A stretch of DNA of 64,000 nt from Nitrospira sp. (GCA_029194665.1 JARFXO010000005.1:186001-250000); one strand, 5' to 3'. Counted from the stretch's first letter, positions 1-64,000 are shown. Notes: generated by a model not told the origin, from the sequence alone. Numbers and translations: made by a program.

Positions 1-272
1 ATTCCTTACGCATGGTTGCGAGCCACACGTTGGATGCGAAACGCAATGGTGCCGATATCTTGGTGACTCCCTGTCCGTTGTGCCACCTCAACCTGGATGG
101 GATGCAGTCAAGGGCGGCCGGCCAGCAGCAAGCCGACATTGATCTTCCGATATGGCATTTGCCTCAACTGCTTGGCCTGGCGATGGGTATGGAGCCGAAG
201 CGTCTTGGGTTGACTCGTCATCTCGTGTCAACTCAAGGAGTGCTCGACAAGCTCGGATCCGCCGTTGCGTAG
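1..272 (+). CDS. HdrB-like CCG-domain protein, C-terminal fragment
   Basis: This is the 3' end of a gene that begins outside the window; the frame is open from the first bases. The fragment holds a cysteine motif, CPLCHLNLD, followed by an Ile/Leu-rich tail with WHLPQLLGLAMG. This matches the second CCG (cysteine-rich) domain of heterodisulfide reductase subunit B and related succinate dehydrogenase/glycolate oxidase subunits, which bind an unusual iron-sulfur cluster for electron transfer. The N-terminal half cannot be checked, so which HdrB-type complex it belongs to is unknown. The next gene is convergent. Confidence 0.7.
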   Translation, partial: SLRMVASHTLDAKRNGADILVTPCPLCHLNLDGMQSRAAGQQQADIDLPIWHLPQLLGLAMGMEPKRLGLTRHLVSTQGVLDKLGSAVA

Positions 273-287
273 CTTGGTGCGTGATGG

Positions 288-677
288 TCAGAGGGCCTCG
301 TGAGCGACCGTTTTAAAATAGGCGAGGAGATCGCGAGCGGAAAGAATACCCACGATCGTGCCTGCATCGGTGACCGCCAGATGGCGGATGTGTTTGTCTG
401 CCATGAGGTCACGCGCGTAATGCGGTGATAGGTTCTTTTCCACCGACATAATCGGCTTCGACATCAACTGCGAAACGGCGGTGTCCGTTACGTCGATTCG
501 TTCGGCGACAGCCCGGACGATGTCGGTTTCCGTGATGATTCCCGAAAAAGTCTCGTCGGTTTTCACTAACAATGAGCCGATGTGACTGCCGTGCATGCGT
601 GCCGCCGCTTCTCGGATCGTCGTCTCTCCTGGAACCGCACTGAGGTCACGGGTCATGAGTTGTCCTACGATTGCCAT
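288..677 (-). CDS. Two-CBS-domain protein
   Basis: A 129-residue protein made of two CBS modules in tandem (about residues 8-60 and 73-125), which usually bind adenine nucleotides and act as regulatory sensors. The start MAIVGQLMTRDL is chosen because AGGAGG lies about 7 nt upstream; the frame stays open further upstream but that extension has no CBS similarity and overlaps intergenic sequence. CBS landmarks include GSLLVKTDETFSGIITETDIVR and the second copy IRHLAVTDAGTIVGILSARDLL (quoted in parts: IITETDIVR and VGILSARDLL). It stands alone with no catalytic domain, so its partner is unknown. Confidence 0.85.
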   Translation of the reverse strand: MAIVGQLMTRDLSAVPGETTIREAAARMHGSHIGSLLVKTDETFSGIITETDIVRAVAERIDVTDTAVSQLMSKPIMSVEKNLSPHYARDLMADKHIRHLAVTDAGTIVGILSARDLLAYFKTVAHEAL

Positions 678-997
678 GAGGAGCCCTCCTGGTTCAAGGG
701 GTTGTCGAGTTTCTGGTTCAATGAATGATGAGACTATTCTAGGAAACGATAGGGGGGATGCGCAACGTAGGTAAAATGAGGGAGACGTCTGATCGCGCAG
801 GGAGGATGTTGATCGAGCCACTGGAGTATGACGATGGAATGGACGCCGTCCTCCAAGCTGTTCCAGCATTTGTTTCCCCCCTAAAGGGGCATAGACCAAG
901 GAATAAAGTATTGCGTAGGCTGTGGGCACAGTTTCATAGGAATGGTCATGAGTGTCTGGGCACTGAGTGCCCTCGTTACACGATCTGGAGGTGCCCC

Positions 998-1561
998 ATG
1001 CGACCAACGCAGATGCTTCCCTTCTTCACTGCGATGCTTGCAGTCTTTTCCGCTGGTCCGGCATTCTCAGATGCCCAGCCTGGATCGGATACGACTTGGG
1101 AGTGTCCTCAAGCAGACGGCAGTTCCATGTTTACCAATAAAGAGAGGGCCGGTTGCCATGCCATGACACTCAAGCCGCTTTCTGTCGTGCCCGATTTGGA
1201 GAATATGCCGACGGCTCCCCGAGCGACAACAACCGCCGCTCCTCATTATGAAGTCCCGCCGTATCAGGATCGTGCTCCCGGCATGGGAGATCCGAATGTG
1301 CCGGATTGGGCGCGTGATTGGCACGCAAGCAACACGTCTTCTGGCTCAGCACAGCCTGAAGTGTGTTCGTTATACTCGGAATGGATGCAACTGGTGCAGA
1401 AGACCCGTGGAGGGATGTTCTTCGGATCTGACCCTTCCTATGGTGGAGATGTCACAGGGCGTGCTCAGCGAATGCCAAGCCATTCTTATTACGATAATGC
1501 GCGCTATGTCGCGCTGTCGAGACTCTTCGGTACGGGGTTCGTGCCTGTTGGCTGTTTCTAG
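998..1561 (+). CDS. Secreted hypothetical protein
   Basis: A 187-residue protein with an N-terminal signal peptide (hydrophobic stretch about residues 7-22, AVFSAGPAFSDA as probable cleavage region). The start at 998 is supported by GGAGG 7 nt upstream; the frame is open earlier but without signal. The mature part has a short region WECPQADGSSMFTN with cysteines, faintly like the DUF4124 type of small envelope domain, then a proline-rich linker and a C-terminal region with few landmarks. Function not recognised. Confidence 0.6.
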   Translation: MRPTQMLPFFTAMLAVFSAGPAFSDAQPGSDTTWECPQADGSSMFTNKERAGCHAMTLKPLSVVPDLENMPTAPRATTTAAPHYEVPPYQDRAPGMGDPNVPDWARDWHASNTSSGSAQPEVCSLYSEWMQLVQKTRGGMFFGSDPSYGGDVTGRAQRMPSHSYYDNARYVALSRLFGTGFVPVGCF

Positions 1562-1579
1562 ATTTTCGGACTGGGCTCG

Positions 1580-2602
1580 TCAGACTCTATAGAACTCCCG
1601 ATACCACTTCACGAAGCGAGGGATGCCCTCTTCGATTGATGTGGTCGGCTTGAATCCGACATCGCGAGTGAGATCGTCGATATCGGCGTAAGTCGCAGGG
1701 ACGTCCCCCGGTTGCAACGGCATCAGTTTCTTCTCCGCCTGCTTTCCTAACGCCTGCTCCAGGACCTCGATGAAGTGCAGCAGTTCAACCGGCTGATGGT
1801 TGCCGATATTGTAGATTCGTGCCGGAGCCGAGCTGGTTCCCGGTGTCGGCCGATCCCCAGACCAGGTTGGATCAGCCGTGGCCGGGTGATCAAGCGTTCG
1901 GATGACCCCCTCGACAATATCGTCCACATAGGTGAAATCGCGTTTCATCCGGCCCTGGTTAAAGACTTCAATCGGTTTGCCCTCCAAGATGGCCTTCGTA
2001 AAGATGAAGAGGGCCATGTCAGGACGCCCCCAAGGCCCATAGACGGTAAAAAATCGAAGACCGGTGCAGGGCAGGTGATAGAGATGCGCGTAACAGTGCG
2101 CCATCAGTTCATTGGCCTTTTTGGTGGCGGCATACAGCGAAACCGGATGGTCTACGTTGTCATGGGTGGAGAACGGCATATGGGTATTCCCCCCATAGAC
2201 AGAACTGGACGAGGCGTAGACCAAATGCTCGATGTTGTTCCGCCGGCAGCCTTCCAGAATGTTGATGAATCCCTCGATGTTGCTCTCGGTGTAGGCGTAA
2301 GGATTGACCAGTGAGTAGCGGACGCCTGCCTGGGCGGCGAGATGAACCACGCGCCCTATCGACTCACCGGCAAAGAGATCACGCATGCCTTGTTGATTGG
2401 AGAGATCGAGCTTGACGAAACGAAATCGATCGTGCGGCGTCAATTGGGCGAGCCTGGCCTGTTTCAATCGCACGTCATAGTAGGCGTTGATATTGTCCAG
2501 GCCGATCACCTGATCGCCACGGTCCAACAGACGCATGGCCACATGAAATCCGATGAACCCCGCTGCTCCTGTGACAAGAATCGGCAACTGCGTTCCAACC
2601 AT
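1580..2602 (-). CDS. NAD-dependent sugar-nucleotide epimerase (UDP-glucuronate 4-epimerase type)
   Basis: A 340-residue extended short-chain dehydrogenase. It shows the NAD-binding GAAGFIG motif at residues 12-18, the acidic end of beta-2 (LDNINAYYD), the SSSVYGG catalytic Ser region and YAATKKANE with the Tyr-x3-Lys pair. NAYYD followed by LK and the overall length resemble UDP-glucuronate 4-epimerases used for capsule or exopolysaccharide precursors, but related UDP-glucose epimerases cannot be excluded. The start has GAGGAGG directly upstream. It follows a small gap after the MBL-fold gene on the same strand, so co-transcription is possible. Confidence 0.88.
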
Positions 2603-2626
2603 GGCTCCTCCTCAAAGACAAATGGT

Positions 2627-4258
2627 CTATCGTCCCTTGCCCGCTTTCATGAAGGGGGGATCGCCGTGGTCCAACCGATATAGAGTCATCGGAGCGAGGG
2701 TTTCGCTTGCCGAATCGACCTCGATCAGCCCCCCACTCAGAACTCGATAGACATCGAAGGCGTGGGCACGATGATAGCGGCATCCCTGCGAAACAAGAAG
2801 GTCTTTCAACTTTTCAGGTTGTTCCCAATGAGCTGTCAAGAGAGCAGTTCTGCAGGGATTACGGCGGCTGAACATGAAAGACAGGTGATCTGGGTACCAG
2901 TCAGCTCCACCGGTGGCGTAGGACACAAACATTTGTGCGTGGGCAGCCGTGCACAACTCGGCGAGATAGGCGTTTGTGAGATAGCCGTTCTCTCCCACCT
3001 CCAGCCATTTGCCGGGATGGGAGAGAGCAGCATGGGCGGCATGGCTCCGGATTTCAAGCAACTGCTGTTGTGACGCGAAGACGAGCGGAATCGGTCCGTA
3101 TTGTTCGACCAATTGCTGGATGACAGTATCCTTGAGAGCGGATCGTCCGTCGTTCGTCGGGCCGCTGTCCACATGGATCAGCACATTGTGCCCCCGATCC
3201 GAAATTAAATAGCAATTCCTGGGCATGCTCAAGTCGCAAGGGTCCTCTCCATAGAAGGGCACGGACACGACCGTGCCTCCTTCAAACGGCCAGGTTTCTC
3301 CATGAGCCAGCTCGATGATTCGGTCAAAACCCAGTTCTGTGAGGAGCGACCGATAGTCGAAGAACAGTCCTGTTCGATTCCGCCGACTGGGCACGATGAT
3401 CGGCGTGTCTTTCGGCAAATGAAGCAGGGTGCGGGGATCGACGTGATCATCATGGTCGTGGGTCAGAAACACGGCGGCAGGTTTAGGGAATAGTCCGCTC
3501 CACACCGACGGCAACGGAGATTCAGCAAACCAAGGCAGAAACCAAGGGTCGAAGAGGAGTGTGGTGTCCCGCTGCCGGTAGAGGAGGGCGGCATGTCCGA
3601 GGTGCACGATATCTTGATCCTGCACGACGTCGTACCAATGTCGCAGGATGGAAGCCGTTGCTGAAACGGCCAAGCAACCATAATGCTGCAGCGTTTCAAG
3701 TAATCTCGTTAGCAGTCCCTGCGCATCGCGCGGCATGGCCGACAACGCAGAACGGAGATCGTCTACGGTATGAGTTCCGTCGAGCAGACCGAGAAATTTC
3801 CCTATGATGGGACCCAGCGGTCGTCCATTGAATCCGATGGGGATCGCCTGACGATTGATTGCATGAAAGATGCGAAGACCATCATTGGTTACGGTTGCGG
3901 ATTTAGCTGAATCTGTCGGGAATTCCCACCGGAAGGCCCCATCCGCTCGCCGCCCGCAGTGAATGTGCTGTTTGAGGTATGGCCGCCCGTTGACCAGCTC
4001 CGCATAGGCATCCTCCAACCGTTGCCGGCGATCGGGATCGTCGAGCGGCGCCCGTTTTGAAAAGACATCGCTGATAGCAGTATCGATCGCACTGGAGAGG
4101 AGGCTGTGGGCCTCATGGAGGCAAGCGACGACTTCTGGGGCCACTCCGCCTACGAACGGGAAGGGTCCTGGTGCCTCCGCGCTCTCCAGCTGCACCCAGC
4201 ACCAGGGGGCGAGTCTCAGGTAATGATTTTTGGGAAGACTGGTCCAGATTTGGTTCAT
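2627..4258 (-). CDS. MBL-fold metallo-hydrolase with N-terminal helical domain
   Basis: A 543-residue protein. Residues 1-200 are a helical region containing a stretch IGKFLGLLDGTHTVDDL that looks like a small winged-helix/PqqD-like fold. From about residue 205 it is a metallo-beta-lactamase fold with the metal motif THDHDDHV (H267, H269, D271, H272). The family covers diverse hydrolases, so the substrate is unknown. Its start overlaps the stop of the upstream VOC gene by 4 bases, suggesting translational coupling. Confidence 0.75.
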   Translation of the reverse strand: MNQIWTSLPKNHYLRLAPWCWVQLESAEAPGPFPFVGGVAPEVVACLHEAHSLLSSAIDTAISDVFSKRAPLDDPDRRQRLEDAYAELVNGRPYLKQHIHCGRRADGAFRWEFPTDSAKSATVTNDGLRIFHAINRQAIPIGFNGRPLGPIIGKFLGLLDGTHTVDDLRSALSAMPRDAQGLLTRLLETLQHYGCLAVSATASILRHWYDVVQDQDIVHLGHAALLYRQRDTTLLFDPWFLPWFAESPLPSVWSGLFPKPAAVFLTHDHDDHVDPRTLLHLPKDTPIIVPSRRNRTGLFFDYRSLLTELGFDRIIELAHGETWPFEGGTVVSVPFYGEDPCDLSMPRNCYLISDRGHNVLIHVDSGPTNDGRSALKDTVIQQLVEQYGPIPLVFASQQQLLEIRSHAAHAALSHPGKWLEVGENGYLTNAYLAELCTAAHAQMFVSYATGGADWYPDHLSFMFSRRNPCRTALLTAHWEQPEKLKDLLVSQGCRYHRAHAFDVYRVLSGGLIEVDSASETLAPMTLYRLDHGDPPFMKAGKGR

Positions 4259-4689
4259 GAGTCCGCACTGAACCGCAGCTTGCTGATCGCCGGTTCATAC
4301 AGAGCCTGGACCAGATTGCCGTCGGGGTCGGCAAAATAGAATGAATAACTGCCGTCACGATGCTGCCTGGGTGCTTTGGCGATTCGTCCGCCCAGAGATT
4401 CGATCTTCGGCAAGATCTCTCGGTACATCTGATCGACGGCTTGCGGACTGTCGAGAATCACCCCAATGTGGTCGAGTAATTGGGCCTGTGTGGGTTGATA
4501 TGAGGAGAGTTCATCTTTTGGAATTTGGTGAAGTGCCAGATTGTCGATGCCGGAGCTAAAATAAACGTTCTCGGGATCCGGCTCCCACACCGGCTGAAAG
4601 CCGAGTACCTGTTCATAGAATCTTCGTGATCGAGGAAGATCGAGAACACGCAGTGCCAAATGGCGAAGACCTCGATGGAGTGGAGCGGT
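4255..4689 (-). CDS. VOC (glyoxalase/dioxygenase) superfamily protein
   Basis: A 144-residue protein with paired beta-alpha-beta-beta-beta modules: GLRHLALRVLDLPRSRRFYE opens the first and LLDHIGVIL the second, ending with FADPDGNLVQALYE, the usual metal-ligand Glu region. The family includes glyoxalases, extradiol dioxygenases and fosfomycin-type thiol transferases; the substrate cannot be told. An upstream in-frame ATG at 4731 would add 14 residues; the inner start at 4689 is preferred because it begins just before the domain and has AGGTT about 9 nt upstream. Coupled to the MBL-fold gene by a 4-base overlap. Confidence 0.8.
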   Translation of the reverse strand, partial: TAPLHRGLRHLALRVLDLPRSRRFYEQVLGFQPVWEPDPENVYFSSGIDNLALHQIPKDELSSYQPTQAQLLDHIGVILDSPQAVDQMYREILPKIESLGGRIAKAPRQHRDGSYSFYFADPDGNLVQALYEPAISKLRFSADS

Positions 4690-4813
4690 CATACTAGGCA
4701 ACCTGTTCGTTGATCTGACTGAGATATGCATAGTAGGGAGACTAACTGCAAGCCGTCAACGGAAAATCAGCTCCCGCTCCAGGATCAACAGCTATGGTAC
4801 GATCATTGCCACC

Positions 4814-5641
4814 ATGACATTCGACGGCATGACAATCGCTGCGTTCGAAAGCCGGATGGCGACAGAGATCAGCCGGCTGATCGAGCGTTACGGCGGGCGG
4901 CCGCTCGTGGCTCCTGTTCTACGAGAAATCCCGCTGGAGGGCAATTCTGCAGTGCAGGAGTTCGGGGTCCGGCTCATGGCCGGGCGGATTGATCAGCTTA
5001 TTCTCCTGACTGGTATCGGCACAACGATGCTGTTTGACCTGCTCAAGACCCGCTATGCCTGGTCGTCCATCGTCGCAGTGCTCAAAGGCACCGCGATCAT
5101 CGCACGAGGACCGAAACCGGTCGCGGCTCTCAAGGCCGTCGGTCTTCGACAGACGGTGACGGTGCCGGAACCGAATACGTGGGTCGATCTGGTTTCAGCT
5201 CTGGATCAGTATCGCTCTGTGAAGGGACTGCGGGTTGCCGTTCAGGAATATGGAGTCTCCAATCCTGATCTCGTGAAAGCGCTGGAACAGCGAGGTGCGG
5301 AAGTGTTCCCAGTTCCCATCTATAAATGGGCCCTGCCCGAGGACCTTGGACCAGTTCGTCATGCACTTGATGAAATCATCGCCGGGCGAGTCGCTGTGAT
5401 CCTGATCACCAACGCCGCACAGGTCGATCATGTCATGCAGGTGCTGGAGCAAGATGGAAAAGTGGAACGATTTCGATCGGCGCTAGAGAAGCTGGTTGTC
5501 GCCGCAATCGGTCCCACTGCCAGCGAACGGTTGTGCCACTATGGTTGGCAGGTCGATTTTGAACCCTCGCATCCGAAGATGGGAATCTTGGTGAAAGAAG
5601 TATCAGAGCAGGCTTCGAGCATGATCGATCGGAGGCGATAG
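4814..5641 (+). CDS. hemD: Uroporphyrinogen-III synthase family protein (HemD)
   Basis: A 275-residue protein with the two-lobed HemD layout: a first lobe starting FDGMTIAAFESRMATEISRL, with NSAVQEF and DQLILLTGIGT, and a second lobe with GLRVAVQEYG, GAEVFPVPIYKW and VVAAIGPTASERL. HemD closes linear hydroxymethylbilane to uroporphyrinogen III in haem and sirohaem synthesis. The gene is not next to other hem genes here, and some Nitrospira-like proteins of this fold are regulators or unassigned, so the family is firm but the physiological role less so. Confidence 0.75.
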   Translation: MTFDGMTIAAFESRMATEISRLIERYGGRPLVAPVLREIPLEGNSAVQEFGVRLMAGRIDQLILLTGIGTTMLFDLLKTRYAWSSIVAVLKGTAIIARGPKPVAALKAVGLRQTVTVPEPNTWVDLVSALDQYRSVKGLRVAVQEYGVSNPDLVKALEQRGAEVFPVPIYKWALPEDLGPVRHALDEIIAGRVAVILITNAAQVDHVMQVLEQDGKVERFRSALEKLVVAAIGPTASERLCHYGWQVDFEPSHPKMGILVKEVSEQASSMIDRRR

Positions 5642-5971
5642 AGTAAAACCTCTGGAAGTTTGCTGAACACTTGTCTGGCGTCTTCACAGCCGAACAAGCC
5701 TGCTTCCGTAACCGCTCTTACTTATGGTATCTATGCGGATACATGGCGTATCTGAAATGGATATCACCGGATGGCGAGCACCCCTCATCATCGGTTACGT
5801 CACTTCACTAAGCGCTGCTCCAGTTATTCGCTGAACAGCAACTTCACGATTGCACAGGCACATGGGCGGAGTTGCCCTCTGCTAGCATTCTCATTGCTCA
5901 CGTTGGGAAAACCGTTGGGTCAATGAACAACTCATTCACCAGTACGGCGTGAAAGGCATTCACTGCGGGGT
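5642..5971. other. Intergenic region without recognised gene
   Basis: About 330 bases between the HemD-type gene and the TIR gene. No convincing open frame, hairpin with T-run, or promoter was seen. Confidence 0.4.
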
Positions 5972-7846
5972 GTGCTCGCTATAGCTCCATCGCAGATGAT
6001 GACACCGGGCATGGCTGATCGATCCTCGACTCAGTTCGATGTCTTTCTCAGCTACCACTGGCGTGACCGAGAGCCGGTTGAGCGCATCGCGCGATCCCTC
6101 CGAGATCGGGGCCTCAAGCCATTCCTCGACCGCTGGTACCTCGTGCCAGGTCGACCGGGGCCACAGGCGCTGGAACAGACGCTGGTTTCGTGCCGGGCAG
6201 TCGCCGTGTGCATTGGCCCCGGAGACATGGGACCATGGCAGACGCGGGAATCAAACTTTGCGCTGGATCGGCAGGGGCGCAACGCGGACTTTCCTGTCAT
6301 CCCCGTCTTGCTGCCGGGCTCGGATCCGGTGCTTGGCTTCCTTAGCCAGAATACCTGGGTCGATTTGCGCCAGGGCACGGATGATCCGGGGTTGCTTTCG
6401 CTGCTTGCCGGAGCGATCCGAGGTGAAGCGCCCGGACCGGATCTTGCCGAACGTCTCAGAGTCACCCGTGCGACCCTCTGTCCTTACCGCGGCCTTCTCT
6501 ATTTTCGAGAAGAGGATGCCCCGTTCTTTTTTGGGCGGATGGCCGCAATCCGAAATCTCCATGAGGCCATCCGGCAGCAGCGGTTCATCGCCGTCGTAGG
6601 GGCATCGGGCTCCGGCAAGTCGTCGGTCGTGAGAGCCGGCCTCGTCCCGCAGCTACGTCAGGAGAAAGACACGACCTGGGACGTCGCGACCCTGTTTCCC
6701 GGCGATGAACCGCTGAAGGCTCTTGCGCGATCGGTGTCTCCGCTCCTTGAGCCGGAAACGATGGATGAAACCGATCGCTTGTTGAAGATCAACAAGCTCG
6801 CGGACGCCTTCGCGAAGCAAGAAGTCAGCCTGCACGACGTCGGCCGGCGCATCTTGGACAAACAAGCGGGAACGAATCGGTTGTTGCTCGTCATCGATCA
6901 AGCCGAGGAACTCTATACGGTCGCGAAAGATGATCACACCCGCCGCCGGTTCATCGATGAAATGCTCGATGCCAGCGAGCGAGGCTCATGGACCGCGATG
7001 CTCACACTTCGCGGGGACTTTGTCGGAAAGGCGCTGTCCTATCGCCCGCTCTCCGACCGACTGCAGGGCGCGCAGGTCAATGTGGGACCGATGACGCGAG
7101 CCGAATTGGAGCAGGCCATCACGTCCCCGGCCCGACGCGTCGAACTGTCATTTGCCGCCGGTCTTGTGACAAGGATCCTGGACGACGTCGGTGATGAACC
7201 GGGCCATCTGCCCCTGCTCGAGTTCGTGCTCAAACGCTTGTGGGAGGACCGCCAGGGCTCGGAACTATCGCACCAGGCTTACGAGGCCATGGGTGGGTTG
7301 CAGGGCGCCGTGGCGAAGAAGGCCGAAGAGGTCTTTAACAAGCTCACTCTCCCGGAACAAGAAGCGGTCAAACGCGTCTTCCTTCAAGTGGTCCGAGCGG
7401 GCGAAACCGGTGAGGACACCCGCCGCAGAGCGGCGCTCTCAGAAATCGGTTCGGCCGCTATGGCTGTCGTCAAGAAACTCGCAGACGAGCGACTCTTGGT
7501 GACCAATCGCGCGGTGGCCGGAGAAGAGACCGTCGAAGTCAGTCACGAAGCGCTGATCCGCCAGTGGCAACGGCTGCAAGGATGGCTGAATGAGGATCGT
7601 GAATTTCTGCTGTGGCGGGAGCGGCTGAGAGGGCGTGTGAACGAATGGCAGCACAATACACAGGACGAAGGCACGCTGCTCCGAGGAGCGTTACTGGAAA
7701 TGGGAAAAGGGGACATTCTACTTTTCAGTAGACCAGCCCTGCGTCCGCTGCTAGTTTGCTGGCATGCCTCGCACCACTCGCGCCTCGGTAGGGGGTCTCT
7801 GCTACCACGTGATCAATCGTGGGAACGCCCGCGCGGAGGTGTTTAG
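5972..7846 (+). pseudogene. TIR-nSTAND1 NTPase, 3' part lost at a transposon insertion
   Basis: The readable protein has a TIR domain (about residues 22-140, FDVFLSYHWRDRE at the start; E93 in TRESNFAL is the likely NADase Glu) followed by a novel-STAND ATPase: CPYRGLLYF linker, Walker A GASGSGKS at 210-217 and Walker B LLLVIDQAEEL at 304-314. Relatives usually continue into WD40 or other sensor repeats and are linked to anti-phage or signalling roles. Here coding sequence stops at base 7702, where a Y1-transposon inverted repeat begins; the last 47 codons are element sequence. After the element the frame gives about 30 unrelated codons, so the sensor part is missing. The exact start is uncertain: GTG 5972 or ATG 5996. 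Confidence 0.8.
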
Positions 7847-8441
7847 GAAAGCCGAAGACTATGCGGCGTTTCGCGACCTGCTCGCGGAGGCGGTAGACCG
7901 CGTGCGAATGCGGGTGCTGGCCTATTGCCTGATGCCGAATCATTTTCACCTGGCGCTCTGGCCCCGGAGCGATGGCGATCTCAGCCGCTTTATGCAATGG
8001 CTGTTGACGGCGCAGGTGCGACGCTATCATCGGCACTATCAATCGAGCGGCCATGTCTGGCAGGGCCGCTTCAAGGCCTTTCCCATCCAACAGGATGAGC
8101 ATCTCCTGGCGGTACTGCGGTACATCGAGCGCAATCCGTTGCGGGCTGGGCTGGTCGCGCGGGCAGAGGATTGGCTGTGGTCCAGTCTGCGGGGACGGGG
8201 AGGCAAGGAGGCGTGGCTGCAGGTGATGCCCGTGCCGGAACCAAAGGACTGGGTGAACTGGGTTAATGCACCGATGATGGACGCAGAGGTGGAGGCGCTC
8301 CGACACAGTGTGAACCGCGGGACACCGTTTGGGAGTGTGGGCTGGGTACAGCGGACCGCGCGGCGGCTGGGGCTGGAAGCAACTGTCAATCCCCGCGGGC
8401 GCCCACGGACGCGCAATGAAAAGTAGAATGTCCCCTTTTCC
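7703..8441. mobile_element. RAYT/Y1-transposase element with 24-bp perfect terminal inverted repeats
   Basis: The left end 7703-7726 and right end 8418-8441 are exact inverted copies of 24 bases (core GGGGACATTCTACTTTTC on the left, its complement on the right). They enclose one Y1 transposase gene and little else, giving a compact 739-bp unit. The right repeat contains the transposase stop codon. No target duplication is evident at the borders, in line with HUH single-strand transposition. Inserted in the TIR-nSTAND gene. Confidence 0.8.
7764..8426 (+). CDS. REP-associated Y1 (HUH) transposase
   Basis: A 220-residue Y1-type single-strand transposase of the RAYT group. The HUH motif is H60-F-H62 in MPNHFHLALW, and the candidate catalytic tyrosine is Y120 in LRYIERNPLRAGL, preceded by the typical GHVWQGRFKAFPI. 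These enzymes cut and rejoin single-stranded DNA at palindromic REP-like ends. The protein appears full length and intact. The flanking perfect inverted repeats are its probable substrate; the stop codon TAG at 8424-8426 lies inside the right repeat. Confidence 0.9.
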   Translation: MPRTTRASVGGLCYHVINRGNARAEVFRKAEDYAAFRDLLAEAVDRVRMRVLAYCLMPNHFHLALWPRSDGDLSRFMQWLLTAQVRRYHRHYQSSGHVWQGRFKAFPIQQDEHLLAVLRYIERNPLRAGLVARAEDWLWSSLRGRGGKEAWLQVMPVPEPKDWVNWVNAPMMDAEVEALRHSVNRGTPFGSVGWVQRTARRLGLEATVNPRGRPRTRNEK

Positions 8442-8709
8442 GAGCTGAAAGCGATGGCTACCCGCCAGTATGAGCAAATAGCCAAGAGAGGTCAGCTGAC
8501 CCTACTGCCGAGCCGTCCGAGCTCGGGCACCCCGTAGCCTTACACTCTTCGACGATCAGACGATCATACAACCTCAGACCGTCAGCGATCCACCGCACAA
8601 GGTTCCACCCGAGTTTCTGCTCCCCTCCGGCCTTTGACAAGCGTGCCATACTTCGGTGTAATGAGAGCTGATCGAAGAGGATTGAACGTTTCTTGATCGG
8701 ACGGAACGG

Positions 8710-9420
8710 ATGTCGATGCTTGCCCGTGTTGTAAAGGTGCTTGCGTGGATGTGGTTTTTTGCAGCCTGTTCTGTGATCCTGGCTGCTTCTGCGTCCCCTT
8801 GGTACCGAGGAGGATTCGATGCCCTTTGGGAGCTGGTTAGCCCACATCTTGTCATAAACGGTGTTTTTGTAGGTCTGACATTCGCCCCAGCCTTGTTTCT
8901 GGCGACGTTAGCGAGAGGTATCCATGAGGAACATCGAGGCAAGATACTGGGTTCAGCCGCCGCGCTCTTGGTCACGGTGACCGCTCTGACACTGATCGTC
9001 CTAGTGCCCGTCAAGCTCGCGAAGAACGAAGCGCAACAGGCTCGGCAGACCGGGAAGGCCAGAGAATACGAGGCGCAGTCGATCCGCGTGAAAGACCAGA
9101 GCGCGACGCTGTATCAGTACAACGACGATTTCACACGACCCTCGTCAGGCCCAGTGGGAACTGCGGGGATACCGGAATCGATTCAGATCGGTGACGCGAT
9201 CACAGTCAATGGCCACACGCTTCGCGCCCAGCACATTCTCGTAAAAGAAATTCTGTCCGATATCGATTATGATGGGCACGCACTCGGCAAGGCAGGGGAG
9301 ACTCAATGTGTCATTGTCGAATCGCTCAAGAATCTACCGGACGCCGCTCAAAGCGACAGGGGCGACCGTCTATGGATTGTGGTCGAGAAGTGCGTTCCAA
9401 CCGCCGCTGCAACCCGATAG
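8710..9420 (+). CDS. Hypothetical membrane protein
   Basis: A 236-residue protein with about three predicted membrane helices in the first 100 residues (around 7-27, 47-67 and 77-101) followed by a charged, soluble C-terminal domain with KNEAQQARQTGKAREYEAQ and a beta-rich segment (INGHTLRAQHILVKEIL region). No family recognised. It lies in a decayed area between a transposon and an ABC remnant but appears intact. Confidence 0.55.
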   Translation: MSMLARVVKVLAWMWFFAACSVILAASASPWYRGGFDALWELVSPHLVINGVFVGLTFAPALFLATLARGIHEEHRGKILGSAAALLVTVTALTLIVLVPVKLAKNEAQQARQTGKAREYEAQSIRVKDQSATLYQYNDDFTRPSSGPVGTAGIPESIQIGDAITVNGHTLRAQHILVKEILSDIDYDGHALGKAGETQCVIVESLKNLPDAAQSDRGDRLWIVVEKCVPTAAATR

Positions 9421-9923
9421 CCCGGCCTGCACCCTCATGTCTTCGCGGTTCCGCGATGGCTGGCCCACGTCATCGTTTCAGATCAGCTCACTGAGTATTT
9501 GCCCAATTGGTCAGGGACTCGTGAACTTCATCTCTATTACGGCGAGAAGGAAGTTTCGTTCGATGATTCGAGGCTCTTTGCCTTTGGCGAGGGACTCGCC
9601 AGGCACGAACGATTTATTGCCCGAGAAGCGACGATGTGGGGAGTAGGGATGGCAGAAGCCAAGCAACTTTGCGACGAGCTTGGTCTTGGGGATCTCCTGA
9701 GGCGTATGCAGTCAGGGTTGATGCAGGTAGTCGGCGAGACGGGATGGCGATTGTCTCACGGTGAGCGGAGCCGCCTGTACCTTGCACGCGCCTTGCTCAA
9801 AAATAGGCCGAGCTGGTGGTTCTCGACGAAAGTTTTGCGGCACTGGACCCGGAAACGCTTACCCAATGTCTCCGATGCGTCCTGTCGCGGGCACCTACCC
9901 TCGTTGTCATTGCCCATCTGTAG
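9421..9923 (+). pseudogene. ABC transporter ATPase remnant, frameshifted
   Basis: The first frame gives GLGDLLRRMQSGLMQVVGETG and the ABC signature LSHGERSRLYLARALL, then becomes nonsense. Shifting by one base at about 9815 restores ELVVLDESFAALDPETLTQC (Walker B) and VVIAHL (H-loop) up to a TAG at 9921. The Walker A half is absent, and the frame upstream joins directly to the previous gene's stop. So this is a 5'-truncated, frameshifted ATPase domain. Confidence 0.75.
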
Positions 9924-10015
9924 GGGGCTATCCATATATCGAGCGTCAGACGAACTGCGCGTTACAAAAGCTCTTTACTCATAGGATGTAGTCGCGATCG
10001 CGACGGTGAGCCGGG

Positions 10016-10327
10016 CTAACGATTTCCACTCTGGAGCTGAACAGCGCTCACGCCATATGGGCTGAAGAAGGCCAGCACCTTGTCACCAACCTTAAACTGA
10101 GCACCGAGCCGAGTTTGTTGCGTGAGGTTCAGAATATGGAGCTGCCCTTTGTCGTCTCGAATGACCATCGTTCCGGGAACACCGGCTGTCATGGAGACAA
10201 CTTCTCCTTGAACGGGCGGAAGAGCAAGAACGGAATCGGGCAGACTGACTATGCTCATGACCAGAAAAATGAGAGCGCCCAGTACTCTCAGGACAGGCCG
10301 GTCCATGGCCATCTTTCCTTTCTTCAT
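10016..10327 (-). CDS. Small secreted hypothetical protein
   Basis: About 103 residues: a basic N-terminus, a signal-type hydrophobic segment (about 12-36, cleavage near VLALP) and a small beta domain with GEVVSMTAGVPGTMVIRDDK and VGDKVLAFFSPYGV, reminiscent of DUF5666-type OB-like repeats. Three in-frame ATGs (10327, 10312, 10306) are possible; AAAGGAAAG lies within the first codons, so the inner ones may be used. Function unknown. Confidence 0.55.
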   Translation of the reverse strand: MKKGKMAMDRPVLRVLGALIFLVMSIVSLPDSVLALPPVQGEVVSMTAGVPGTMVIRDDKGQLHILNLTQQTRLGAQFKVGDKVLAFFSPYGVSAVQLQSGNR

Positions 10328-10618
10328 GGGGGACGGTTCGCACATGAGCAGCCTGAGTGTATGCGAGATCGACTCGGTGCTGTCTCCGATCAGTGTACCA
10401 GTATGTCCGTCACTTATGCACACGATAGCGGGGGATTTCCTGTGCAGGTGGACCACGAACTGAGCGAGCGATGCAGTGGTTTCTCGTGGTACTGCCGTTG
10501 GCGGAGTTCTATGAGCACTCGTACATGCCGAACAGGTTGCAAGCGAACGCAGTGGTCTGTTTTTCAATTTCGACTTATGGGCGTTGAAATCGTCTCATGG
10601 ATTTGTGATAGATGAAGC

Positions 10619-11383
10619 ATGATCACATCCACCTTCTGCTTGCTTCCAGGGATAGGACGCACCACGGAACGGCGACTGTGGCGGGAAGGGATGACCACGT
10701 GGTCGGATTTCCTCAGCGCTCCCTCCATTCGGGGTATCAGCGCAGGCCGGAAATCGCTGTATGACGACGGCATCTCGGAAGCTCAAGCACATTATACGCG
10801 AGACGATGCACGCTACTTCGGCGTAGTCCTGCCACAGCGGGAGCAGTGGCGGCTCTACGAATGGCTTCGCGAGCGGGCGGTGTATCTGGACATTGAAACC
10901 GATTCGTTCTCACAGATCACCGTCGTAGGGTGCTACGGTCGTGGCCGGTTCACCTCATTCGTTCGTGGCGAGTCGCTGAATTCCAGGCAGCTTGTGAGTG
11001 AATTGTCGCAGTACGACTTACTGGTGACGTTTTGCGGAACGACGTTCGATGTGCCGATGTTGCTCTCGCAGTATCCGGGTCTCCCCCTAGACCAACCACA
11101 TCTCGACCTCTGTTTTATGGGTCGGCAGCTCGGGTATCGAGGCGGACTCAAGGCTATTGAAACGCAATTGGAGATTACTCGCGCCTCTGATCTGCAGGGC
11201 TTGAACGGCCATGATGCGGTGCTGCTCTGGAATCGATGGCGACAAGGGCATGATGAGGAAGCCAGAGCACAGCTGCTCGGTTACAATGAAGCGGATTGCG
11301 TGAATCTGGAGCGGCTGGCCGATACCTTCTATTGTGAGATGGTCCGCCGGTTAGAAATAGATACCCAGTCAACAGTTGGATAA
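10619..11383 (+). CDS. RNase H-like 3'-5' exonuclease domain protein (YprB type)
   Basis: A 254-residue protein with a short helix-hairpin-like N-terminus (LPGIGRTTERRLW) and a DEDD-type ribonuclease H-like fold. Putative metal ligands are D91 and E93 in YLDIETD, D144 in TFCGTTFD, and Y222/D226 in YNEADCVNLERLAD, which fits the DEDDy arrangement. Such proteins are predicted nucleases, like the YprB exonuclease domain; the substrate is unknown. It is full length for the isolated domain. The TAA stop overlaps the ATG of a small downstream frame. Confidence 0.8.
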   Translation: MITSTFCLLPGIGRTTERRLWREGMTTWSDFLSAPSIRGISAGRKSLYDDGISEAQAHYTRDDARYFGVVLPQREQWRLYEWLRERAVYLDIETDSFSQITVVGCYGRGRFTSFVRGESLNSRQLVSELSQYDLLVTFCGTTFDVPMLLSQYPGLPLDQPHLDLCFMGRQLGYRGGLKAIETQLEITRASDLQGLNGHDAVLLWNRWRQGHDEEARAQLLGYNEADCVNLERLADTFYCEMVRRLEIDTQSTVG

Positions 11384-11565
11384 TGGAACAGGTTATTGGA
11401 TCTGTGAAGTTCCCGGTAGGCCCTCGCAGCTGTCCTAATCTCTCATCCGTTCAATGGCTCGACCGATTTCCTCTTCCAGAAGGCATAGATTGGCGCGTAA
11501 CGTGGCTGCGCAAGAATCTGTCCCGGGTACTTGACGAGCTCGTCCCTCCTTCTGCCCAGCATTGA
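11383..11565 (+). CDS. Possible small protein coupled to the nuclease gene
   Basis: A 60-codon frame starting at the TAATG overlap with the nuclease stop and ending just before the convergent PEGA lipoprotein gene. It has a Trp/Arg-rich segment (VQWLDRFPLP, WRVTWLRKNL) but no recognisable family. The overlap is the only argument for it. Confidence 0.25.
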   Translation: MEQVIGSVKFPVGPRSCPNLSSVQWLDRFPLPEGIDWRVTWLRKNLSRVLDELVPPSAQH

Positions 11566-11568
11566 GAT

Positions 11569-11970
11569 TTACTTCTCTGGCTCCAGGATAATCCCATACT
11601 TGTCAGGATCGTGTTTCCAGGCACCGGATGATACCAGGCCGATTAATGGGATGAGAAGAAAACAACCACCGATGACATCGAGGAGCCCTATCGAGCTCAG
11701 TGAGCGGGATGTCGTGCGATATTGCGTTTGATACCCGGTCTTTCGCACTTCTATTAAAAGATTATCGCCCCGATGAGCTTCAAACTGAACCGGTGTTTGA
11801 CCAACCGGTTGCCCTCCAGCAAGTACCTTCGCTCCTTCGGGGGACGAAGTCACCTGTATAGTCTGCATCGACGGAGCGGCAAAGGAACAGCCGGTGAAAG
11901 TAACGAGCGCTAACAACGCAATGGCTCGGCGACAGACAGCCCACAAGCGCCGTTCATTCTCCATTTTCAT
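11569..11970 (-). CDS. PEGA-domain lipoprotein
   Basis: A 133-residue lipoprotein: signal segment ending at lipobox-like VTFTGC, then a PEGA domain (IQVTSSPEGAKVLAGGQPVG, TPVQFEAHRG) of about 70 residues, typical of surface or envelope carbohydrate/peptidoglycan-associated proteins, and a C-terminal hydrophobic segment (LLDVIGGCFLLIPLIGLV) that may span the membrane. The start ATG at 11970 has GGGAGG 5 nt upstream. Convergent with the preceding small frame. Confidence 0.75.
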   Translation of the reverse strand: MKMENERRLWAVCRRAIALLALVTFTGCSFAAPSMQTIQVTSSPEGAKVLAGGQPVGQTPVQFEAHRGDNLLIEVRKTGYQTQYRTTSRSLSSIGLLDVIGGCFLLIPLIGLVSSGAWKHDPDKYGIILEPEK

Positions 11971-12381
11971 AAACCTCCCTATCGACGAATTGCCTAACAA
12001 AGCCCTCGGATCACTTGGTTGCTTCACCAAGCTACTGCATACATGAGCTCCAGTAAACACGTTTCTTACATCTCGTGCAGGCAGCTTGGTGTCCATGTTA
12101 CTTCCTCTGAAGCGCTCCGCACATCACCTAGTCGTCACGCTTTTTGTAAGGCGTTTGTAACGGCGGTTTTCAGCCTGGAACTTCGGCTTGTTCAGTGTGG
12201 CCTTGCCATGATTGTGGAATGGATTGCGATATGCGCGGTTACAAGAGTGCCGTGACTGGTATTTGGCGCTGAAGTACCTTCCCTATCGGTTCGGTTTGGA
12301 TCCTTGAAAATCACTCCGGTGCCTGTTCTTGTTTTTGCGGGGCGATAGATACGCCCGTACGCCGTCCCCTGCAATCATCCC
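11971..12381. other. Intergenic region without recognised gene
   Basis: About 410 bases. Only short frames with no recognisable features were seen, and no clear terminator or repeat. Confidence 0.35.
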
Positions 12382-12483
12382 TCAATAACCTGCCGTCATC
12401 AAGGCGAACACAACCGCCGCTATTACGACAATCGCGATAGCGATCAACATGAGCGGAGGATGGGCACCGAACATTCCAGGCAT
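12382..12483 (-). CDS. Possible 33-residue single-span membrane peptide
   Basis: A short frame starting MPGMFGAHPPLM and continuing into one uninterrupted hydrophobic helix, LIAIAIVVIAAVVFALM, ending AGY. GTAGGTGG precedes the ATG at a short distance. It is well below usual gene-calling cutoffs. The clean membrane helix and ribosome site argue for a real small protein, but there is no conservation evidence here. Confidence 0.4.
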   Translation of the reverse strand: MPGMFGAHPPLMLIAIAIVVIAAVVFALMTAGY

Positions 12484-12771
12484 GGGCCACCTACTCGTTT
12501 AGGGTATGGTTCAGCCTAGCCTTTATGCTTGCCGCCTGTCCAGTAGCAGACCCGAGCAACTGTCTGGCGATCAGAAAAAGGGGTTGCACGGTTCAAGATT
12601 CGACCTCATTCTTCTCTGCTACGAACATCGCCGGCTCAACCTCATCACGCTGCCCCCGTTCCTCACCACACTCTCGGAATTGTCTGGGCAGCTGGAGGCT
12701 TTCAGTAGAAGGGGTGACTCTTGTCATACCTTCAGACCTCCGGCGGACAAGAAGTTGTTGAGTCTACCTCT

Positions 12772-12800
12772 TTTCTCCGCTCGCAAGTCTCCGTTATAAT
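12772..12800 (+). promoter_or_regulatory. Candidate sigma70-type promoter
   Basis: A perfect TATAAT at 12795-12800 lies 24 nt before the ATG of the next gene, with a weak -35 (TTTCTC) 17 nt upstream. The rest of 12484-12823 holds no recognised gene. Confidence 0.4.
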
Positions 12801-12823
12801 CCGCGTTGCTTACTGGAACATCT

Positions 12824-13660
12824 ATGACTACCACCAAGACTGAATATAGGGAACGACTTCGCCGGTTGGCCGAAGTGATGCTCGCCGTGTCGGGCGAATC
12901 GGTCACGGTGATGAAGCGCAATGCGCCGGAGCAGGCGCTGAAGCTCAAGCGTCAGGAGGAGTGGGGCGTCTATCTGGAATTCCTCAAGATCATGTTCAAT
13001 CTCACGGACCGTCTGGTGGCTCTGCATATTCCGCTCAAGGACCAGATGGAATTCATGAACGGCCTGGAAGATGCGGTGACTCAACAGTTGAAGTGCGCGC
13101 TGGAGCCGGCATTTGGAAACAATGCGGATCAGATGGAAATCGTGCTGACGATCGGTACAACCGTCGCAGACAGCCGGCAGACCTATGAGAGATATAAGTT
13201 TCTGATCTCCGAAGACTCCAAGACCAAGAACGAAATGTTCCGCGAGTTCGGTGACAAAGTGGCTGACGCCCTCGGCGCAGCCGGCAATGCGCAACTCAGC
13301 TCCGCGGCGACGCTCTGTGCCAGTGCCGTCGTGCCGGCCCTCAGCTCGATACTGCAGGGACAGGTTCCTCCCTCTCAGGAAGCATCACAGACCGCGCCTC
13401 TCGCCGTTGGAACCTCAACCGAACAGAAACAATCGACCGGCCAAGAGATCAAACTCGTCAGCATGATGTCGAGCGTGACAGGTGAAGAAGTCGAGACACG
13501 TTGGGGACTCCACCCACGGTTCCGTGAGGACCTCACCCCCTCCGAACTCCAGCAACTCACCAAACTCTTGAACAGAGTCGCAAAAATCGTTGGCGAACGG
13601 TATGCCGCCGTGGCATTCTCCAGAGACTGGGCTTCGTGGCATAAGGCAGGCCACGCCTGA
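12824..13660 (+). CDS. Conserved-type hypothetical protein
   Basis: A 278-residue, charged, mainly helical soluble protein with no signal peptide or membrane segment. The first 130 residues read as helices (EYRERLRRLAEVML, YLEFLKIMFNLTDRLVALHI), a low-complexity Gln/Ser/Thr linker follows around 185-220, and a short helical tail ends it (LTPSELQQLTKLLNRVAKI). Family and function not recognised. The ATG is chosen over an upstream TTG at 12806 because the promoter TATAAT sits close by. Confidence 0.6.
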   Translation: MTTTKTEYRERLRRLAEVMLAVSGESVTVMKRNAPEQALKLKRQEEWGVYLEFLKIMFNLTDRLVALHIPLKDQMEFMNGLEDAVTQQLKCALEPAFGNNADQMEIVLTIGTTVADSRQTYERYKFLISEDSKTKNEMFREFGDKVADALGAAGNAQLSSAATLCASAVVPALSSILQGQVPPSQEASQTAPLAVGTSTEQKQSTGQEIKLVSMMSSVTGEEVETRWGLHPRFREDLTPSELQQLTKLLNRVAKIVGERYAAVAFSRDWASWHKAGHA

Positions 13661-13699
13661 CCCAGCCGGTGATCGCCCGCCGTTGCCGATACCGAATGC

Positions 13700-15883
13700 A
13701 TGATCTTGACCAAAGGAGTGTTTGTGGATGTACGTAATGCGGTGAAGAGTTCCTCCGGGTCGCTTCCCCAGAGCCTCAAGCGTCTGCCCGAACTGGCGCA
13801 AAATCTCTGGTGGAGTTGGACATTGGAAGCTCGCCAGCTGTTCGAACTAATCGATCCGACCCTGTGGTTCCTCACGAACCACAACCCGGTCAAACTCTTG
13901 TCCGATGTCAAACCCGACCGGTTGACACGATTGGCCGAAGACCCGTCGTTTCTCCGGCAATACTCGGCGGTGTTCCGCTTGTTCGACGAGTATCTTGCCA
14001 ACAAGAAGAGTTGGGCCGGAACGAACCATGCCGATTTGACAAAGACCACCATTGCGTATTTCTCCGCTGAGTTTGGGTTACATGCCTCTGTTCCTATTTA
14101 TAGCGGCGGTCTCGGGATCTTGGCCGGAGACCATTGTAAAGAGGCGAGCGATCTTGGCTTGCCGATCGTCGGCATCGGATTCATGTACCCGCAAGGGTAT
14201 TTCCGCCAGCGGATCACGCCGGAAGGTTGGCAAGAGGCGGCCTACTCCCCCTTCAACCGCGAGGAATCTCCGGTTCATCCGGCCCTGACTCCGTCTGGAG
14301 AGTCATGCCGATTTGCCGTTGAAATGGGCAGTCGCCGCGTGACCGCAGCAGTGTGGAAAGTGCTGGTGGGAAGAATCCCGCTCTTTCTCATCGATACGGA
14401 TGTGCCGGAGAACAGTCCGGAGGATCGCGCCCTCTCCGCCCGTCTCTACGGCGGGGATCAAGAAATGCGGCTCTGTCAGGAAATTTTGCTGGGGATCGGC
14501 GGCGTGCGCATGTTGCGCTCGCTCGGCATCTCACCATCAGTGTGGCATGCCAACGAAGGTCACTCAGCCTTTCTCACCTTGGAGCGGGTCCGCGAGTTTG
14601 TTCAAACGGGTTCGACCCATGCGGAAGCCAGCGAGCTGGTCCGTCAGAGCACCGTCTTCACGACGCACACACCGGTGCCGGCCGGGCATGACGTCTTCCC
14701 GCACCATCTGATGGATCGATATTTTGCCGGCTACTGGGAGCAGCTGGGCCTCTCGCGCGACGAATTTCTCCACCTGGGCGAAACTCCCGAGTCGAGCGGG
14801 CACGGATTCAACATGACCGCGCTGGTCATGCGCCTGTCGGCCCACGTCAACGGCGTCAGCCGCGAACATGGCCGCGTGACTCGCGACATGTGGCAGCATT
14901 TCTGGCCGGGGCTGCCGATCGACCAGGTCCCAATCCGCAGCGTAACGAACGGCATTCATGCGCCGACTTGGATCTCGGCGGAGCTGCACCATCTGTACAG
15001 CAAGTCGCTCAGCCCGACCTGGACCCACACCTGCGATGATCCCATCATGTGGCAGCGGGTGATGGATGTTCCCGACCATGAGCTGTGGGCGGTTCGGCAA
15101 ACGATGAAGCGGAAACTGATGGGATTCATCCGTGAACGAGCCAGAGACGGCTGGATGCAGGGCCATTTGCAGCCGTCCCAAGTCCTCACGCGCGGCACAC
15201 TCCTGGACCCCGAAGCATTAACCATTGGATTTGCCAGACGGTTCGCGACGTACAAACGGGCCACGTTGCTCTTCCAAGAACTGGAACGGTTGAAGGCGCT
15301 CCTCCAAGACCGCTGGAGGCCGGTCCAACTCATTTTTGCAGGCAAGGCCCATCCTGCCGACGAGCTGGGTCGATACTTCATTCACGAGGTGCTGACCTTC
15401 TGCCATGACCACAAGCTGGGAGGCCGCCTCGCCTTCCTGGAAGATTACGAGATGCACATGGCGAAGTATCTCGTCCAAGGCGTCGACATCTGGTTGAACA
15501 CCCCTCGCTTTCCGATGGAGGCCAGCGGCACCAGCGGCATGAAAGCCGCCCTGAACGGCGTGTTGAACCTCAGTGTTCTCGATGGATGGTGGGTCGAAGG
15601 GTATAACGGGGCCAATGGGTGGGGAATCCAACCCTTGACCGAGCCGGCCGACGCGCAGGCGCAAGACCAACATGATGTGGAGCAGGTCTATCGTGTGTTG
15701 GAACAGGAAGCCGTCCCGCTGTTCTATCAGCGCGATCGCGACGGAATCCCTCGGGGTTGGCTCCAAATGGTCAAAGAATGTATCCGTACGATCGCGCCCC
15801 AGTTCTGCACCACGCGCATGTTGAAGGACTATGTTGGTCTGCTGTACCGCGCCGCCACTGTGCGGCTACCGACGACATGGTAA
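13700..15883 (+). CDS. glgP: Glycogen/alpha-glucan phosphorylase (GT35)
   Basis: A 727-residue phosphorylase of the short type. It opens with the N-terminal DUF3417-like segment (LPELAQNLWWSWTLEARQLF), then AYFSAEFGLHASVPIYSGGL and WHANEGHSAF, and carries the pyridoxal-phosphate lysine K615 in EASGTSGMKAALNG. It releases glucose-1-phosphate from glycogen-like glucans in the cytoplasm. AAAGGAG precedes a GTG at 13724, so the true start may be there rather than the ATG at 13700. No other glycogen genes are adjacent. Its last codons overlap the open frame of the next gene. Confidence 0.93.
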   Translation: MILTKGVFVDVRNAVKSSSGSLPQSLKRLPELAQNLWWSWTLEARQLFELIDPTLWFLTNHNPVKLLSDVKPDRLTRLAEDPSFLRQYSAVFRLFDEYLANKKSWAGTNHADLTKTTIAYFSAEFGLHASVPIYSGGLGILAGDHCKEASDLGLPIVGIGFMYPQGYFRQRITPEGWQEAAYSPFNREESPVHPALTPSGESCRFAVEMGSRRVTAAVWKVLVGRIPLFLIDTDVPENSPEDRALSARLYGGDQEMRLCQEILLGIGGVRMLRSLGISPSVWHANEGHSAFLTLERVREFVQTGSTHAEASELVRQSTVFTTHTPVPAGHDVFPHHLMDRYFAGYWEQLGLSRDEFLHLGETPESSGHGFNMTALVMRLSAHVNGVSREHGRVTRDMWQHFWPGLPIDQVPIRSVTNGIHAPTWISAELHHLYSKSLSPTWTHTCDDPIMWQRVMDVPDHELWAVRQTMKRKLMGFIRERARDGWMQGHLQPSQVLTRGTLLDPEALTIGFARRFATYKRATLLFQELERLKALLQDRWRPVQLIFAGKAHPADELGRYFIHEVLTFCHDHKLGGRLAFLEDYEMHMAKYLVQGVDIWLNTPRFPMEASGTSGMKAALNGVLNLSVLDGWWVEGYNGANGWGIQPLTEPADAQAQDQHDVEQVYRVLEQEAVPLFYQRDRDGIPRGWLQMVKECIRTIAPQFCTTRMLKDYVGLLYRAATVRLPTTW

Positions 15884-15942
15884 CTCGGTTCGGCGCAGCG
15901 GATCGTCATCTGCTGCGCGACCTGCCTTCCGATCCAATCACA

Positions 15943-17286
15943 ATGACGCGCGTCATCGGCGCCCTCATTCTGCTCCTCATCGCCGCGCCTCTCTTTGCTG
16001 CATCGGTCGGAACCTCTTCCACGGTCGAATCGAAAGCCGCATCCCTCTTCAAAGCCGGTGACTACTCCGAAGTGACATCGCTCTACCGAAGTCTTCCGCC
16101 CGACGCGACACCCTCGAACGAATTCCTCCGTCTCGCCGTGCTGAGTTATGTACGCTTGGGACGAGCAGACGAAGCCCTGACGGTCTATGGGAAATTGATC
16201 CAGCCTGGACAGCCTCATGATGCGTCGCTCCTTCGTCTAGTGGCACTGGGAGTCATCACGAGCCATGTTCGTGATCGCAAAGAGCATGTCCGCATCGCGG
16301 CCTACTCGGCCCTCGCGGAATTAGGGCTACCGGAAACCGTCGCGATTTTGGAAGATGGTTTGCTCGATCCCTCCGTCGTCGTACGAGCGCGGGCCGCAGA
16401 AGCGATCGGAAAAGCAGGGCTGGCGGCAAAGTCCGGCGCCTTGCGACGTGCATTGCGGGATGAGATGCCGACCGTGCGCATCGCCGCCATGACCGCGCTC
16501 GGCGAGGCGAACGCCACCGACGTTCAACAGCGATTGCTCGACGTCGCGCGTGCAGAAGACGGACCCGAAGCGATTTTTGCGTATGCAGCCTTGTTTAAGC
16601 TGGGTCATTCCGAGAAGCTGGACGACATCACCAGCGCGGCCACCTTGCCGGACGCAGAGACGAGGATGGCAGCGCTGGGGGTATTGGGACGCCTCAAACG
16701 TCCGGCAAGTCTGGCAGTCCTGGCCCAAGCTGTGTATGATCCTGATCCATCGGTGCGCGCGTTCGCTGCCGGAGCACTGGGAGAATTCGGCTCCCCGGAC
16801 GGCGTGGCTCCGCTGACGCATGCCATTGGAGACGAAATGGCGATGGTTCGCGGCGTTGCTGCGGCAAGTCTTGGAAAGCTCGGCATCAAGGGAAACCGGC
16901 CCTTATTGTCGGCACTCACCAGAGATCCGAATCTGCATGTCCGCGCCAGCGCCGCGGAAGGGTTGATTCGCCTCGACGATCCGTCCGCCCTCACGCTGGC
17001 AACCGAGCTGACTCGGCATTCCGACCCGTCCATTCGCGGCGCAGCGGCGCAGGCCTTGAGTGCCTCTGCCGACAAGGAGGCCCTGGCGGTGCTCCAAACT
17101 CTCTTGCATGACCAGCAGCCGCTTCCTCGCCTGATGGCCGCCAAGGGACTGCGGAAAAGCAGCGCCGGTGCCATCCCTATCTTGGTGGAAGCCTTGCATG
17201 ACTCGGATGAGGCCGTGCGTATCGCGACAGCCGGCAGCCTGTTCCAACAACTGGCCCGCGGGAGTTCGTCGAAACGACGCTCCTAA
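15943..17286 (+). CDS. Secreted HEAT-repeat protein
   Basis: A 447-residue protein with a signal peptide (VIGALILLLIAAPLFAAS), a short TPR-like helical region (SLFKAGDYSEVTSLYRSL, VLSYVRLGRADEALTVYGKL) and about ten PBS-lyase/HEAT repeats of roughly 31 residues (for example VRARAAEAIGKAGL, VRAFAAGALGEFG, VRIATAGSLFQQL). Such alpha-solenoids are scaffolds for protein binding. The ATG at 15943 is chosen because the signal peptide begins there; the frame is open upstream inside glgP. The next gene follows after 12 bases, so the two probably form an operon. Confidence 0.75.
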   Translation: MTRVIGALILLLIAAPLFAASVGTSSTVESKAASLFKAGDYSEVTSLYRSLPPDATPSNEFLRLAVLSYVRLGRADEALTVYGKLIQPGQPHDASLLRLVALGVITSHVRDRKEHVRIAAYSALAELGLPETVAILEDGLLDPSVVVRARAAEAIGKAGLAAKSGALRRALRDEMPTVRIAAMTALGEANATDVQQRLLDVARAEDGPEAIFAYAALFKLGHSEKLDDITSAATLPDAETRMAALGVLGRLKRPASLAVLAQAVYDPDPSVRAFAAGALGEFGSPDGVAPLTHAIGDEMAMVRGVAAASLGKLGIKGNRPLLSALTRDPNLHVRASAAEGLIRLDDPSALTLATELTRHSDPSIRGAAAQALSASADKEALAVLQTLLHDQQPLPRLMAAKGLRKSSAGAIPILVEALHDSDEAVRIATAGSLFQQLARGSSSKRRS

Positions 17287-17298
17287 CCGAGGACCACT

Positions 17299-17754
17299 AT
17301 GATTAAATTTCTCGTTGTCGTGGCGTTGCTTGTCGGGGCATTCGGAGCAGGCTACTATCTCGGACAGCGGCCGGTTGGAACGTTGCAGCGAACGGTCGCG
17401 GAACTTCAACAGTCGTTGAAGGATGTGTCCAGAGACGTGTTGGACACGACACGCGGGATCGAGCGCGATCTCCGTCGGCGTCAGGGCCTCGTGGAGGCCA
17501 AATCTCGGTTGGTCCAGGCGAAAGCACACCTCACCGATCGCAATTTCGGCGACGCAGCGAAAGAATTGTCCGAGGCCATCAATGCCGTGGAGAACATCAC
17601 AAAAGGAACCAAGCCCGATCACTCAACCAAAGAGTTACAGGACATGGCCGGATCGCTTCGGGAGGTGAAGTCGGACATTGAGATGGGGAAACCAGTATCG
17701 CTGAAGAAGCTGGACGAACTTCAGCAGAAAATGGATCAACTGCTGAATACATAA
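17299..17754 (+). CDS. Membrane-anchored coiled-coil hypothetical protein
   Basis: A 151-residue protein with one N-terminal membrane helix (FLVVVALLVGAFGAGYYLG) followed by a long helical, heptad-like region (LQRTVAELQQSLKDVSRDVL, LDELQQKMDQLLNT). It has no catalytic motif. It lies 12 bases after the HEAT-repeat gene and probably shares its transcript, suggesting an envelope assembly role, which is inference. Confidence 0.6.
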   Translation: MIKFLVVVALLVGAFGAGYYLGQRPVGTLQRTVAELQQSLKDVSRDVLDTTRGIERDLRRRQGLVEAKSRLVQAKAHLTDRNFGDAAKELSEAINAVENITKGTKPDHSTKELQDMAGSLREVKSDIEMGKPVSLKKLDELQQKMDQLLNT

Positions 17755-17755
17755 C

Positions 17756-18586
17756 TCAGGCGTTGGCCGGTAGAGAGATCGGTTGTTTCTTCCACTTTGC
17801 CAGAATCCGCTCCACCCGCATCCTCACGACCATATCGGGGTCCTTGAGCAACGGCTTGATCGCCTCGCGGCCCCGCTCGTCACCGATCGATTCCAACGCT
17901 GCGGCGGCTGTCAGGCGCGTAAACCAATCTTTATCACCGAGCATTGTAATGAGCGGGTCAATGGCCTCGCTGCTCTTGATCCGTCCCAAGGCCAGCACGG
18001 CGCATTTGCGGACGTTTTCATCTTTGTCACGAAGGGTTCCGATCAGCCTTACGACGGCCGGTTCACCAAGTGCGACCAGCGCATCAACGGCATCGTCTTT
18101 GAACTCGTCGTTCCGAAGCTGAAGCATCAGAGGATCCAGCACCCGCTCATCACGGATCTTCCCGAGCGCCGCGATGGCGGATCTACGAACATCCCAATCA
18201 CGGAGCAGTTTGAGGAGGGCCTCAACGGCGAGAGAACCCAATTGTCCCATCGCTTCGATCGCGACTTCCCGGACTTGCCAATCCCCATCGCGCAATGCGC
18301 GGACCAACGGTTCGACACACCGCTCATCCCCCATCTCGCCCAGCGTAATGACCGCTTCGCGGCGGACCACCCAGTCGGGATCAGCCAGCAGATCGATCTG
18401 GATGTCGATCTCATCCTTCACCTGCTCTTCGTCGAGCGCGACGGTATCTTGGTCGACCACTGACGCATCGGCAGCTGGAGAACCTGCTTGCATCTGATCG
18501 CCCACTGCATCGGCGATGGGCTCGTCACCGGGTTGCCGGCTGAGAGGGTTACTGGTTTGGGGAGACTGTTCCGGTTCTTGTGTCAT
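17756..18586 (-). CDS. Cytoplasmic HEAT-repeat protein
   Basis: A 276-residue protein: an acidic, low-complexity N-terminus of about 60 residues (EPEQSPQTSNPLSRQ onward) and then six to seven HEAT repeats (DWVVRREAVITLGEMGDER, DWQVREVAIEAMGQLG, ENVRKCAVLALGRIK, DWFTRLTAAAALESIGD). No signal peptide. Start at 18586 is preferred over an upstream in-frame ATG at 18652 because the leading region is poor. Probable protein-binding scaffold; partner unknown. Confidence 0.75.
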   Translation of the reverse strand: MTQEPEQSPQTSNPLSRQPGDEPIADAVGDQMQAGSPAADASVVDQDTVALDEEQVKDEIDIQIDLLADPDWVVRREAVITLGEMGDERCVEPLVRALRDGDWQVREVAIEAMGQLGSLAVEALLKLLRDWDVRRSAIAALGKIRDERVLDPLMLQLRNDEFKDDAVDALVALGEPAVVRLIGTLRDKDENVRKCAVLALGRIKSSEAIDPLITMLGDKDWFTRLTAAAALESIGDERGREAIKPLLKDPDMVVRMRVERILAKWKKQPISLPANA

Positions 18587-18623
18587 GGAATCTGTACCTG
18601 TCGTGACTGTAACCGCTGAAAGA

Positions 18624-18839
18624 TTATGCCGATGCAGGGGTTGCAGCCGCACCTTTGTTTCCGGCTGCTCGTTTGGTCCGTTGCGCGAGGGCCCGCCGTT
18701 TACGCTGTTCCCTCTTCAATCGCTTCTTCAATGACCGGAGCGCGGCATCCCCCTTTGAGTTGCTGTCGTTGCCCAGCTTTGCGGCGATCTTCTTCTTCAA
18801 CTTCACTTCATCCGGTTCCGCTGCCCGCTTCTTGGCCAT
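18624..18839 (-). CDS. Small basic protein
   Basis: A 71-residue lysine/arginine-rich protein (MAKKRAAEPDEVKLKKKIAA, LKKRLKREQRKRRALAQR). The ATG at 18839 follows GGGGAGG at about 9 nt. Composition suggests nucleic-acid binding, but no family is recognised. Confidence 0.5.
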   Translation of the reverse strand: MAKKRAAEPDEVKLKKKIAAKLGNDSNSKGDAALRSLKKRLKREQRKRRALAQRTKRAAGNKGAAATPASA

Positions 18840-19040
18840 CGATCCATGCCTCCCCTTCATAGACTGAACGTATTGTCAGCTGTTGACGAGAAGAGTTCAG
18901 TCTAGTGGAGAGCTTTGCACCCTGTCAACTTGGAGAGGATCAGCGCGGTCATCACCCGCGATGAAATACGAGTGCGAAGTCTCGCCTCGACAGGATAAGC
19001 GGGCCGGAAGACCCGCTCGATGTCATCAACAGGACGGAGC

Positions 19041-19685
19041 TCAGTTGAGGATCAAGGATGCGACCGGAGTGGTGGCCGGAGGAGCCACCGCGAGCATGGC
19101 AAGGGCCCAGCGATTCCGCCTCGCAATCCAGAGGTCGCCGGGAAAATGTCGAGCCGGAGGGGCCATCCCGGATGACGTCCGATCGGCCTGCGACCCCGTT
19201 TCGGCAAGAAGTGAAGCAGTTTGGTCTGAGAATTGTTCCGACAGCACCATCAGCCCCGGGCGGCGTTCGCCGACAATCTCCACCTGCACATACGCCACCC
19301 CTTCATGCGCCATACCCAACCGGACGGCCGCACCATGGGAAAGATCGAGAATGCGGCCTTTCTCGTAAGGCCCCCGGTCGGTAATCCGCACATAGACATG
19401 TTTGCCATTCGTCAAATTAACCACACGCACCACACTCCCGAGCGGCATGGTCCGATGAGCTGCCGTCAACGCCTCCATATCGAACAGCTCGCCGTTCGCC
19501 GCTTGTCTGCCATGAAACTGCTCACCGTACCAAGAAGCGACCCCCCGATCCCTGATCCCTACATCTAACTGCGTATCCCCTTTGGGAACCCAAGAACAAG
19601 CCCCCAACGACAGGAACAGGATCATTGCGAAGGATGTGGACGATGAGGGCCGATTGTGATGCATCTCCGTGTGCATGATGGGCAT
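19041..19685 (-). CDS. RlpA-like septal-ring lipoprotein
   Basis: A 214-residue lipoprotein with a signal segment (ILFLSLGAC, Cys30 as lipobox) and a double-psi beta-barrel RlpA domain (VASWYGEQFHGRQAANGE, AAHRTMPLGSVVRVVNL, ITDRGPYEKGRILDLSHGAA). RlpA proteins act at the septal ring, and the RlpA domain can cleave naked peptidoglycan glycans. No SPOR domain is visible at the C-terminus, so septal binding by that route is unlikely. The ATG at 19685 has GGGAGG close upstream. Confidence 0.85.
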   Translation of the reverse strand: MPIMHTEMHHNRPSSSTSFAMILFLSLGACSWVPKGDTQLDVGIRDRGVASWYGEQFHGRQAANGELFDMEALTAAHRTMPLGSVVRVVNLTNGKHVYVRITDRGPYEKGRILDLSHGAAVRLGMAHEGVAYVQVEIVGERRPGLMVLSEQFSDQTASLLAETGSQADRTSSGMAPPARHFPGDLWIARRNRWALAMLAVAPPATTPVASLILN

Positions 19686-20164
19686 CGCGCCTCCCTCTGA
19701 TGACAACAATGAGATTTCCGGTCGATTCAGAGTATGAAAGGTATGGGACTTCGACAATACCGACTGGAGTACCGGTTCCCCAACCTCCGTATGGAGTCCT
19801 CCCTTATTCAGGAGAGAGAGGACAATCGCATGGAAAATACGAAGACTAGGCTTCCTCGCCACCTCTATATAAATGAGTCGAGACTTTAATTCAACATCTG
19901 TCGATCAAACGGAGCCGGCAGCCATGCGTAAGATTTCTTCGAAGCGGACCTCTTTGCGGAGCTGTTGCGATCCATCCGTGCGACGAAGAGTCGTCATCGA
20001 GCCGTCACGTCCCCGACATTGTGTAGATGACCCATCCCGTTCAACATCCCCCTATATTGACTGCCTCGAACGAAGTGAGTAAGATCGCAGGTCAAACTGA
20101 GGTATAGTTTCGAGAGCGGTACCGCTCCATATCTCCACGGTTCATTCGTACCGATATCACCTAC
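19686..20164. other. Intergenic region between divergent genes
   Basis: About 480 bases between the RlpA-like gene and the ABC operon. Only weak short frames are seen; the region presumably holds divergent promoters but none is clear. Confidence 0.35.
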
Positions 20165-21151
20165 GTGATCGACGTTCAAAACATTACCAAGCGGTATGGC
20201 CATCATACGGCTATCGATGGCGTCAGCTTCTCGGTGGCCAAGGGAGAGGTCTTGGCATTCCTCGGCCCCAACGGCGCCGGCAAAACAACCACCATGCGGA
20301 TTTTGACCTGCTTCATGCCGGCGACAGAAGGCACGGTGCGAGTGGCGGGATTTGATTGCACCGAACAGCCATTAGAGGTGAAACGGCGGATCGGCTACCT
20401 GCCGGAGACGCCCCCGGTCTACCAAGAGCTGACGGTGAAGGAATATCTGATCTTTGTCGGGCGACTGCGTGGGATCACGGGACAGAAACTCTCGTCAGCA
20501 ATCGACCAATCTGTCGAACGACTTGAGCTGGGGTCAGTCCGCCATCGACTGATCGGCAACCTCTCTCGCGGCTATCGTCAACGTGTGGGACTGGCGCAAG
20601 CGCTGCTGCATGACCCCCCGGTGCTGATCCTCGATGAACCGACGGTCGGTCTTGACCCGAAGCAAATCATTGAGATCAGAGAGCTCATCAAGAGCTTGGC
20701 CGGCTCACATTCCGTGATTCTCAGCACGCATATCCTTCCGGAGGCCACCGCAGTCTGCCAGCGGGTGGTCATCATCAATAAGGGCCGTATCGTCGCGGAA
20801 GATACTCCCGCACAGTTGTCGGCCCGATTGCGCCAATCGGAGAAAGTTTCGATTACCCTCAGGACATGTCCTGCGGACTGCGAGATGAAGCTTCGCGCGA
20901 TTCCCGGTATTCTCAATGTTCTGCCCGGACAGGCTGGAGGAAGCTTCCTGATCGAGTGCGAGCTGGGCCATGATCTACGGGATGACATTGCACGCGTCGC
21001 CGTTTTGAGCCAGTGGGGATTGCTTGAGCTCCGCACCCTATCTATGACGTTGGAAGACGTCTTTCTCCAGCTCACGCGTCACGAGGACCACCTTTCCGAG
21101 CCGGCTGAGACCACGGTCGGCATGGTTGCCGCCGAAAGGACGGACGCGTAG
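20165..21151 (+). CDS. ABC transporter ATP-binding protein (Gld/NosF type)
   Basis: A 328-residue ATPase with Walker A GPNGAGKTTT near residue 37, signature LSRGYRQRVGLAQALL and Walker B VLILDEPTVGLDP, plus a C-terminal extension of about 100 residues. It is of the GldA/NosF type and would energise the permease encoded next. The start is a GTG without an obvious SD; no better start is visible. First gene of a four-gene operon with small gaps and one overlap (21927-21930). Confidence 0.9.
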   Translation: MIDVQNITKRYGHHTAIDGVSFSVAKGEVLAFLGPNGAGKTTTMRILTCFMPATEGTVRVAGFDCTEQPLEVKRRIGYLPETPPVYQELTVKEYLIFVGRLRGITGQKLSSAIDQSVERLELGSVRHRLIGNLSRGYRQRVGLAQALLHDPPVLILDEPTVGLDPKQIIEIRELIKSLAGSHSVILSTHILPEATAVCQRVVIINKGRIVAEDTPAQLSARLRQSEKVSITLRTCPADCEMKLRAIPGILNVLPGQAGGSFLIECELGHDLRDDIARVAVLSQWGLLELRTLSMTLEDVFLQLTRHEDHLSEPAETTVGMVAAERTDA

Positions 21152-21159
21152 GAGCACGT

Positions 21160-21930
21160 ATGACCCCGGTACAGGCCGTCATCGCCAAGGAACTGCGCGG
21201 CTATTTCGTCTCGCCCATTGTCTACGTGGTCGGCGCGGTCTTTCTGTTGATCTTCGGTCTGCTCTCCTACCTCTACGTCGGTTTCGCCGGCGCGCAAGCC
21301 ATCCAAATGATGCAGATGCAAGGAGGATTGGCCCAGATCAATTTGAACGATTTGGTGTTTCGGAATCTCTTCGCGAGCATGCGGATCGTTCTCGTGATTA
21401 TTCTGCCCATCCTGACCATGCGGTTGTTCGCGGAAGAGCGCAAGTTGCGCACCTTCGAGTTTCTGATGACCTCGCCGATCAGGATCAATGAAATCGTCAT
21501 CGGCAAATTCGTCAGTGCGTTCTTGGTCTATCTCGCCCTCGTAGGACTCACCATATTGGTCCCGACGGTGCTGATGCTCTTCAGCGACTTCGATTGGAAT
21601 CCCATCTGGACCGGCTATTTAGGAATGGTGCTGCTGGGCGCGCTGTTTATTTCCGTGGGCCTGTTTGCCTCAGCACTGACGGAGAATCAAATCGTCGCCG
21701 CTTTTGTCAGCTTCGGCATGCTCCTGACCATCTGGCTGATCGCCGGATTGGGAAGCCTTTTCGGAGATAGCACCGCAGGCCGCGTCATCTCGTATGTTTC
21801 CTACATGGAACACTATGAACGATTGGTGCGGGGGTTGATCGACACGAGCGACCTCATCTACTTCGGGAGCGGGTTGGCGCTCATGCTGTTCCTCACGCAT
21901 CGCGTCGTGGAGTCGACCAGCTGGAAATGA
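21160..21930 (+). CDS. ABC transporter permease (GldF type)
   Basis: A 256-residue protein with about six membrane helices (for example IVYVVGAVFLLIFGLLSYLY and IVAAFVSFGMLLTIWLIAGL), matching the ABC-2 permease of Gld-like systems. Its last four bases overlap the next gene, so it is translationally coupled. In gliding bacteria GldF/GldG form an exporter used in motility and adhesin secretion; the substrate here is not known. Confidence 0.88.
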   Translation: MTPVQAVIAKELRGYFVSPIVYVVGAVFLLIFGLLSYLYVGFAGAQAIQMMQMQGGLAQINLNDLVFRNLFASMRIVLVIILPILTMRLFAEERKLRTFEFLMTSPIRINEIVIGKFVSAFLVYLALVGLTILVPTVLMLFSDFDWNPIWTGYLGMVLLGALFISVGLFASALTENQIVAAFVSFGMLLTIWLIAGLGSLFGDSTAGRVISYVSYMEHYERLVRGLIDTSDLIYFGSGLALMLFLTHRVVESTSWK

Positions 21931-23450
21931 ACCTGAAATCCTTTCCTCTCGGCATTCTCGGAGTCGCGCTCGGCATCGGCGGCATGATCGCCTATAGTCT
22001 TCGACCTGACTGGCTGTGGGTCGTCACCATCGGGGAGGGGGCGGCACTCGTCTGTTTGGTACTGTTCTTCGTTCTGCATTTTGAGACCGTCAAGGCATTC
22101 TCAAGCCGACGATCGACCAGGATGGGGCTGAACAGCTTTCTCATGGTCCTGCTGTTTTCCGGCATTTTGATCATCGTGAACTTTTTAGCCTCCCGACACT
22201 CGATACGGTGGGATCTCTCCGAAAATCAAAATTTTACCCTCGCCCCGCAAACCCATCGGGTTCTCCGAGCCTTGCCGCACGACGTCAAGATCACGGTCTT
22301 CACGCGGGAAAAGGACCCCGGCTATCAACCCTACAAGGAACGCTTGGAAAGTTATCGGCAAGCTTCCACCAAGCTCAGCGTCGAATTCATCGATCCGGAA
22401 AAACAACCGAAAATCGCCCAAAGCTACGGGATCTTCCGAAGCGATACCGCGATTTTCGAGAGCAACGGCCAGACGATCCGCGTGACCTCGCCGTCGGAAG
22501 TGGAGTTGACCGGTGCCTTGATCCGGATTTCCAAGGACGCCAAGAAGCGCATCGTCTTTGTCGAAGGCCACAGCGAGTTGAATGTAGAGGACAAAGACCG
22601 CAACGGTCTCTCTATCGCCAAAGAAGCCCTGACGCGGCAAGGCTATGACGTCGGCACCGTCTCGCTCCTCAAGGAGTCGGCTGTGCCGGAAAATACGTCG
22701 GTGTTGGTGTTGGCCGGTCCTCGTCGTTCTGTGACGAAGGAAGAACAGGAGCGTATTAAGGCGTATGTCGAGAAGGGCGGTCATCTCTTAGTCCTGGCTG
22801 ACCCGGATACTCAGACAGGTCTGGAGCCGATGCTGGCCCATTGGGGGATCGGCCTAGGTCCGGGAGTGTTGGTCGATTTACAGGACCGATTGGCGCAGGG
22901 AGACCTCACCGCGCTGTTGGTTCGGACGTTCACCGAGCATGAGATTACGCGTGATCTCACCTCTGCCGTGCTCTTGCCGCTTTCGCGACACGTCACGTTC
23001 GATGAACAGGTCGGGAAAGACTGGGACTTCGTGCCGCTGGCTCGCACCTCACCGAACAGCTGGGCTGAAACGAACATACAGGGCCGGGTCGTGAGCCTGA
23101 GCGAAAAGGAAGACGTGAAAGGACCGCTTCCCATGGCTGCGGCGTTGTCGCCGAAAAAAGCTCCGGAAGAGGGCAAACCTCGGCCTGCCATCGTGGTGAT
23201 CGGGAACTCGACCTTCGTGTCCAACGCCTTTTTCAACTTCCCCGGCAACAGCGACTTCTTCCTCCATACGACCGGTTGGCTGGCCGAGGAACGGGACTTG
23301 ATTTCCATCGCGCCTAAGGAGCCGGCGTTGCGTCCGTTTACTCCCAACCCCACTCAGGAGCTGGCCCTGATTTACGTTCAAGTGATTTTTCTTCCACTCG
23401 TGACGTTGCTCACCGGCATCATCGTGTGGAGAAAACGCCGCCGCCTCTAG
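21927..23450 (+). CDS. GldG-type ABC transporter auxiliary protein
   Basis: A 507-residue protein: two N-terminal membrane helices (ILGVALGIGGMIAYSLRP and ILIIVNFLA regions), a large extracytoplasmic ABC_transp_aux domain (LSENQNFTLAPQTHRVL, VLVLAGPRRSVTKEEQERI) and a C-terminal helix (VIFLPLVTLLTGIIVW) with a basic tail. This architecture is typical of GldG partners of GldF. Overlaps the permease stop. Confidence 0.85.
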   Translation: MNLKSFPLGILGVALGIGGMIAYSLRPDWLWVVTIGEGAALVCLVLFFVLHFETVKAFSSRRSTRMGLNSFLMVLLFSGILIIVNFLASRHSIRWDLSENQNFTLAPQTHRVLRALPHDVKITVFTREKDPGYQPYKERLESYRQASTKLSVEFIDPEKQPKIAQSYGIFRSDTAIFESNGQTIRVTSPSEVELTGALIRISKDAKKRIVFVEGHSELNVEDKDRNGLSIAKEALTRQGYDVGTVSLLKESAVPENTSVLVLAGPRRSVTKEEQERIKAYVEKGGHLLVLADPDTQTGLEPMLAHWGIGLGPGVLVDLQDRLAQGDLTALLVRTFTEHEITRDLTSAVLLPLSRHVTFDEQVGKDWDFVPLARTSPNSWAETNIQGRVVSLSEKEDVKGPLPMAAALSPKKAPEEGKPRPAIVVIGNSTFVSNAFFNFPGNSDFFLHTTGWLAEERDLISIAPKEPALRPFTPNPTQELALIYVQVIFLPLVTLLTGIIVWRKRRRL

Positions 23451-23453
23451 CCC

Positions 23454-24836
23454 ATGACCCGTTACTGGCCCACACTCTTGTTGGTGGCGATTCTCGCCGG
23501 TCTCGGTGGCTATCTCTACCTTGTTGAATTTCCAGCCAAGGAGCGAGAAGAGAAACAGGAAAGCGAACAGAAGCATATTCTGCCTTTTCCGGAAACTGCG
23601 ATCACTGGCCTCTCGATCACCACCGCTCAGGGACCCATCCAATTTAAGCAGACGGAAGCAGGCAAATGGTCGATCGTGGCTCCACTTCAAACCGACGCCG
23701 ATAATCGCGAGGTACAGGCGCTTATTCGAGCGCTCGTGACAGGAACCGTGAGCAGAACGGTCGAGGAGCAGGCCACGCAGCTCGTGCCATTCGGGCTCGA
23801 ACAGCCGGTCACCGCCATCACCCTAACAGCCGGGACCCAGCAAGAGACGATTTCCATCGGCGACAGCGGCCCTCTTTCCAATACTCTCTATGTGCTCCGA
23901 GGGTCGGATCGGCATGTGCTGTTAACGAATTTGGCACCGAAAGACTTCATCAACAAGTCGTTGATGACATTCCGCCGCAAGGAGCTCTTGCGGTTCGTGC
24001 AGAATGAGGTCGAACGTGTCCGCCTGACTTATCCCACGACCGAAATCGTAATCTACAATATGACGAAAGATAAGCCCAGGCCTTCCTGGAAGATCCGTTA
24101 TCCGATCGAAGCCGAAGCAGACCAGAATGAAGTCCGCTCGTTGATGTTTCGGTTGGAAGATCTGAAGGCGCTCGGCATCATTGATTCCGGTCCCGAGCGA
24201 GATGCCGTTGCCAAGACCCTGACGGCCCCCAGAGTAAAAATCACGCTGCATACCTCAACCGGTGACCAATCGGTTCGGTTGTATCAACCGAACCCGCAAA
24301 GCGGGGAGGCCATCGCGGAGACGATGGCCGAGGCTCCGCTCTATCGGATCAACCCCGCACTGATCAAAGATCTCACGAAGGAACTCTTCAATCTGCAGGA
24401 CAAACGACTGCTGGGCCTCGACTACACCGACATCGCCATGTTGTCGGTAAAGACGAGAGATCAGCAGTACGTCCTGATCAACCAGACCGGCGAGTGGGTA
24501 GTCGAAGACCAAGCCACCGAGAAAGTGAGCCAAGAAGCGGCAGATCTCTTTGTCAGTCGGGTCGCGAATCTCCCGGCCGAAGAACGTGTCATGAAGCAAT
24601 CCGCGCCTCTAGCCCCCTATGGGTTACTGTCTCCCGCTGCAGAATTTATCGCGACCAGCAAGGACGGCAAGACCTCAGGAAAACTGACCCTCGGCAATCA
24701 GGCAGGCAATCTCCGCTATGCCTCCGGTCAACGTCTGCAAGGTGTCTATCTGGTCCGCCCGGATCTCCTCACGCAGATTCCCTCCAAGGCCAATCTCCTT
24801 GCCAAGTCGCAAGAAAAACCCCCTGCGGGACGCTGA
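23454..24836 (+). CDS. DUF4340 domain protein, exporter-associated
   Basis: A 460-residue protein with an N-terminal membrane anchor (LLLVAILAGLGGYLYLVEF) and repeated extracytoplasmic modules of the DUF4340 type (ITGLSITTAQGPIQF, KWSIVAPLQTDADN, then repeats). DUF4340 genes are commonly next to GldFG-type ABC systems, as here (3 bases after the previous stop). Its molecular role is unknown. Confidence 0.82.
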   Translation: MTRYWPTLLLVAILAGLGGYLYLVEFPAKEREEKQESEQKHILPFPETAITGLSITTAQGPIQFKQTEAGKWSIVAPLQTDADNREVQALIRALVTGTVSRTVEEQATQLVPFGLEQPVTAITLTAGTQQETISIGDSGPLSNTLYVLRGSDRHVLLTNLAPKDFINKSLMTFRRKELLRFVQNEVERVRLTYPTTEIVIYNMTKDKPRPSWKIRYPIEAEADQNEVRSLMFRLEDLKALGIIDSGPERDAVAKTLTAPRVKITLHTSTGDQSVRLYQPNPQSGEAIAETMAEAPLYRINPALIKDLTKELFNLQDKRLLGLDYTDIAMLSVKTRDQQYVLINQTGEWVVEDQATEKVSQEAADLFVSRVANLPAEERVMKQSAPLAPYGLLSPAAEFIATSKDGKTSGKLTLGNQAGNLRYASGQRLQGVYLVRPDLLTQIPSKANLLAKSQEKPPAGR

Positions 24837-24987
24837 GCCATCAGCAGCTGCCTTATCTAAGACCGCCAGTCACATGGTGTCGAAATACCCACGTGTTTGC
24901 TGCTCTGTAGAATCCGATGGCCAATTGTCGATCCAAGGCTTGACCACCCGGAGGGCGATCACCTATTCCAGCATCTGGTGGCCCTCG

Positions 24988-25029
24988 CTCTAGTAGAGGT
25001 AGACCCGACCGAGAACCCTGCTGTAATAT
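24988..25029 (+). promoter_or_regulatory. Promoter and dyad for lipoprotein gene 1
   Basis: A dyad CTCTA-G-TAGAG at 24988-24998 is followed by TAGACC (-35, 25000-25005), 18 bases and TAATAT (-10, 25024-25029). The predicted start near 25036 makes the dyad centre about -43. It is the least regular of four comparable upstream regions. The gap 24837-25104 holds no other gene. Confidence 0.5.
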
Positions 25030-25104
25030 CGGTGTCCCTGGATGGGGCTCATAAGCATGAAGAGTTCTCGACTCACAACATCGACTGAAAGCGACCCGCT
25101 TTAC

Positions 25105-26121
25105 ATGAGACGGAATCATATCGACTCTGGACAACGGTTTGTCGCCGTCCTTATCTCCGCAATCGGCTTGAGCGCCTATGGCTGCAAAGACTCCGCGTCG
25201 ATCTCGGATGAAGTTCAGGTACCGCTTTCCAGCTTAGCTGTCACTCCCGGTGCCCTTCAGCCGACGTTTTCCGGCAATACTACCGACTATAGGGTCGATG
25301 CGCCGACATCCGCAGCCGGCGTTACCGTGACAGCCACTCCCAAGGACAGCACGACAACCATGACAATCAATGGGATTCAGACCTCTGCGGGGCAGGGGAG
25401 ATCCGTGTCGTTAGGCGCACCGGGGACAACTACAACCGTTTCCATTGCCTTAACGTCACAGACGGGCCAGGAAAGCACCTATACCGTCGCCGTCACGAGA
25501 CTCCTATCGAGCGACAACAATCTGTCGGCGCTGACGGTGGAACCAGGCACTCTGGATCCTGCCTTTTCCTCAGGAACCTTGACCTACACAGCGAATGTTG
25601 CGACCGACGTCACCCAAGTGACCGTCTCCGCGACCAAGTCCGATTCGAATGCTGTCCTGTCCGGGTCGATCGCTGATCCTGGGGTGGGGCAAGCGACCGG
25701 TCAAGCGCCCATTCTGCTCGGTGGGCCGGGGACGTCGACCCCTGTGACAATCACGGTGACCGCCCCAAATGGAAACAGCCAGACCTACAGCGTCACGGTG
25801 AACCGAGCGGCTCCCTCGAGTGACAACAATCTGTCGGTCCTGACGGTAACGGGAGGCTCCTTGGTTCCTGGTTTTGCTCCAAGCACGACCGCTTACACTA
25901 TGGGCGTTCCAGCCAACGTCACTAGCGCGACGGTCTCCGCGACCAAGTCTGATTCAGACGCCGTGATGTCGGGTGACGTCACGGCTGGGACAGGGGTCGC
26001 AACAGGCCAAGCAACGTTTCTACTCGTCCCATTGATACCCAGAACTGTGTCGATCATCATCACGGCTCCGAATGGAGCCTCCAAGGCATACATCATCACC
26101 ATCATCCGAGCACTCTTATAG
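25105..26121 (+). CDS. Cadherin-like beta-sandwich repeat lipoprotein 1
   Basis: About 338 residues: a signal segment ending at lipobox LSAYGC, then three repeats of roughly 95 residues of the cadherin-like beta-sandwich type (LAVTPGALQP, LSALTVEPGTLDP, LSVLTVTGGSLVP, each ending in YTV.VTR or VNRA). Predicted to be anchored in the envelope and exposed; related repeats serve in adhesion or cell-surface binding. Start 25105 fits a 70-nt leader from the predicted promoter, whereas an ATG at 25042 would be almost leaderless. First of five tandem paralogues; gene 2 follows after 37 bases. Confidence 0.85.
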   Translation: MRRNHIDSGQRFVAVLISAIGLSAYGCKDSASISDEVQVPLSSLAVTPGALQPTFSGNTTDYRVDAPTSAAGVTVTATPKDSTTTMTINGIQTSAGQGRSVSLGAPGTTTTVSIALTSQTGQESTYTVAVTRLLSSDNNLSALTVEPGTLDPAFSSGTLTYTANVATDVTQVTVSATKSDSNAVLSGSIADPGVGQATGQAPILLGGPGTSTPVTITVTAPNGNSQTYSVTVNRAAPSSDNNLSVLTVTGGSLVPGFAPSTTAYTMGVPANVTSATVSATKSDSDAVMSGDVTAGTGVATGQATFLLVPLIPRTVSIIITAPNGASKAYIITIIRALL

Positions 26122-26158
26122 AACGCTTCACACCTCTAGAGAAAGAGACTAATTCCCC

Positions 26159-28075
26159 ATGACCATGCCTACCGTGACCGTCGTGCGACAGTATCTGACA
26201 GCCGTCCTTCTCATCGCGATCGGCTTGATAGCCTTTGGCTGCGGGGACAAAGCGACCGTCAACCCAGTGGTCGAACTCGCCAGCCTGACGGTCACTACCG
26301 GAACCACTACCGCAACCCTCCAACCGCCCTTTACCGGCGGCACCACTGAATACAATGTCAACCTCACCAGCGACGTCACGAGTGTGAGGGTCACCGCACA
26401 ACCGGCCGTAGCGGGAGATACGGTCACGATCAATGGCCAGGCCACGACAAGCAGCGTTATTCCCCTGGGCGCGGCAGGAACGACGACGCCGGTGAGCATC
26501 GTCGTGTCGGAATCAAACACGAATTCGAGGACCTACACAGTTCTTCTGGTGAGAGCCGGCCCAAATGGGAACAACTCGTTACAGAGCTTGACTGTGTCGC
26601 CCGGGACCTTGGCTCCTACATTCGATCCGAACTTGCAAACCTATACCGTCGATGTTGCCAACAATATCGGAAGTATCACGGTGACCCCCACGCTTTCGGA
26701 TCCTGCTGCGACGATGACCGTGAACGGGCAAGCCACTAACTCCGGACAGGCTCGCACCATTACCCTAAGCCCTGCCGGCCAAGACACCGCCATCCCGATT
26801 GTCGTGACTGCTCAGAACAACAGTACCAAAATCTACACTGTGACGGTGAGTCGCGGAGTATCCAGTAATAACAACTTGCAGAGCTTGATCCTATCACCGG
26901 GAACATTAAACTTCAGCCCTAATATCACCAGTTACACCGTGAATGTGGCAAGCAATGCGACCAGTGTTGTCGTCACGCCGACACTACAAGATGCCACCGC
27001 CAGCATGACCGTGGATGGGCAAGGCACCAACTCCGGCCAGGCCCGAACCATTCCCTTGGGCGCACCGGGTTCGAACACGCTTATCCTCATTATTGTGACC
27101 GCACAGAACGGTGCTCAGAAAACCTACTCGGTCAACGTTCATCGTGCCGCGCTTAGCGCAAACAATAATCTCCAGGCCTTGACCGTGTCGCCTGGCTCTT
27201 TGTCTCCTGCCTTTGACGCGAGCACCGTCAACTACGCGGTGACTGTCGGTAGCAATGTCGCGAACGTCACTGTCTTGGCAACCAAAGCCGATCCGAATGC
27301 CGTGATGTCTGGGGACGTAACAGCGGCGACAGGAACGGCGACAGGTCAAGCGACCATTCAACTCGGCGGGCCGGGAACAACCACGCCTGTGTTGATCAGC
27401 GTGACTGCCCCAAATGGAAGCTCAAAGACGTATCGCATCAACGTGACCCGAGCACTCTCCAGCAACGATAACCTGTCGGCGTTGTCGGTGACGGAAGGCT
27501 CCTTGGTTCCTGGCTTTGCTCCAGGCACGACGACCTACGCAGTGGACGTTCCATGGAATGTCGGTAGCGTGACGGTTTCCGCCACTAAGTCCGACTCGAA
27601 CGCCGTCCTGTCCGGTTCGATTGCTGATCCCGGGGTGGGGCAAGCGACCGGTCAAGCGACCATTCAACTCGGTGCGCCGGGGACGTCGACCCCAGTGACA
27701 ATCACGGTGACCGCTCCGAATGGTAACAGCCAGACCTACAGCGTCACGGTGAACCGAGCGGCGCCCTCGAGTGACAACAATCTGTCGGCCTTGACGGTGA
27801 CGGGAGGCCCCTTGGTTCCTGATTTTGCTCCAAGCACGACACAGTACACGGTGAACGTTCCAGCCAATGTCGCGAGCGTGACGGTCTCCGCGACCAAGTC
27901 TGATCCGAACGCAGTGATGTCGGGTGACGTCGTGGCTGGGACAGGGGTCCCAATAGGCCAAGCGACCTTTGATCAACTCGTGCCATTGACACCAAGGATT
28001 GTGTCGATCACCGTCACGGCACCGAATGAAGTCTCAAAGCCGTACAGCGTTACCATCACACGAGCGCTCTTCTAG
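26159..28075 (+). CDS. Cadherin-like beta-sandwich repeat lipoprotein 2
   Basis: A 638-residue lipoprotein (lipobox LIAFGC) with six repeats (SLTVTTGT..., SLQSLTVSPGTLAP, NLQSLILSPGTLNF, NLQALTVSPGSLSP, NLSALSVTEGSLVP, NLSALTVTGGPLVP). Repeats 5-6 closely match repeats 2-3 of gene 1 at the DNA level. It lacks its own promoter dyad and is only 37 bases from gene 1, so it is probably read from the gene 1 promoter. GAAAGAGACT upstream of the ATG matches the leader of gene 3. Confidence 0.88.
   Translation: MTMPTVTVVRQYLTAVLLIAIGLIAFGCGDKATVNPVVELASLTVTTGTTTATLQPPFTGGTTEYNVNLTSDVTSVRVTAQPAVAGDTVTINGQATTSSVIPLGAAGTTTPVSIVVSESNTNSRTYTVLLVRAGPNGNNSLQSLTVSPGTLAPTFDPNLQTYTVDVANNIGSITVTPTLSDPAATMTVNGQATNSGQARTITLSPAGQDTAIPIVVTAQNNSTKIYTVTVSRGVSSNNNLQSLILSPGTLNFSPNITSYTVNVASNATSVVVTPTLQDATASMTVDGQGTNSGQARTIPLGAPGSNTLILIIVTAQNGAQKTYSVNVHRAALSANNNLQALTVSPGSLSPAFDASTVNYAVTVGSNVANVTVLATKADPNAVMSGDVTAATGTATGQATIQLGGPGTTTPVLISVTAPNGSSKTYRINVTRALSSNDNLSALSVTEGSLVPGFAPGTTTYAVDVPWNVGSVTVSATKSDSNAVLSGSIADPGVGQATGQATIQLGAPGTSTPVTITVTAPNGNSQTYSVTVNRAAPSSDNNLSALTVTGGPLVPDFAPSTTQYTVNVPANVASVTVSATKSDPNAVMSGDVVAGTGVPIGQATFDQLVPLTPRIVSITVTAPNEVSKPYSVTITRALF
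26927..27001 (+). repeat. 75-nt exact repeat shared with gene 3
   Basis: These 75 bases in gene 2 recur unchanged at 29284-29358 in gene 3 (both copies span ACCGTGAATGTGGCAAGC). Exact identity within otherwise diverged repeats suggests recent copying. Confidence 0.75.
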
Positions 28076-28395
28076 AAACAATGTGGCTATCAAATGTAAG
28101 GAGTCCAACAGCTCAGAGAAGCGGCCCGTTTGACATCGTCACAACAGTTGACCTGCGAAGCGCTCGACCAGTCTGATCCCGTATCAGGCTCTCTCGTGGA
28201 GAACACAGCGAAGCACCAACAGAATCGGTTATCACCTTGTCCTCTCAGCTCTTCCGTCGGTCTTGAACCAGTTCAACTTGCTCATGCCGGTTCCCCACCT
28301 CTCGAACAGGATCTCCGACATCACCGGAAAGATCGACCCTAGGCATGCTCACTAATCGTCTCTACACCTAATAGAGCTGATCGCCATTCGTCCTT

Positions 28396-28439
28396 ATACC
28401 TAAGTAGGTATGGACCAATCTTTAGACCTCCCGTAATAT
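28396..28439 (+). promoter_or_regulatory. Promoter and 16-bp dyad for lipoprotein gene 3
   Basis: The dyad ATACCTAAGTAGGTAT (28396-28411, 7-2-7 arms) touches TGGACC (-35, 28411-28416), then 17 bases and TAATAT (-10, 28434-28439). The dyad centre is about -42.5 from the predicted start, the usual place for an activator overlapping the -35 box. The remainder of the gap 28076-28515 shows no gene. Confidence 0.6.
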
Positions 28440-28515
28440 CCGCCAGCTTCACTGAGATTCACCATTCATGATGGACCTGACGCTTCGCGCCTTTAAAGAA
28501 AGAGATCAAATCACC

Positions 28516-30459
28516 ATGATGCGTACCATCCACGTCGTGAAACAGCATCTAGCTGCCGCGTTTTTCGTCGCGATCGGTTTGATAGCCTCTGGCTGCGGGG
28601 ACGCAGCGACGGTCAGCGAACCGGCAGAACTCGGTAACCTGTCGGTCTCCGCTGGAACTCTACGACCGGCTTTTGCCCCTGCAACAACTGAGTACACCGT
28701 TCAGCTCTCCAGCGCTGTCTCGAGTACGACCATCACTGCAAGCCCTCGAACAGACGGGGACACCATACATATCGACAACCAGCAGACAATGAGTCGGACC
28801 ATGGCTCTCGACTCGCCAGGCGCGGAGAAGTCCGTAAGTATCGTCGTCACAGGAACAGGCACAGGAGGTGGTTCGAAGTCCTACACCGTTCGTGTCAAGC
28901 GAGACTTAGAGGATAACTCGTTACAGGCCCTCTCCGTTTCGAGCGGAACTCTGGCTCCCGCCCCATTCGATAAGGACACGCTCGACTATACGGCCAATAA
29001 TGTCGGTACGTCTGTCACCAGCGTTACCATCGCGGCCACCAAGTCTGATCAAAATTCGGTCATGCAGATCGGTGCGGTCACCGTTCCGGCAGGAACTGCG
29101 TCGGGGCAGGCGACCGTTCAGCTCGGCGGCACAGGGTCAGCCACACCTGTGTCGATAGACATCACGCGCCCGAGCGGGAGTAAGAAGACCTACACGGTTA
29201 CCATACATCGCGGCGCATCAGCCAATAACAACTTGCGAGGTTTAACGATTTCACAGGGAACGTTAAGCTTTAGGGCAAGTACAACCAGTTACACCGTGAA
29301 TGTGGCAAGCAATGCGACCAGTGTTGTCGTCACGCCGACACTACAAGATGCCACCGCCGGCATGACCGTGAATGGGCAAGACACCAACTCCGGCCAGGCC
29401 CGAACCATTCCATTGGGCGCACCTGGTTCAAACACCATTATCAATATTCTTGTAATTGCACAGAACGGTACCCCGAATCCCTATTCGGTGAACGTCATTC
29501 GTGCCGCCCTTGGCGGGAACAACAATCTGCGGAGTTTGACCGTCTTGCCAGGCAGCCTGACCCCTGCATTCAGGGCAAATAGGACCGGCTACACGGTGAA
29601 CCTCGGGAGTAACATCGACAATCTCACCGTGACCGCTTCCGTGCAAGATGCAGGGGCAATCTTGATGATTAATGGGCAAGGAGCCGGCTCTGGTCAGTCC
29701 CGCCCGGTTCCATTAGAGCCGCCCGGCTCGACTACGGAAATTGACATTACAGTGGTCGCTCCGAATGGAAACCCTAGGACATATCAAATCAACGCCAGCC
29801 GCGAGGCCCTCGGGGGCAACAATAATCTGTCGGCTTTGACGGTGTCGCCCGGCACCTTGGCCCCCGTCTTTAATGCAAACTCCATGGGATATACGGTGAA
29901 CGTCGGGAGCGCCGTTACCAACATTAACGTCTCTGCAACCAAAGTCGACTCGAATGCCGTGATGTCCGGGGACGTGTCGGCCGGGACAGGTGTCGCAACG
30001 GGCCAGGCCACTATTCCGCTGAATGGGGCAGGGACCAGCACACCCCTGTCGGTTACTGTGACCGCTCCGAATGGTAGTCCCAAGACATACAGCATCATCG
30101 TCAACCGAGCGGCGCCAACGGCACCACCAGCGCCGGCAAGCGCACCGGATCTGACGCCGGAGAGTGATTCCGGATTCAACCCCGGCCAGGATGCCGACAA
30201 CATCACTAATGACTTGACACCGAGCTTCGCAGTGGCCCCGCCTGCGGCGGGAGAGACTCCGAACCTTTATATAGACGGGGTTAAAGTCAAGGAAGGGTTT
30301 GATGAGGGAGCGAACACCCTCACCCCGACGAACCCGCTTCCTGGCGGTGAATACGATATTACTGTTACCAGCACGGTGACCAATGCAGCAGGCCTTGAGT
30401 CTCTCCCGAGTCCGTCCCTGAACGTGCACATTGACAACGTAGCCCCGGGATTCCCGTAG
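28516..30459 (+). CDS. Cadherin-like beta-sandwich repeat lipoprotein 3 with Ig-like tail
   Basis: A lipoprotein of about 647 residues (lipobox LIASGC) with five cadherin-like repeats (NLSVSAGTLRP, LQALSVSSGTLAP, NLRGLTISQGTLSF, NLRSLTVLPGSLTP, NLSALTVSPGTLAP). After a proline/alanine linker it ends in a bacterial Ig-like domain of the large-adhesin type (PDLTPESDSGFNPGQDAD, DNITNDLTPSF, NVHIDNVAP), absent from the other four. The start at 28516 follows GAAAGAGATC, like gene 2; an earlier ATG at 28468 is possible. Confidence 0.86.
   Translation: MMRTIHVVKQHLAAAFFVAIGLIASGCGDAATVSEPAELGNLSVSAGTLRPAFAPATTEYTVQLSSAVSSTTITASPRTDGDTIHIDNQQTMSRTMALDSPGAEKSVSIVVTGTGTGGGSKSYTVRVKRDLEDNSLQALSVSSGTLAPAPFDKDTLDYTANNVGTSVTSVTIAATKSDQNSVMQIGAVTVPAGTASGQATVQLGGTGSATPVSIDITRPSGSKKTYTVTIHRGASANNNLRGLTISQGTLSFRASTTSYTVNVASNATSVVVTPTLQDATAGMTVNGQDTNSGQARTIPLGAPGSNTIINILVIAQNGTPNPYSVNVIRAALGGNNNLRSLTVLPGSLTPAFRANRTGYTVNLGSNIDNLTVTASVQDAGAILMINGQGAGSGQSRPVPLEPPGSTTEIDITVVAPNGNPRTYQINASREALGGNNNLSALTVSPGTLAPVFNANSMGYTVNVGSAVTNINVSATKVDSNAVMSGDVSAGTGVATGQATIPLNGAGTSTPLSVTVTAPNGSPKTYSIIVNRAAPTAPPAPASAPDLTPESDSGFNPGQDADNITNDLTPSFAVAPPAAGETPNLYIDGVKVKEGFDEGANTLTPTNPLPGGEYDITVTSTVTNAAGLESLPSPSLNVHIDNVAPGFP
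29284..29358 (+). repeat. Second copy of the 75-nt repeat
   Basis: Identical to 26927-27001 in gene 2. The two copies diverge immediately outside. Confidence 0.75.
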
Positions 30460-30600
30460 GCCCGGGGCCGCGCCGAGGTGAGCAATACCGCCAGGGGGAT
30501 CGTCCCGATTCCCTTCGTGCTATTCACATCCTGCTGGCTCCTGATCCCCTCTCTTCCTCCGACCAAAAGCATGGCTGATACCTTCAGCGTACTTCGCCTT

Positions 30601-30642
30601 ACCTAAGTAGGTCTGGACCAATCTCAAACCCTCTCATACCAT
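30601..30642 (+). promoter_or_regulatory. Promoter and dyad for lipoprotein gene 4
   Basis: Dyad ACCTA-AG-TAGGT at 30601-30612, then TGGACC (-35, 30614-30619), 17 bases and TACCAT (30637-30642) as a weak -10. The stretch from the dyad to TGGACCAATCT matches the gene 3 region almost base for base. Dyad centre about -42.5. The gap 30460-30719 has no other gene. Confidence 0.55.
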
Positions 30643-30719
30643 CCGAATCTGTCGGCTGACCTTTTCAGGGATCGAGCGATGCATCACCTCTGTTCTACGA
30701 GAAAGTGGAGTAACACCAA

Positions 30720-32663
30720 ATGAGAGGTATCCTGACCTTTGTAGGACAATGTTTTGCTGTTGTTGCCGTCACGATCGGCTTAAGTTCGTACGGCTGTATG
30801 GGCTCGACCACCGTGAACCCAGTGGCCGAGCTCGCCAGTCTGACGGTCACTCCCGGAACACTCCAACCGGCCTTTACCAGCGGGACAACTCAATACACCG
30901 TCGATCTCACCCGCAAAGTTACAAGCGTGAAGATCACGGCGCAACCTGCCGTGGCGGGAGATACCATCACGATCAATGGCCAAGCCACGACGAGCAGCAC
31001 CATTACCCTTGGCTCGGAAGGGTCGACTACTTCCGTCAGTATCGTCGTGTCCGAATCAACGAACAATTCTCGTACCTATATCGTGCTTCTCAAGAGAGCG
31101 AGCGTAGCCGGGAACAATTCGTTGGCGAGCTTGACCGTTTCGCCCGGAACGCTGGCTCCCGTATTCAACGAGAACACGCTGACCTATAGCGTCGATGTTG
31201 CCAACAATGTCGAAAGTGTCACAGTGAAGCCCACTCTTCAAGACTCTGCTGCGACGATGACGGTGAACGGAGAAGCTAGGAACTCAGGGGAGAGCCTACC
31301 ACCCATACAGTTGGGCGGAGCGGGCTCAAGCACCCCTATCGATATAGTGGTGATCGCCCAGAACAACAGTCAGAAAACCTACCACGTCACTGTAAACCGC
31401 GGAAAATCAGGCAATAACTTCTTGGAGAGCCTGGAGATTTCACCAGGCACGTTAGACCCCTTCTTTACCCCCGGCACAGAAGGCTATACGGTGAATTTGC
31501 CAAGTATTTTACCGGGCAACACGACCAGCATGACGGTCACGCCGACACTGCAAGATGCTACGGCCAGCATGACAGTGAATGGGCAACCCGCTCCCTCAGG
31601 GCAGGCCCAAACCACCCCGCTGCCCGCCCCTGGCGCGACCACCGCGATCAACATCGCGGTGACCGCGCAAAATAACACCGAAAGAACATATACAGTGACC
31701 ATCATCCGTGCCGCACTCAACGGAAACAATTTTCTGTCGGCCTTGACCATTTCGCCGGGCACGTTAACCCCGATCTTCAACGCCGGCACAGAAGGTTACA
31801 CGGTGAATTTGCCGAGCATTTTACCGGGCAACCCGACCAGCATGACGGTCACGCCGACGTTGCAAGATACCACCGCGAGCATGAGCATAAGTGTCGACAA
31901 CGGATCACCCACCAACATCAATTCCGGGGAGGCCCGAAGCACTCCGTTGCCCGCCCCTGGCGCGACCACCGCGATCAACATCGCGGTGACCGCGCAAAAT
32001 AACACCGAAAGAACATATACAGTGACCATCATCCGTGCCGCACTGAGCGGTAACAATAATCTGTCGGCTTTGACGGTCACGCCTCCTGGCACCCCTATTC
32101 CCGGCTTCAGCCCAAACATCTTGACCTATACGGTAAACGTAGCCACCGATGTCATTAGTGTCACGGTGACTGCGACGCTTGAAGATATCAATGCCAGTAT
32201 GACGATCAACGGCCAAGGTACCAGCTCAGGAGTGGCAAGTGCTCCGATTACTCTTGGTGGAGCGGGATCGGACAGGACCATCACGATCATCGTAATAGCT
32301 CCGAATGGTAGCCAAAAGATCTACACCGTCACGGTCCATCGAGCGTCATCGAGCAATAGCAACCTGTCGGCTTTGAGCGTGTCACAAGGTGTCCTCGACA
32401 ACCCGTTCGATCCGAACCAGCTGAGTTACACGGTGAACGTCGATAGCACAGTTGATAGTGTAGTTATCTCCGCAACGAAGGCTGATCTGCAGGCCACCAT
32501 GTCCTCCTTGGGCTCGGTGATTGCTGCACCAGGTGACCCGGATGGACAGGTGCTGGTCACATTGGGGGCTGGACCGAGCACAGAGGTGGTAACGATTACG
32601 GTGATCGCACAGGATATGGCAAGTCAGAGCCCCTATACCGTCACTGTCAACAAAGCGCCCTAG
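30720..32663 (+). CDS. Cadherin-like beta-sandwich repeat lipoprotein 4
   Basis: A 647-residue lipoprotein (lipobox LSSYGC) with six repeats (SLTVTPGTLQP, SLASLTVSPGTLAP, FLESLEISPGTLDP, FLSALTISPGTLTP, NLSALTVTPPGTPIP, NLSALSVSQGVLDN). Repeats 3 and 4 are nearly identical in DNA and share a 97-base exact copy. First half most like gene 2. Predicted envelope-anchored. Confidence 0.87.
   Translation: MRGILTFVGQCFAVVAVTIGLSSYGCMGSTTVNPVAELASLTVTPGTLQPAFTSGTTQYTVDLTRKVTSVKITAQPAVAGDTITINGQATTSSTITLGSEGSTTSVSIVVSESTNNSRTYIVLLKRASVAGNNSLASLTVSPGTLAPVFNENTLTYSVDVANNVESVTVKPTLQDSAATMTVNGEARNSGESLPPIQLGGAGSSTPIDIVVIAQNNSQKTYHVTVNRGKSGNNFLESLEISPGTLDPFFTPGTEGYTVNLPSILPGNTTSMTVTPTLQDATASMTVNGQPAPSGQAQTTPLPAPGATTAINIAVTAQNNTERTYTVTIIRAALNGNNFLSALTISPGTLTPIFNAGTEGYTVNLPSILPGNPTSMTVTPTLQDTTASMSISVDNGSPTNINSGEARSTPLPAPGATTAINIAVTAQNNTERTYTVTIIRAALSGNNNLSALTVTPPGTPIPGFSPNILTYTVNVATDVISVTVTATLEDINASMTINGQGTSSGVASAPITLGGAGSDRTITIIVIAPNGSQKIYTVTVHRASSSNSNLSALSVSQGVLDNPFDPNQLSYTVNVDSTVDSVVISATKADLQATMSSLGSVIAAPGDPDGQVLVTLGAGPSTEVVTITVIAQDMASQSPYTVTVNKAP
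31621..32044 (+). repeat. Tandem repeat pair with a 97-nt exact duplicate
   Basis: Bases 31621-31717 are identical to 31948-32044 (327 bases apart, one repeat unit), inside repeats 3 and 4 of gene 4. The flanking parts of the two units are also closely similar. This marks a recent repeat duplication. Confidence 0.75.
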
Positions 32664-32799
32664 GGTGAAACAAAATCCGCCTCCAGTTCTCCGGTCTCGC
32701 ACGCCACGATCCATCCTAACCATCGGTGACCAGGCAGAACTGGCTCCTCCCCGGATATCCTGTCACTGCATGTGTCCTGGTCGCACACACATCGGTCCA

Positions 32800-32859
32800 C
32801 GACCTCTCGATTAGAGGTCGATTAGAAGCCTTGACCTCATCAGTAGGATTGGCTATAGT
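32800..32859 (+). promoter_or_regulatory. Strong predicted promoter with dyad for lipoprotein gene 5
   Basis: TTGACC (32831-32836), a 17-base spacer and TATAGT (32854-32859) form a good sigma70 promoter with a start near 32866. Upstream is an 8-bp-arm dyad, CGACCTCT-CGATT-AGAGGTCG (32800-32820), centred about -56, so its sequence and spacing differ from genes 3 and 4. The gap 32664-32978 has no other gene. Confidence 0.55.
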
Positions 32860-32978
32860 CCAAACCCCTGCTCAGTGCTTGCAGAGTTTGGGACCCTCTC
32901 GTAGCCTCGACATCTACCGTTTGGGTTCACCGCAGCAATCTATCGTTCCATGCACCAAAAGAAGTGACCGGTATTACT

Positions 32979-33995
32979 ATGACGCGCATGTTCACCATCA
33001 CCGGACAATATTTCGCCCTTATCATTCTTGCCATCATGGGTTTGCTTTCCTCTGGTTGCGGTGATTCCGCGTCGGTCTCGCAAGGGCCAGATGTGCCTCT
33101 CGCCAACTTGACGATCAGTCCTGGGGCGCTTCAGCCGCCTTTTTCGAGCAACACCGTCACGTATGGAGCCAATGTGTCACCGGCAGTCGGCGCTGTTACG
33201 GTGACGGCCACCCCTCAAGACAGCACGGCGACGGTCACGATCGCTGGAACAGCGACTCAAAGTCTTACGGTTACACTCGGAGCGCCAGGATCGAGCAAAG
33301 ATATCACGATCATAGTGACGTCGACGAACGGAAGTCAGAGTACCTATACCATCACGGTCCACAGAGCAGCCTTATCAGGGAACACCGCCTTATCGGCACT
33401 GACTGTGACACCCGGCACCTTGGCTCCCGCCTTTACTCCAAGCACCATGAACTACACGGTGGACGTGGCGATGGATGTCGCGAGCGTGACGGTCTCCGCG
33501 ACCAAGGACGATCCAAGTGCCGTCTTGTCCGGCTCCATCCCCAATCCCGGGCCGGGACAAGCAACAGGGCAGGCGACCATTCAGCTGGGTGCGCAGGGGT
33601 CAGCCACACCTGTGTCGATCATCGTCATTGCACCGAACGGCAACTCCGATACATACCGTATCATTGTGAACCGAGCTGCGCCGTCAAGTAACAACAAACT
33701 ATCGGCCTTGACCGTGTCCGCCGGCACCTTGGTTCCGGCGTTTTCCCCTGATACGGAAAACTATACGGTGGGTGTGGCAGCTGCCAACGGATCCGTGACT
33801 ATTTCTGCGACCAAGTCCGATCCGAATGCCGTGATGGCGCTGGGTTCGGTGATCGTCGGGGCGGGGACGCCGACAGGTCAAACGTCCATCCAATTGGGCC
33901 CTGGGGCAAGCCTACCAGTGAACATTATCGTGACGGCGCAGGATCAAATAAGCATAAAGCAGTATACTGTTACCGTGAGCCGACCGTTATCGTGA
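32979..33995 (+). CDS. Cadherin-like beta-sandwich repeat lipoprotein 5
   Basis: About 338 residues (lipobox LLSSGC) with three repeats (NLTISPGALQP, ALSALTVTPGTLAP, KLSALTVSAGTLVP), the same repeat number as gene 1, which it most resembles in its first repeat. Convergent with the response regulator gene, 39 bases away. Confidence 0.86.
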   Translation: MTRMFTITGQYFALIILAIMGLLSSGCGDSASVSQGPDVPLANLTISPGALQPPFSSNTVTYGANVSPAVGAVTVTATPQDSTATVTIAGTATQSLTVTLGAPGSSKDITIIVTSTNGSQSTYTITVHRAALSGNTALSALTVTPGTLAPAFTPSTMNYTVDVAMDVASVTVSATKDDPSAVLSGSIPNPGPGQATGQATIQLGAQGSATPVSIIVIAPNGNSDTYRIIVNRAAPSSNNKLSALTVSAGTLVPAFSPDTENYTVGVAAANGSVTISATKSDPNAVMALGSVIVGAGTPTGQTSIQLGPGASLPVNIIVTAQDQISIKQYTVTVSRPLS

Positions 33996-34034
33996 ACCTC
34001 TTCGAATGCGAATCCCCTTGCCGGACAGAAATTC

Positions 34035-34706
34035 CTACCGTTTTGGATCCAGCTCGATCAAGCCCTTCCGGATGGCGAGGATGGCGGCTTGCGTGCGATC
34101 GTAGACTTGCAGCTTGTGGAAGATATTCCGGACGTGATTCTTCACCGTCTTTTCGCTCAAATCAAGGTTGTTGGCGATCTCTTTGTTGGTTTTTCCGTCG
34201 GCGACCAATCGTAGCACCGTAATCTCTCGATCCGTCAAATCATGCTCGGCCCAGGCCGACTTCTTGCCTTTCTTTTGGGCCATCAATGAGAATTCCGCCA
34301 AGATTTTACTGGCCACGGACGGATGGATCAGCGATTCGCCTCGATAGATGGCACGAATGGCCGCAACGATCTGGGACGATTCAGAGTCTTTCAAAAGATA
34401 TCCGGTCGCTCCCGCGCGGACCAGATCGAAGATGTACTGTTGTTCTTCGTACATGGTCAACGCGACGATGCCGATGTGTGGAAACTCGCGCTTGATTTGT
34501 CTCGTCGCCTCGACGCCGCCCATCCGCGGCATGCTGACATCCATGAGAATCACATCGGGGAGCAGCGTACGCGCTTTTTCCACCGCTTCCATCCCGTCTT
34601 GCGCTTCGCCGATGACCTGAATGTCTTCCTTGGTCTTGAGAATGGCGGCCAAGCCTTCCCGAACCACCCGATGATCGTCGGCGATCAGAACCTTAATTTT
34701 TTCCAT
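34035..34706 (-). CDS. NarL/FixJ-family response regulator
   Basis: A 223-residue regulator: receiver domain (DDH at 10-12, phospho-acceptor D56 in DVILMDVSMP, GYLLKD) and a C-terminal GerE/LuxR helix-turn-helix (LTDREITVLRLVADGKTNKE, LSEKTVKNHVRNIFHKL). It binds DNA as a dimer at dyad sites. The ATG at 34706 has AAGGAGGAG upstream. It overlaps the kinase gene by 14 bases, so the pair is translationally coupled. Its targets are unknown; the dyads of the adjacent lipoprotein genes are candidates. Confidence 0.92.
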   Translation of the reverse strand: MEKIKVLIADDHRVVREGLAAILKTKEDIQVIGEAQDGMEAVEKARTLLPDVILMDVSMPRMGGVEATRQIKREFPHIGIVALTMYEEQQYIFDLVRAGATGYLLKDSESSQIVAAIRAIYRGESLIHPSVASKILAEFSLMAQKKGKKSAWAEHDLTDREITVLRLVADGKTNKEIANNLDLSEKTVKNHVRNIFHKLQVYDRTQAAILAIRKGLIELDPKR

Positions 34707-35799
34707 TCCCTGGCTCCTCCTTGTGACCCAGCGGCACCTCGACGATGATTTTCGTGCCTTTCCCCGGTTTGGACTGGACGCGCCCTTCGCCACCCACCAA
34801 GCGAGCTCGTTCCAAGATCCCCTTGATGCCAAAATGATCCCACTTTTCGGGGTCACGCAGAACGGTTTCCAGATCGAACCCGATGCCATTGTCGGAAATC
34901 GTTACGCGCAACAGATCCATCTCGATGTCCAGGTTGATTGAGACTCGGTCGGCCTTGGCGTGTTTTTCGACGTTGCTCAAGGCTTCCTGAATGATTCGAA
35001 AAAGAAAGATCTTCGTCCGTGGAAAGAGAATCTGCTCATCCCCCGTGACCGAAAACTTCGTGGCGATGTGGGTCTGGGTCTGATACGACTTGAAATAATT
35101 CGTGAGGGCTGGAATCAATTCCATCTTGTCGTAGTGCAAGGGGCGCAGATTGAAGATGACTTGGCGGGCTTCCTGTATGGCCAGCTTCAGTTGGGCCTTA
35201 CTCTCCTTGAGGGTCGCCAAACTGGCTCGCGGGTTCTTCCGAAGAAGTTGCTGGCAAAGATCCAGCTTGAAGTTCACCCCCGCTAAGCTCTGCACGAGTC
35301 CGTCGTGGATCTCGCAAGCGATTCTGGTTCGTTCTTCCGTCACTGCAGCTCCGGTTTCTTTGACGTACAATCGATAGAGCGATTGGTACTTGTTCAGTGC
35401 CTTTTCAATCTCCCCGGTCGCGCGAATGCGGGCTTCGATGAGTTCCCACATGAATTTCGCGCTGGCACCGCCGATGATGGTGACACCCATACGATGAAAA
35501 TCTTGGAGAAACTTCCGGACTTCTCCATCACCCGATACGTCGATGATCAGATCGACAGGTTCCATCGTCAGCAGCTGTCGATAGTTGCGTGTAATCGGGA
35601 TGTTGAGCTGTTTGGCCAATCCTAATCCCGGCGCTTCCGGATCACGTTCGGCAACACCGACGATTTGCACCAGTGGATCAATCGCAAATATCTCCATGAG
35701 CGCGGTGCCCCCGCGGCCCGCTCCGATGATTGCGACGCTCGTCGCTCCGGAGATCGGCTGGTTCCGTCTGGCACGCTGCTGGGGAGCCGGCTTATTCAT
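34693..35799 (-). CDS. NarX-type histidine kinase with Rossmann-fold sensor domain
   Basis: A 368-residue kinase. Residues about 20-120 form a Rossmann-type nucleotide-binding domain: SVAIIGAGRGGTALMEIF with GxGxxG at 26-31, then IVGVAERDP and VDLIIDVSGDGEV. After a coiled linker comes a HisKA_3 dimerisation domain with phospho-acceptor H165 (IACEIHDGLVQSL) and a HATPase (FRIIQEALSNVEKHAKAD, ISDNGIGFD, GIKGILERA). There are no membrane helices, so it is a cytoplasmic sensor, perhaps of a dinucleotide redox state. Start 35799 has GAAGGTG 9 nt upstream. Confidence 0.88.
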   Translation of the reverse strand: MNKPAPQQRARRNQPISGATSVAIIGAGRGGTALMEIFAIDPLVQIVGVAERDPEAPGLGLAKQLNIPITRNYRQLLTMEPVDLIIDVSGDGEVRKFLQDFHRMGVTIIGGASAKFMWELIEARIRATGEIEKALNKYQSLYRLYVKETGAAVTEERTRIACEIHDGLVQSLAGVNFKLDLCQQLLRKNPRASLATLKESKAQLKLAIQEARQVIFNLRPLHYDKMELIPALTNYFKSYQTQTHIATKFSVTGDEQILFPRTKIFLFRIIQEALSNVEKHAKADRVSINLDIEMDLLRVTISDNGIGFDLETVLRDPEKWDHFGIKGILERARLVGGEGRVQSKPGKGTKIIVEVPLGHKEEPGNGKN

Positions 35800-35908
35800 A
35801 GATTCCACACCTTCTACACAGCTCACCGGGGTCAACAACGGACGAATGTCGAATCGGACGAGATTCCCAAGAGCTGGAAAGAGAAAGGATGGGGTCCGAA
35901 GTTGCGTC

Positions 35909-36373
35909 TTACCGTTCGCGACGCTGCTGAGTAAGCGTCTTCAACTCGTCCATGAACTGGTCGATGTCCTTAAATTCCCGGTACACGGATGCAAATCTGA
36001 CATAGGCGACCTGGTCCAGCTGATGCAACTCCTTCATGACTTCTTCACCGACAACCCGGCTCTCAATCTCTGTCTCGCCCATCTCCTGAATCCGTTTTTC
36101 TATCCGGTCGGTGACGGCTTCGATGGTGCCGATACTGATCGGCCGCTTTTCACAGGCTTTTTTCAAGCCGACAAGAATCTTATTGCGGTCAAACGACTCG
36201 CGGCGACCGTCCTTCTTCACGACAACGGGAAGAATTTCTTCGACCCGCTCGTAGGTGGTATAGCGACGTTTGCAACCAAGGCACTCCCGGCGGCGACGAA
36301 TGACCTCGCCTTCCTTGGCCATACGAGAATCGACGACCTTGTCCTCAACTTCATCGCAGAAGGGACATTTCAC
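35909..36373 (-). CDS. nrdR: Transcriptional repressor NrdR
   Basis: A 154-residue protein with the zinc ribbon (C3, C6, C31, C34) and an ATP-cone ([20 protein letters not shown]) typical of NrdR, which represses ribonucleotide reductase genes in response to dATP/ATP. Full length. It lies just downstream of glyA on the same strand (33-base gap), a common pairing. Confidence 0.95.
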
Positions 36374-36406
36374 CGACGGCGACCCTGCTCTCTTACGATC
36401 GGCTGA

Positions 36407-37669
36407 CTAGTAGGGATGAATGATAGGAAACCGCGCGCACAACGCTTTGGCTTGTCCACGAACTTCTTCCAACACCGCCGGCTCTTGTCGGTGCTGGAGG
36501 ACACGGTCGACTAATTCGACGATCTGTTTCATCTCCGGCTCCCTCATGCCGCGGGTAGAAACGATGGGCGACCCCAGGCGAATCCCGCTGGCCACCGCCG
36601 GCGGCTTTTCATCGTACGGGACGGCGTTCTTATTGACGATAATGCCGGCGGTGTCCAGCGCCGCATCCGCCTCCTTCCCGGTGATCCCCTTGTTCGTGAG
36701 GTTCAGGAGCATCAGATGCGTATCGGTTCCGCCGGAGACAATCTTATAGCCCCGATCGACGAACCCTTGTGCCAAGGCCTTCGCATTGGTCAGCACCTGC
36801 TGCTGATAACGCTTGAATCCCGGCGACAAGGCTTCTTTAAAGGCGACCGCCTTGGCTGCGATCACATGCATCAACGGTCCGCCCTGTAGCCCAGGAAATA
36901 CCAGTTTGTCGACGGCCTTCGCATACTCGGTTTTACACATCGTGACGCCCCCGCGCGGACCGCGGAGCGTCTTATGAGTCGTCGTCGTGACGAAGTCGGC
37001 ATAGGGAACGGGATTCGGATGAAGCCCGGCAGCGATGAGGCCGGCAATATGCGCGATATCGACCAACAGATAGGCTTCCACTGATTTGGCGATCTGTTGG
37101 AAACGAGGGAAATCCAGCACGCGGGCATAAGCACTGGCTCCGACCACGATCATCCGCGGACGACATTCCTCTGCGACCTTCTGGACGGCATCGTAGTCGA
37201 TGGTTTCGGTCCGTCGATCGACACCATAGGAGAAGACACGGAAGAGAAGACCGGAGAAATTGACTTTACTCCCATGCGTAAGGTGACCGCCTTGGGCGAG
37301 ATCCATTCCGAGGATGGTGTCGCCTGCCTTCAGGACCGATAGATAGGCCGCCATATTGGCTTGTGAACCAGAATGCGGCTGTACGTTGACATGTTCGGCG
37401 CCGAAGATTTCTTTGCACCGCTGAATCGCCAAATCTTCCACGGCGTCGGCATACTGACATCCGCCGTAGTATCGCTTCCCGGGGTAGCCTTCCGCGTACT
37501 TATTGGTGAGCAAGGAGCCTTGTGCGGCCAATACTGCAGGGCTGGCAAAATTTTCCGAGGCGATCAAGAGCAGCTTCTCACGCTGACGGACTTCTTCTGC
37601 CTCGATCGCGGCGTAAACCTCGGGATCTGTAGCCCTCAGCGCATCCCAGGAACCGATTGCGTCGCTCAT
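36407..37669 (-). CDS. glyA: Serine hydroxymethyltransferase
   Basis: A 420-residue PLP enzyme interconverting serine and glycine and feeding one-carbon units to tetrahydrofolate. Landmarks are [43 protein letters not shown] and the PLP lysine in [13 protein letters not shown]. Start at 37669 (MSDAIGSWD) is preferred over an upstream ATG at 37690; neither has a strong SD. Confidence 0.96.
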
Positions 37670-37726
37670 CGTGTCACCATGCTCAACCACCTATGTATTG
37701 CGTCCCGAAGTTCTTGTCATGTTCCG

Positions 37727-37778
37727 TTCGCCCTGAGCTTGTCGAAGGGCGTTCATGGTTCGACAGGCTCACCACGAA
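37727..37778. repeat. Imperfect inverted repeat between rplI and glyA
   Basis: Arms 37727-37746 and 37759-37778 match at 16 of 20 positions (core GAGC.TGTCGAA), separated by 12 bases. It resembles the widespread TTCGACAAGCTCAGGGCGAA-type dispersed intergenic repeat of proteobacteria and others. It could form a hairpin 3' of rplI. Confidence 0.6.
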
Positions 37779-37798
37779 CGTATTTCCGGCACAGTGCG

Positions 37799-38266
37799 CT
37801 AGGCCGAAGGCTCTTCCAGCTCTTGCTTCTTCACCACATGGACCGTCACGGTCGCCACCACATCTCTGGGCATCTTGATGGGAACAGCCACCGAACCGAG
37901 TTCCTTGATCGGTTGTGCCAGTTGGATCTTTCGCCGATCCACCGTAACACCTTGCTCGGCCAACCCTTCCGCGATGTCTTTGGCGGTGACGGAACCGAAC
38001 ATCTTATCGTCTTTCCCGACCTGCGCCTCGATCGTCAGGACGATCGCCGACACCTTCTTGGCGTGGGTTTCAATTTCCAGCTTTTCCTTCTTGGCCTTCT
38101 CGGCCGCCACTCGTTTGGCATGTTCAACGGCCTTGATGCTTCGACCATCGGCTTCGACGGCCTTACGGCGTGGTAAGAGATAGTTCCTCGCAAATCCATC
38201 GGCGACGTTGATGAGATCGCCGAGATGCCCCACCCCTTCCAGGGTTTCTTGAAGAATGACTTTCAT
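37799..38266 (-). CDS. rplI: 50S ribosomal protein L9
   Basis: A 155-residue protein: N-terminal L9 domain (MKVILQETLEGVGHLGDLIN, GFARNYLLPRRKA), long connecting helix and C-terminal domain (DDKMFGSVTAKDIAEGL). Binds 23S rRNA near L1. GAAGGAG precedes the start. Not accompanied here by rpsF/rpsR. Confidence 0.95.
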   Translation of the reverse strand: MKVILQETLEGVGHLGDLINVADGFARNYLLPRRKAVEADGRSIKAVEHAKRVAAEKAKKEKLEIETHAKKVSAIVLTIEAQVGKDDKMFGSVTAKDIAEGLAEQGVTVDRRKIQLAQPIKELGSVAVPIKMPRDVVATVTVHVVKKQELEEPSA

Positions 38267-38387
38267 CCCCGTACTCCTTCAGGTAGTAAAGTGGTAAACA
38301 ATACTGATCCGGCTGCAGAATGTCAATTCTCAGCTCGGGTAAGAGGTTCGGATGACTTGATAGGGATGGAGGCGGGAGGTCCTGAAA

Positions 38388-39713
38388 TTACTTCATCCGA
38401 TGGAATTCGACGATGTCGCCCTGCCCATCGAGCTCCAGCGTAATAGGGGTCCCTTCTCTTGCCCCACTCAGCGAAGATTTCCCAAAATCTGCCGGGTAGG
38501 TCTGTTCACCCTCGGGGGTCCAAAGCCTGACACTGGATCGATCCGGATCGGCAAATTCCAATGGGCCTGTGATGAACCGCCGGATCGGTGCAGAATCGCT
38601 GGACGCGGAGAGATCCGCCACGAGGTGGTGGTCATGCATACGCAAGGTCAAGATTTGCCCGACCTTGGCGTTTTTGATCCCTATCTTGGCGTTGACGTTG
38701 ACAATGCCGATGGGAGTCCGAAAAAAAATGAAATTGGACTTCAGTTTTGAGATGGTTCCGGTCAGCAACAGGTGCGCCTTGGACCCATTGGTAGCCACTT
38801 GACCGATCTGAAGATCGAACTGGAGGTCGTGCACGCCGATGACGTTGTCCTTTCCGTCAACTTCGACCGTCACCGAGTCGCCCTCCTTGCGGGAGGTGAG
38901 TGCCCGCTCAAATGTGCCCATGTGAAAGGCCCTCTCACCTTCCGGTGTCCAGCCCACCAACTGTGTGCCGTTTGCCTGGTCTTGCTTGAACGGTCCAGTC
39001 AGATAGCGGTGGACGAGTGTTCCATCGGTTCGCTTGACGATATCCACGACGACATGGTCCTCGTGGATCCAAAAGAACACCTCTTGCGAGGCGGGGACGG
39101 TTTTGAGCGTGGTCTTTGAACTGAGCGACATAAGCCCAATCGGTGTTTTCAGGAAGACGATGCCAGGCTTGGCCCGCCAGACCCGACCCGTCAGCATGAT
39201 GGAAGGATTCGCTTCAGCGAGAACGGGAGCTGGAGGACTAGGTTCCTGTTGAGCTGTCGGCGGATTGTCGGTTTGTGGCTGAGCGGCCGGAGAGGTGTCG
39301 GGGGGCTGAGCGGGCAGAGTTTCGCTACTCTGAGGCGGAACGGCTACTGGAGCGTCGTGCTGTGAGTCAGTGGGGACAACCGCCTCTGCCTCGGACTGTC
39401 TGGGTGCTGATTGATCGGTCTGCGGTGTCGTCGGTGCCGAGACATTGACCTCTGATTCCGAGGACTGCGTCTGAGGTTGCGTCGTTACAGGGTCATTGAC
39501 CACAGATTCCGAGGGCTGCCTAGGTGCCGCTTGATCAGTCTTGGGTTGAGTCGATGGAGAGGTATCGAGCTGAGTTTCCAAGGGAGTAGGATCGGAGGGC
39601 GGCGTCTGAGCCTTCTCTCCGTCCGCGAGACTTGCTGTGGCGCACCCAGCATTGACTGTTCCGAGGAGAAACAACGCTTGGAATAACCGTCTGGTATATG
39701 AAAGCCGATCCAT
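38388..39713 (-). CDS. Secreted proline/glutamine-rich protein with two tandem beta domains
   Basis: A 441-residue protein with a signal segment (LFQALFLLGTVNAGC, possible lipobox Cys24). A low-complexity Pro/Gln/Ser/Thr linker of about 140 residues follows, then two tandem homologous domains of about 125 residues (VFLKTPIGLMSLSSKT and IFFRTPIGIVNVNAK are the matching openings; HEDHVVVDIV and HDHHLVADLS also match). Envelope protein of unknown function. Confidence 0.65.
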   Translation of the reverse strand: MDRLSYTRRLFQALFLLGTVNAGCATASLADGEKAQTPPSDPTPLETQLDTSPSTQPKTDQAAPRQPSESVVNDPVTTQPQTQSSESEVNVSAPTTPQTDQSAPRQSEAEAVVPTDSQHDAPVAVPPQSSETLPAQPPDTSPAAQPQTDNPPTAQQEPSPPAPVLAEANPSIMLTGRVWRAKPGIVFLKTPIGLMSLSSKTTLKTVPASQEVFFWIHEDHVVVDIVKRTDGTLVHRYLTGPFKQDQANGTQLVGWTPEGERAFHMGTFERALTSRKEGDSVTVEVDGKDNVIGVHDLQFDLQIGQVATNGSKAHLLLTGTISKLKSNFIFFRTPIGIVNVNAKIGIKNAKVGQILTLRMHDHHLVADLSASSDSAPIRRFITGPLEFADPDRSSVRLWTPEGEQTYPADFGKSSLSGAREGTPITLELDGQGDIVEFHRMK

Positions 39714-40008
39714 AGGACGCGAGGGTGTTCAGTATGGAAGTGGTGAATCGTTCGTTCAGTCTAAATGAAAACCCCTCGAACTGGGATATATATCTGTTTT
39801 ACAGCGCTTCGATCAACTCACCGATGATCTATGCGAATAGCATGAGCTCAGAATTGGAGTCAACCCGAAAGCGGGTTTATTCGAGAGAGGTGTCCACTAA
39901 ACCAGGACTAGCTCAGTCCCTCGTCCGTCTATTTTTGTGTTCAAGGGCTCAGATAAGATATCAAGAGTTCGCAGCGGACTATGTCCGAATGGGGAGGAGG
40001 ACTCAAGG

Positions 40009-40734
40009 ATGCAGACGAATGCCGCCGAGGTCGTCCGAGCCCATGATCTCACACACGATGTCCGTGAGCTCGACTTGCGATTGATCTCGCCTGCGACACT
40101 GGACTTCCAGCCGGGGCAATTCATTTCTTTTGAGATTCCCGTCGCGGGGAGGCCGCATCCGATGACACGTGCCTATTCGATTGCCTCGCCGCCCAGTCAA
40201 CGGAGCCTCCTGACATTGGTCTTCAACCGCGTGGACCACGGACCAGGGTCGACATGGCTCTTTGGTCTCAAACCCGGCGATCTGGTCCATTTCAAAGGAC
40301 CGGCGGGAAGCTTTCGTCTGCGCGACGATGCGCCACGCAACCTCCTGTTTGTCGCGACCGGCACGGGGATTGCCCCGATCCGGTCCATGCTCCATACCCT
40401 GTTACCCAAAGCCACCCCACGGAGCGTGTCCTTGCTATGGGGTCTCCGAGCCCAGCGGGATCTGTACTATCAGGAAGAGCTGCACGAACTAGTGGCCAGG
40501 CATCCCATGTTTCACTGGACCATCACATTGTCTCGTCCCGAGCCGGGATGGACCGGTCCGACCGGTCGCGTCACCGCTCTGGTGCAGGAGCGTGTCAAGA
40601 CGGTGGACAACCTCGCCGTGTATCTCTGCGGAAACGGCGGCATGATTAAGGACGTGACCGACTTTCTCCGCTCGAAAGGTCTCTGCCCGATCTATCGCGA
40701 GAAGTGGTACGACGAAGAGAATGAAGAGTCGTGA
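40009..40734 (+). CDS. FAD/NAD(P)-binding ferredoxin reductase-like oxidoreductase
   Basis: A 241-residue FNR-type reductase: FAD motif RAYSIASPP, FKGPAGSF, NAD(P) pocket LLFVATGTGIAPIRSM, the CGNGGM motif near the end, and no iron-sulfur domain. It could reduce an unknown electron-carrier or oxygenase partner. Start 40009 follows GGAGGAGG at about 9 nt. Confidence 0.85.
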   Translation: MQTNAAEVVRAHDLTHDVRELDLRLISPATLDFQPGQFISFEIPVAGRPHPMTRAYSIASPPSQRSLLTLVFNRVDHGPGSTWLFGLKPGDLVHFKGPAGSFRLRDDAPRNLLFVATGTGIAPIRSMLHTLLPKATPRSVSLLWGLRAQRDLYYQEELHELVARHPMFHWTITLSRPEPGWTGPTGRVTALVQERVKTVDNLAVYLCGNGGMIKDVTDFLRSKGLCPIYREKWYDEENEES

Positions 40735-40750
40735 CAGTTCTGTTCATGAG

Positions 40751-40855
40751 CTGGCCCGGATTTCGTGGACATGAGGGTAAGACCTGCCGGGAGAAACGCG
40801 AAGCGGAGGGCCCATACGCGTGCACCGAGTCCATCAAGGCAATGGTTCCTGACGG
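40751..40855 (+). repeat. About 105-nt dispersed repeat, copy A
   Basis: A stretch starting CTGGCCCGGATTTCGTGG and including TACGCGTG recurs at about 42433-42534 with roughly 80% identity by eye. The two copies flank the symporter gene in direct orientation. May be a decayed mobile-element remnant. Confidence 0.55.
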
Positions 40856-40862
40856 CTTTCTC

Positions 40863-42158
40863 TCACTCGGTCGGAGCAGTGGACTTGCCAACATCGAGCA
40901 AAATGGCGACGAGCATATCGCTCATGACGTTAACGCCGGAACGGGCACGGGCGATGATCCAGTCGACCGTCATGATGAGAGGAATCGCAGCAAGAATAAC
41001 GTGATCCGGCAGACCAACGGCAGACAGGACGAGCGGCAGCACGATCATGCCCGCTTCGGGAATGCCGGCCACGCCGGCTCCGGCGATGATGGAAGCCACG
41101 ACGATCACGATTTGTTTCGACATCGACAGGTCATAGCCGAGGGCATGGGCCAGGAACAGCGCGGCCATCGCTTCATAGAGCGTGATGCCGTCGTTATTGA
41201 GGTTCGTGCCGACACAGGCCGCGAGGCGCGCTGACTGTGCCGAGACCTGCATCCGTTCGAGACACCGGAGCGTGATGGGCACCGTGGCCAGACTGCTGTT
41301 ACATGAAAGACCCGTCATGATCGCATCGGCTCCCTGTCCGATGTACACCTTGGGTGATTTCTTCCCGACGACCCACGCCACCAGCGGATAGTAGAGTAGT
41401 GCATGTACCGTCAGGCCCAGGAGCATGGTGACGAGGAAGATCCACAACGTAGAGAACACTCCGAGACCGGATGTACCGACGACATTTGCCACGACGCCGC
41501 ACACAGCGAAGGGGACGACCAGGATGACCCACCAGAGAATCGTCACCAACCAGCCATAGGTTTGCTCAATGACCCAGGCGACACGATCAAGGAGTCCGCC
41601 GGCCTGGCCGCCCTTCGTGCTGGCCCACCGCAATACGAGCCCCATCCCGAGCGCCATCAGCACGACGCCGATAATGTTATTGCTTCCAAACGGATCGGCG
41701 ATCGTCCGTGGAAGGTAGGCCAGCAAGTCTTCGAGTGGATGCTCCGATGGGGTAAAGGCCGGTTTGAGCGTTGTGCCCGGCACGACCTGAAGTAACTCCT
41801 CCACATGACCTTGCCAGGATTTGCCAGGCTGCCAGAGATTCATGATGGTCAGTCCGATCAGCATGGCTACGGAGACATTGACGAGACAGATTGCGATGAG
41901 CTTCGCGCCCTGGCGCAACGGCAAACTGGCGCGGATCAGCGAATCCATAATCGCGAAGAACATAAGCGGCACGGCCAGTGTCTTCAGCAGCCAGACCACC
42001 CACAGCCCAAGTTTCCCCAGTTGTTCGTTGCGCAACCCGTTGAGGTAGGGCTCCTGACCAAAGACCATGCCGAGCGTTGCACCGCAAATCACGGCGACGA
42101 GCACTTGCGCATAGAGGGGGAACGGATTACGTCGTGACGTCTCGCGTATCGTCATCAT
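40863..42158 (-). CDS. Dicarboxylate/amino-acid:cation symporter (DAACS family)
   Basis: A 431-residue transporter with about eight membrane helices plus re-entrant hairpins: SCNSSLATVPITL, TNLNNDGITLYEA (normally NMDGT), GAGVAGIPEAGMIVLPLVL and VDWIIARARSGVNV. GltP/DctA relatives move glutamate, aspartate or C4-dicarboxylates with Na+ or H+. The substrate cannot be assigned because NMDGT is changed. Confidence 0.88.
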   Translation of the reverse strand: MMTIRETSRRNPFPLYAQVLVAVICGATLGMVFGQEPYLNGLRNEQLGKLGLWVVWLLKTLAVPLMFFAIMDSLIRASLPLRQGAKLIAICLVNVSVAMLIGLTIMNLWQPGKSWQGHVEELLQVVPGTTLKPAFTPSEHPLEDLLAYLPRTIADPFGSNNIIGVVLMALGMGLVLRWASTKGGQAGGLLDRVAWVIEQTYGWLVTILWWVILVVPFAVCGVVANVVGTSGLGVFSTLWIFLVTMLLGLTVHALLYYPLVAWVVGKKSPKVYIGQGADAIMTGLSCNSSLATVPITLRCLERMQVSAQSARLAACVGTNLNNDGITLYEAMAALFLAHALGYDLSMSKQIVIVVASIIAGAGVAGIPEAGMIVLPLVLSAVGLPDHVILAAIPLIMTVDWIIARARSGVNVMSDMLVAILLDVGKSTAPTE

Positions 42159-42432
42159 GGGGGCCGCGGCAGCTTACCCGGTTTCGTTCAATGAAACCAC
42201 GTCCTCAACCGGCATGACGATTCCATCCTCTCCTTCCCCACGAATTGATGCAATCAACGACCGTCCGATGAAGACGATCAGTCCATCCGATTCATCGCCC
42301 CATACAAGGTCTTGTCGATGCACAGAGTATCGATGAAACCCTTACCGTCGAAAGCAGCTCCCGTGAAGTGATGTTTGCCGCGAACGAGGGGAAAAGAGGA
42401 CAGGAGGGGAAAAGCGGAAAAAGGGGACTGGG

Positions 42433-42534
42433 CTGGCTGGATTTCGTGGACATCAGGGTAGGATCCGCCGGGAACGACGCGGAGCGGACGGCCCGTACGC
42501 GTGTACGTAGTCTATCAAGCAATGGTTCGTGACA
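42433..42534 (+). repeat. Dispersed repeat, copy B
   Basis: Counterpart of 40751-40855 on the other side of the symporter gene. The gap 42159-42679 also contains a purine-rich tract near 42390-42430 and no gene. Confidence 0.5.
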
Positions 42535-42679
42535 CCTTTTTTGTTTTCCCAATGTTACGTATCTTCCCCTCGACTCTGTCTGGGGAGCTCTGGACATGGG
42601 TGCACCTCTCGGCTACACTTCGCTGCCTGTCGAGGGGCGCATCAGGATGAGCTTCCCGCTGAAACTGTTCGCGTAGAGT

Positions 42680-43348
42680 ATGCGACTGCCGATCCTACCA
42701 GTATTGCGGGTTCCTCTCGTGCTGTGCTGGTTGTGTCTCTCCCTCCCGGTCGACCTCTCTGCTTTCGAGACACTGTCGTATCAACCGCGAGACAATCGCT
42801 CCGAAGGGATCAAGCCCAAGCCTGTCGGTGGGTACGACCTCGAACTGCGTTCGGTTCTCGCGGATTTTCGGGAGGCAGCGAGTGAGTTGCCGCCGACGCT
42901 GCCTGTACGATTTTTCTTGAAAGAGCCGACGCCGGTTTCTCTCACCGTGAGGGAGCAGCGCTATAAAGATTTCTACTGGTTGGATCAGGTCGTTCCGACA
43001 AGTCCATGGAACGCCGGTTTCAATGAATTCAGCTGGCCGACCGGCGATGTCCTTCGGCAGGTCGATCATAGGTTTCCGATCGAGAATCTGGGTGTCCTGG
43101 CTCGGCTCAAGAAAGATGGGCCGTCCGCTGATGAACTGGTGGCGCCGGCGATTCTCTATCACACCAGACTGCCGTCTGCTGTGGCGGCCTACCTGTTCAC
43201 GATGAAGCCGGCCAGCGACGCACGGATGAAGATTCAGGTCTTTACAGCGACTGGCGATACGGCTGTCTGGGAGAGTGCCGTTCCTCTCGCGGCGGGGGAT
43301 CAGCCGGTGTTGATGCGCTGGCCGGTCGCTTCGTCATCAAGCAAATAG
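42680..43348 (+). CDS. Secreted hypothetical protein
   Basis: A 222-residue protein with a signal peptide (VPLVLCWLCLSLPVDLSA) and a mixed beta region (LPVRFFLKEPTPVSLTVREQ, VAAYLFTMKPASDARMKI). No family recognised. It precedes a protease-like/FGE gene on the same strand; a joint role is possible but unproven. Confidence 0.55.
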   Translation: MRLPILPVLRVPLVLCWLCLSLPVDLSAFETLSYQPRDNRSEGIKPKPVGGYDLELRSVLADFREAASELPPTLPVRFFLKEPTPVSLTVREQRYKDFYWLDQVVPTSPWNAGFNEFSWPTGDVLRQVDHRFPIENLGVLARLKKDGPSADELVAPAILYHTRLPSAVAAYLFTMKPASDARMKIQVFTATGDTAVWESAVPLAAGDQPVLMRWPVASSSSK

Positions 43349-43377
43349 AATGGTCGACGACGAGGCCTGGCATTCGA

Positions 43378-43560
43378 TTGGTCTTGGATGGTGTTGCGGG
43401 GCATGTTGCCACAACGTCAGGCGACTTCAAACGGGATCATCGCCTGACCCGCTATGCTCGACTCATACACAACAGCAAGCTCATGGCAATGTTGGCCATA
43501 ATGGGATGGTTCGTCCCGACCCTGATCGGCGCGCGGAAGTTGCTGAAGGAGTTGCGGTGA
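43378..43560 (+). CDS. Possible small membrane protein upstream of the protease-like gene
   Basis: A 60-codon frame with a hydrophobic segment (LMAMLAIMGWFVPTLIGA) whose TGA overlaps the GTG start of the next gene (GTGA). The coupling is the main argument; the TTG start lacks a clear SD. Confidence 0.3.
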   Translation: MVLDGVAGHVATTSGDFKRDHRLTRYARLIHNSKLMAMLAIMGWFVPTLIGARKLLKELR

Positions 43561-45011
43561 AGGTTGCTCGATGGCTGCACAGTGTCGGCTTGGTTGTGCT
43601 CGTTCTAGCTGCTGCGATGCCGAGCGCGGCGCAATCGATCGAAGACCTCAAGAAGGGCGTGGTGAAGATCACGGCGCAGGCAGAGGGCAAGATCAAAGTT
43701 GGGACCGGGTTCATCGTGCGGCTGGAAACGGACAGGGTCTATGTCCTGACCGCCGCGCACGTCGTCGAAGGAGATCCGAAGCCATTGCTGACCTTCTATA
43801 GGCAACAGGACGCGCAGTATCCCGCCACGGTCCGGAACGCGGAAGGGAATGCAGAGGGAGGCTTGGCCATCTTGGTGGCGAAGTTGCCGCCTGCCGCCCT
43901 GACGGGCATCGCGGCCCTGGCCTTGGATACGACCACCAAACTGTCCGGTGGGGAAGCCATGCTGACGATTGGGTTTCCCCGCACTGGAGGGCAATGGGCT
44001 GTGATCAAGGGCGATGTGACGTCCCGGGAGGGGCGGATCCTGAACCTCGACGCCAACATCCAAGAAGGAAATTCAGGTGGCCCGATCATCCACGGCGGCA
44101 AGGTGGTCGGGCTCGTGACCGCGCGCGGGAGCAACTATGGATCGGGCGTCACTGCCGCGAGCGCCCACGACTATCTTGAGGGGTTCAACGTGACCCCACA
44201 CGCCGGAAGCGCTCACGAGCCTGTTGCCTCTCCATCCGCTCCTGTTCCTCGCGAAGCTGTCCAACAACCAAAGAAAGATTTTGCCACCCAGATGCGCGGC
44301 AAAGACGGCGCGCCGATGCTGCTGGTGCCGGCAGGGGAGTTCATGATGGGCTCGCGCGAAAATGACAAGAGTGCGCAAAACGATGAACGGCCGGCCCATC
44401 CTGTGTATCTGGACGCGTTCTATATCGATCAATATGAAGTCACGACGTCTCACTATGCCACATCCTTCCAAGAGACGAACCGGGCCGAGCCCAAATACTG
44501 GTCGGAACAGGTCCTGAAGCAGCATGGGGGCAAGCCGGTGGTGGGAGTGAATTGGCACGACGCAACGGCGTACTGTGCGTGGGGCGGAAAACGCTTGCCG
44601 ACGGAAGCGGAATGGGAAAAAGCTGCGCGAGGCACCGACCAGCGAATCTATCCTTGGGGGAATCAGCCCCCCTCTGAGCAGCGAGCGAATTTTAATCGCT
44701 GTTGTGATTTCAAAGACTATGGTGTTCTGACCGATGTGGGGTCGTATGAGCAAGGGAAGAGTCCCTACAGCGTCTATGAGATGGCCGGCAATGTCTGGGA
44801 GTGGACGGCGGACTGGTATGACGAGAATTATTACGGCAAGAGTCCGGAGCGCAATCCGAAAGGACCTTCGAGCGGTGAATTTCGCGTGATCCGCGGTGGG
44901 TCCTGGGACGATGTTCCGGTCAACGTCCGGTCTGCTAACCGGAACTGGTACATACCCTCGAGTCGGTACGGTCTTATCGGGTTCCGTTGCGCCCAGGACG
45001 TTCCGAAATAA
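43557..45011 (+). CDS. Secreted trypsin-like protease-domain/FGE-sulfatase-domain fusion
   Basis: A 484-residue protein starting at GTG with AAGGAG 6 nt before. After a signal peptide (LVVLVLAAAMPSAAQ) comes a trypsin-like fold: H68 in VLTAAHVV and S173 in QEGNSGGPIIHG. The usual Asp position appears to be Gly (EGGLAILVAKL). After a proline-rich linker comes a formylglycine-generating-enzyme-like (SUMF) domain: LLVPAGEFMMGS, WGGKRLPTEAEWEKAARG, EMAGNVWEWTADWYD and GFRC. SUMF domains often bind or modify sulfatases, or act as non-enzymatic C-type-lectin-like modules. Protease activity is doubtful. Confidence 0.78.
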   Translation: MKVARWLHSVGLVVLVLAAAMPSAAQSIEDLKKGVVKITAQAEGKIKVGTGFIVRLETDRVYVLTAAHVVEGDPKPLLTFYRQQDAQYPATVRNAEGNAEGGLAILVAKLPPAALTGIAALALDTTTKLSGGEAMLTIGFPRTGGQWAVIKGDVTSREGRILNLDANIQEGNSGGPIIHGGKVVGLVTARGSNYGSGVTAASAHDYLEGFNVTPHAGSAHEPVASPSAPVPREAVQQPKKDFATQMRGKDGAPMLLVPAGEFMMGSRENDKSAQNDERPAHPVYLDAFYIDQYEVTTSHYATSFQETNRAEPKYWSEQVLKQHGGKPVVGVNWHDATAYCAWGGKRLPTEAEWEKAARGTDQRIYPWGNQPPSEQRANFNRCCDFKDYGVLTDVGSYEQGKSPYSVYEMAGNVWEWTADWYDENYYGKSPERNPKGPSSGEFRVIRGGSWDDVPVNVRSANRNWYIPSSRYGLIGFRCAQDVPK

Positions 45012-45208
45012 CCTTTTCACTTTGACCCTGTTTCCTTTTCTCCGGGACTTGGATTTTCTTCCCGGCCGCGAGATCAAGGAGACCGGTGGTTGCGTTCCCT
45101 GCGAGCGTCAGTAGGAGACGTTCAGCAGGCGCTCATTGTAGGGGATCAGGGAGAGAAGGCCGGCCACCAGGCACTGTGGGACGCGGGATCTTCGAACGGG
45201 CGCAGCAC

Positions 45209-45450
45209 TCATTTTTTTCTGACCATGAGGCGGAGCGGCGTGCCGGTGAATGCATACGTCTCACGCAGTTGGTTCTCCAAGTAGCGGAGATATGAAGGTG
45301 TCAGGTCTTCCGGGTGGCCGACAAATAATGCAAAGACCGGCGGTTTGGTGGCCACCTGAGTGATATAGGCGGACTTCGTGATGGCCGACGGCTTGTGTTT
45401 GCGGACCGGCAAGGGATGAGTGACTAAAATCTTCTGCAGCCAGGTATTCC
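45209..45450 (-). pseudogene. Duplicated 3' end of der
   Basis: Nearly identical (a few mismatches) to the last ~240 bases of der at 46256-46495, encoding VATKPPVFALFVGHPEDL and LRLMVRKK. Homology stops around 45450 and there is no start or GTPase domain. Confidence 0.85.
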
Positions 45451-45478
45451 GCTCGTTGTCTATTGAAGGTGCGTCCGG

Positions 45479-45811
45479 TTAGTACAGTTCAATCAGATAT
45501 TCACCCTGCCCAAGATAAGCGAGTATCTGTGGAAAGAGTGGTTGAAACCATCTGGTCAGTGCGGTATTGGAACAGTTTCCAATGCGTATCCACACCACCG
45601 GGGTTTTCTGTGTGGGGGTGAGCAGGAGCAGGTTTTTAAAGTCTTCGTCCTTTGTGATGATGACCTGAGCATTGGCGACGGCGTGATTCTAGATTGCCTG
45701 ATCCGTTGAGAGCAGTATTCCAGCTTCATCGACGTGAACGGCTTGATGACCGAGCGATAGGATGAGCCGAGCCAAGGCTGGGGGGAGTTGAGCATCAATC
45801 AGGAAGTTCAT
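45479..45811 (-). pseudogene. DUF5615-type PIN-like toxin with premature stop
   Basis: A 110-codon frame beginning MNFLIDAQLPPALARLILSL and containing the PIN-like NAQVIITKDEDFKNLLL, broken by a TAG at codon 41 (45689-45691, where NHA follows). All else remains in one frame, so a single substitution likely inactivated it. The ATG overlaps the upstream DUF433 stop (ATGA), the usual coupling in this toxin-antitoxin type. Confidence 0.82.
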
Positions 45812-46032
45812 CCGGCGCGGAGGATGACGTGGTCGGACTGGGCGGCTGCAAACTCAAGGGCTGCCTGAATATCTTCTTTCTCAAGATAGGGATAGTCATG
45901 CAGGATGGTTTCCGGTGAGACGCCCGCAGCAAGGAGGTCGAGTATATCCTTCACTCGGATCCGCATGCCGCGAATACAGGGGCGCCCACCGCACTGGGCT
46001 GGATTGATCGTGATACGCGGAAGCAAGCTCAT
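45808..46032 (-). CDS. DUF433 antitoxin
   Basis: A 74-residue protein with the DUF433 pattern (ITINPAQCGGRPCIRGMRIR, VKDILDLLAAGVSPETIL, YPYLEKEDIQAALEFAA). DUF433 proteins are helical DNA-binding antitoxins paired with DUF5615 toxins. Intact, while the partner toxin is broken. Two in-frame ATGs upstream (46041, 46056) are possible starts. Confidence 0.85.
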   Translation of the reverse strand: MSLLPRITINPAQCGGRPCIRGMRIRVKDILDLLAAGVSPETILHDYPYLEKEDIQAALEFAAAQSDHVILRAG

Positions 46033-46255
46033 GAAAGTCATGTTAACTCTGGCCACATGTGGAGATCAATGTCATTTCCGATAAGTGTCGTGCTAAGAGA
46101 GGCCGGGCTCGTGGTGCCAAACCGAGGTTTCGTTCATGTACCGTCATCACATTGCTGGGGAGGGCGATGCCGTCCGTTCGCATTGTAGGGGGTTGGTGAG
46201 AGAAGGCAAGCACTGAAGAGGTGTCGGAGAGAGGATCTCCGAGATGGTGAGACGG

Positions 46256-47638
46256 TTACTTCTTTCTGACCATGAGGCGGAGTGGTGTGCCGGTGAATGC
46301 ATACGTCTCACGCAGTTGGTTCTCCAAGTAGCGGAGATATGAAGGTGTCAGGTCTTCCGGGTGGCCGACAAATAATGCAAAGACCGGCGGTTTGGTGGCC
46401 ACCTGAGTGATATAGGCGGACTTCGTGACGGCCGACGGCTTGTGTTTGCGGACCGGCAAGGGATGGCTGACCAAAATCTTCTGCAGCCAGGTATTCAGCG
46501 CGCCGGTGGGAACACGCTTGGTAAACATGGTATGCACGTCTTTAAGAAGAGGAAACAGGCGACGGACAGATTCTGGTTTCAGGGCTGATCCATACAGGAT
46601 CGGAGCCCATGTCAGAAAAGGAAACCGGCGACGGAGTTCTCGTTCATACTCTTGTCGCGCCTTAGCATCTCCGGCTCGCAAGTCCCACTTGTTGATCAAC
46701 AGAATGCAGGCACGCCCCTGCTTCAGCATGGCACCTGCGATCTTGGTGTCTTGTTCCGTGACCCCTTCCAGACCATCGAGTAGGAGGACAGCGATGTCGG
46801 ACCGACCGATGGCACGGAGTGATCGTAGGACGCTATAGCCTTCCACCCCTCGATCAACCTTGCCACGCCGCCTGATGCCCGCTGTGTCGGTGAAGACATA
46901 GCGTTCGTTCTGATGTATGACCAGTGAATCGATCGGGTCGCGTGTCGTTCCCGGAACATCGCTGACGACGACCCGTTCCTCTCCAAGGAGCGCGTTCACG
47001 AGGGTGGATTTGCCGACGTTTGGACGTCCCACCACGGCAACGCGGGGGAGTTGTTGCAGATCGTTGGACTCGTCGGCCGACGGAAGGAGCGGGTAAATGG
47101 CGTCCAACAGCTCAGCGACACCGAGGCCATGCTCGGCGGACACAGGGTAGAGCTGGTCGGTGCCCAAGCGGTAGAAGTCCGCCAGTAAGGGCTCGGACTT
47201 CGGTGTGTCGATCTTGTTGATTGCATAGAACAGGGGTTTCGTCACCCCGCGTAGCAGCCGCACAACTTCGTGATCCGGCGGGGTCAATCCTGAGCGACCG
47301 TCCAAGAGCAAGATCAGGATATCCGCTTCAACAATCGCCAGTTCCGACTGTCGCCGAATCAAGGACAACATGCTGTCGGAAGTAGAAGGATCCAGCCCCC
47401 CCGTGTCGACCAGCCGGAACTTTCGATTGCGGTAGGTCGCATCGGCATAGTTGCGGTCACGGGTCACACCGGGGACGTCGTCCACAATGGCGATCTTTGC
47501 GCCCAAGATCTTGTTGAACAGCGTCGACTTCCCCACGTTCGGCCGGCCGATGATAGCCACAAGAGGCGGTGATCCGCTTTCCATTAAAGTCAACGGCAGC
47601 GTTGGTTCTTGGTTGGGAGCAGATTTTGGGCACGGCAT
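46256..47638 (-). CDS. der: Ribosome-assembly GTPase Der
   Basis: A 460-residue protein with two GTPase domains: first P-loop GRPNVGKSTLFNK, second GRPNVGKSTLVNALLGEE, switch motifs PGVTRD and PGTTRD, NKID and NKWD, and a KH-like C-terminus. Acts in 50S assembly. Start may be the ATG at 47638 or the inner ATG at 47584; neither has a clear SD. Its 3' end is duplicated at 45209-45450. Confidence 0.95.
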   Translation of the reverse strand: MPCPKSAPNQEPTLPLTLMESGSPPLVAIIGRPNVGKSTLFNKILGAKIAIVDDVPGVTRDRNYADATYRNRKFRLVDTGGLDPSTSDSMLSLIRRQSELAIVEADILILLLDGRSGLTPPDHEVVRLLRGVTKPLFYAINKIDTPKSEPLLADFYRLGTDQLYPVSAEHGLGVAELLDAIYPLLPSADESNDLQQLPRVAVVGRPNVGKSTLVNALLGEERVVVSDVPGTTRDPIDSLVIHQNERYVFTDTAGIRRRGKVDRGVEGYSVLRSLRAIGRSDIAVLLLDGLEGVTEQDTKIAGAMLKQGRACILLINKWDLRAGDAKARQEYERELRRRFPFLTWAPILYGSALKPESVRRLFPLLKDVHTMFTKRVPTGALNTWLQKILVSHPLPVRKHKPSAVTKSAYITQVATKPPVFALFVGHPEDLTPSYLRYLENQLRETYAFTGTPLRLMVRKK

Positions 47639-47721
47639 AATTGATCGGACCGTAACATAGGATTTTTCTCAAAGACAACTTACCTCGTCTTCTCTTTCGC
47701 CGTTCGGCTATACTTCACGCG

Positions 47722-48399
47722 ATGAATCAGCACCTCCCCGACTGGACGCAGATCGACGATGTGCTGCTCGACATGGACGGGACGTTGCTCGATCGCCATT
47801 TCGACAACTTCTTTTTCGAAGAAGAACTGCCGCGTCGGTATGCGGCGCTGCATGCACTCCCGTTTGAGGAAGCTCGCGATCGCCTGATGGCGATGTATCG
47901 ATCGGTCGAAGGCGAATTAGCTTGGACGGACCTGGACTACTGGACGAAGCGGGTCGGCATCGATGTGGTGGCGATGCACAAAGAACTTGATTACATGATC
48001 GGTTTTCTCCCCGGCGCCGAGGAATTCTTGCGCCGGCTTCGGCAACTCGGGAAGCCGGTGACCATCGTGACGAACGCCCATTTCACGGGGGTGTCGGTCA
48101 AAGTCGCCAAGACCGGTCTGGATCGCTACGTCAACCGGATCCTGGATGCCTTTGAGGTCGGCTATCTCAAGATGAGATCGGAGTATTGGCCGAACTGCCA
48201 ACGTTTGTTGGGTTTCAATCCGTCGCGATCCCTGTTCATGGATGACGATGCAGGATGTCTGATGGCCGCGAAAGAGTTCGGAGTCGCCCATCTAGTTCAT
48301 AGCGCCAAGTCGAGTTCGCAGTTGCCGGCGACTCCCCTTCCGCAGTTTCTCTCCATCAGTGGATTTGCGCCCTTGCTCAACGGCAGGCCGACTGTCTAA
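47722..48399 (+). CDS. HAD hydrolase, YrfG-like nucleotidase
   Basis: A 225-residue HAD phosphatase: motif I DMDGTLLD, motif II TIVTNAH, K in GYLKMRSEYW and acidic motif DDDAGC. Resembles YrfG GMP/IMP nucleotidases. Last four bases overlap the convergent methyltransferase gene. Confidence 0.85.
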   Translation: MNQHLPDWTQIDDVLLDMDGTLLDRHFDNFFFEEELPRRYAALHALPFEEARDRLMAMYRSVEGELAWTDLDYWTKRVGIDVVAMHKELDYMIGFLPGAEEFLRRLRQLGKPVTIVTNAHFTGVSVKVAKTGLDRYVNRILDAFEVGYLKMRSEYWPNCQRLLGFNPSRSLFMDDDAGCLMAAKEFGVAHLVHSAKSSSQLPATPLPQFLSISGFAPLLNGRPTV

Positions 48400-49016
48400 C
48401 CTTTTTTTGTTGCCGCGCCTCGGTACATTTCCCCACCGAGCCTAGGTACCGTCTCCATGGCGAAGCGATCTAGTCGTGTGATGTTCAGGCCGGCTTGAGT
48501 GATTAACCGATCGATCTGCCGGTTGAGATTGCATCCGCAAGCGATCAGGTTCTGAATAGGATTGAGCCGATCTTGCCAGACTGCGATCTTCTGATCATCG
48601 CTTCGACCATGCTCTAAAAAGAGGAAATGTCCTCCTGGTTTTAGTACGCGCCCTACTTCTTGCAGAGCAAGCACCGGGTCGGGAATCGTGCAGAGTGTCC
48701 AGGTGCTCACCACATAATCGAAGAGCCGATCACCATAGGGCAGCTCTTCGGCAGTGCCTCGTTGGATATGGAGGGGGAAGGCCAAGCGGGCGCGGCGCGC
48801 TGCGACCGTCTTCGGTAGAAGAAGAGCTGGGTCGACGGCATGTAATATGGTGACTGCTTTTGAATAGTGCGGAAGGTTCAGTCCGGTTCCAATCCCGAGT
48901 TCCAACACATCACCCTGTACCGGGACGAGGATCTCCGTTCGAAGGCGATGGAACTCTTCCCTCGCCATGACCCACTCCATGAGCCGGGGGAAGATATGAT
49001 CGCAGTAGAATCCCAT
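48396..49016 (-). CDS. Class I SAM-dependent methyltransferase
   Basis: A 206-residue methyltransferase: SAM motif [15 protein letters not shown], acidic residue [17 protein letters not shown] and [18 protein letters not shown]. Similar to METTL7/UbiE-like small-molecule methyltransferases; substrate unknown. Divergent from leuS. Confidence 0.85.
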
Positions 49017-49118
49017 CGCGCTGGTAGTATAACAAAGGGGTTCAGCCCTTCGGCTTCGAAACTTGTGACCCCAGGGGGGCTATGTTACAGTCCTCCGTCC
49101 TTTTGGGACCTGACGACC

Positions 49119-51554
49119 ATGAGTAAAGGATACGATCACCGAACGATCGAGGCGAAATGGCAGCAGTATTGGGATCAGTACCGGACGTTCCGCGTCACGG
49201 AAGCTCCTGGCAAGCCGAAATTCTACTGCCTCGATATGTTCCCTTACCCCTCCGGTTCCGGGCTCCACGTGGGTCATCTTGAGGGCTACACCGCCACCGA
49301 TATTGTCTCACGATACAAGCGGATGAAGGGGTTCAACGTGCTGCACCCGATGGGCTGGGACGCGTTCGGCCTGCCGGCCGAACAGTATGCCGTGAAAACC
49401 GGCATTCATCCGGCGAGGACGACGGCAGAAAACATCGCTACCTTTAAGCGTCAGATGAAGCGAGTCGGACTCTCGTATGACTGGGAGCGAGAACTTAGTA
49501 CCACGGACCCGCAGTATTATCGCTGGACCCAATGGATTTTCCTGAAGCTCTTTGAACGAGGATTGGCCTACGTCGCGGAGGTCCCCGTCAACTGGTGCCC
49601 GGCACTCGGCACGGTGCTGGCGAATGAGGAAATCGTCGACGGCAAGAGTGAAGTCGGCGGCTTCGACGTCATTCGCAAACCGATGCGGCAATGGGTGCTC
49701 AAGATCACCGCCTATGCAGATCGATTGCTTGAGGACTTGAAACTCGTCGACTGGCCTTCCAGTACGCTGGAGATGCAAAAAAACTGGATCGGGCGATCGA
49801 TCGGTGCGGAGGTTGATTTTTCGCTGGCCGATCGGAAGGGCGTGATCCGCGTGTTCACGACCAGACCGGACACACTGTTCGGTGCGACCTACATGGTCTT
49901 GGCACCTGAACATCCGCTTGTCGACCTGGTCGTGAGTGGGGAGCAAAAAGGCGCCGTCCAGGCCTATCGTGAAACGGCGGCGAAGAAAAGCGATCTACAA
50001 CGACAAGAGCTCGATAAGGAGAAGACCGGAGTCTTTACCGGTGGCTACGCCGTCAACCCGGTGAACCAGGAACGTTTGCCGATCTGGATTGCCGATTACG
50101 TGCTGATGAGTTACGGGACCGGCGCAATCATGGCCGTGCCGGCACACGACGAACGAGACTGGGCGTTCGCGCGTCGCTATGATTTGCCTATTCGCGAAGT
50201 GATCTCGGGCGGGCATGTGCAGCAAGCGGCGTTCACCGAGACCGAGCTCGGCAGGGTTGTGAATTCAGCAACCAGTGACAACAGTTTTTCGATCAATGGG
50301 CTCGCGCCGTCTGACGCGATTCCCAAAATTACTGAATGGCTGTTGAAGCAAGGCAAGGGAACGCGAGCGGTCAACTACAAACTGCGCGATTGGCTCTTCG
50401 CCCGACAGCGCTATTGGGGAGAACCCTTTCCGGTCCTGTGGGTCGATGGAGAGGCGCGTCCCCTTCCTGAAGAACAGTTGCCTCTCGTCTTGCCGGAGAC
50501 CGGCAACTTCAAACCATCCGGTACGGGTGAAAGTCCGCTGGCCAACCTGGATGATTGGCTGACGACGATCGACCCTACCACCAGGAAGTCGGCTCGGCGC
50601 GAAACCAACACCATGCCTCAGTGGGCCGGCTCATGCTGGTACTACTTGAGATTCATCGATCCCAAGAACTCGACACAGCTCGTCGACCAGACAAAAGAGC
50701 GCTATTGGATGCCCGTGGATCTGTACATCGGGGGCAGCGAGCATGCCGTGCTACATCTCTTGTATGCTCGCTTCTGGCACAAAGTTCTGTTTGATATCGG
50801 CGTGGCAAGCAGTCCCGAACCATTTCTCAAGTTGGTGCATCAGGGCATCGTCTTGGGAGAAGACAATCAGAAGATGTCGAAATCGCGCGGCAATGTGGTC
50901 AACCCGGATGAGATGATCGATCAGTTCGGCGCGGATGCGGTGCGGCTCTATGAAATGTTTATGGGCCCCCTCGAGGCGATGAAGCCTTGGAGCACCAGGG
51001 GCGTAGAAGGCGTGACGCGATTTTTGGAACGGGTCTGGCGTCTGATGATCGATGAACAAAGCCGACTTTCGAGTGCTATCGTTTCGACCGCCCCGAGCCT
51101 CGACCACCAACGCCTGCTTCACCAAACGATCAAGAAAGTCACCGAGGACATCGAGACCTTGCGTTTCAATACGGCGATTTCACAAATGATGATTTTCACG
51201 AACGAAATGACGAAGGCACAGCATCGATCTCGATCGGTGATCGAGCCGTTCGTCTTGTTGCTCTCGCCCTTCGCGCCGCATGTCGCCGAGGAACTTTGGA
51301 GCCTCTTGGGACACCAGCCCAGTGTCTCGCAGCAGCCTTGGCCAGCTTTCGATCCGGCGATGACGGTCAGCGAGCGGATGACCATTCCCATTCAAGTGAA
51401 CGGGAGGCTCAGGGCTAAAATCGATGTGTCAGCAGAGGCGGCGCGCGAAGAGATTGAACGGCTGGCACGTGCGGAAGCGGCGGAATGGCTCCAAGGCAAC
51501 CAGCCCAAGAAGGTGATCTACGTCGAAAAGAAGCTGCTCAATTTCGTGATTTAA
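49119..51554 (+). CDS. leuS: Leucyl-tRNA synthetase
   Basis: An 811-residue class I synthetase. HIGH-type HVGH at 50-53 in [14 protein letters not shown], the CP1 editing domain including [12 protein letters not shown], and KMSKS at 585-589 near [11 protein letters not shown]. The ATG at 49119 is used; the frame stays open upstream but without features. First gene of leuS-lptE-holA. Confidence 0.97.
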
Positions 51555-51573
51555 AGCGCGTGAGAGGCGCGAT

Positions 51574-52230
51574 ATGCGGGAAAAGCGGGACGGGTCAACA
51601 TGGCATCACACGCGCAGTCGGTTGATGTCTTGTCGCGCGACTCTCGCTAGACTCGCCATTCTCGCTTGTCTTGCGCTCTTCGTCGGCTGCGGCTATCAGT
51701 TTCGAGTAGAGGGAGCGGGACCGACTATCGGAGGAGCATCTGCCCCGACGTCTAACGAACCACGGCCACGCCTCGTGATCCGAACGTTGATCAACAACAG
51801 CTTTGAGCCGAATCTGGAAACACGATACACCAATTATTTTCGCGAAGAATTTTCCACCGGAAGCGGGGCACAGATCGTGCCGGATTCCGAAGCGGCGGAT
51901 CTCGTACTGACCGGGCAAATCCTTTCGGTGATCGTGTCGACCCTCAGTTTTACGCTGTCGGAGACGTTCGAAAGGAGGGTCGAGGTGATCGTCTCGGTTC
52001 AGGTTCAAGGCGTTCGGCCCGGCAAAAAAATGGTCTGGACACAAATCGCAAAAGGTGCATCGGAGTTCTTTATTTCAACCGATCTCCAATTTAATCGTGC
52101 GCTGCAGGATCGCGCGGAGGAGCAGGCTGGTCGCTTTGTGGCGGCAGACCTGGCGGCGCGTTTCCTCTTAGAGCTCGAGACGAGCGGCTTCACGAAGCAA
52201 GCGTCAGCACCGGCTCCTGCATCTCACTAA
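51574..52230 (+). CDS. lptE: LPS-assembly lipoprotein LptE
   Basis: A 218-residue lipoprotein: signal sequence with lipobox LALFVGCGYQF and the LptE domain (VIRTLINNSFEPNLETRYTN, ADLVLTGQILSVIVS). LptE plugs LptD in the outer membrane for LPS insertion. The gene context leuS-lptE-holA is typical. GAGAGG before ATG 51574 supports that start; ATG 51625 is an alternative. Confidence 0.9.
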   Translation: MREKRDGSTWHHTRSRLMSCRATLARLAILACLALFVGCGYQFRVEGAGPTIGGASAPTSNEPRPRLVIRTLINNSFEPNLETRYTNYFREEFSTGSGAQIVPDSEAADLVLTGQILSVIVSTLSFTLSETFERRVEVIVSVQVQGVRPGKKMVWTQIAKGASEFFISTDLQFNRALQDRAEEQAGRFVAADLAARFLLELETSGFTKQASAPAPASH

Positions 52231-52247
52231 ACGCGAAGGTCTATCCG

Positions 52248-53360
52248 ATGGCATCGGCGGTGAATTACGTGCAGCTGGAGTCGACCTTGAAACAGGGAGG
52301 CGCTGGGTCCCTGTATCTCGTCGTAGGGGAAGAAGACCTTCTAAGGGATTCTGCGCTCGCCGCCATCAAGCGCGCAGCCATTGGGAGTGAAGGGGACGAG
52401 TTCAACTACGAACTGTTCTATGGAGATGAAGCAAGAGGAACCGAGATCAGGGACAGTGTGTCGGCAGTGCCCGTCTTCGCGGAGCGTCGCTTGGTCGTGG
52501 TGAAGGGGGCGGAGAAACTGACCGCTCGAGAAAGCGACCTGCTGCTGGACCATGTGGAAAATCCTGTGGAATCCACGACGCTGGTGTTCGTGAGCTCCAA
52601 ATTGGACGGTCGGTTGAAATTCTCTCAGGCTCTGACCAGAGCGGCAATCGTAGTCGACTGTTCACCTCTCCGCGATTCACAGCTCCCTGCTTGGATCGCC
52701 CGTGAAACAGAACGGGTCGGGCTTCGGTTGGAGGATGCGGCAGCCCAGGTGCTGCAGGAGTCGTGTGGTGCATCACTGTATGGCGTGCGGCGCGAATTGG
52801 AGAAGCTGGCCTCGTATGTACCGGACGATCGGGCTGTCACCGCTGACGACGTCCATCTGCTGCGCGGTATGGATCCCGGCGCCTCGGTGTTTGATTTGAC
52901 CCTCGCCATCGCAGAGGGTCGCCGGGGACGAGTCCTTTCTATCCTGGCGCGCAACCTCGAGGCAGGAGAGGCCCCGCTTCGGATCCTCGGTTCCCTCGCA
53001 TGGCAGTATCGCCGTCTCTGGAAAGTCAAAGAGTCGCTGACCAACGGCGGCCGTGAGGGAGAGGCTGCCAGGAGCTTGCGCATGGAGCCCTGGAAAGTCC
53101 GCGCTTTTCTCGATCGGTTTTCTGAGCCACGCCTTCAAGAGGCACTGCGTCAGTTTCTCGACGCCGACGGGAGACTCAAGGGTGGAAGCGGGAGTCGGCC
53201 GAGAATCGTGCTGGAGCGCCTGTTGTTGAAGCTCTGTGAGGACAATGCGGGACGTCGCGTTGAACCGTCTCCGCGTCCTTCGAACTCACCGACGAAGGTT
53301 CCTCCGCGAGTCGTGTCGAACGTGCGAACGATTAAGAGCCGGAACCGGGCAGGGCATTGA
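52248..53360 (+). CDS. holA: DNA polymerase III delta subunit
   Basis: A 370-residue clamp-loader subunit: YLVVGEEDLLRDSALAAIK, NYELFYGDEARGTEI, VYVPDDRAVTADDV-like region and FDLTLAIAEGRRGRVLSIL. The helical C-terminal domain extends into a proline-rich tail that overlaps the 3' end of rpsT on the other strand by 29 bases. Confidence 0.93.
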   Translation: MASAVNYVQLESTLKQGGAGSLYLVVGEEDLLRDSALAAIKRAAIGSEGDEFNYELFYGDEARGTEIRDSVSAVPVFAERRLVVVKGAEKLTARESDLLLDHVENPVESTTLVFVSSKLDGRLKFSQALTRAAIVVDCSPLRDSQLPAWIARETERVGLRLEDAAAQVLQESCGASLYGVRRELEKLASYVPDDRAVTADDVHLLRGMDPGASVFDLTLAIAEGRRGRVLSILARNLEAGEAPLRILGSLAWQYRRLWKVKESLTNGGREGEAARSLRMEPWKVRAFLDRFSEPRLQEALRQFLDADGRLKGGSGSRPRIVLERLLLKLCEDNAGRRVEPSPRPSNSPTKVPPRVVSNVRTIKSRNRAGH

Positions 53361-53610
53361 CGCGAAGAGCCAAACGTGAAATTCGGCGGGATGCCGTGTT
53401 GCGATGAAGGATGCCTTTCGAAACAGCTTTCCCGATTGCCGAGGTCGCTTCCAGCAAACCGGCCCTGGCCTCGTCTGCGTTCTTCTCCGACAGGGCGGAC
53501 TGAACCTTCTTGATGAGGGTCTTGACCGTATTGACGGTGGCCCGATTACGATCATGTCGCCGCTCGGCTTGGCGAGCGCGTCGAATCGTTGATTTATGAG
53601 ACTGAGGCAT
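53332..53610 (-). CDS. rpsT: 30S ribosomal protein S20
   Basis: A 92-residue basic helical protein (MPQSHKSTIRRARQAERRHD, NTVKTLIKKVQSALSEKNAD, LHRNTASRRISRLALRVNAL). Primary 16S rRNA binder. Convergent overlap with holA. Confidence 0.95.
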   Translation of the reverse strand: MPQSHKSTIRRARQAERRHDRNRATVNTVKTLIKKVQSALSEKNADEARAGLLEATSAIGKAVSKGILHRNTASRRISRLALRVNALPGSGS

Positions 53611-53699
53611 CGATCACTCCTAATGGTTAAAGAGGTTGAGTAGTATCATGGGGCGCTGCCGATCGTCAAGGATCGCTCTGGAGAAGGAGTAAGGGCACG

Positions 53700-54410
53700 G
53701 TGAAGATCGTCGCACGAGATCGACTCATTTTCGCATTGGACGTACCTTCAGCGGCAGAAGCGGATCGGTTCTTGGACCACCTTCAAGGACATATCTCCTT
53801 TGTCAAGGTGGGTCTTGAGCTCTACACCGCGGCAGGCCCGGCCATGATCCAGCGGATTGTGGAGCGAGGCATGCGGGTGTTTCTTGACTTGAAGTTTCTT
53901 GATATCGAGGAGACGGTTCGTCGCGCGACGGCACGGGTCGCGTCGATGGGAGTGGATTTCTTAACCGTTCATGCGAACCGCAAGGCGCTCACGGCGGCCG
54001 CGCAGGGGCGAGCAGGGTCATCGCTTAAACTGTTGGCCGTGACTGTGCTGACGAACTTCGACAGCAACGATCTTCGGGAGATGGGCATACAACGGACAGT
54101 GCAAGATCTTGTCACAGCCCGGGCGTTGCTGGCAGCAGAGGTCGGCTGTGACGGCGTGGTGGCATCTGGTGAAGAGGCCGCAGCCATCCGCCAGAAAGTC
54201 GGTCCGCGCTTCGCAATCGTGACACCGGGTGTGCGTCCGGTTGGAAAAGGAGTCGACGATCATGCTCGAGCGACAACGCCCACCCAGACGATCGCCTCGG
54301 GTGCCGATTATCTCGTGATCGGCCGACCCATTCGTGATGCAGCAGATCCATCGGCGACCGTGGCCGCCATTCTTGCCGAGATGCAGGCTGCGTTCGATGC
54401 ACGGCAGTAA
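53700..54410 (+). CDS. pyrF: Orotidine-5'-phosphate decarboxylase
   Basis: A 236-residue TIM-barrel enzyme making UMP. LIFALDVPS, FVKVGLELYTAAGP, catalytic LDLKFLDIEETV (D-K-x-x-D set intact, though the usual His of KFHD is Leu), VTPGVRPVG and YLVIGRPI. GTG start with AAGGAG about 10 nt upstream. Confidence 0.94.
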   Translation: MKIVARDRLIFALDVPSAAEADRFLDHLQGHISFVKVGLELYTAAGPAMIQRIVERGMRVFLDLKFLDIEETVRRATARVASMGVDFLTVHANRKALTAAAQGRAGSSLKLLAVTVLTNFDSNDLREMGIQRTVQDLVTARALLAAEVGCDGVVASGEEAAAIRQKVGPRFAIVTPGVRPVGKGVDDHARATTPTQTIASGADYLVIGRPIRDAADPSATVAAILAEMQAAFDARQ

Positions 54411-54420
54411 AGCCTGTCGG

Positions 54421-54450
54421 TTGCGACGGCGATCCGTGCTTTGTTAATAT
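54421..54450 (+). promoter_or_regulatory. Candidate promoter for tRNA-His
   Basis: TTGCGA (54421-54426), an 18-base spacer and TAATAT (54445-54450), about 24 bases before the tRNA. Starts right after pyrF. Confidence 0.4.
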
Positions 54451-54473
54451 CGTCCTTCCTCAAACCCCTTGTG

Positions 54474-54550
54474 GTGGGTGTAGCTCAGCTGGTTAGAGCG
54501 CCGGATTGTGGATCCGGAGGTCGCGGGTTCGAAACCCGTCATCCACCCCA
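54474..54550 (+). tRNA. tRNA-His (GTG anticodon)
   Basis: A complete cloverleaf: acceptor GTGGGTG pairing with CATCCAC, anticodon loop TTGTGGA with anticodon GTG at 54508-54510, T-loop TTCGAAA, C73 and an encoded CCA. G at 54473 is the His-specific G-1. It serves as the integration site of the downstream element. Confidence 0.97.
54493..54550. other. Attachment site (attL) in tRNA-His
   Basis: The integrase frame on the minus strand reads into the tRNA and stops at 54493, encoding the tail RTRDLRIHNPAL from tRNA sequence. The actual crossover core should lie in the 3' half of the tRNA. No second copy of the tRNA end was found up to 64000, so the other boundary is probably outside. Confidence 0.6.
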
Positions 54551-54986
54551 TACCCCTTCCTCATAACCCCTTGTGGCATCAATTGATCTGACGATGTTGC
54601 TCCGATCAAGGTTGGTGCCGGTTGCGCCGGGGTTGCAGAATTGGGCTGGAAGAACGGGCTATCGAGCCGATCGACAGCTTGTGTATTCCCGCCCGGAATC
54701 AAATGGCCATACAAATCTACTGTGACTTGGATGGAGCTGTGACCCATCTGATCTTTGACATAGACCGGGCTTTCGCCGTTCTGGAGTAGAAGCGATGCGA
54801 ACGAATGACGGAGGTCATGGAATCGCACTTGTCGCACCCCGGCACCTTTCAGCAGCCGGAAGAATTTCAGGCGGATCCGGTTCTGATTCAGTGGTTGGCC
54901 CTGCTCGTTACAAAAGACCCATAGAGGGATTTCCTTCCAACCACGGGTGGCCGCTTCAAACTGCCGATCAAGCTGCAGTGTCTCTA
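54493..54986 (-). pseudogene. Tyrosine integrase, C-terminal half (split by IS630)
   Basis: Carries the catalytic box HDLRHSFASLLL, the GHSSIQVTVDLYGH region with the nucleophilic Tyr, and a tail running into tRNA-His. Joined to 56008-56784 by removing the IS and one TA it gives one uninterrupted integrase frame (RLETLQLDRQFEAATRG across the join). Confidence 0.88.
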
Positions 54987-54995
54987 GAGCGTTTT

Positions 54996-55568
54996 CTATT
55001 TAGCCATGCACGAATAGCCTGCGGCGTTGAAGTACTTGGCGCATTCTTGCGGTGAGAAGGCGTCGAGGAGTTTCCCGATTTCATTCCATAGTGCGTCGAC
55101 GGTGCGGAGTGCGGCTTTTTTGAGCAGCGCTTTGAGTTTGGAGAAAAACATTTCAATCGGATTGAAGTCGGGCGAGTACGGGGGCAGATAGCGAATGCTT
55201 GCGCCGACGGCTTCGATGGCCTTTCGCACGTCGTCGCTCTTGTGACTGCCGAGATTGTCGGCGATGACGATATCGCCTGGCTTCAAGGCGGGGCAGAGGA
55301 CTTGGCGTACATAGATAAGGAATGCCTCTTGATCCATGGGGCCGTCGAGCGTCATCGGCGCGGTGACTTCGTTCACGCGCAACCCGGCGATGAACGTCGT
55401 GGTGTTCCAGTGACCGCCCGGAACGGAAGCATGGCACCGCTTGCCTTTCGGAGAACGCCCGCGCGGGCGGGTCATCTGAGTGTTCGCGCCGGTTTCGTCG
55501 ATGAACACCAGCTTGCTGACATCAAGCGCGGGTTGGTTTTCCTGCCACTCGGCCCGTTCCTGTTTCAC
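54996..55568 (-). CDS. IS630 transposase, DDE catalytic part (OrfB)
   Basis: Holds the DDE residues: LVFIDETGANT, IVIADNLGSH and YSPDFNPIEMFFSKLK. Reads on from OrfA by a +1 shift at A8 (55601-55608): the continuous protein would be NLTFKKTLRASEQERED. The listed start at 55568 is only the first GTG; expression probably comes from frameshifting. Confidence 0.85.
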   Translation of the reverse strand: MKQERAEWQENQPALDVSKLVFIDETGANTQMTRPRGRSPKGKRCHASVPGGHWNTTTFIAGLRVNEVTAPMTLDGPMDQEAFLIYVRQVLCPALKPGDIVIADNLGSHKSDDVRKAIEAVGASIRYLPPYSPDFNPIEMFFSKLKALLKKAALRTVDALWNEIGKLLDAFSPQECAKYFNAAGYSCMAK

Positions 55569-55941
55569 GTCTTCTCGTTCTTGCTCGCTGGCGCGCAGAG
55601 TTTTTTTTAAACGTCAGGTTCCATTTATCAAGCTGATGCCACAGCGCGGTCGTTTTGATCGTCACGCCGTGCTCGGCTAGCCGCTCGCTTAACTCAGCGA
55701 GCGTCATATCAACCTGCGCGCCGATCCATGCCCGAATATGCGGCTCCATCGCCGCCACGCGCGAACGGCGATACCCGCCCAACTTCTGCGCCGCCCGCTC
55801 CCCCTCCTTCTCGTAACGATCCTTGACGTGGTACACCCAGCGCAGGCTCACTTCCAGCCGGTGGGCAATCGATGTCGCCCCCTCGCCGCGCTCAAGCCCG
55901 CGCAACACCCGATCCCGTAAATCCTGTGAATATGCCGCCAT
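55522..55941 (-). CDS. IS630 transposase, N-terminal part (OrfA)
   Basis: A helix-turn-helix DNA-binding part (MAAYSQDLRDRVLRGLERGE, ATSIAHRLEVSLRWVYHVKD). GGGAGG precedes the ATG at 8 nt. Ends in an alternative frame after the A8 tract, where OrfB takes over. Confidence 0.82.
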   Translation of the reverse strand: MAAYSQDLRDRVLRGLERGEGATSIAHRLEVSLRWVYHVKDRYEKEGERAAQKLGGYRRSRVAAMEPHIRAWIGAQVDMTLAELSERLAEHGVTIKTTALWHQLDKWNLTFKKNSARQRARTRRRETGTGRVAGKPTRA

Positions 55942-56007
55942 ACTCGCCCCTCCCAAAAGGCAGCCTCAGTATAACGCATATTATGCATGATTAAATAGAA
56001 ACTGCTC

Positions 56008-56784
56008 TAGGCGGGCAGTGAGTTCTCGTGAGAGGTCCACGCGTCGAGACTCGCCGCTCTTGGGCGTGGTCATCTTGCCATGTGTGAAGTTACGACGGAT
56101 CTCCAGAAAGCGCCCCGCGAAATTGACATCATCCCACTGAAGGGCCAAGAGCTCACCTTGGCGCAATCCAGTACAGGATGCACAGAGAAATGCCGGATAG
56201 AGTGTCGGCGACGCGGTTTTCGCATGGGCCAAGAAGCGCGCGAGCTCTTCGCGGGTCAGGGGGTTGATCGAACGGCGTTTGCTAATCTTCGGCAGAAACT
56301 TGCTCGGTCTCAATGCGGGATTGGCCGTGATGAGATTGTCCTCAATCGCATGACTGAAGAGGCTGCTTAACGTGCGGATGATGTTCTGCACAGTCTTTGC
56401 CGACAAGCCGCGCTGCAGGCACCCGACCGCGAAGGCCTTTACCTTCTCCCGCGTGATCTGCTGAAGATCCCGTCCTTTAAAGACTGGGAAGACGTAGCGG
56501 TCGAAGATCTTTCGGTAGTCGGCGTGTGTGGTATGTTTGCGGGTCTGTTCAATCCGTTCGAGAAATGTCTCGACGTAGGCGTCCAGGGTCATGCTGGTCT
56601 GTGGACAGTCGAACGCAGTTTGCCCCAGCGCCAGCCTGGCTTGAATTTGTTGAGCCGCCTGTTTCGCGGCCTTCTTCCCCACCACTCCCGTCCCAATCCG
56701 CTTGGCCTTGCGGGTACCATGGTGGTTGATGAAAATCCACCACGCCCCTTTCCACTCTCGAATCGTGACACTCATAGGACGCAT
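56008..56784 (-). pseudogene. Tyrosine integrase, N-terminal half (split by IS630)
   Basis: An arm-binding and SAM-like core-binding part (MTLDAYVETFLERIEQ, GLSAKTVQNIIRTLSSLFSH) followed by the start of the catalytic domain with Arg in CTGLRQGELLALQW and a Lys region in TTPKSGESRRVDLS. IS insertion cuts it after TARL. AAAGGGAG lies 11 nt before ATG 56784; 56775 is an alternative start. Intact apart from the IS. Confidence 0.85.
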
Positions 56785-56810
56785 AGTCTGTGTGACTCCC
56801 TTTCCCTGTG

Positions 56811-57077
56811 TCAAGCGCTCCGCTTCGACGGCCGCATGTGAGTGACAACCGAGTCAACGATCTCGCTCAGTTCATCAGCCGAGTTGACGACGTGCGAGCA
56901 CGACAGCCAGCGGTCGAACTCCTCTCGCTTCACCAGGATTTTTCCTTCAATCCGGTAGTGAGGGAGCGGATGGAGGCGATCCACGAGGCGATCCCTCAGC
57001 CAGCGAACCGAGCAGGACGAGTAGGCCGCCAGTGCCTTGAGATCGAAATGCCCTGGCTCGAAAAGGTCACCCAGCAT
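56811..57077 (-). CDS. Excisionase-like helix-turn-helix protein
   Basis: An 88-residue protein with a winged-helix/MerR-like pattern (LKALAAYSSCSVRWLRDRL, HYRIEGKILVKREEFDRWL), as in HTH_17 excisionases. It lies next to the integrase, on the same strand, in the normal xis-int order. AAGGGG precedes the ATG at 57077. Confidence 0.75.
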   Translation of the reverse strand: MLGDLFEPGHFDLKALAAYSSCSVRWLRDRLVDRLHPLPHYRIEGKILVKREEFDRWLSCSHVVNSADELSEIVDSVVTHMRPSKRSA

Positions 57078-57937
57078 CACAGCCCCTTGTCGAGATCGTT
57101 GAATCGCCTGTCATCCGGTGAGTGGTGCATGTGCTACCGAGTTTCTTTCCGCCACACGAGCGCTGCTGTGCCGTCATGCTGTTCGCCTAATACAGGAGAC
57201 GCAGAAAGCGTGTGGCACCGTGGCACTTATGAGATGGTCCAGAATTTTTGACCATACCGAAAAAGTAGGGGAGGCCGGGTGAGTGGCTTCGGCAGCTACG
57301 CATCTGAGACACCGCGTCCGGAGACGCCGTGCCAGCTCGGCGCACCGTCGTGTCGCGCAACGCGGCTCGACCGTGCGTCGCCCATCAGGGGGTGTGGCAC
57401 GCCCGTAGCAACCGCGCCACCGCGGACGGTGTCACGGATGCAGTCGTGTGTGGCCACAGATTCAGAAGATGTGTTGCGCCCCCAGCGTCGGTGAGGGGCG
57501 CAACACGATGTTGAGAAGAGGTCGGTGTGTGAGTCCACTCTGTGAGGCCGTTCCTACATCGGACAGGTCTTCAGAGAGAGTCGCGGAGGAGCTGAAAGGA
57601 AAAGAGCGGATGGCAACACACTGTTCATCAGTAACATGCTTCACGAGAAAGCACGGTTGGCTTTCTCCAATAGTACCTTTACGGGTGGAGTCTGATCATG
57701 ACGACAGCACGAGAGACGATTCTTGTGACGTAAGACGGAGACGCAGGCCACAGGACGATCTCATCCCACGTCTGAGTATCGCCAACCTGCTGCGACAATG
57801 GGATACGGTTGCGACCTGTTTCACGAAGCACGTTACAAACTGGTCCAGGCGCACGTGATCGTGTATGCTGTGCACCTTTGGTTTCGCAGATTTCTTGATG
57901 GTACGTGAAGGTCTTCAGGTTAGGTCAGCACCGGCAT
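57078..57937. other. Gene-poor, structure-rich region
   Basis: No convincing gene. Bases about 57300-57510 are GC-rich with several inverted repeats, among them GACACCG/CGGTGTC and the perfect hairpin at 57471-57506. A 36-codon frame in the 57800-57910 part is too short to judge. Confidence 0.4.
57471..57506. repeat. Perfect 12-bp inverted repeat (hairpin)
   Basis: GTGTTGCGCCCC at 57471-57482 is the exact complement of GGGGCGCAACAC at 57495-57506, with a 12-base loop. No T-run follows, so it is not a standard terminator. Confidence 0.75.
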
Positions 57938-57989
57938 TTATACCAAGTTTACCAATTTATACTTGAAATCAGGTATAACCAGGTATAAA
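57938..57989. promoter_or_regulatory. Operator-like repeats upstream of the ATPase
   Basis: TTTATACC (57938-57945), TTTATAC (57956-57962), GGTATAA (57972-57978) and GGTATAAA (57982-57989) form two inverted and two direct copies of one motif just before the ATG at 57999. Likely binding sites for a regulator; the regulator is unknown. Confidence 0.5.
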
Positions 57990-57998
57990 TTCCTATAC

Positions 57999-59183
57999 AT
58001 GGACCCCATCAAAAATCCCTTTTCACCCGGGGCTGGATCGCCTCCCCCTGAACTGGTAGGGCGTGACCCAATCCTCGAACAAGCACGCATTCTCCTGGGT
58101 CGCATCAAGGCGAAGCGGCCTGAAAAAAGTATGCTGCTCACCGGGTTGCGGGGAGTCGGCAAGACGGTGTTGCTGAACGAAATCGAGCGACTAGCCAAAG
58201 CAGACGGATATCGGACACTTTCCATTGAGGCACACGAGGACAAGCCACTTGGGCCACTGATTGCGCCACATCTGCGAACCCTGCTGTACGATCTGAATCG
58301 AGTGACTGGAGCAGGGAATAAGGTCAAACGAGGGTTAGCCGTGCTCCGGAGTTTTGTGAGCGCACTGAAGGTCACGGTCGGGGATGTGAGTGTCGGCCTG
58401 GATATTGAGCCCGAGAAAGGCACGGCTGATAGCGGTGACCTGGAGATTGATCTTCCGAACCTCTTTGTCGCCGTCGCCGAAGCGGCCGAGGAACGGGCGA
58501 GCGCCGTCGCGGTTCTCATCGATGAACTGCAGTACTTCAACCCAACGGAACTGGCTGCAGTCATCATGGCGATGCACAAGGTACAGCAACGGCAACTCCC
58601 GCTAGTGTTGCTGGGAGCCGGTCTCTCCATCCTCCCGGGCCTGGCCGGGGAGTCGAAATCCTATGCCGAGCGGCTCTTCAGCTTCCCGGATATTGGCGCC
58701 CTGTCAGAGGATGACACGGCAAAGGCACTCCAAGAGCCAGCTCGCGCCGCAGGGGTCTCATTCGAGCCGAAAGCCCTGAAGGAAGTGTTTCGACTCACGA
58801 AGGGGTACCCGTACTTTCTTCAGGAGTGGGGCTACCAGGCGTGGAATCTCGCGACGTCGAGTCCAATCAGTCTGGAGGTCGTCAAGAACGCGACGACGAC
58901 GGTCATGCCGCGACTGGACAAAAACTTTTTCCGCGTGCGCTTTGACCGGCTCACGCCGAGTGAAAAGAATTTCTTACGAGCCATGGCCGAACTCGGGCCT
59001 GGGGCTCATCGCACGGGCGACATCGCCGATATCTTGAAAGTGAAGGTCACGAGTCTCGGGCCGGTCCGCGCGAAATTGATCAGGAAAGGGATGGTCTTCA
59101 GTCCGGCACATGGCGACATGGCCTTCACGGTGCCCTTGTTCGATGAGTTTATGATGCGAGCGATGCCCGCCTTCAGACCGTGA
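57999..59183 (+). CDS. AAA/P-loop ATPase
   Basis: A 394-residue P-loop protein: Walker A GLRGVGKTVLL, Walker B VAVLIDELQYF, sensor-like LLGAGLSILPG and a C-terminal winged-helix-like region (LTPSEKNFLRAMAELGPGA, RKGMVFSPAHGDMAFTVPLF). Resembles the archaeal-type ATPases and AAA_16-like ATPases found on mobile elements. The start at 57999 puts the operator-like repeats in the promoter. Confidence 0.8.
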   Translation: MDPIKNPFSPGAGSPPPELVGRDPILEQARILLGRIKAKRPEKSMLLTGLRGVGKTVLLNEIERLAKADGYRTLSIEAHEDKPLGPLIAPHLRTLLYDLNRVTGAGNKVKRGLAVLRSFVSALKVTVGDVSVGLDIEPEKGTADSGDLEIDLPNLFVAVAEAAEERASAVAVLIDELQYFNPTELAAVIMAMHKVQQRQLPLVLLGAGLSILPGLAGESKSYAERLFSFPDIGALSEDDTAKALQEPARAAGVSFEPKALKEVFRLTKGYPYFLQEWGYQAWNLATSSPISLEVVKNATTTVMPRLDKNFFRVRFDRLTPSEKNFLRAMAELGPGAHRTGDIADILKVKVTSLGPVRAKLIRKGMVFSPAHGDMAFTVPLFDEFMMRAMPAFRP

Positions 59184-59189
59184 GGCAGA

Positions 59190-59494
59190 ACGGCATCCCC
59201 CACTCGGTTTGCGTCTCATTGAGTCCTGCGCCCTCCACCTCATGTGACCTTGTACGGAAGTGCCAGTTGTCACCAGAGCGAGGAGCTGGACGACCTCCTG
59301 CGAGTCTTTCACCTCTACCTCACCCACGGAGAGGAGAGAGGGTTGGCGACTGGTAACCGCCATGATCGGGAGATCGGGGTGGGCCTGATGATAGGCCGGG
59401 CTGCTGACCACGACGGCGGGGCGGCGTTTGATGGCGGACTGGTCCGTGAAGGGAAAGGGACTCAGACCACATCCCCAACGTCAGAACCGGTCAT
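59190..59494 (-). pseudogene. MazF/PemK-type toxin, frameshifted
   Basis: Starts MTGSDVGDVV, overlapping the antitoxin end by 14 bases, but hits a TGA at codon 11. A one-base shift restores PFPFTDQSAIKRRPAVVVSS and PDLPIMAVTS, typical of PemK/MazF toxins. The C-terminal part has further lost the family pattern and the usual stop. Boundary at the 3' end approximate. Confidence 0.75.
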
Positions 59495-59687
59495 AGTCGG
59501 CGTCAGCGGGGTTGTCCCAAACCCGTGCGAAGGCGGCGGTGGCGAGGTCGCCGGCGGCCTGCGTCAGACTCCGCGTTTCGGCCTGACGGTGGGCAAGAAA
59601 ATCCACGAAGTCTTCCACCTCGGCTACACGTTCTGGAGGAAGATGCCGAAGTTTCTGAAGAATCGTCTGTTCATACGCCGTTGTCAT
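59481..59687 (-). CDS. Antitoxin of the MazF-type module
   Basis: A 68-residue protein (TILQKLRHLPPERVAEVEDF, VDFLAHRQAETRSLTQAAGD) of the DUF2281-like antitoxin type, with a helical N-terminus and a C-terminal toxin-binding tail. Intact, unlike its toxin. Confidence 0.75.
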   Translation of the reverse strand: MTTAYEQTILQKLRHLPPERVAEVEDFVDFLAHRQAETRSLTQAAGDLATAAFARVWDNPADADYDRF

Positions 59688-60094
59688 CTGTGTCGCTCCA
59701 ACTAGGCGTCAGCCTACAGATCCCAGTCCCAAAGATCAATTCTTCCTCCCTTGCGCGCTAGACCCGCCGAGTCAGTGCTTTGACGATCCCGTTAGTACTG
59801 CGTTTTGCACATATTTGACGGATTTTATGAGGTGGGGGAAGAGCCTAGGATCTCTTTCTTCTTTCCTTTCTTCTTATCCTTTTTTAAGAGGTTGGCGGGA
59901 TATGGCTTTTGCCCGTAGTTGTCTTACATTATGGGTTTGTTGTATTGTTGTTTCCATGCTCTTAGCGCTCCCGATCCTGGGCTACTCAGGACTCTCTCCG
60001 ATGCCCAGATTCCGACACCGGTGGGTGAGGAGGGCAGGGTGTTGTTTCAACTGAGGTTGGTGTAGGTGAGCTGATGGGGCAGACGGTAGAACGG
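59688..60094. other. Region without recognised gene
   Basis: About 400 bases. A 79-codon plus-strand frame at 59815-60054 has a hydrophobic stretch (LTLWVCCIVVSMLLALPIL) but no family signal; it may be a remnant or a small membrane protein. Confidence 0.3.
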
Positions 60095-60625
60095 ATGACC
60101 ACAGTCACGGTGGATCTGGGGTAACTGAAAGCACCCTGGCAGGCCTGGTGTCAGGCCCACGGGATCACCCCGAGCCATGCCCTGCGGAACGCCCTTTGAC
60201 AGGCCATGGACCGGAGAGCGACACGGGCTCCTCTGCCTAGGAGTCGCGTCTCGCCCAAGCAAGAACGAGCGATCGCTCGCATGGAAGTGCATCTCACGAC
60301 ATCGGAATTAGCGGCCTTGAAGCGGATGGCCAGTCACGAAGGCTATGTGCCGACGAAATGGGTGGTGGCGATGATCCGCACCAAGTTGACCGGACAGCCG
60401 CAGGTCGGACAGCCTGAATTGGAGACATTGGCCCGCTCGAATCAGCAACTCCTCGCCTTGAGACGAAACTTGAACCAGATTGCGAAAGTCCTAAATACTG
60501 CCCCTCAGAACCGGACCGCTTTTCGAGTCGAGGTCATCACCGAACTCTCGCGCGTGATCCAGGCCCATACGAAGAAGGTGTCCGATGTCTTACGCGGGAC
60601 CGTGGAGCACTGGCATCTCCAATGA
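60095..60625 (+). pseudogene. MobC-like mobilisation protein with two in-frame stops
   Basis: A C-terminal part intact from 60206 reads MEVHLTTSELAALKRMASHE and ARSNQQLLALRRNLNQIAKV, the BacMobC relaxosome pattern. Upstream in the same frame the N-terminus MTTVTVDLG and LKAPWQAWCQAHGITPSHAL is recognisable but is broken by TAA (60122-60124) and TGA (60197-60199). The decay matches the loss of a relaxase gene after it. Confidence 0.75.
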
Positions 60626-61115
60626 CCCCACCAACCAGCCAGATCGACGAGAAATATCGAGCGAGGAGTTCTGCTCACGACTGGATTCCTTCTTTAGCCA
60701 ACTGCCAACGGACTATCGCTACGCGGTTGAAATCCGGAATGCAGGTTTGCTGGGTCCGGACTATCGGAAAGTCCTGGAGCATCATGGTGTCGCCCATGTA
60801 TACAACCACTGGTCCTACATGCCGTCGTTACGTGAGCAGCATGAACGGATGGAGGAGCATTTCACGGCGCCGTTTACAGTCCTGCGCCTCCTGGCGCCGC
60901 TCAAGATGTCCTATGAATCGGCGAAGAAACGAGCGGAGCCGTACACAAAGATAGTGGAAGAACTTCCAGAGATGCGGCGAGACACCGTGGACCTGGTGAA
61001 GAAGGCGGTGGGAGAGCTACGAAAGGCGTATATTTTGGTGAATAACCGCAGCGAAGGGAATGCACCTTTGACGATTCAAGCTCTACGGAATGCGTTGCAG
61101 GCCGCGGAGACGTGA
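60585..61115 (+). pseudogene. DUF72 protein, N-terminally truncated
   Basis: An open frame whose conserved part (YRYAVEIRNAGLLGPDYR, HGVAHVYNHWSYMPSL and LVNNRSEGNAPLTIQAL) is the C-terminal half of a DUF72 (YecE-type) TIM-barrel protein, normally about 280 residues. The 5' part overlaps the mobC remnant, so a deletion probably joined the two. Confidence 0.75.
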
Positions 61116-61587
61116 GCGTTGCCTATTTACATTTGGCTTGTCTTGCCAGCGGAAATAGGAGCTGATCGCAGACCGTCGTCATTAGAGGGCTGGTAACCTG
61201 GCATGAGGTGGCCGCCTAGCCCCTGGCTTGTCCTACGCTCCTATTCTGATTTGGATTACCCTGTATCTGATTGGATCCATCTCCTGTATCCATTTTGATA
61301 CCTCGTTTGTTCTCGGATCGGTATCTGAGCCTTCATCGTTGTGAGGGCGTGAGATGGAGATTCCTCTACCCAACGCGAAAGATTCTCATAAGCAAGGGTA
61401 TCTATCACATCAACGCTATAGGGACTGTTTGTTAAGTGGTGCCTATCTCATCGTAGTACCAGTGAGCATACAACTTGCTACGGTTGCTTCTATGTATGAT
61501 TGAGCATAAGGTCAATCAAAAGGATGAACCCTGAACTTAATCAATAGCCCTCATCCAAAAAAATCGAGTGTAAATCAAGAAACCAAC
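61116..61587. other. AT-richer intergenic region before the CHAT gene
   Basis: About 470 bases without a gene. It has short repeated CCTGTATC/GGATAC-type motifs around 61250-61300 and is presumably the promoter region of the CHAT gene. Confidence 0.35.
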
Positions 61588-64000
61588 ATGGATAAGAAGC
61601 TTAAATCTATCCTTGCACTTGGACAGCTTCAGGCGGAGACCTACACGCTGTTTGGTCATGCTGAGAATGTGAAAGCAACAGGTGAATATACGACGGCTCA
61701 TGCAATCTACCAAAAGTACCTCGCACACAGCCGCAGCTATCTGCAGGCGCAGATCGAGTTCAACTGCAGGTTCCCTGAGATTCCGTTCGACATCACTCCG
61801 ACTGCCCAGACACTTGTCAATGGATTGATGGTGGACGCTGACCTTGCACAATCACTCGGCGAGCGCGAGCAGGCTGCCAGTCTTCGTGCCGAAGCACTAG
61901 AAGTATCGCAAGCGCACCTCGGGCGCAGAGGAACTGCGGAAACGGAGCGTTCACGAGCGGCTGCCCTTACGCTCGAGGGCAGATTCAACGAGGCTATCGT
62001 GGCACTCATGGGGGCACGCGATGTCGTCATGAGCACTGGAGACAACCTTGCACTGGCCCGAGTGACAATCGATCTCGCAGATGTTCTGCAGTGGCTCGGC
62101 GATCTTCAGAGAGCCAGCGAGGAGATTGACCACGCGGCGTCGATTATCGCACCGCTCGTTGGCGATAGCGAGCCGACCCAGCAGGACATTATTTCTGGCG
62201 CCTTGTCATCGGCTCAGAGCATCATGGCTGGGCGGGGGGATCCGGGCGATGCGATGCGTGCTGCTAACCTTTATAGAGCCAAAGTAGAGATCACGTATTA
62301 TCGAGGGCTGATCTCGCGCGCGCTTGGTGAATGGGACAAAGCGGAACGTTGCTTCAACCAGGTTCTCCATGAATATCGGCAACTCGGCACGGGTGAGGCG
62401 ATAGAATGGCAACTTGCTCGAGTCAAAGTCGGTCGAGGCGAACATCGCGACGCACTCAAAGAATTTTTTCGCATCGAGCCACAGTTTGAACGTGGCGCAC
62501 TTCGTCCGAAGTGGGGAGTCCTCAAACGAGCGCAGGCGGAATGTCTGAACGCACTGGGTGATCACGCTGAAGCAATAGGGCTCCTTGGCAAAAGCATTGA
62601 GGATCTCACCCACAAACACTTTGATCCGGATGCCCTCTGGCGGTCGCAGCAGCTTCAAGCAACCATTTGGAAAGCGCAAGGCGAATCGACATTAGCTCTT
62701 CGTGCATACCACGAGGCCATAGCGACGATCAGTAGCCTGCGCCGCGCACCGCTAGGCTATCGGCTCGATAGCACTTATCTCGCCGACAAGCGGTCGGTCT
62801 ATTCGCAAGCCATTGCTGCTGCACTGCAGGCAGACGCACCTGCTGACTGTTGCCGCTTCATTGAAAATCTTAAATCTCGTACTCTCACCGCAATATTGAG
62901 CATCCCACGAGCAAAGAATGAGCAGCGGGGCAACTTGGAAAGTGCGTTCGATGAGCTGACAGCGCGGCTTGACGCGCTAGAGTATCAGGCCTACCGCGAT
63001 GGGTGGAGGACGGAGCTACGCTCTGCATACCGCGACCTGATGCGACAGCGTAAAGACCTCATCGAGCGGATACGGATCAGCGATACGCGTTGGCGTAATC
63101 TGTCCCAGCCTATTGCACTCGATGTAGGAGCGATTGTGGCAACGCTGTCGAAGCGATCCCAAGCCGCTCTCACTTTGTACTATGATGCGCCGGAGCTCGT
63201 ATCGGTCCTCATATATGATGGTGAGATTCGCGCCAAACGGATCATGCTCGCACCGGAGATCCCGAGCAAGCTTGCTGATTATGCCCGGAATCTCCAAAAG
63301 CCAAACCCTGATCCCTTCAAGCACGACTTTTCAGTTGAGTATGCGATTGATGCAGAGAATCTGATTCCACCTGATTTACTAGAGCGAGCGCTCGCGGCCA
63401 GATCTTTGGTAGTGATTCCGCATGGTCTCCTTCACCTGGTTCCCTGGGGGATGTTGATGCATCAGGGGGCGCGATTGTTCGAGCGCGTGCCCGTCGGTAT
63501 CCTTCCCAATCTGACTGTCCTTCAGCGTGACGGACAGGTGAGTCGACCGCAGCTCGCCGGACTAGTTGGCGTCCCAGCTTATCCTGATTTCGAAAGCCTT
63601 CAAGATCTACCGAGTATTCAAGAGGAGATTGAAACGATCCGCTCAGTGTACAAAGCCGCCAATATCCCCGTGCGAGGCCCACTGCTCGGCGAAGGTGCGA
63701 CTGAAGATGCTTTCTGGAACTTGGTTCGTGGAGTAACTGGACGCGGAAATCTTCTCCACGTTTCCTGCCATGGCGTAATATTGCCTAATGAGCCAATGGG
63801 ATCGGGGCTGCTGTTAGCCGATGCGAAGCTCGATGCCGCAGAAGTGGCGCGCAACCAACTGCCATTTGACGAAGTCATACTCAGCGCATGCAGCACTGGT
63901 TGGCGGCCAAACCAGGTTGGTGATGTCATATTGACTGCGGATGAAATACTCGGGATCCCGGCGGGATTCCTGGAGGCGGGTGCAAGAACGGTTCTGGTGA
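61588..64000 (+). CDS. TPR-like CHAT-domain caspase-fold protease, 3' end outside the window
   Basis: At least 804 residues from ATG 61588 with no stop before the window edge. The first 500 residues are helical pairs typical of TPR (RGLISRALGEWDKAERCFNQ, AECLNALGDHAEAIGLLGKS). After a helical linker comes a CHAT domain: IPHGLLHLVPWGMLMHQ, catalytic H728 in LLHVSCHG and C768 in ILSACSTG. CHAT proteases are caspase-like and in bacteria act in defence (with gasdermins or Cas-type partners) or signalling. GC and codon use look lower than neighbours, in line with transfer on the element. Confidence 0.88.
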   Translation, partial: MDKKLKSILALGQLQAETYTLFGHAENVKATGEYTTAHAIYQKYLAHSRSYLQAQIEFNCRFPEIPFDITPTAQTLVNGLMVDADLAQSLGEREQAASLRAEALEVSQAHLGRRGTAETERSRAAALTLEGRFNEAIVALMGARDVVMSTGDNLALARVTIDLADVLQWLGDLQRASEEIDHAASIIAPLVGDSEPTQQDIISGALSSAQSIMAGRGDPGDAMRAANLYRAKVEITYYRGLISRALGEWDKAERCFNQVLHEYRQLGTGEAIEWQLARVKVGRGEHRDALKEFFRIEPQFERGALRPKWGVLKRAQAECLNALGDHAEAIGLLGKSIEDLTHKHFDPDALWRSQQLQATIWKAQGESTLALRAYHEAIATISSLRRAPLGYRLDSTYLADKRSVYSQAIAAALQADAPADCCRFIENLKSRTLTAILSIPRAKNEQRGNLESAFDELTARLDALEYQAYRDGWRTELRSAYRDLMRQRKDLIERIRISDTRWRNLSQPIALDVGAIVATLSKRSQAALTLYYDAPELVSVLIYDGEIRAKRIMLAPEIPSKLADYARNLQKPNPDPFKHDFSVEYAIDAENLIPPDLLERALAARSLVVIPHGLLHLVPWGMLMHQGARLFERVPVGILPNLTVLQRDGQVSRPQLAGLVGVPAYPDFESLQDLPSIQEEIETIRSVYKAANIPVRGPLLGEGATEDAFWNLVRGVTGRGNLLHVSCHGVILPNEPMGSGLLLADAKLDAAEVARNQLPFDEVILSACSTGWRPNQVGDVILTADEILGIPAGFLEAGARTVLV

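Follow-up and report, generated by a model that had tools for sequence, protein, structure and literature searches.

What an array of tandem repeat-protein genes does for its bacterium, and how its repeats come to differ between close relatives, is the question raised by a locus in 64,000 nucleotides of Nitrospira sp. DNA (the window), where five tandem ORFs on the plus strand at 25042-33995 encode PF12733 repeat proteins. ORF calling and a Pfam profile search (whole-protein E = 3e-39 to 1e-87 across the five proteins) reproduced the 3, 6, 5, 6 and 3 repeat copies, 23 in all on five same-strand genes, that had been counted in an earlier sequence-only reading, and the Ig-like tail noticed there on one gene is a Big_13 domain at the C-terminus of gene 3 (E 3e-8). 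The start given there for gene 1, 25105, is an ATG inside the ORF, and an alternative ATG at 25042 lies 63 nt upstream; either is possible. In a scan of the 4.8-Mb genome, 26 PF12733 domains were found, all 26 exceeding the curated cut-off of 24.2 bits: 23 are in the array and the other three belong to a single gene outside it. This gene, the sixth PF12733 lipoprotein gene of the genome (L069 9567-10703), is a solitary one on a different contig, contig 1, where it is flanked by a kdpA-like gene region and by a TPR-repeat gene. Besides the Big_13 tail, the array proteins have no recognisable ligand-binding or catalytic domain: Pfam gave only PF12733 and the one Big_13, the RTX repeat family was not found, PADLOC anti-phage defence profiles had no match, and neither defence nor phage families were found for the array. 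Features of the locus are collected in Table 1.

Table 1. Positions of the array genes, their repeats and leaders, and the bordering genes, counted from the first nucleotide of the window
Feature	Position	Strand	Remarks
ABC exporter operon	20165..24836	+	ATPase, ABC-2 permease, GldG-type ABC_transp_aux, DUF4340; left border of insertion site
Array gene 1 (slot 1)	25042..26121	+	lipoprotein, 3 PF12733; start 25042 or 25105
Gene 1, 3' half	25618..26123	+	86% identical to 27569-28077 in gene 2; r2-r3 / r5-r6 units in common
Array gene 2 (slot 2)	26159..28075	+	lipoprotein, 6 PF12733; inner r2-r5 the fastest-replaced part
Leader block preceding gene 3 (non-coding, conserved)	28397..28443	+	
Array gene 3	28468..30459	+	lipoprotein, 5 PF12733 and C-terminal Big_13 Ig-like domain (residues 558-656)
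Leader block preceding gene 4 (non-coding, conserved)	30597..30645	+	
Array gene 4	30720..32663	+	lipoprotein, 6 PF12733; N-terminus points to lineage-specific duplicate of gene 2
Repeat-unit tandem duplication inside gene 4	31437..32074	+	period 327, 84% matches
Sigma70-like promoter of gene 5	32831..32857	+	TTGACC-N17-TATA; sole match of the family promoter pattern in the genome
Leader block preceding gene 5 (non-coding, conserved)	32893..32971	+	
Array gene 5 (last slot)	32964..33995	+	lipoprotein, 3 PF12733; AlphaFold2 pLDDT 89
LuxR-type response regulator and HisKA_3 histidine kinase	34035..35838	-	right border of insertion site

The term "cadherin-like", used in the earlier reading, holds as the name of the PF12733 fold and fails as a statement of true cadherin identity, which was dropped because the PF00028 (true cadherin) profile has no match in the whole genome. 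An AlphaFold2 model of gene 5, made with 28 aligned proteins as input, consists of three beta-sandwich domains (pLDDT 89), and its best Foldseek matches are RTX-adhesin extender repeats, a SusE-type surface glycan-binding lipoprotein, S-layer chains and cadherin chains. The top match, the RTX-adhesin extender repeats of 6xi1, has a TM of 0.32 over the chain, which denotes fold resemblance only; the best single-domain match is residues 746-844 of 8yk1 (Z 12.8, rmsd 1.7 over 93 residues), the C-terminal domain of a Bifidobacterium galactosidase. Since PF00028 is unmatched and the matching folds are beta-sandwiches, "cadherin-like" denotes an Ig-like fold only. A sequence search of solved structures with a single array protein as query gave nothing, and the sole solved-structure match of the repeat profile, a phage A1 capsid fusion, was judged implausible.

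All five array proteins begin with a signal peptide ending in a PS51257-like lipobox pattern followed by Cys, in agreement with the lipobox cysteine reported earlier for each gene. The strict pattern is present in 136 of 162 genes scanned genus-wide, and most of the remaining ones keep the Cys or are fragments. Residue +2 is K, G, G, M and G, respectively, in none of the five the Asp of the E. coli inner-membrane rule. Such proteins would be rods of 3-8 tandem Ig-like (PF12733) beta-sandwiches on a lipid anchor. Our preferred reading, to which we give a probability of about 0.55, is that the array encodes lipid-anchored rods of the outer membrane that face outward, are diversified by homologous exchange of repeat units, and serve adhesion or recognition. 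A point against the outward orientation is that outer-membrane lipoproteins can face the periplasm instead.

The array has a fixed chromosomal site. Within the genus it is bordered by the DUF4340 gene on one side and by the response-regulator/kinase genes, then nrdR, glyA and rplI, on the other. The kinase tree places the array-bearing loci in one clade of 34 rows (support 98), in which 31 have the array, two have no array call and one is apparently empty; the closest named relative by this neighbouring kinase is Nitrospira sp. LK70. Array loss in G034 (YR-XLJ-1) was rejected, as about 100 N of scaffold gap interrupt the site, which still holds the start of gene 1. In the neighbouring sister lineage the site is intact and empty, with the same flanking genes and no array, and in four such genomes the neighbours are 18, 20, 71 and 172 nt apart with no N. 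One gain and no proven loss of the array fits best, and the array would thus have originated once, at its present site, in the ancestor of one Nitrospira clade.

Stretches of about 100 N lie in, or replace, the array at L059 7661-7760, L076 4619-4718, L082 9209-9308 and L074 about 3743-3842. Short-read assembly breaks, gaps or collapses at this locus, which is a warning for MAGs; G018, G067 and G068, with N-gaps in the array, were excluded as examples of gene loss. The array-carrying genome has a single AmoA gene, so that it is most likely that of a complete ammonia oxidiser. A link of the array with ammonia oxidation was rejected, AmoA occurring both with and without it.

The exporter operon (ABC_tran, ABC2_membrane, ABC_transp_aux/GldG and DUF4340 by Pfam) lies directly upstream of the array, where the sequence-only reading had noted a Gld-type exporter, and it adjoins the array in nearly all array-bearing genomes. 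The array might accordingly be viewed as cargo or partner of this exporter, for example in Gld-type secretion or assembly. The operon is found, however, in 73 of 79 genus genomes, including array-less ones, and it is intact at the empty sites, so that adjacency says little on function and the proposed functional tie is weak; moreover, G012 has most of its array separated from the exporter, and lipoprotein signals predict the Sec/Lol route. An exporter partnership is improbable, and the operon is a mere neighbour at the array insertion site.

In G067 (L076 7092-9564) the DUF4340 gene is gone and the GldG gene is shortened at the array border, its end lying on another contig, which marks a rearrangement at the array site. 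The split array of G012 has copies of one transposase-like gene by both halves (L191 17639-18724, L194 11369-12412) and a copy of gene 1 in each half, which suggests IS-mediated rearrangement. A transposase-like gene is also present between array genes 1 and 2 of G087 (L085 9093-10046). The histidine kinase at 34693-35838 of the window, which adjoins nrdR and glyA genus-wide, has an N-terminal stretch that weakly matches a DapB_N Rossmann domain and not any known sensor. Further on, 38388-39713 of the window encodes a 441-aa protein with no Pfam match, the mature part of which resembles two similar halves.

The layout of the array is well kept. All 19 gap-free arrays (G018 being left out for its gap) have 4-5 genes and 18-24 repeats, so that the architecture is stable, and the repeat number of their last gene is always 3 or 4. 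When a tree is built from the signal peptide together with the first repeat, many genes group by position across species and thus define slots, and gene 4 is a lineage-specific copy of gene 2.

The inner repeats within this layout change much more rapidly than the adjoining genes. Compared with three close relatives, the array drops in places to 66-75% identity (500-nt bins), against mostly 84-97% in the flanks. The outer repeats of gene 2, r1 and r6, have pS of 0.08-0.35, near the flank values, and the inner repeats r2-r5 have pS of 0.5-0.65 and pN of 0.2-0.3 in comparison with G012 and G030; against G085, pS is high in r3 and r4 only. An inner-repeat pS of 0.5-0.65 indicates that units in matching positions of the gene 2 interior are not the same by recent descent.

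A comparison of gene and repeat numbers among strains had been proposed as a check, and the numbers are not constant even in the closest pair, G090 and G091 (mean marker identity 98.1%, flanks 98%), with 5,7,5,4 and 5,6,5,4 repeats. The difference is in gene 2 (7 versus 6 repeats), whose inner units match at 66-83%; genes 3 and 4 match at 93-100%. When a counterpart is defined as 85% identity over 80% of the unit, 15 of 21 units have one in this pair, 13 of 23 between the window and G030, and only 6 of 20 in the pair G088 and G102, at a marker identity of 96.7%. Overall, close relatives keep a counterpart for 5-18 of 16-31 units, or about 25-75%, though many relatives are MAGs, in which repeats can be misassembled. 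Recent copying is visible directly: G101 and G088 each have adjacent units that are 100% identical along about 295 nt, and in the single-contig genome G023 one unit is 99.6% identical between two different genes. In the window itself, r2-r3 of gene 1 match r5-r6 of gene 2 over 510 columns at 86%.

Exchange might also extend to other strains. Tracts 100% identical to G012 occur in a background of about 90% (bins 13501-17500 and 33001-35500), which suggests recent inter-strain exchange, although mis-binning of co-occurring strains would look alike. Fast turnover of inner repeats is a pattern typical of cell-surface proteins. As for selection, omega is 0.2-0.6 in the array, 0.04-0.22 in exporter, kinase and GlyA, and 0.20-0.46 in the exported neighbour RlpA; it is above most flanking genes and not clearly above RlpA, so that diversifying or positive selection is unproven. 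Repetitive DNA recombines without selection as well, which is a point against a selective reading.

These values also bear on the alternative that the rods are a periplasmic or wall-facing scaffold, spacing the outer membrane, with turnover as neutral slippage in which only length and fold matter. The resemblance of array omega to that of RlpA, the near constancy of 18-24 repeats in 4-5 genes, and a ligand domain not being recognised would all suit such spacers. Slippage accounts poorly, however, for the whole-block replacement of inner units, which goes beyond copy-number change; several diverged slots are retained where one gene would do, and no periplasmic partner is known. We regard the scaffold as unlikely, though it deserves to be kept in mind.

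A leader sequence is conserved upstream of most array genes throughout the clade, with clear copies in the window's genome before genes 3, 4 and 5 only. The pre-start regions of 151 genes have the common words TTGACC...GCTATA, AAGTAGGG.TAGACC, CCCTCTCGTAG, GTTTGGGTTCACC and AGAAAGTGA. A structured leader RNA was rejected, as the leader has no match in Rfam, RNAalifold gave no consensus pairs, and the mean fold z was -0.28. The leader might serve these genes as a common control region, or do no more than anchor recombination through its homology.

Tandem paralogs with common leaders and units exchanged between genes would also be expected of an antigenic or phase-variation locus, in which single cells switch the expressed lipoprotein or repeat set. 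The earlier suggestion of a paralogous family with possible antigenic variation stands insofar as the repeat lipoproteins vary between relatives. In the switching sense it is unsupported: neither simple-sequence tracts nor long good inverted repeats were found in the array, no recombinase was noticed beside it, and it has no silent promoterless cassettes, each gene having its own signal peptide and most a leader. Furthermore, the variation is observed only between species, each represented by one genome. Such switching is very improbable.

The outward-facing, exchanging rods that we prefer would work as follows. The layout of 4-5 slots stays stable and each gene is a mosaic: its signal peptide, first repeat and usually last repeats would be inherited with the chromosome, and the inner units would be duplicated, deleted and swapped with units of neighbouring genes, and probably with those of other strains, by homologous recombination. 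Homology of the units, about 90 residues each, would let recombination add, drop and exchange them within and between genes. The rods, presumably facing outward, might mediate adhesion or co-aggregation, or be what other cells, phages or grazers recognise, and repeat turnover might reflect selection for differing surfaces. Nitrospira grows in microcolonies and biofilms and has few named candidate surface determinants; in two recent papers on comparative genomics, neither lipoproteins nor adhesion nor the cell surface is brought up. Fixed in place, clade-defining and quick to exchange its units, the locus is a candidate for strain-level cell-cell contact or for interactions with phages or grazers. 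A more specific and rather doubtful version is a strain-specific recognition locus, in which mosaic rods would set the sticking or attacking partners of comammox-type Nitrospira, alleles being exchanged between co-occurring strains at a fixed site.

In the open-licence papers searched, no description of a tandem PF12733 lipoprotein array and nothing relevant on Nitrospira with cadherin or related surface terms was found; the family itself is established, all 23 array repeats exceeding its curated cut-off, and those of the papers that use its name concern other organisms. RTX-adhesin extender repeats (6xi1; PMC7493085) resemble the array by fold, being tandem Ig-like beta-sandwich rods of variable repeat number. 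RTX adhesins are giant, calcium-dependent and equipped with ligand-binding domains (PMC7493085, PMC12077191), whereas the array proteins are short lipoproteins made of repeats only; by Pfam, which finds no RTX repeat family in them, they do not show the C-terminal RTX repeats and type 1 secretion signal of that class. Within Nitrospira, He_PIG (PF05345) repeat lipoproteins of other lineages (L066, L067, L199) have Ig-like repeats too, and they neighbour a PF12733 gene with which they have a DVSNAP-type N-terminus in common; they differ from the array in repeat family and in locus (by purH/purD in L066 and L067). PF12733 genes likewise adjoin He_PIG lipoprotein genes in G021, G025 and G265. At L066 2601-8566, L067 2382-5891 and L199 8718-15353, the DVSNAP-type N-terminus goes with PF12733 repeats in some proteins and with He_PIG repeats in others, which looks like a swap of the repeat domain. 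The nearest parallel in arrangement is in another genus of the family, where G313 (L198 6345-17388) has five tandem PF12733 lipoprotein genes with 7,4,4,8,7 repeats. They lie between dinB-like and glutamine-tRNA ligase-like genes and have unlike signal and repeat sequences, possibly representing an independent expansion. Among these relatives, the array is best described as a mosaic family of Ig-like repeat lipoproteins.
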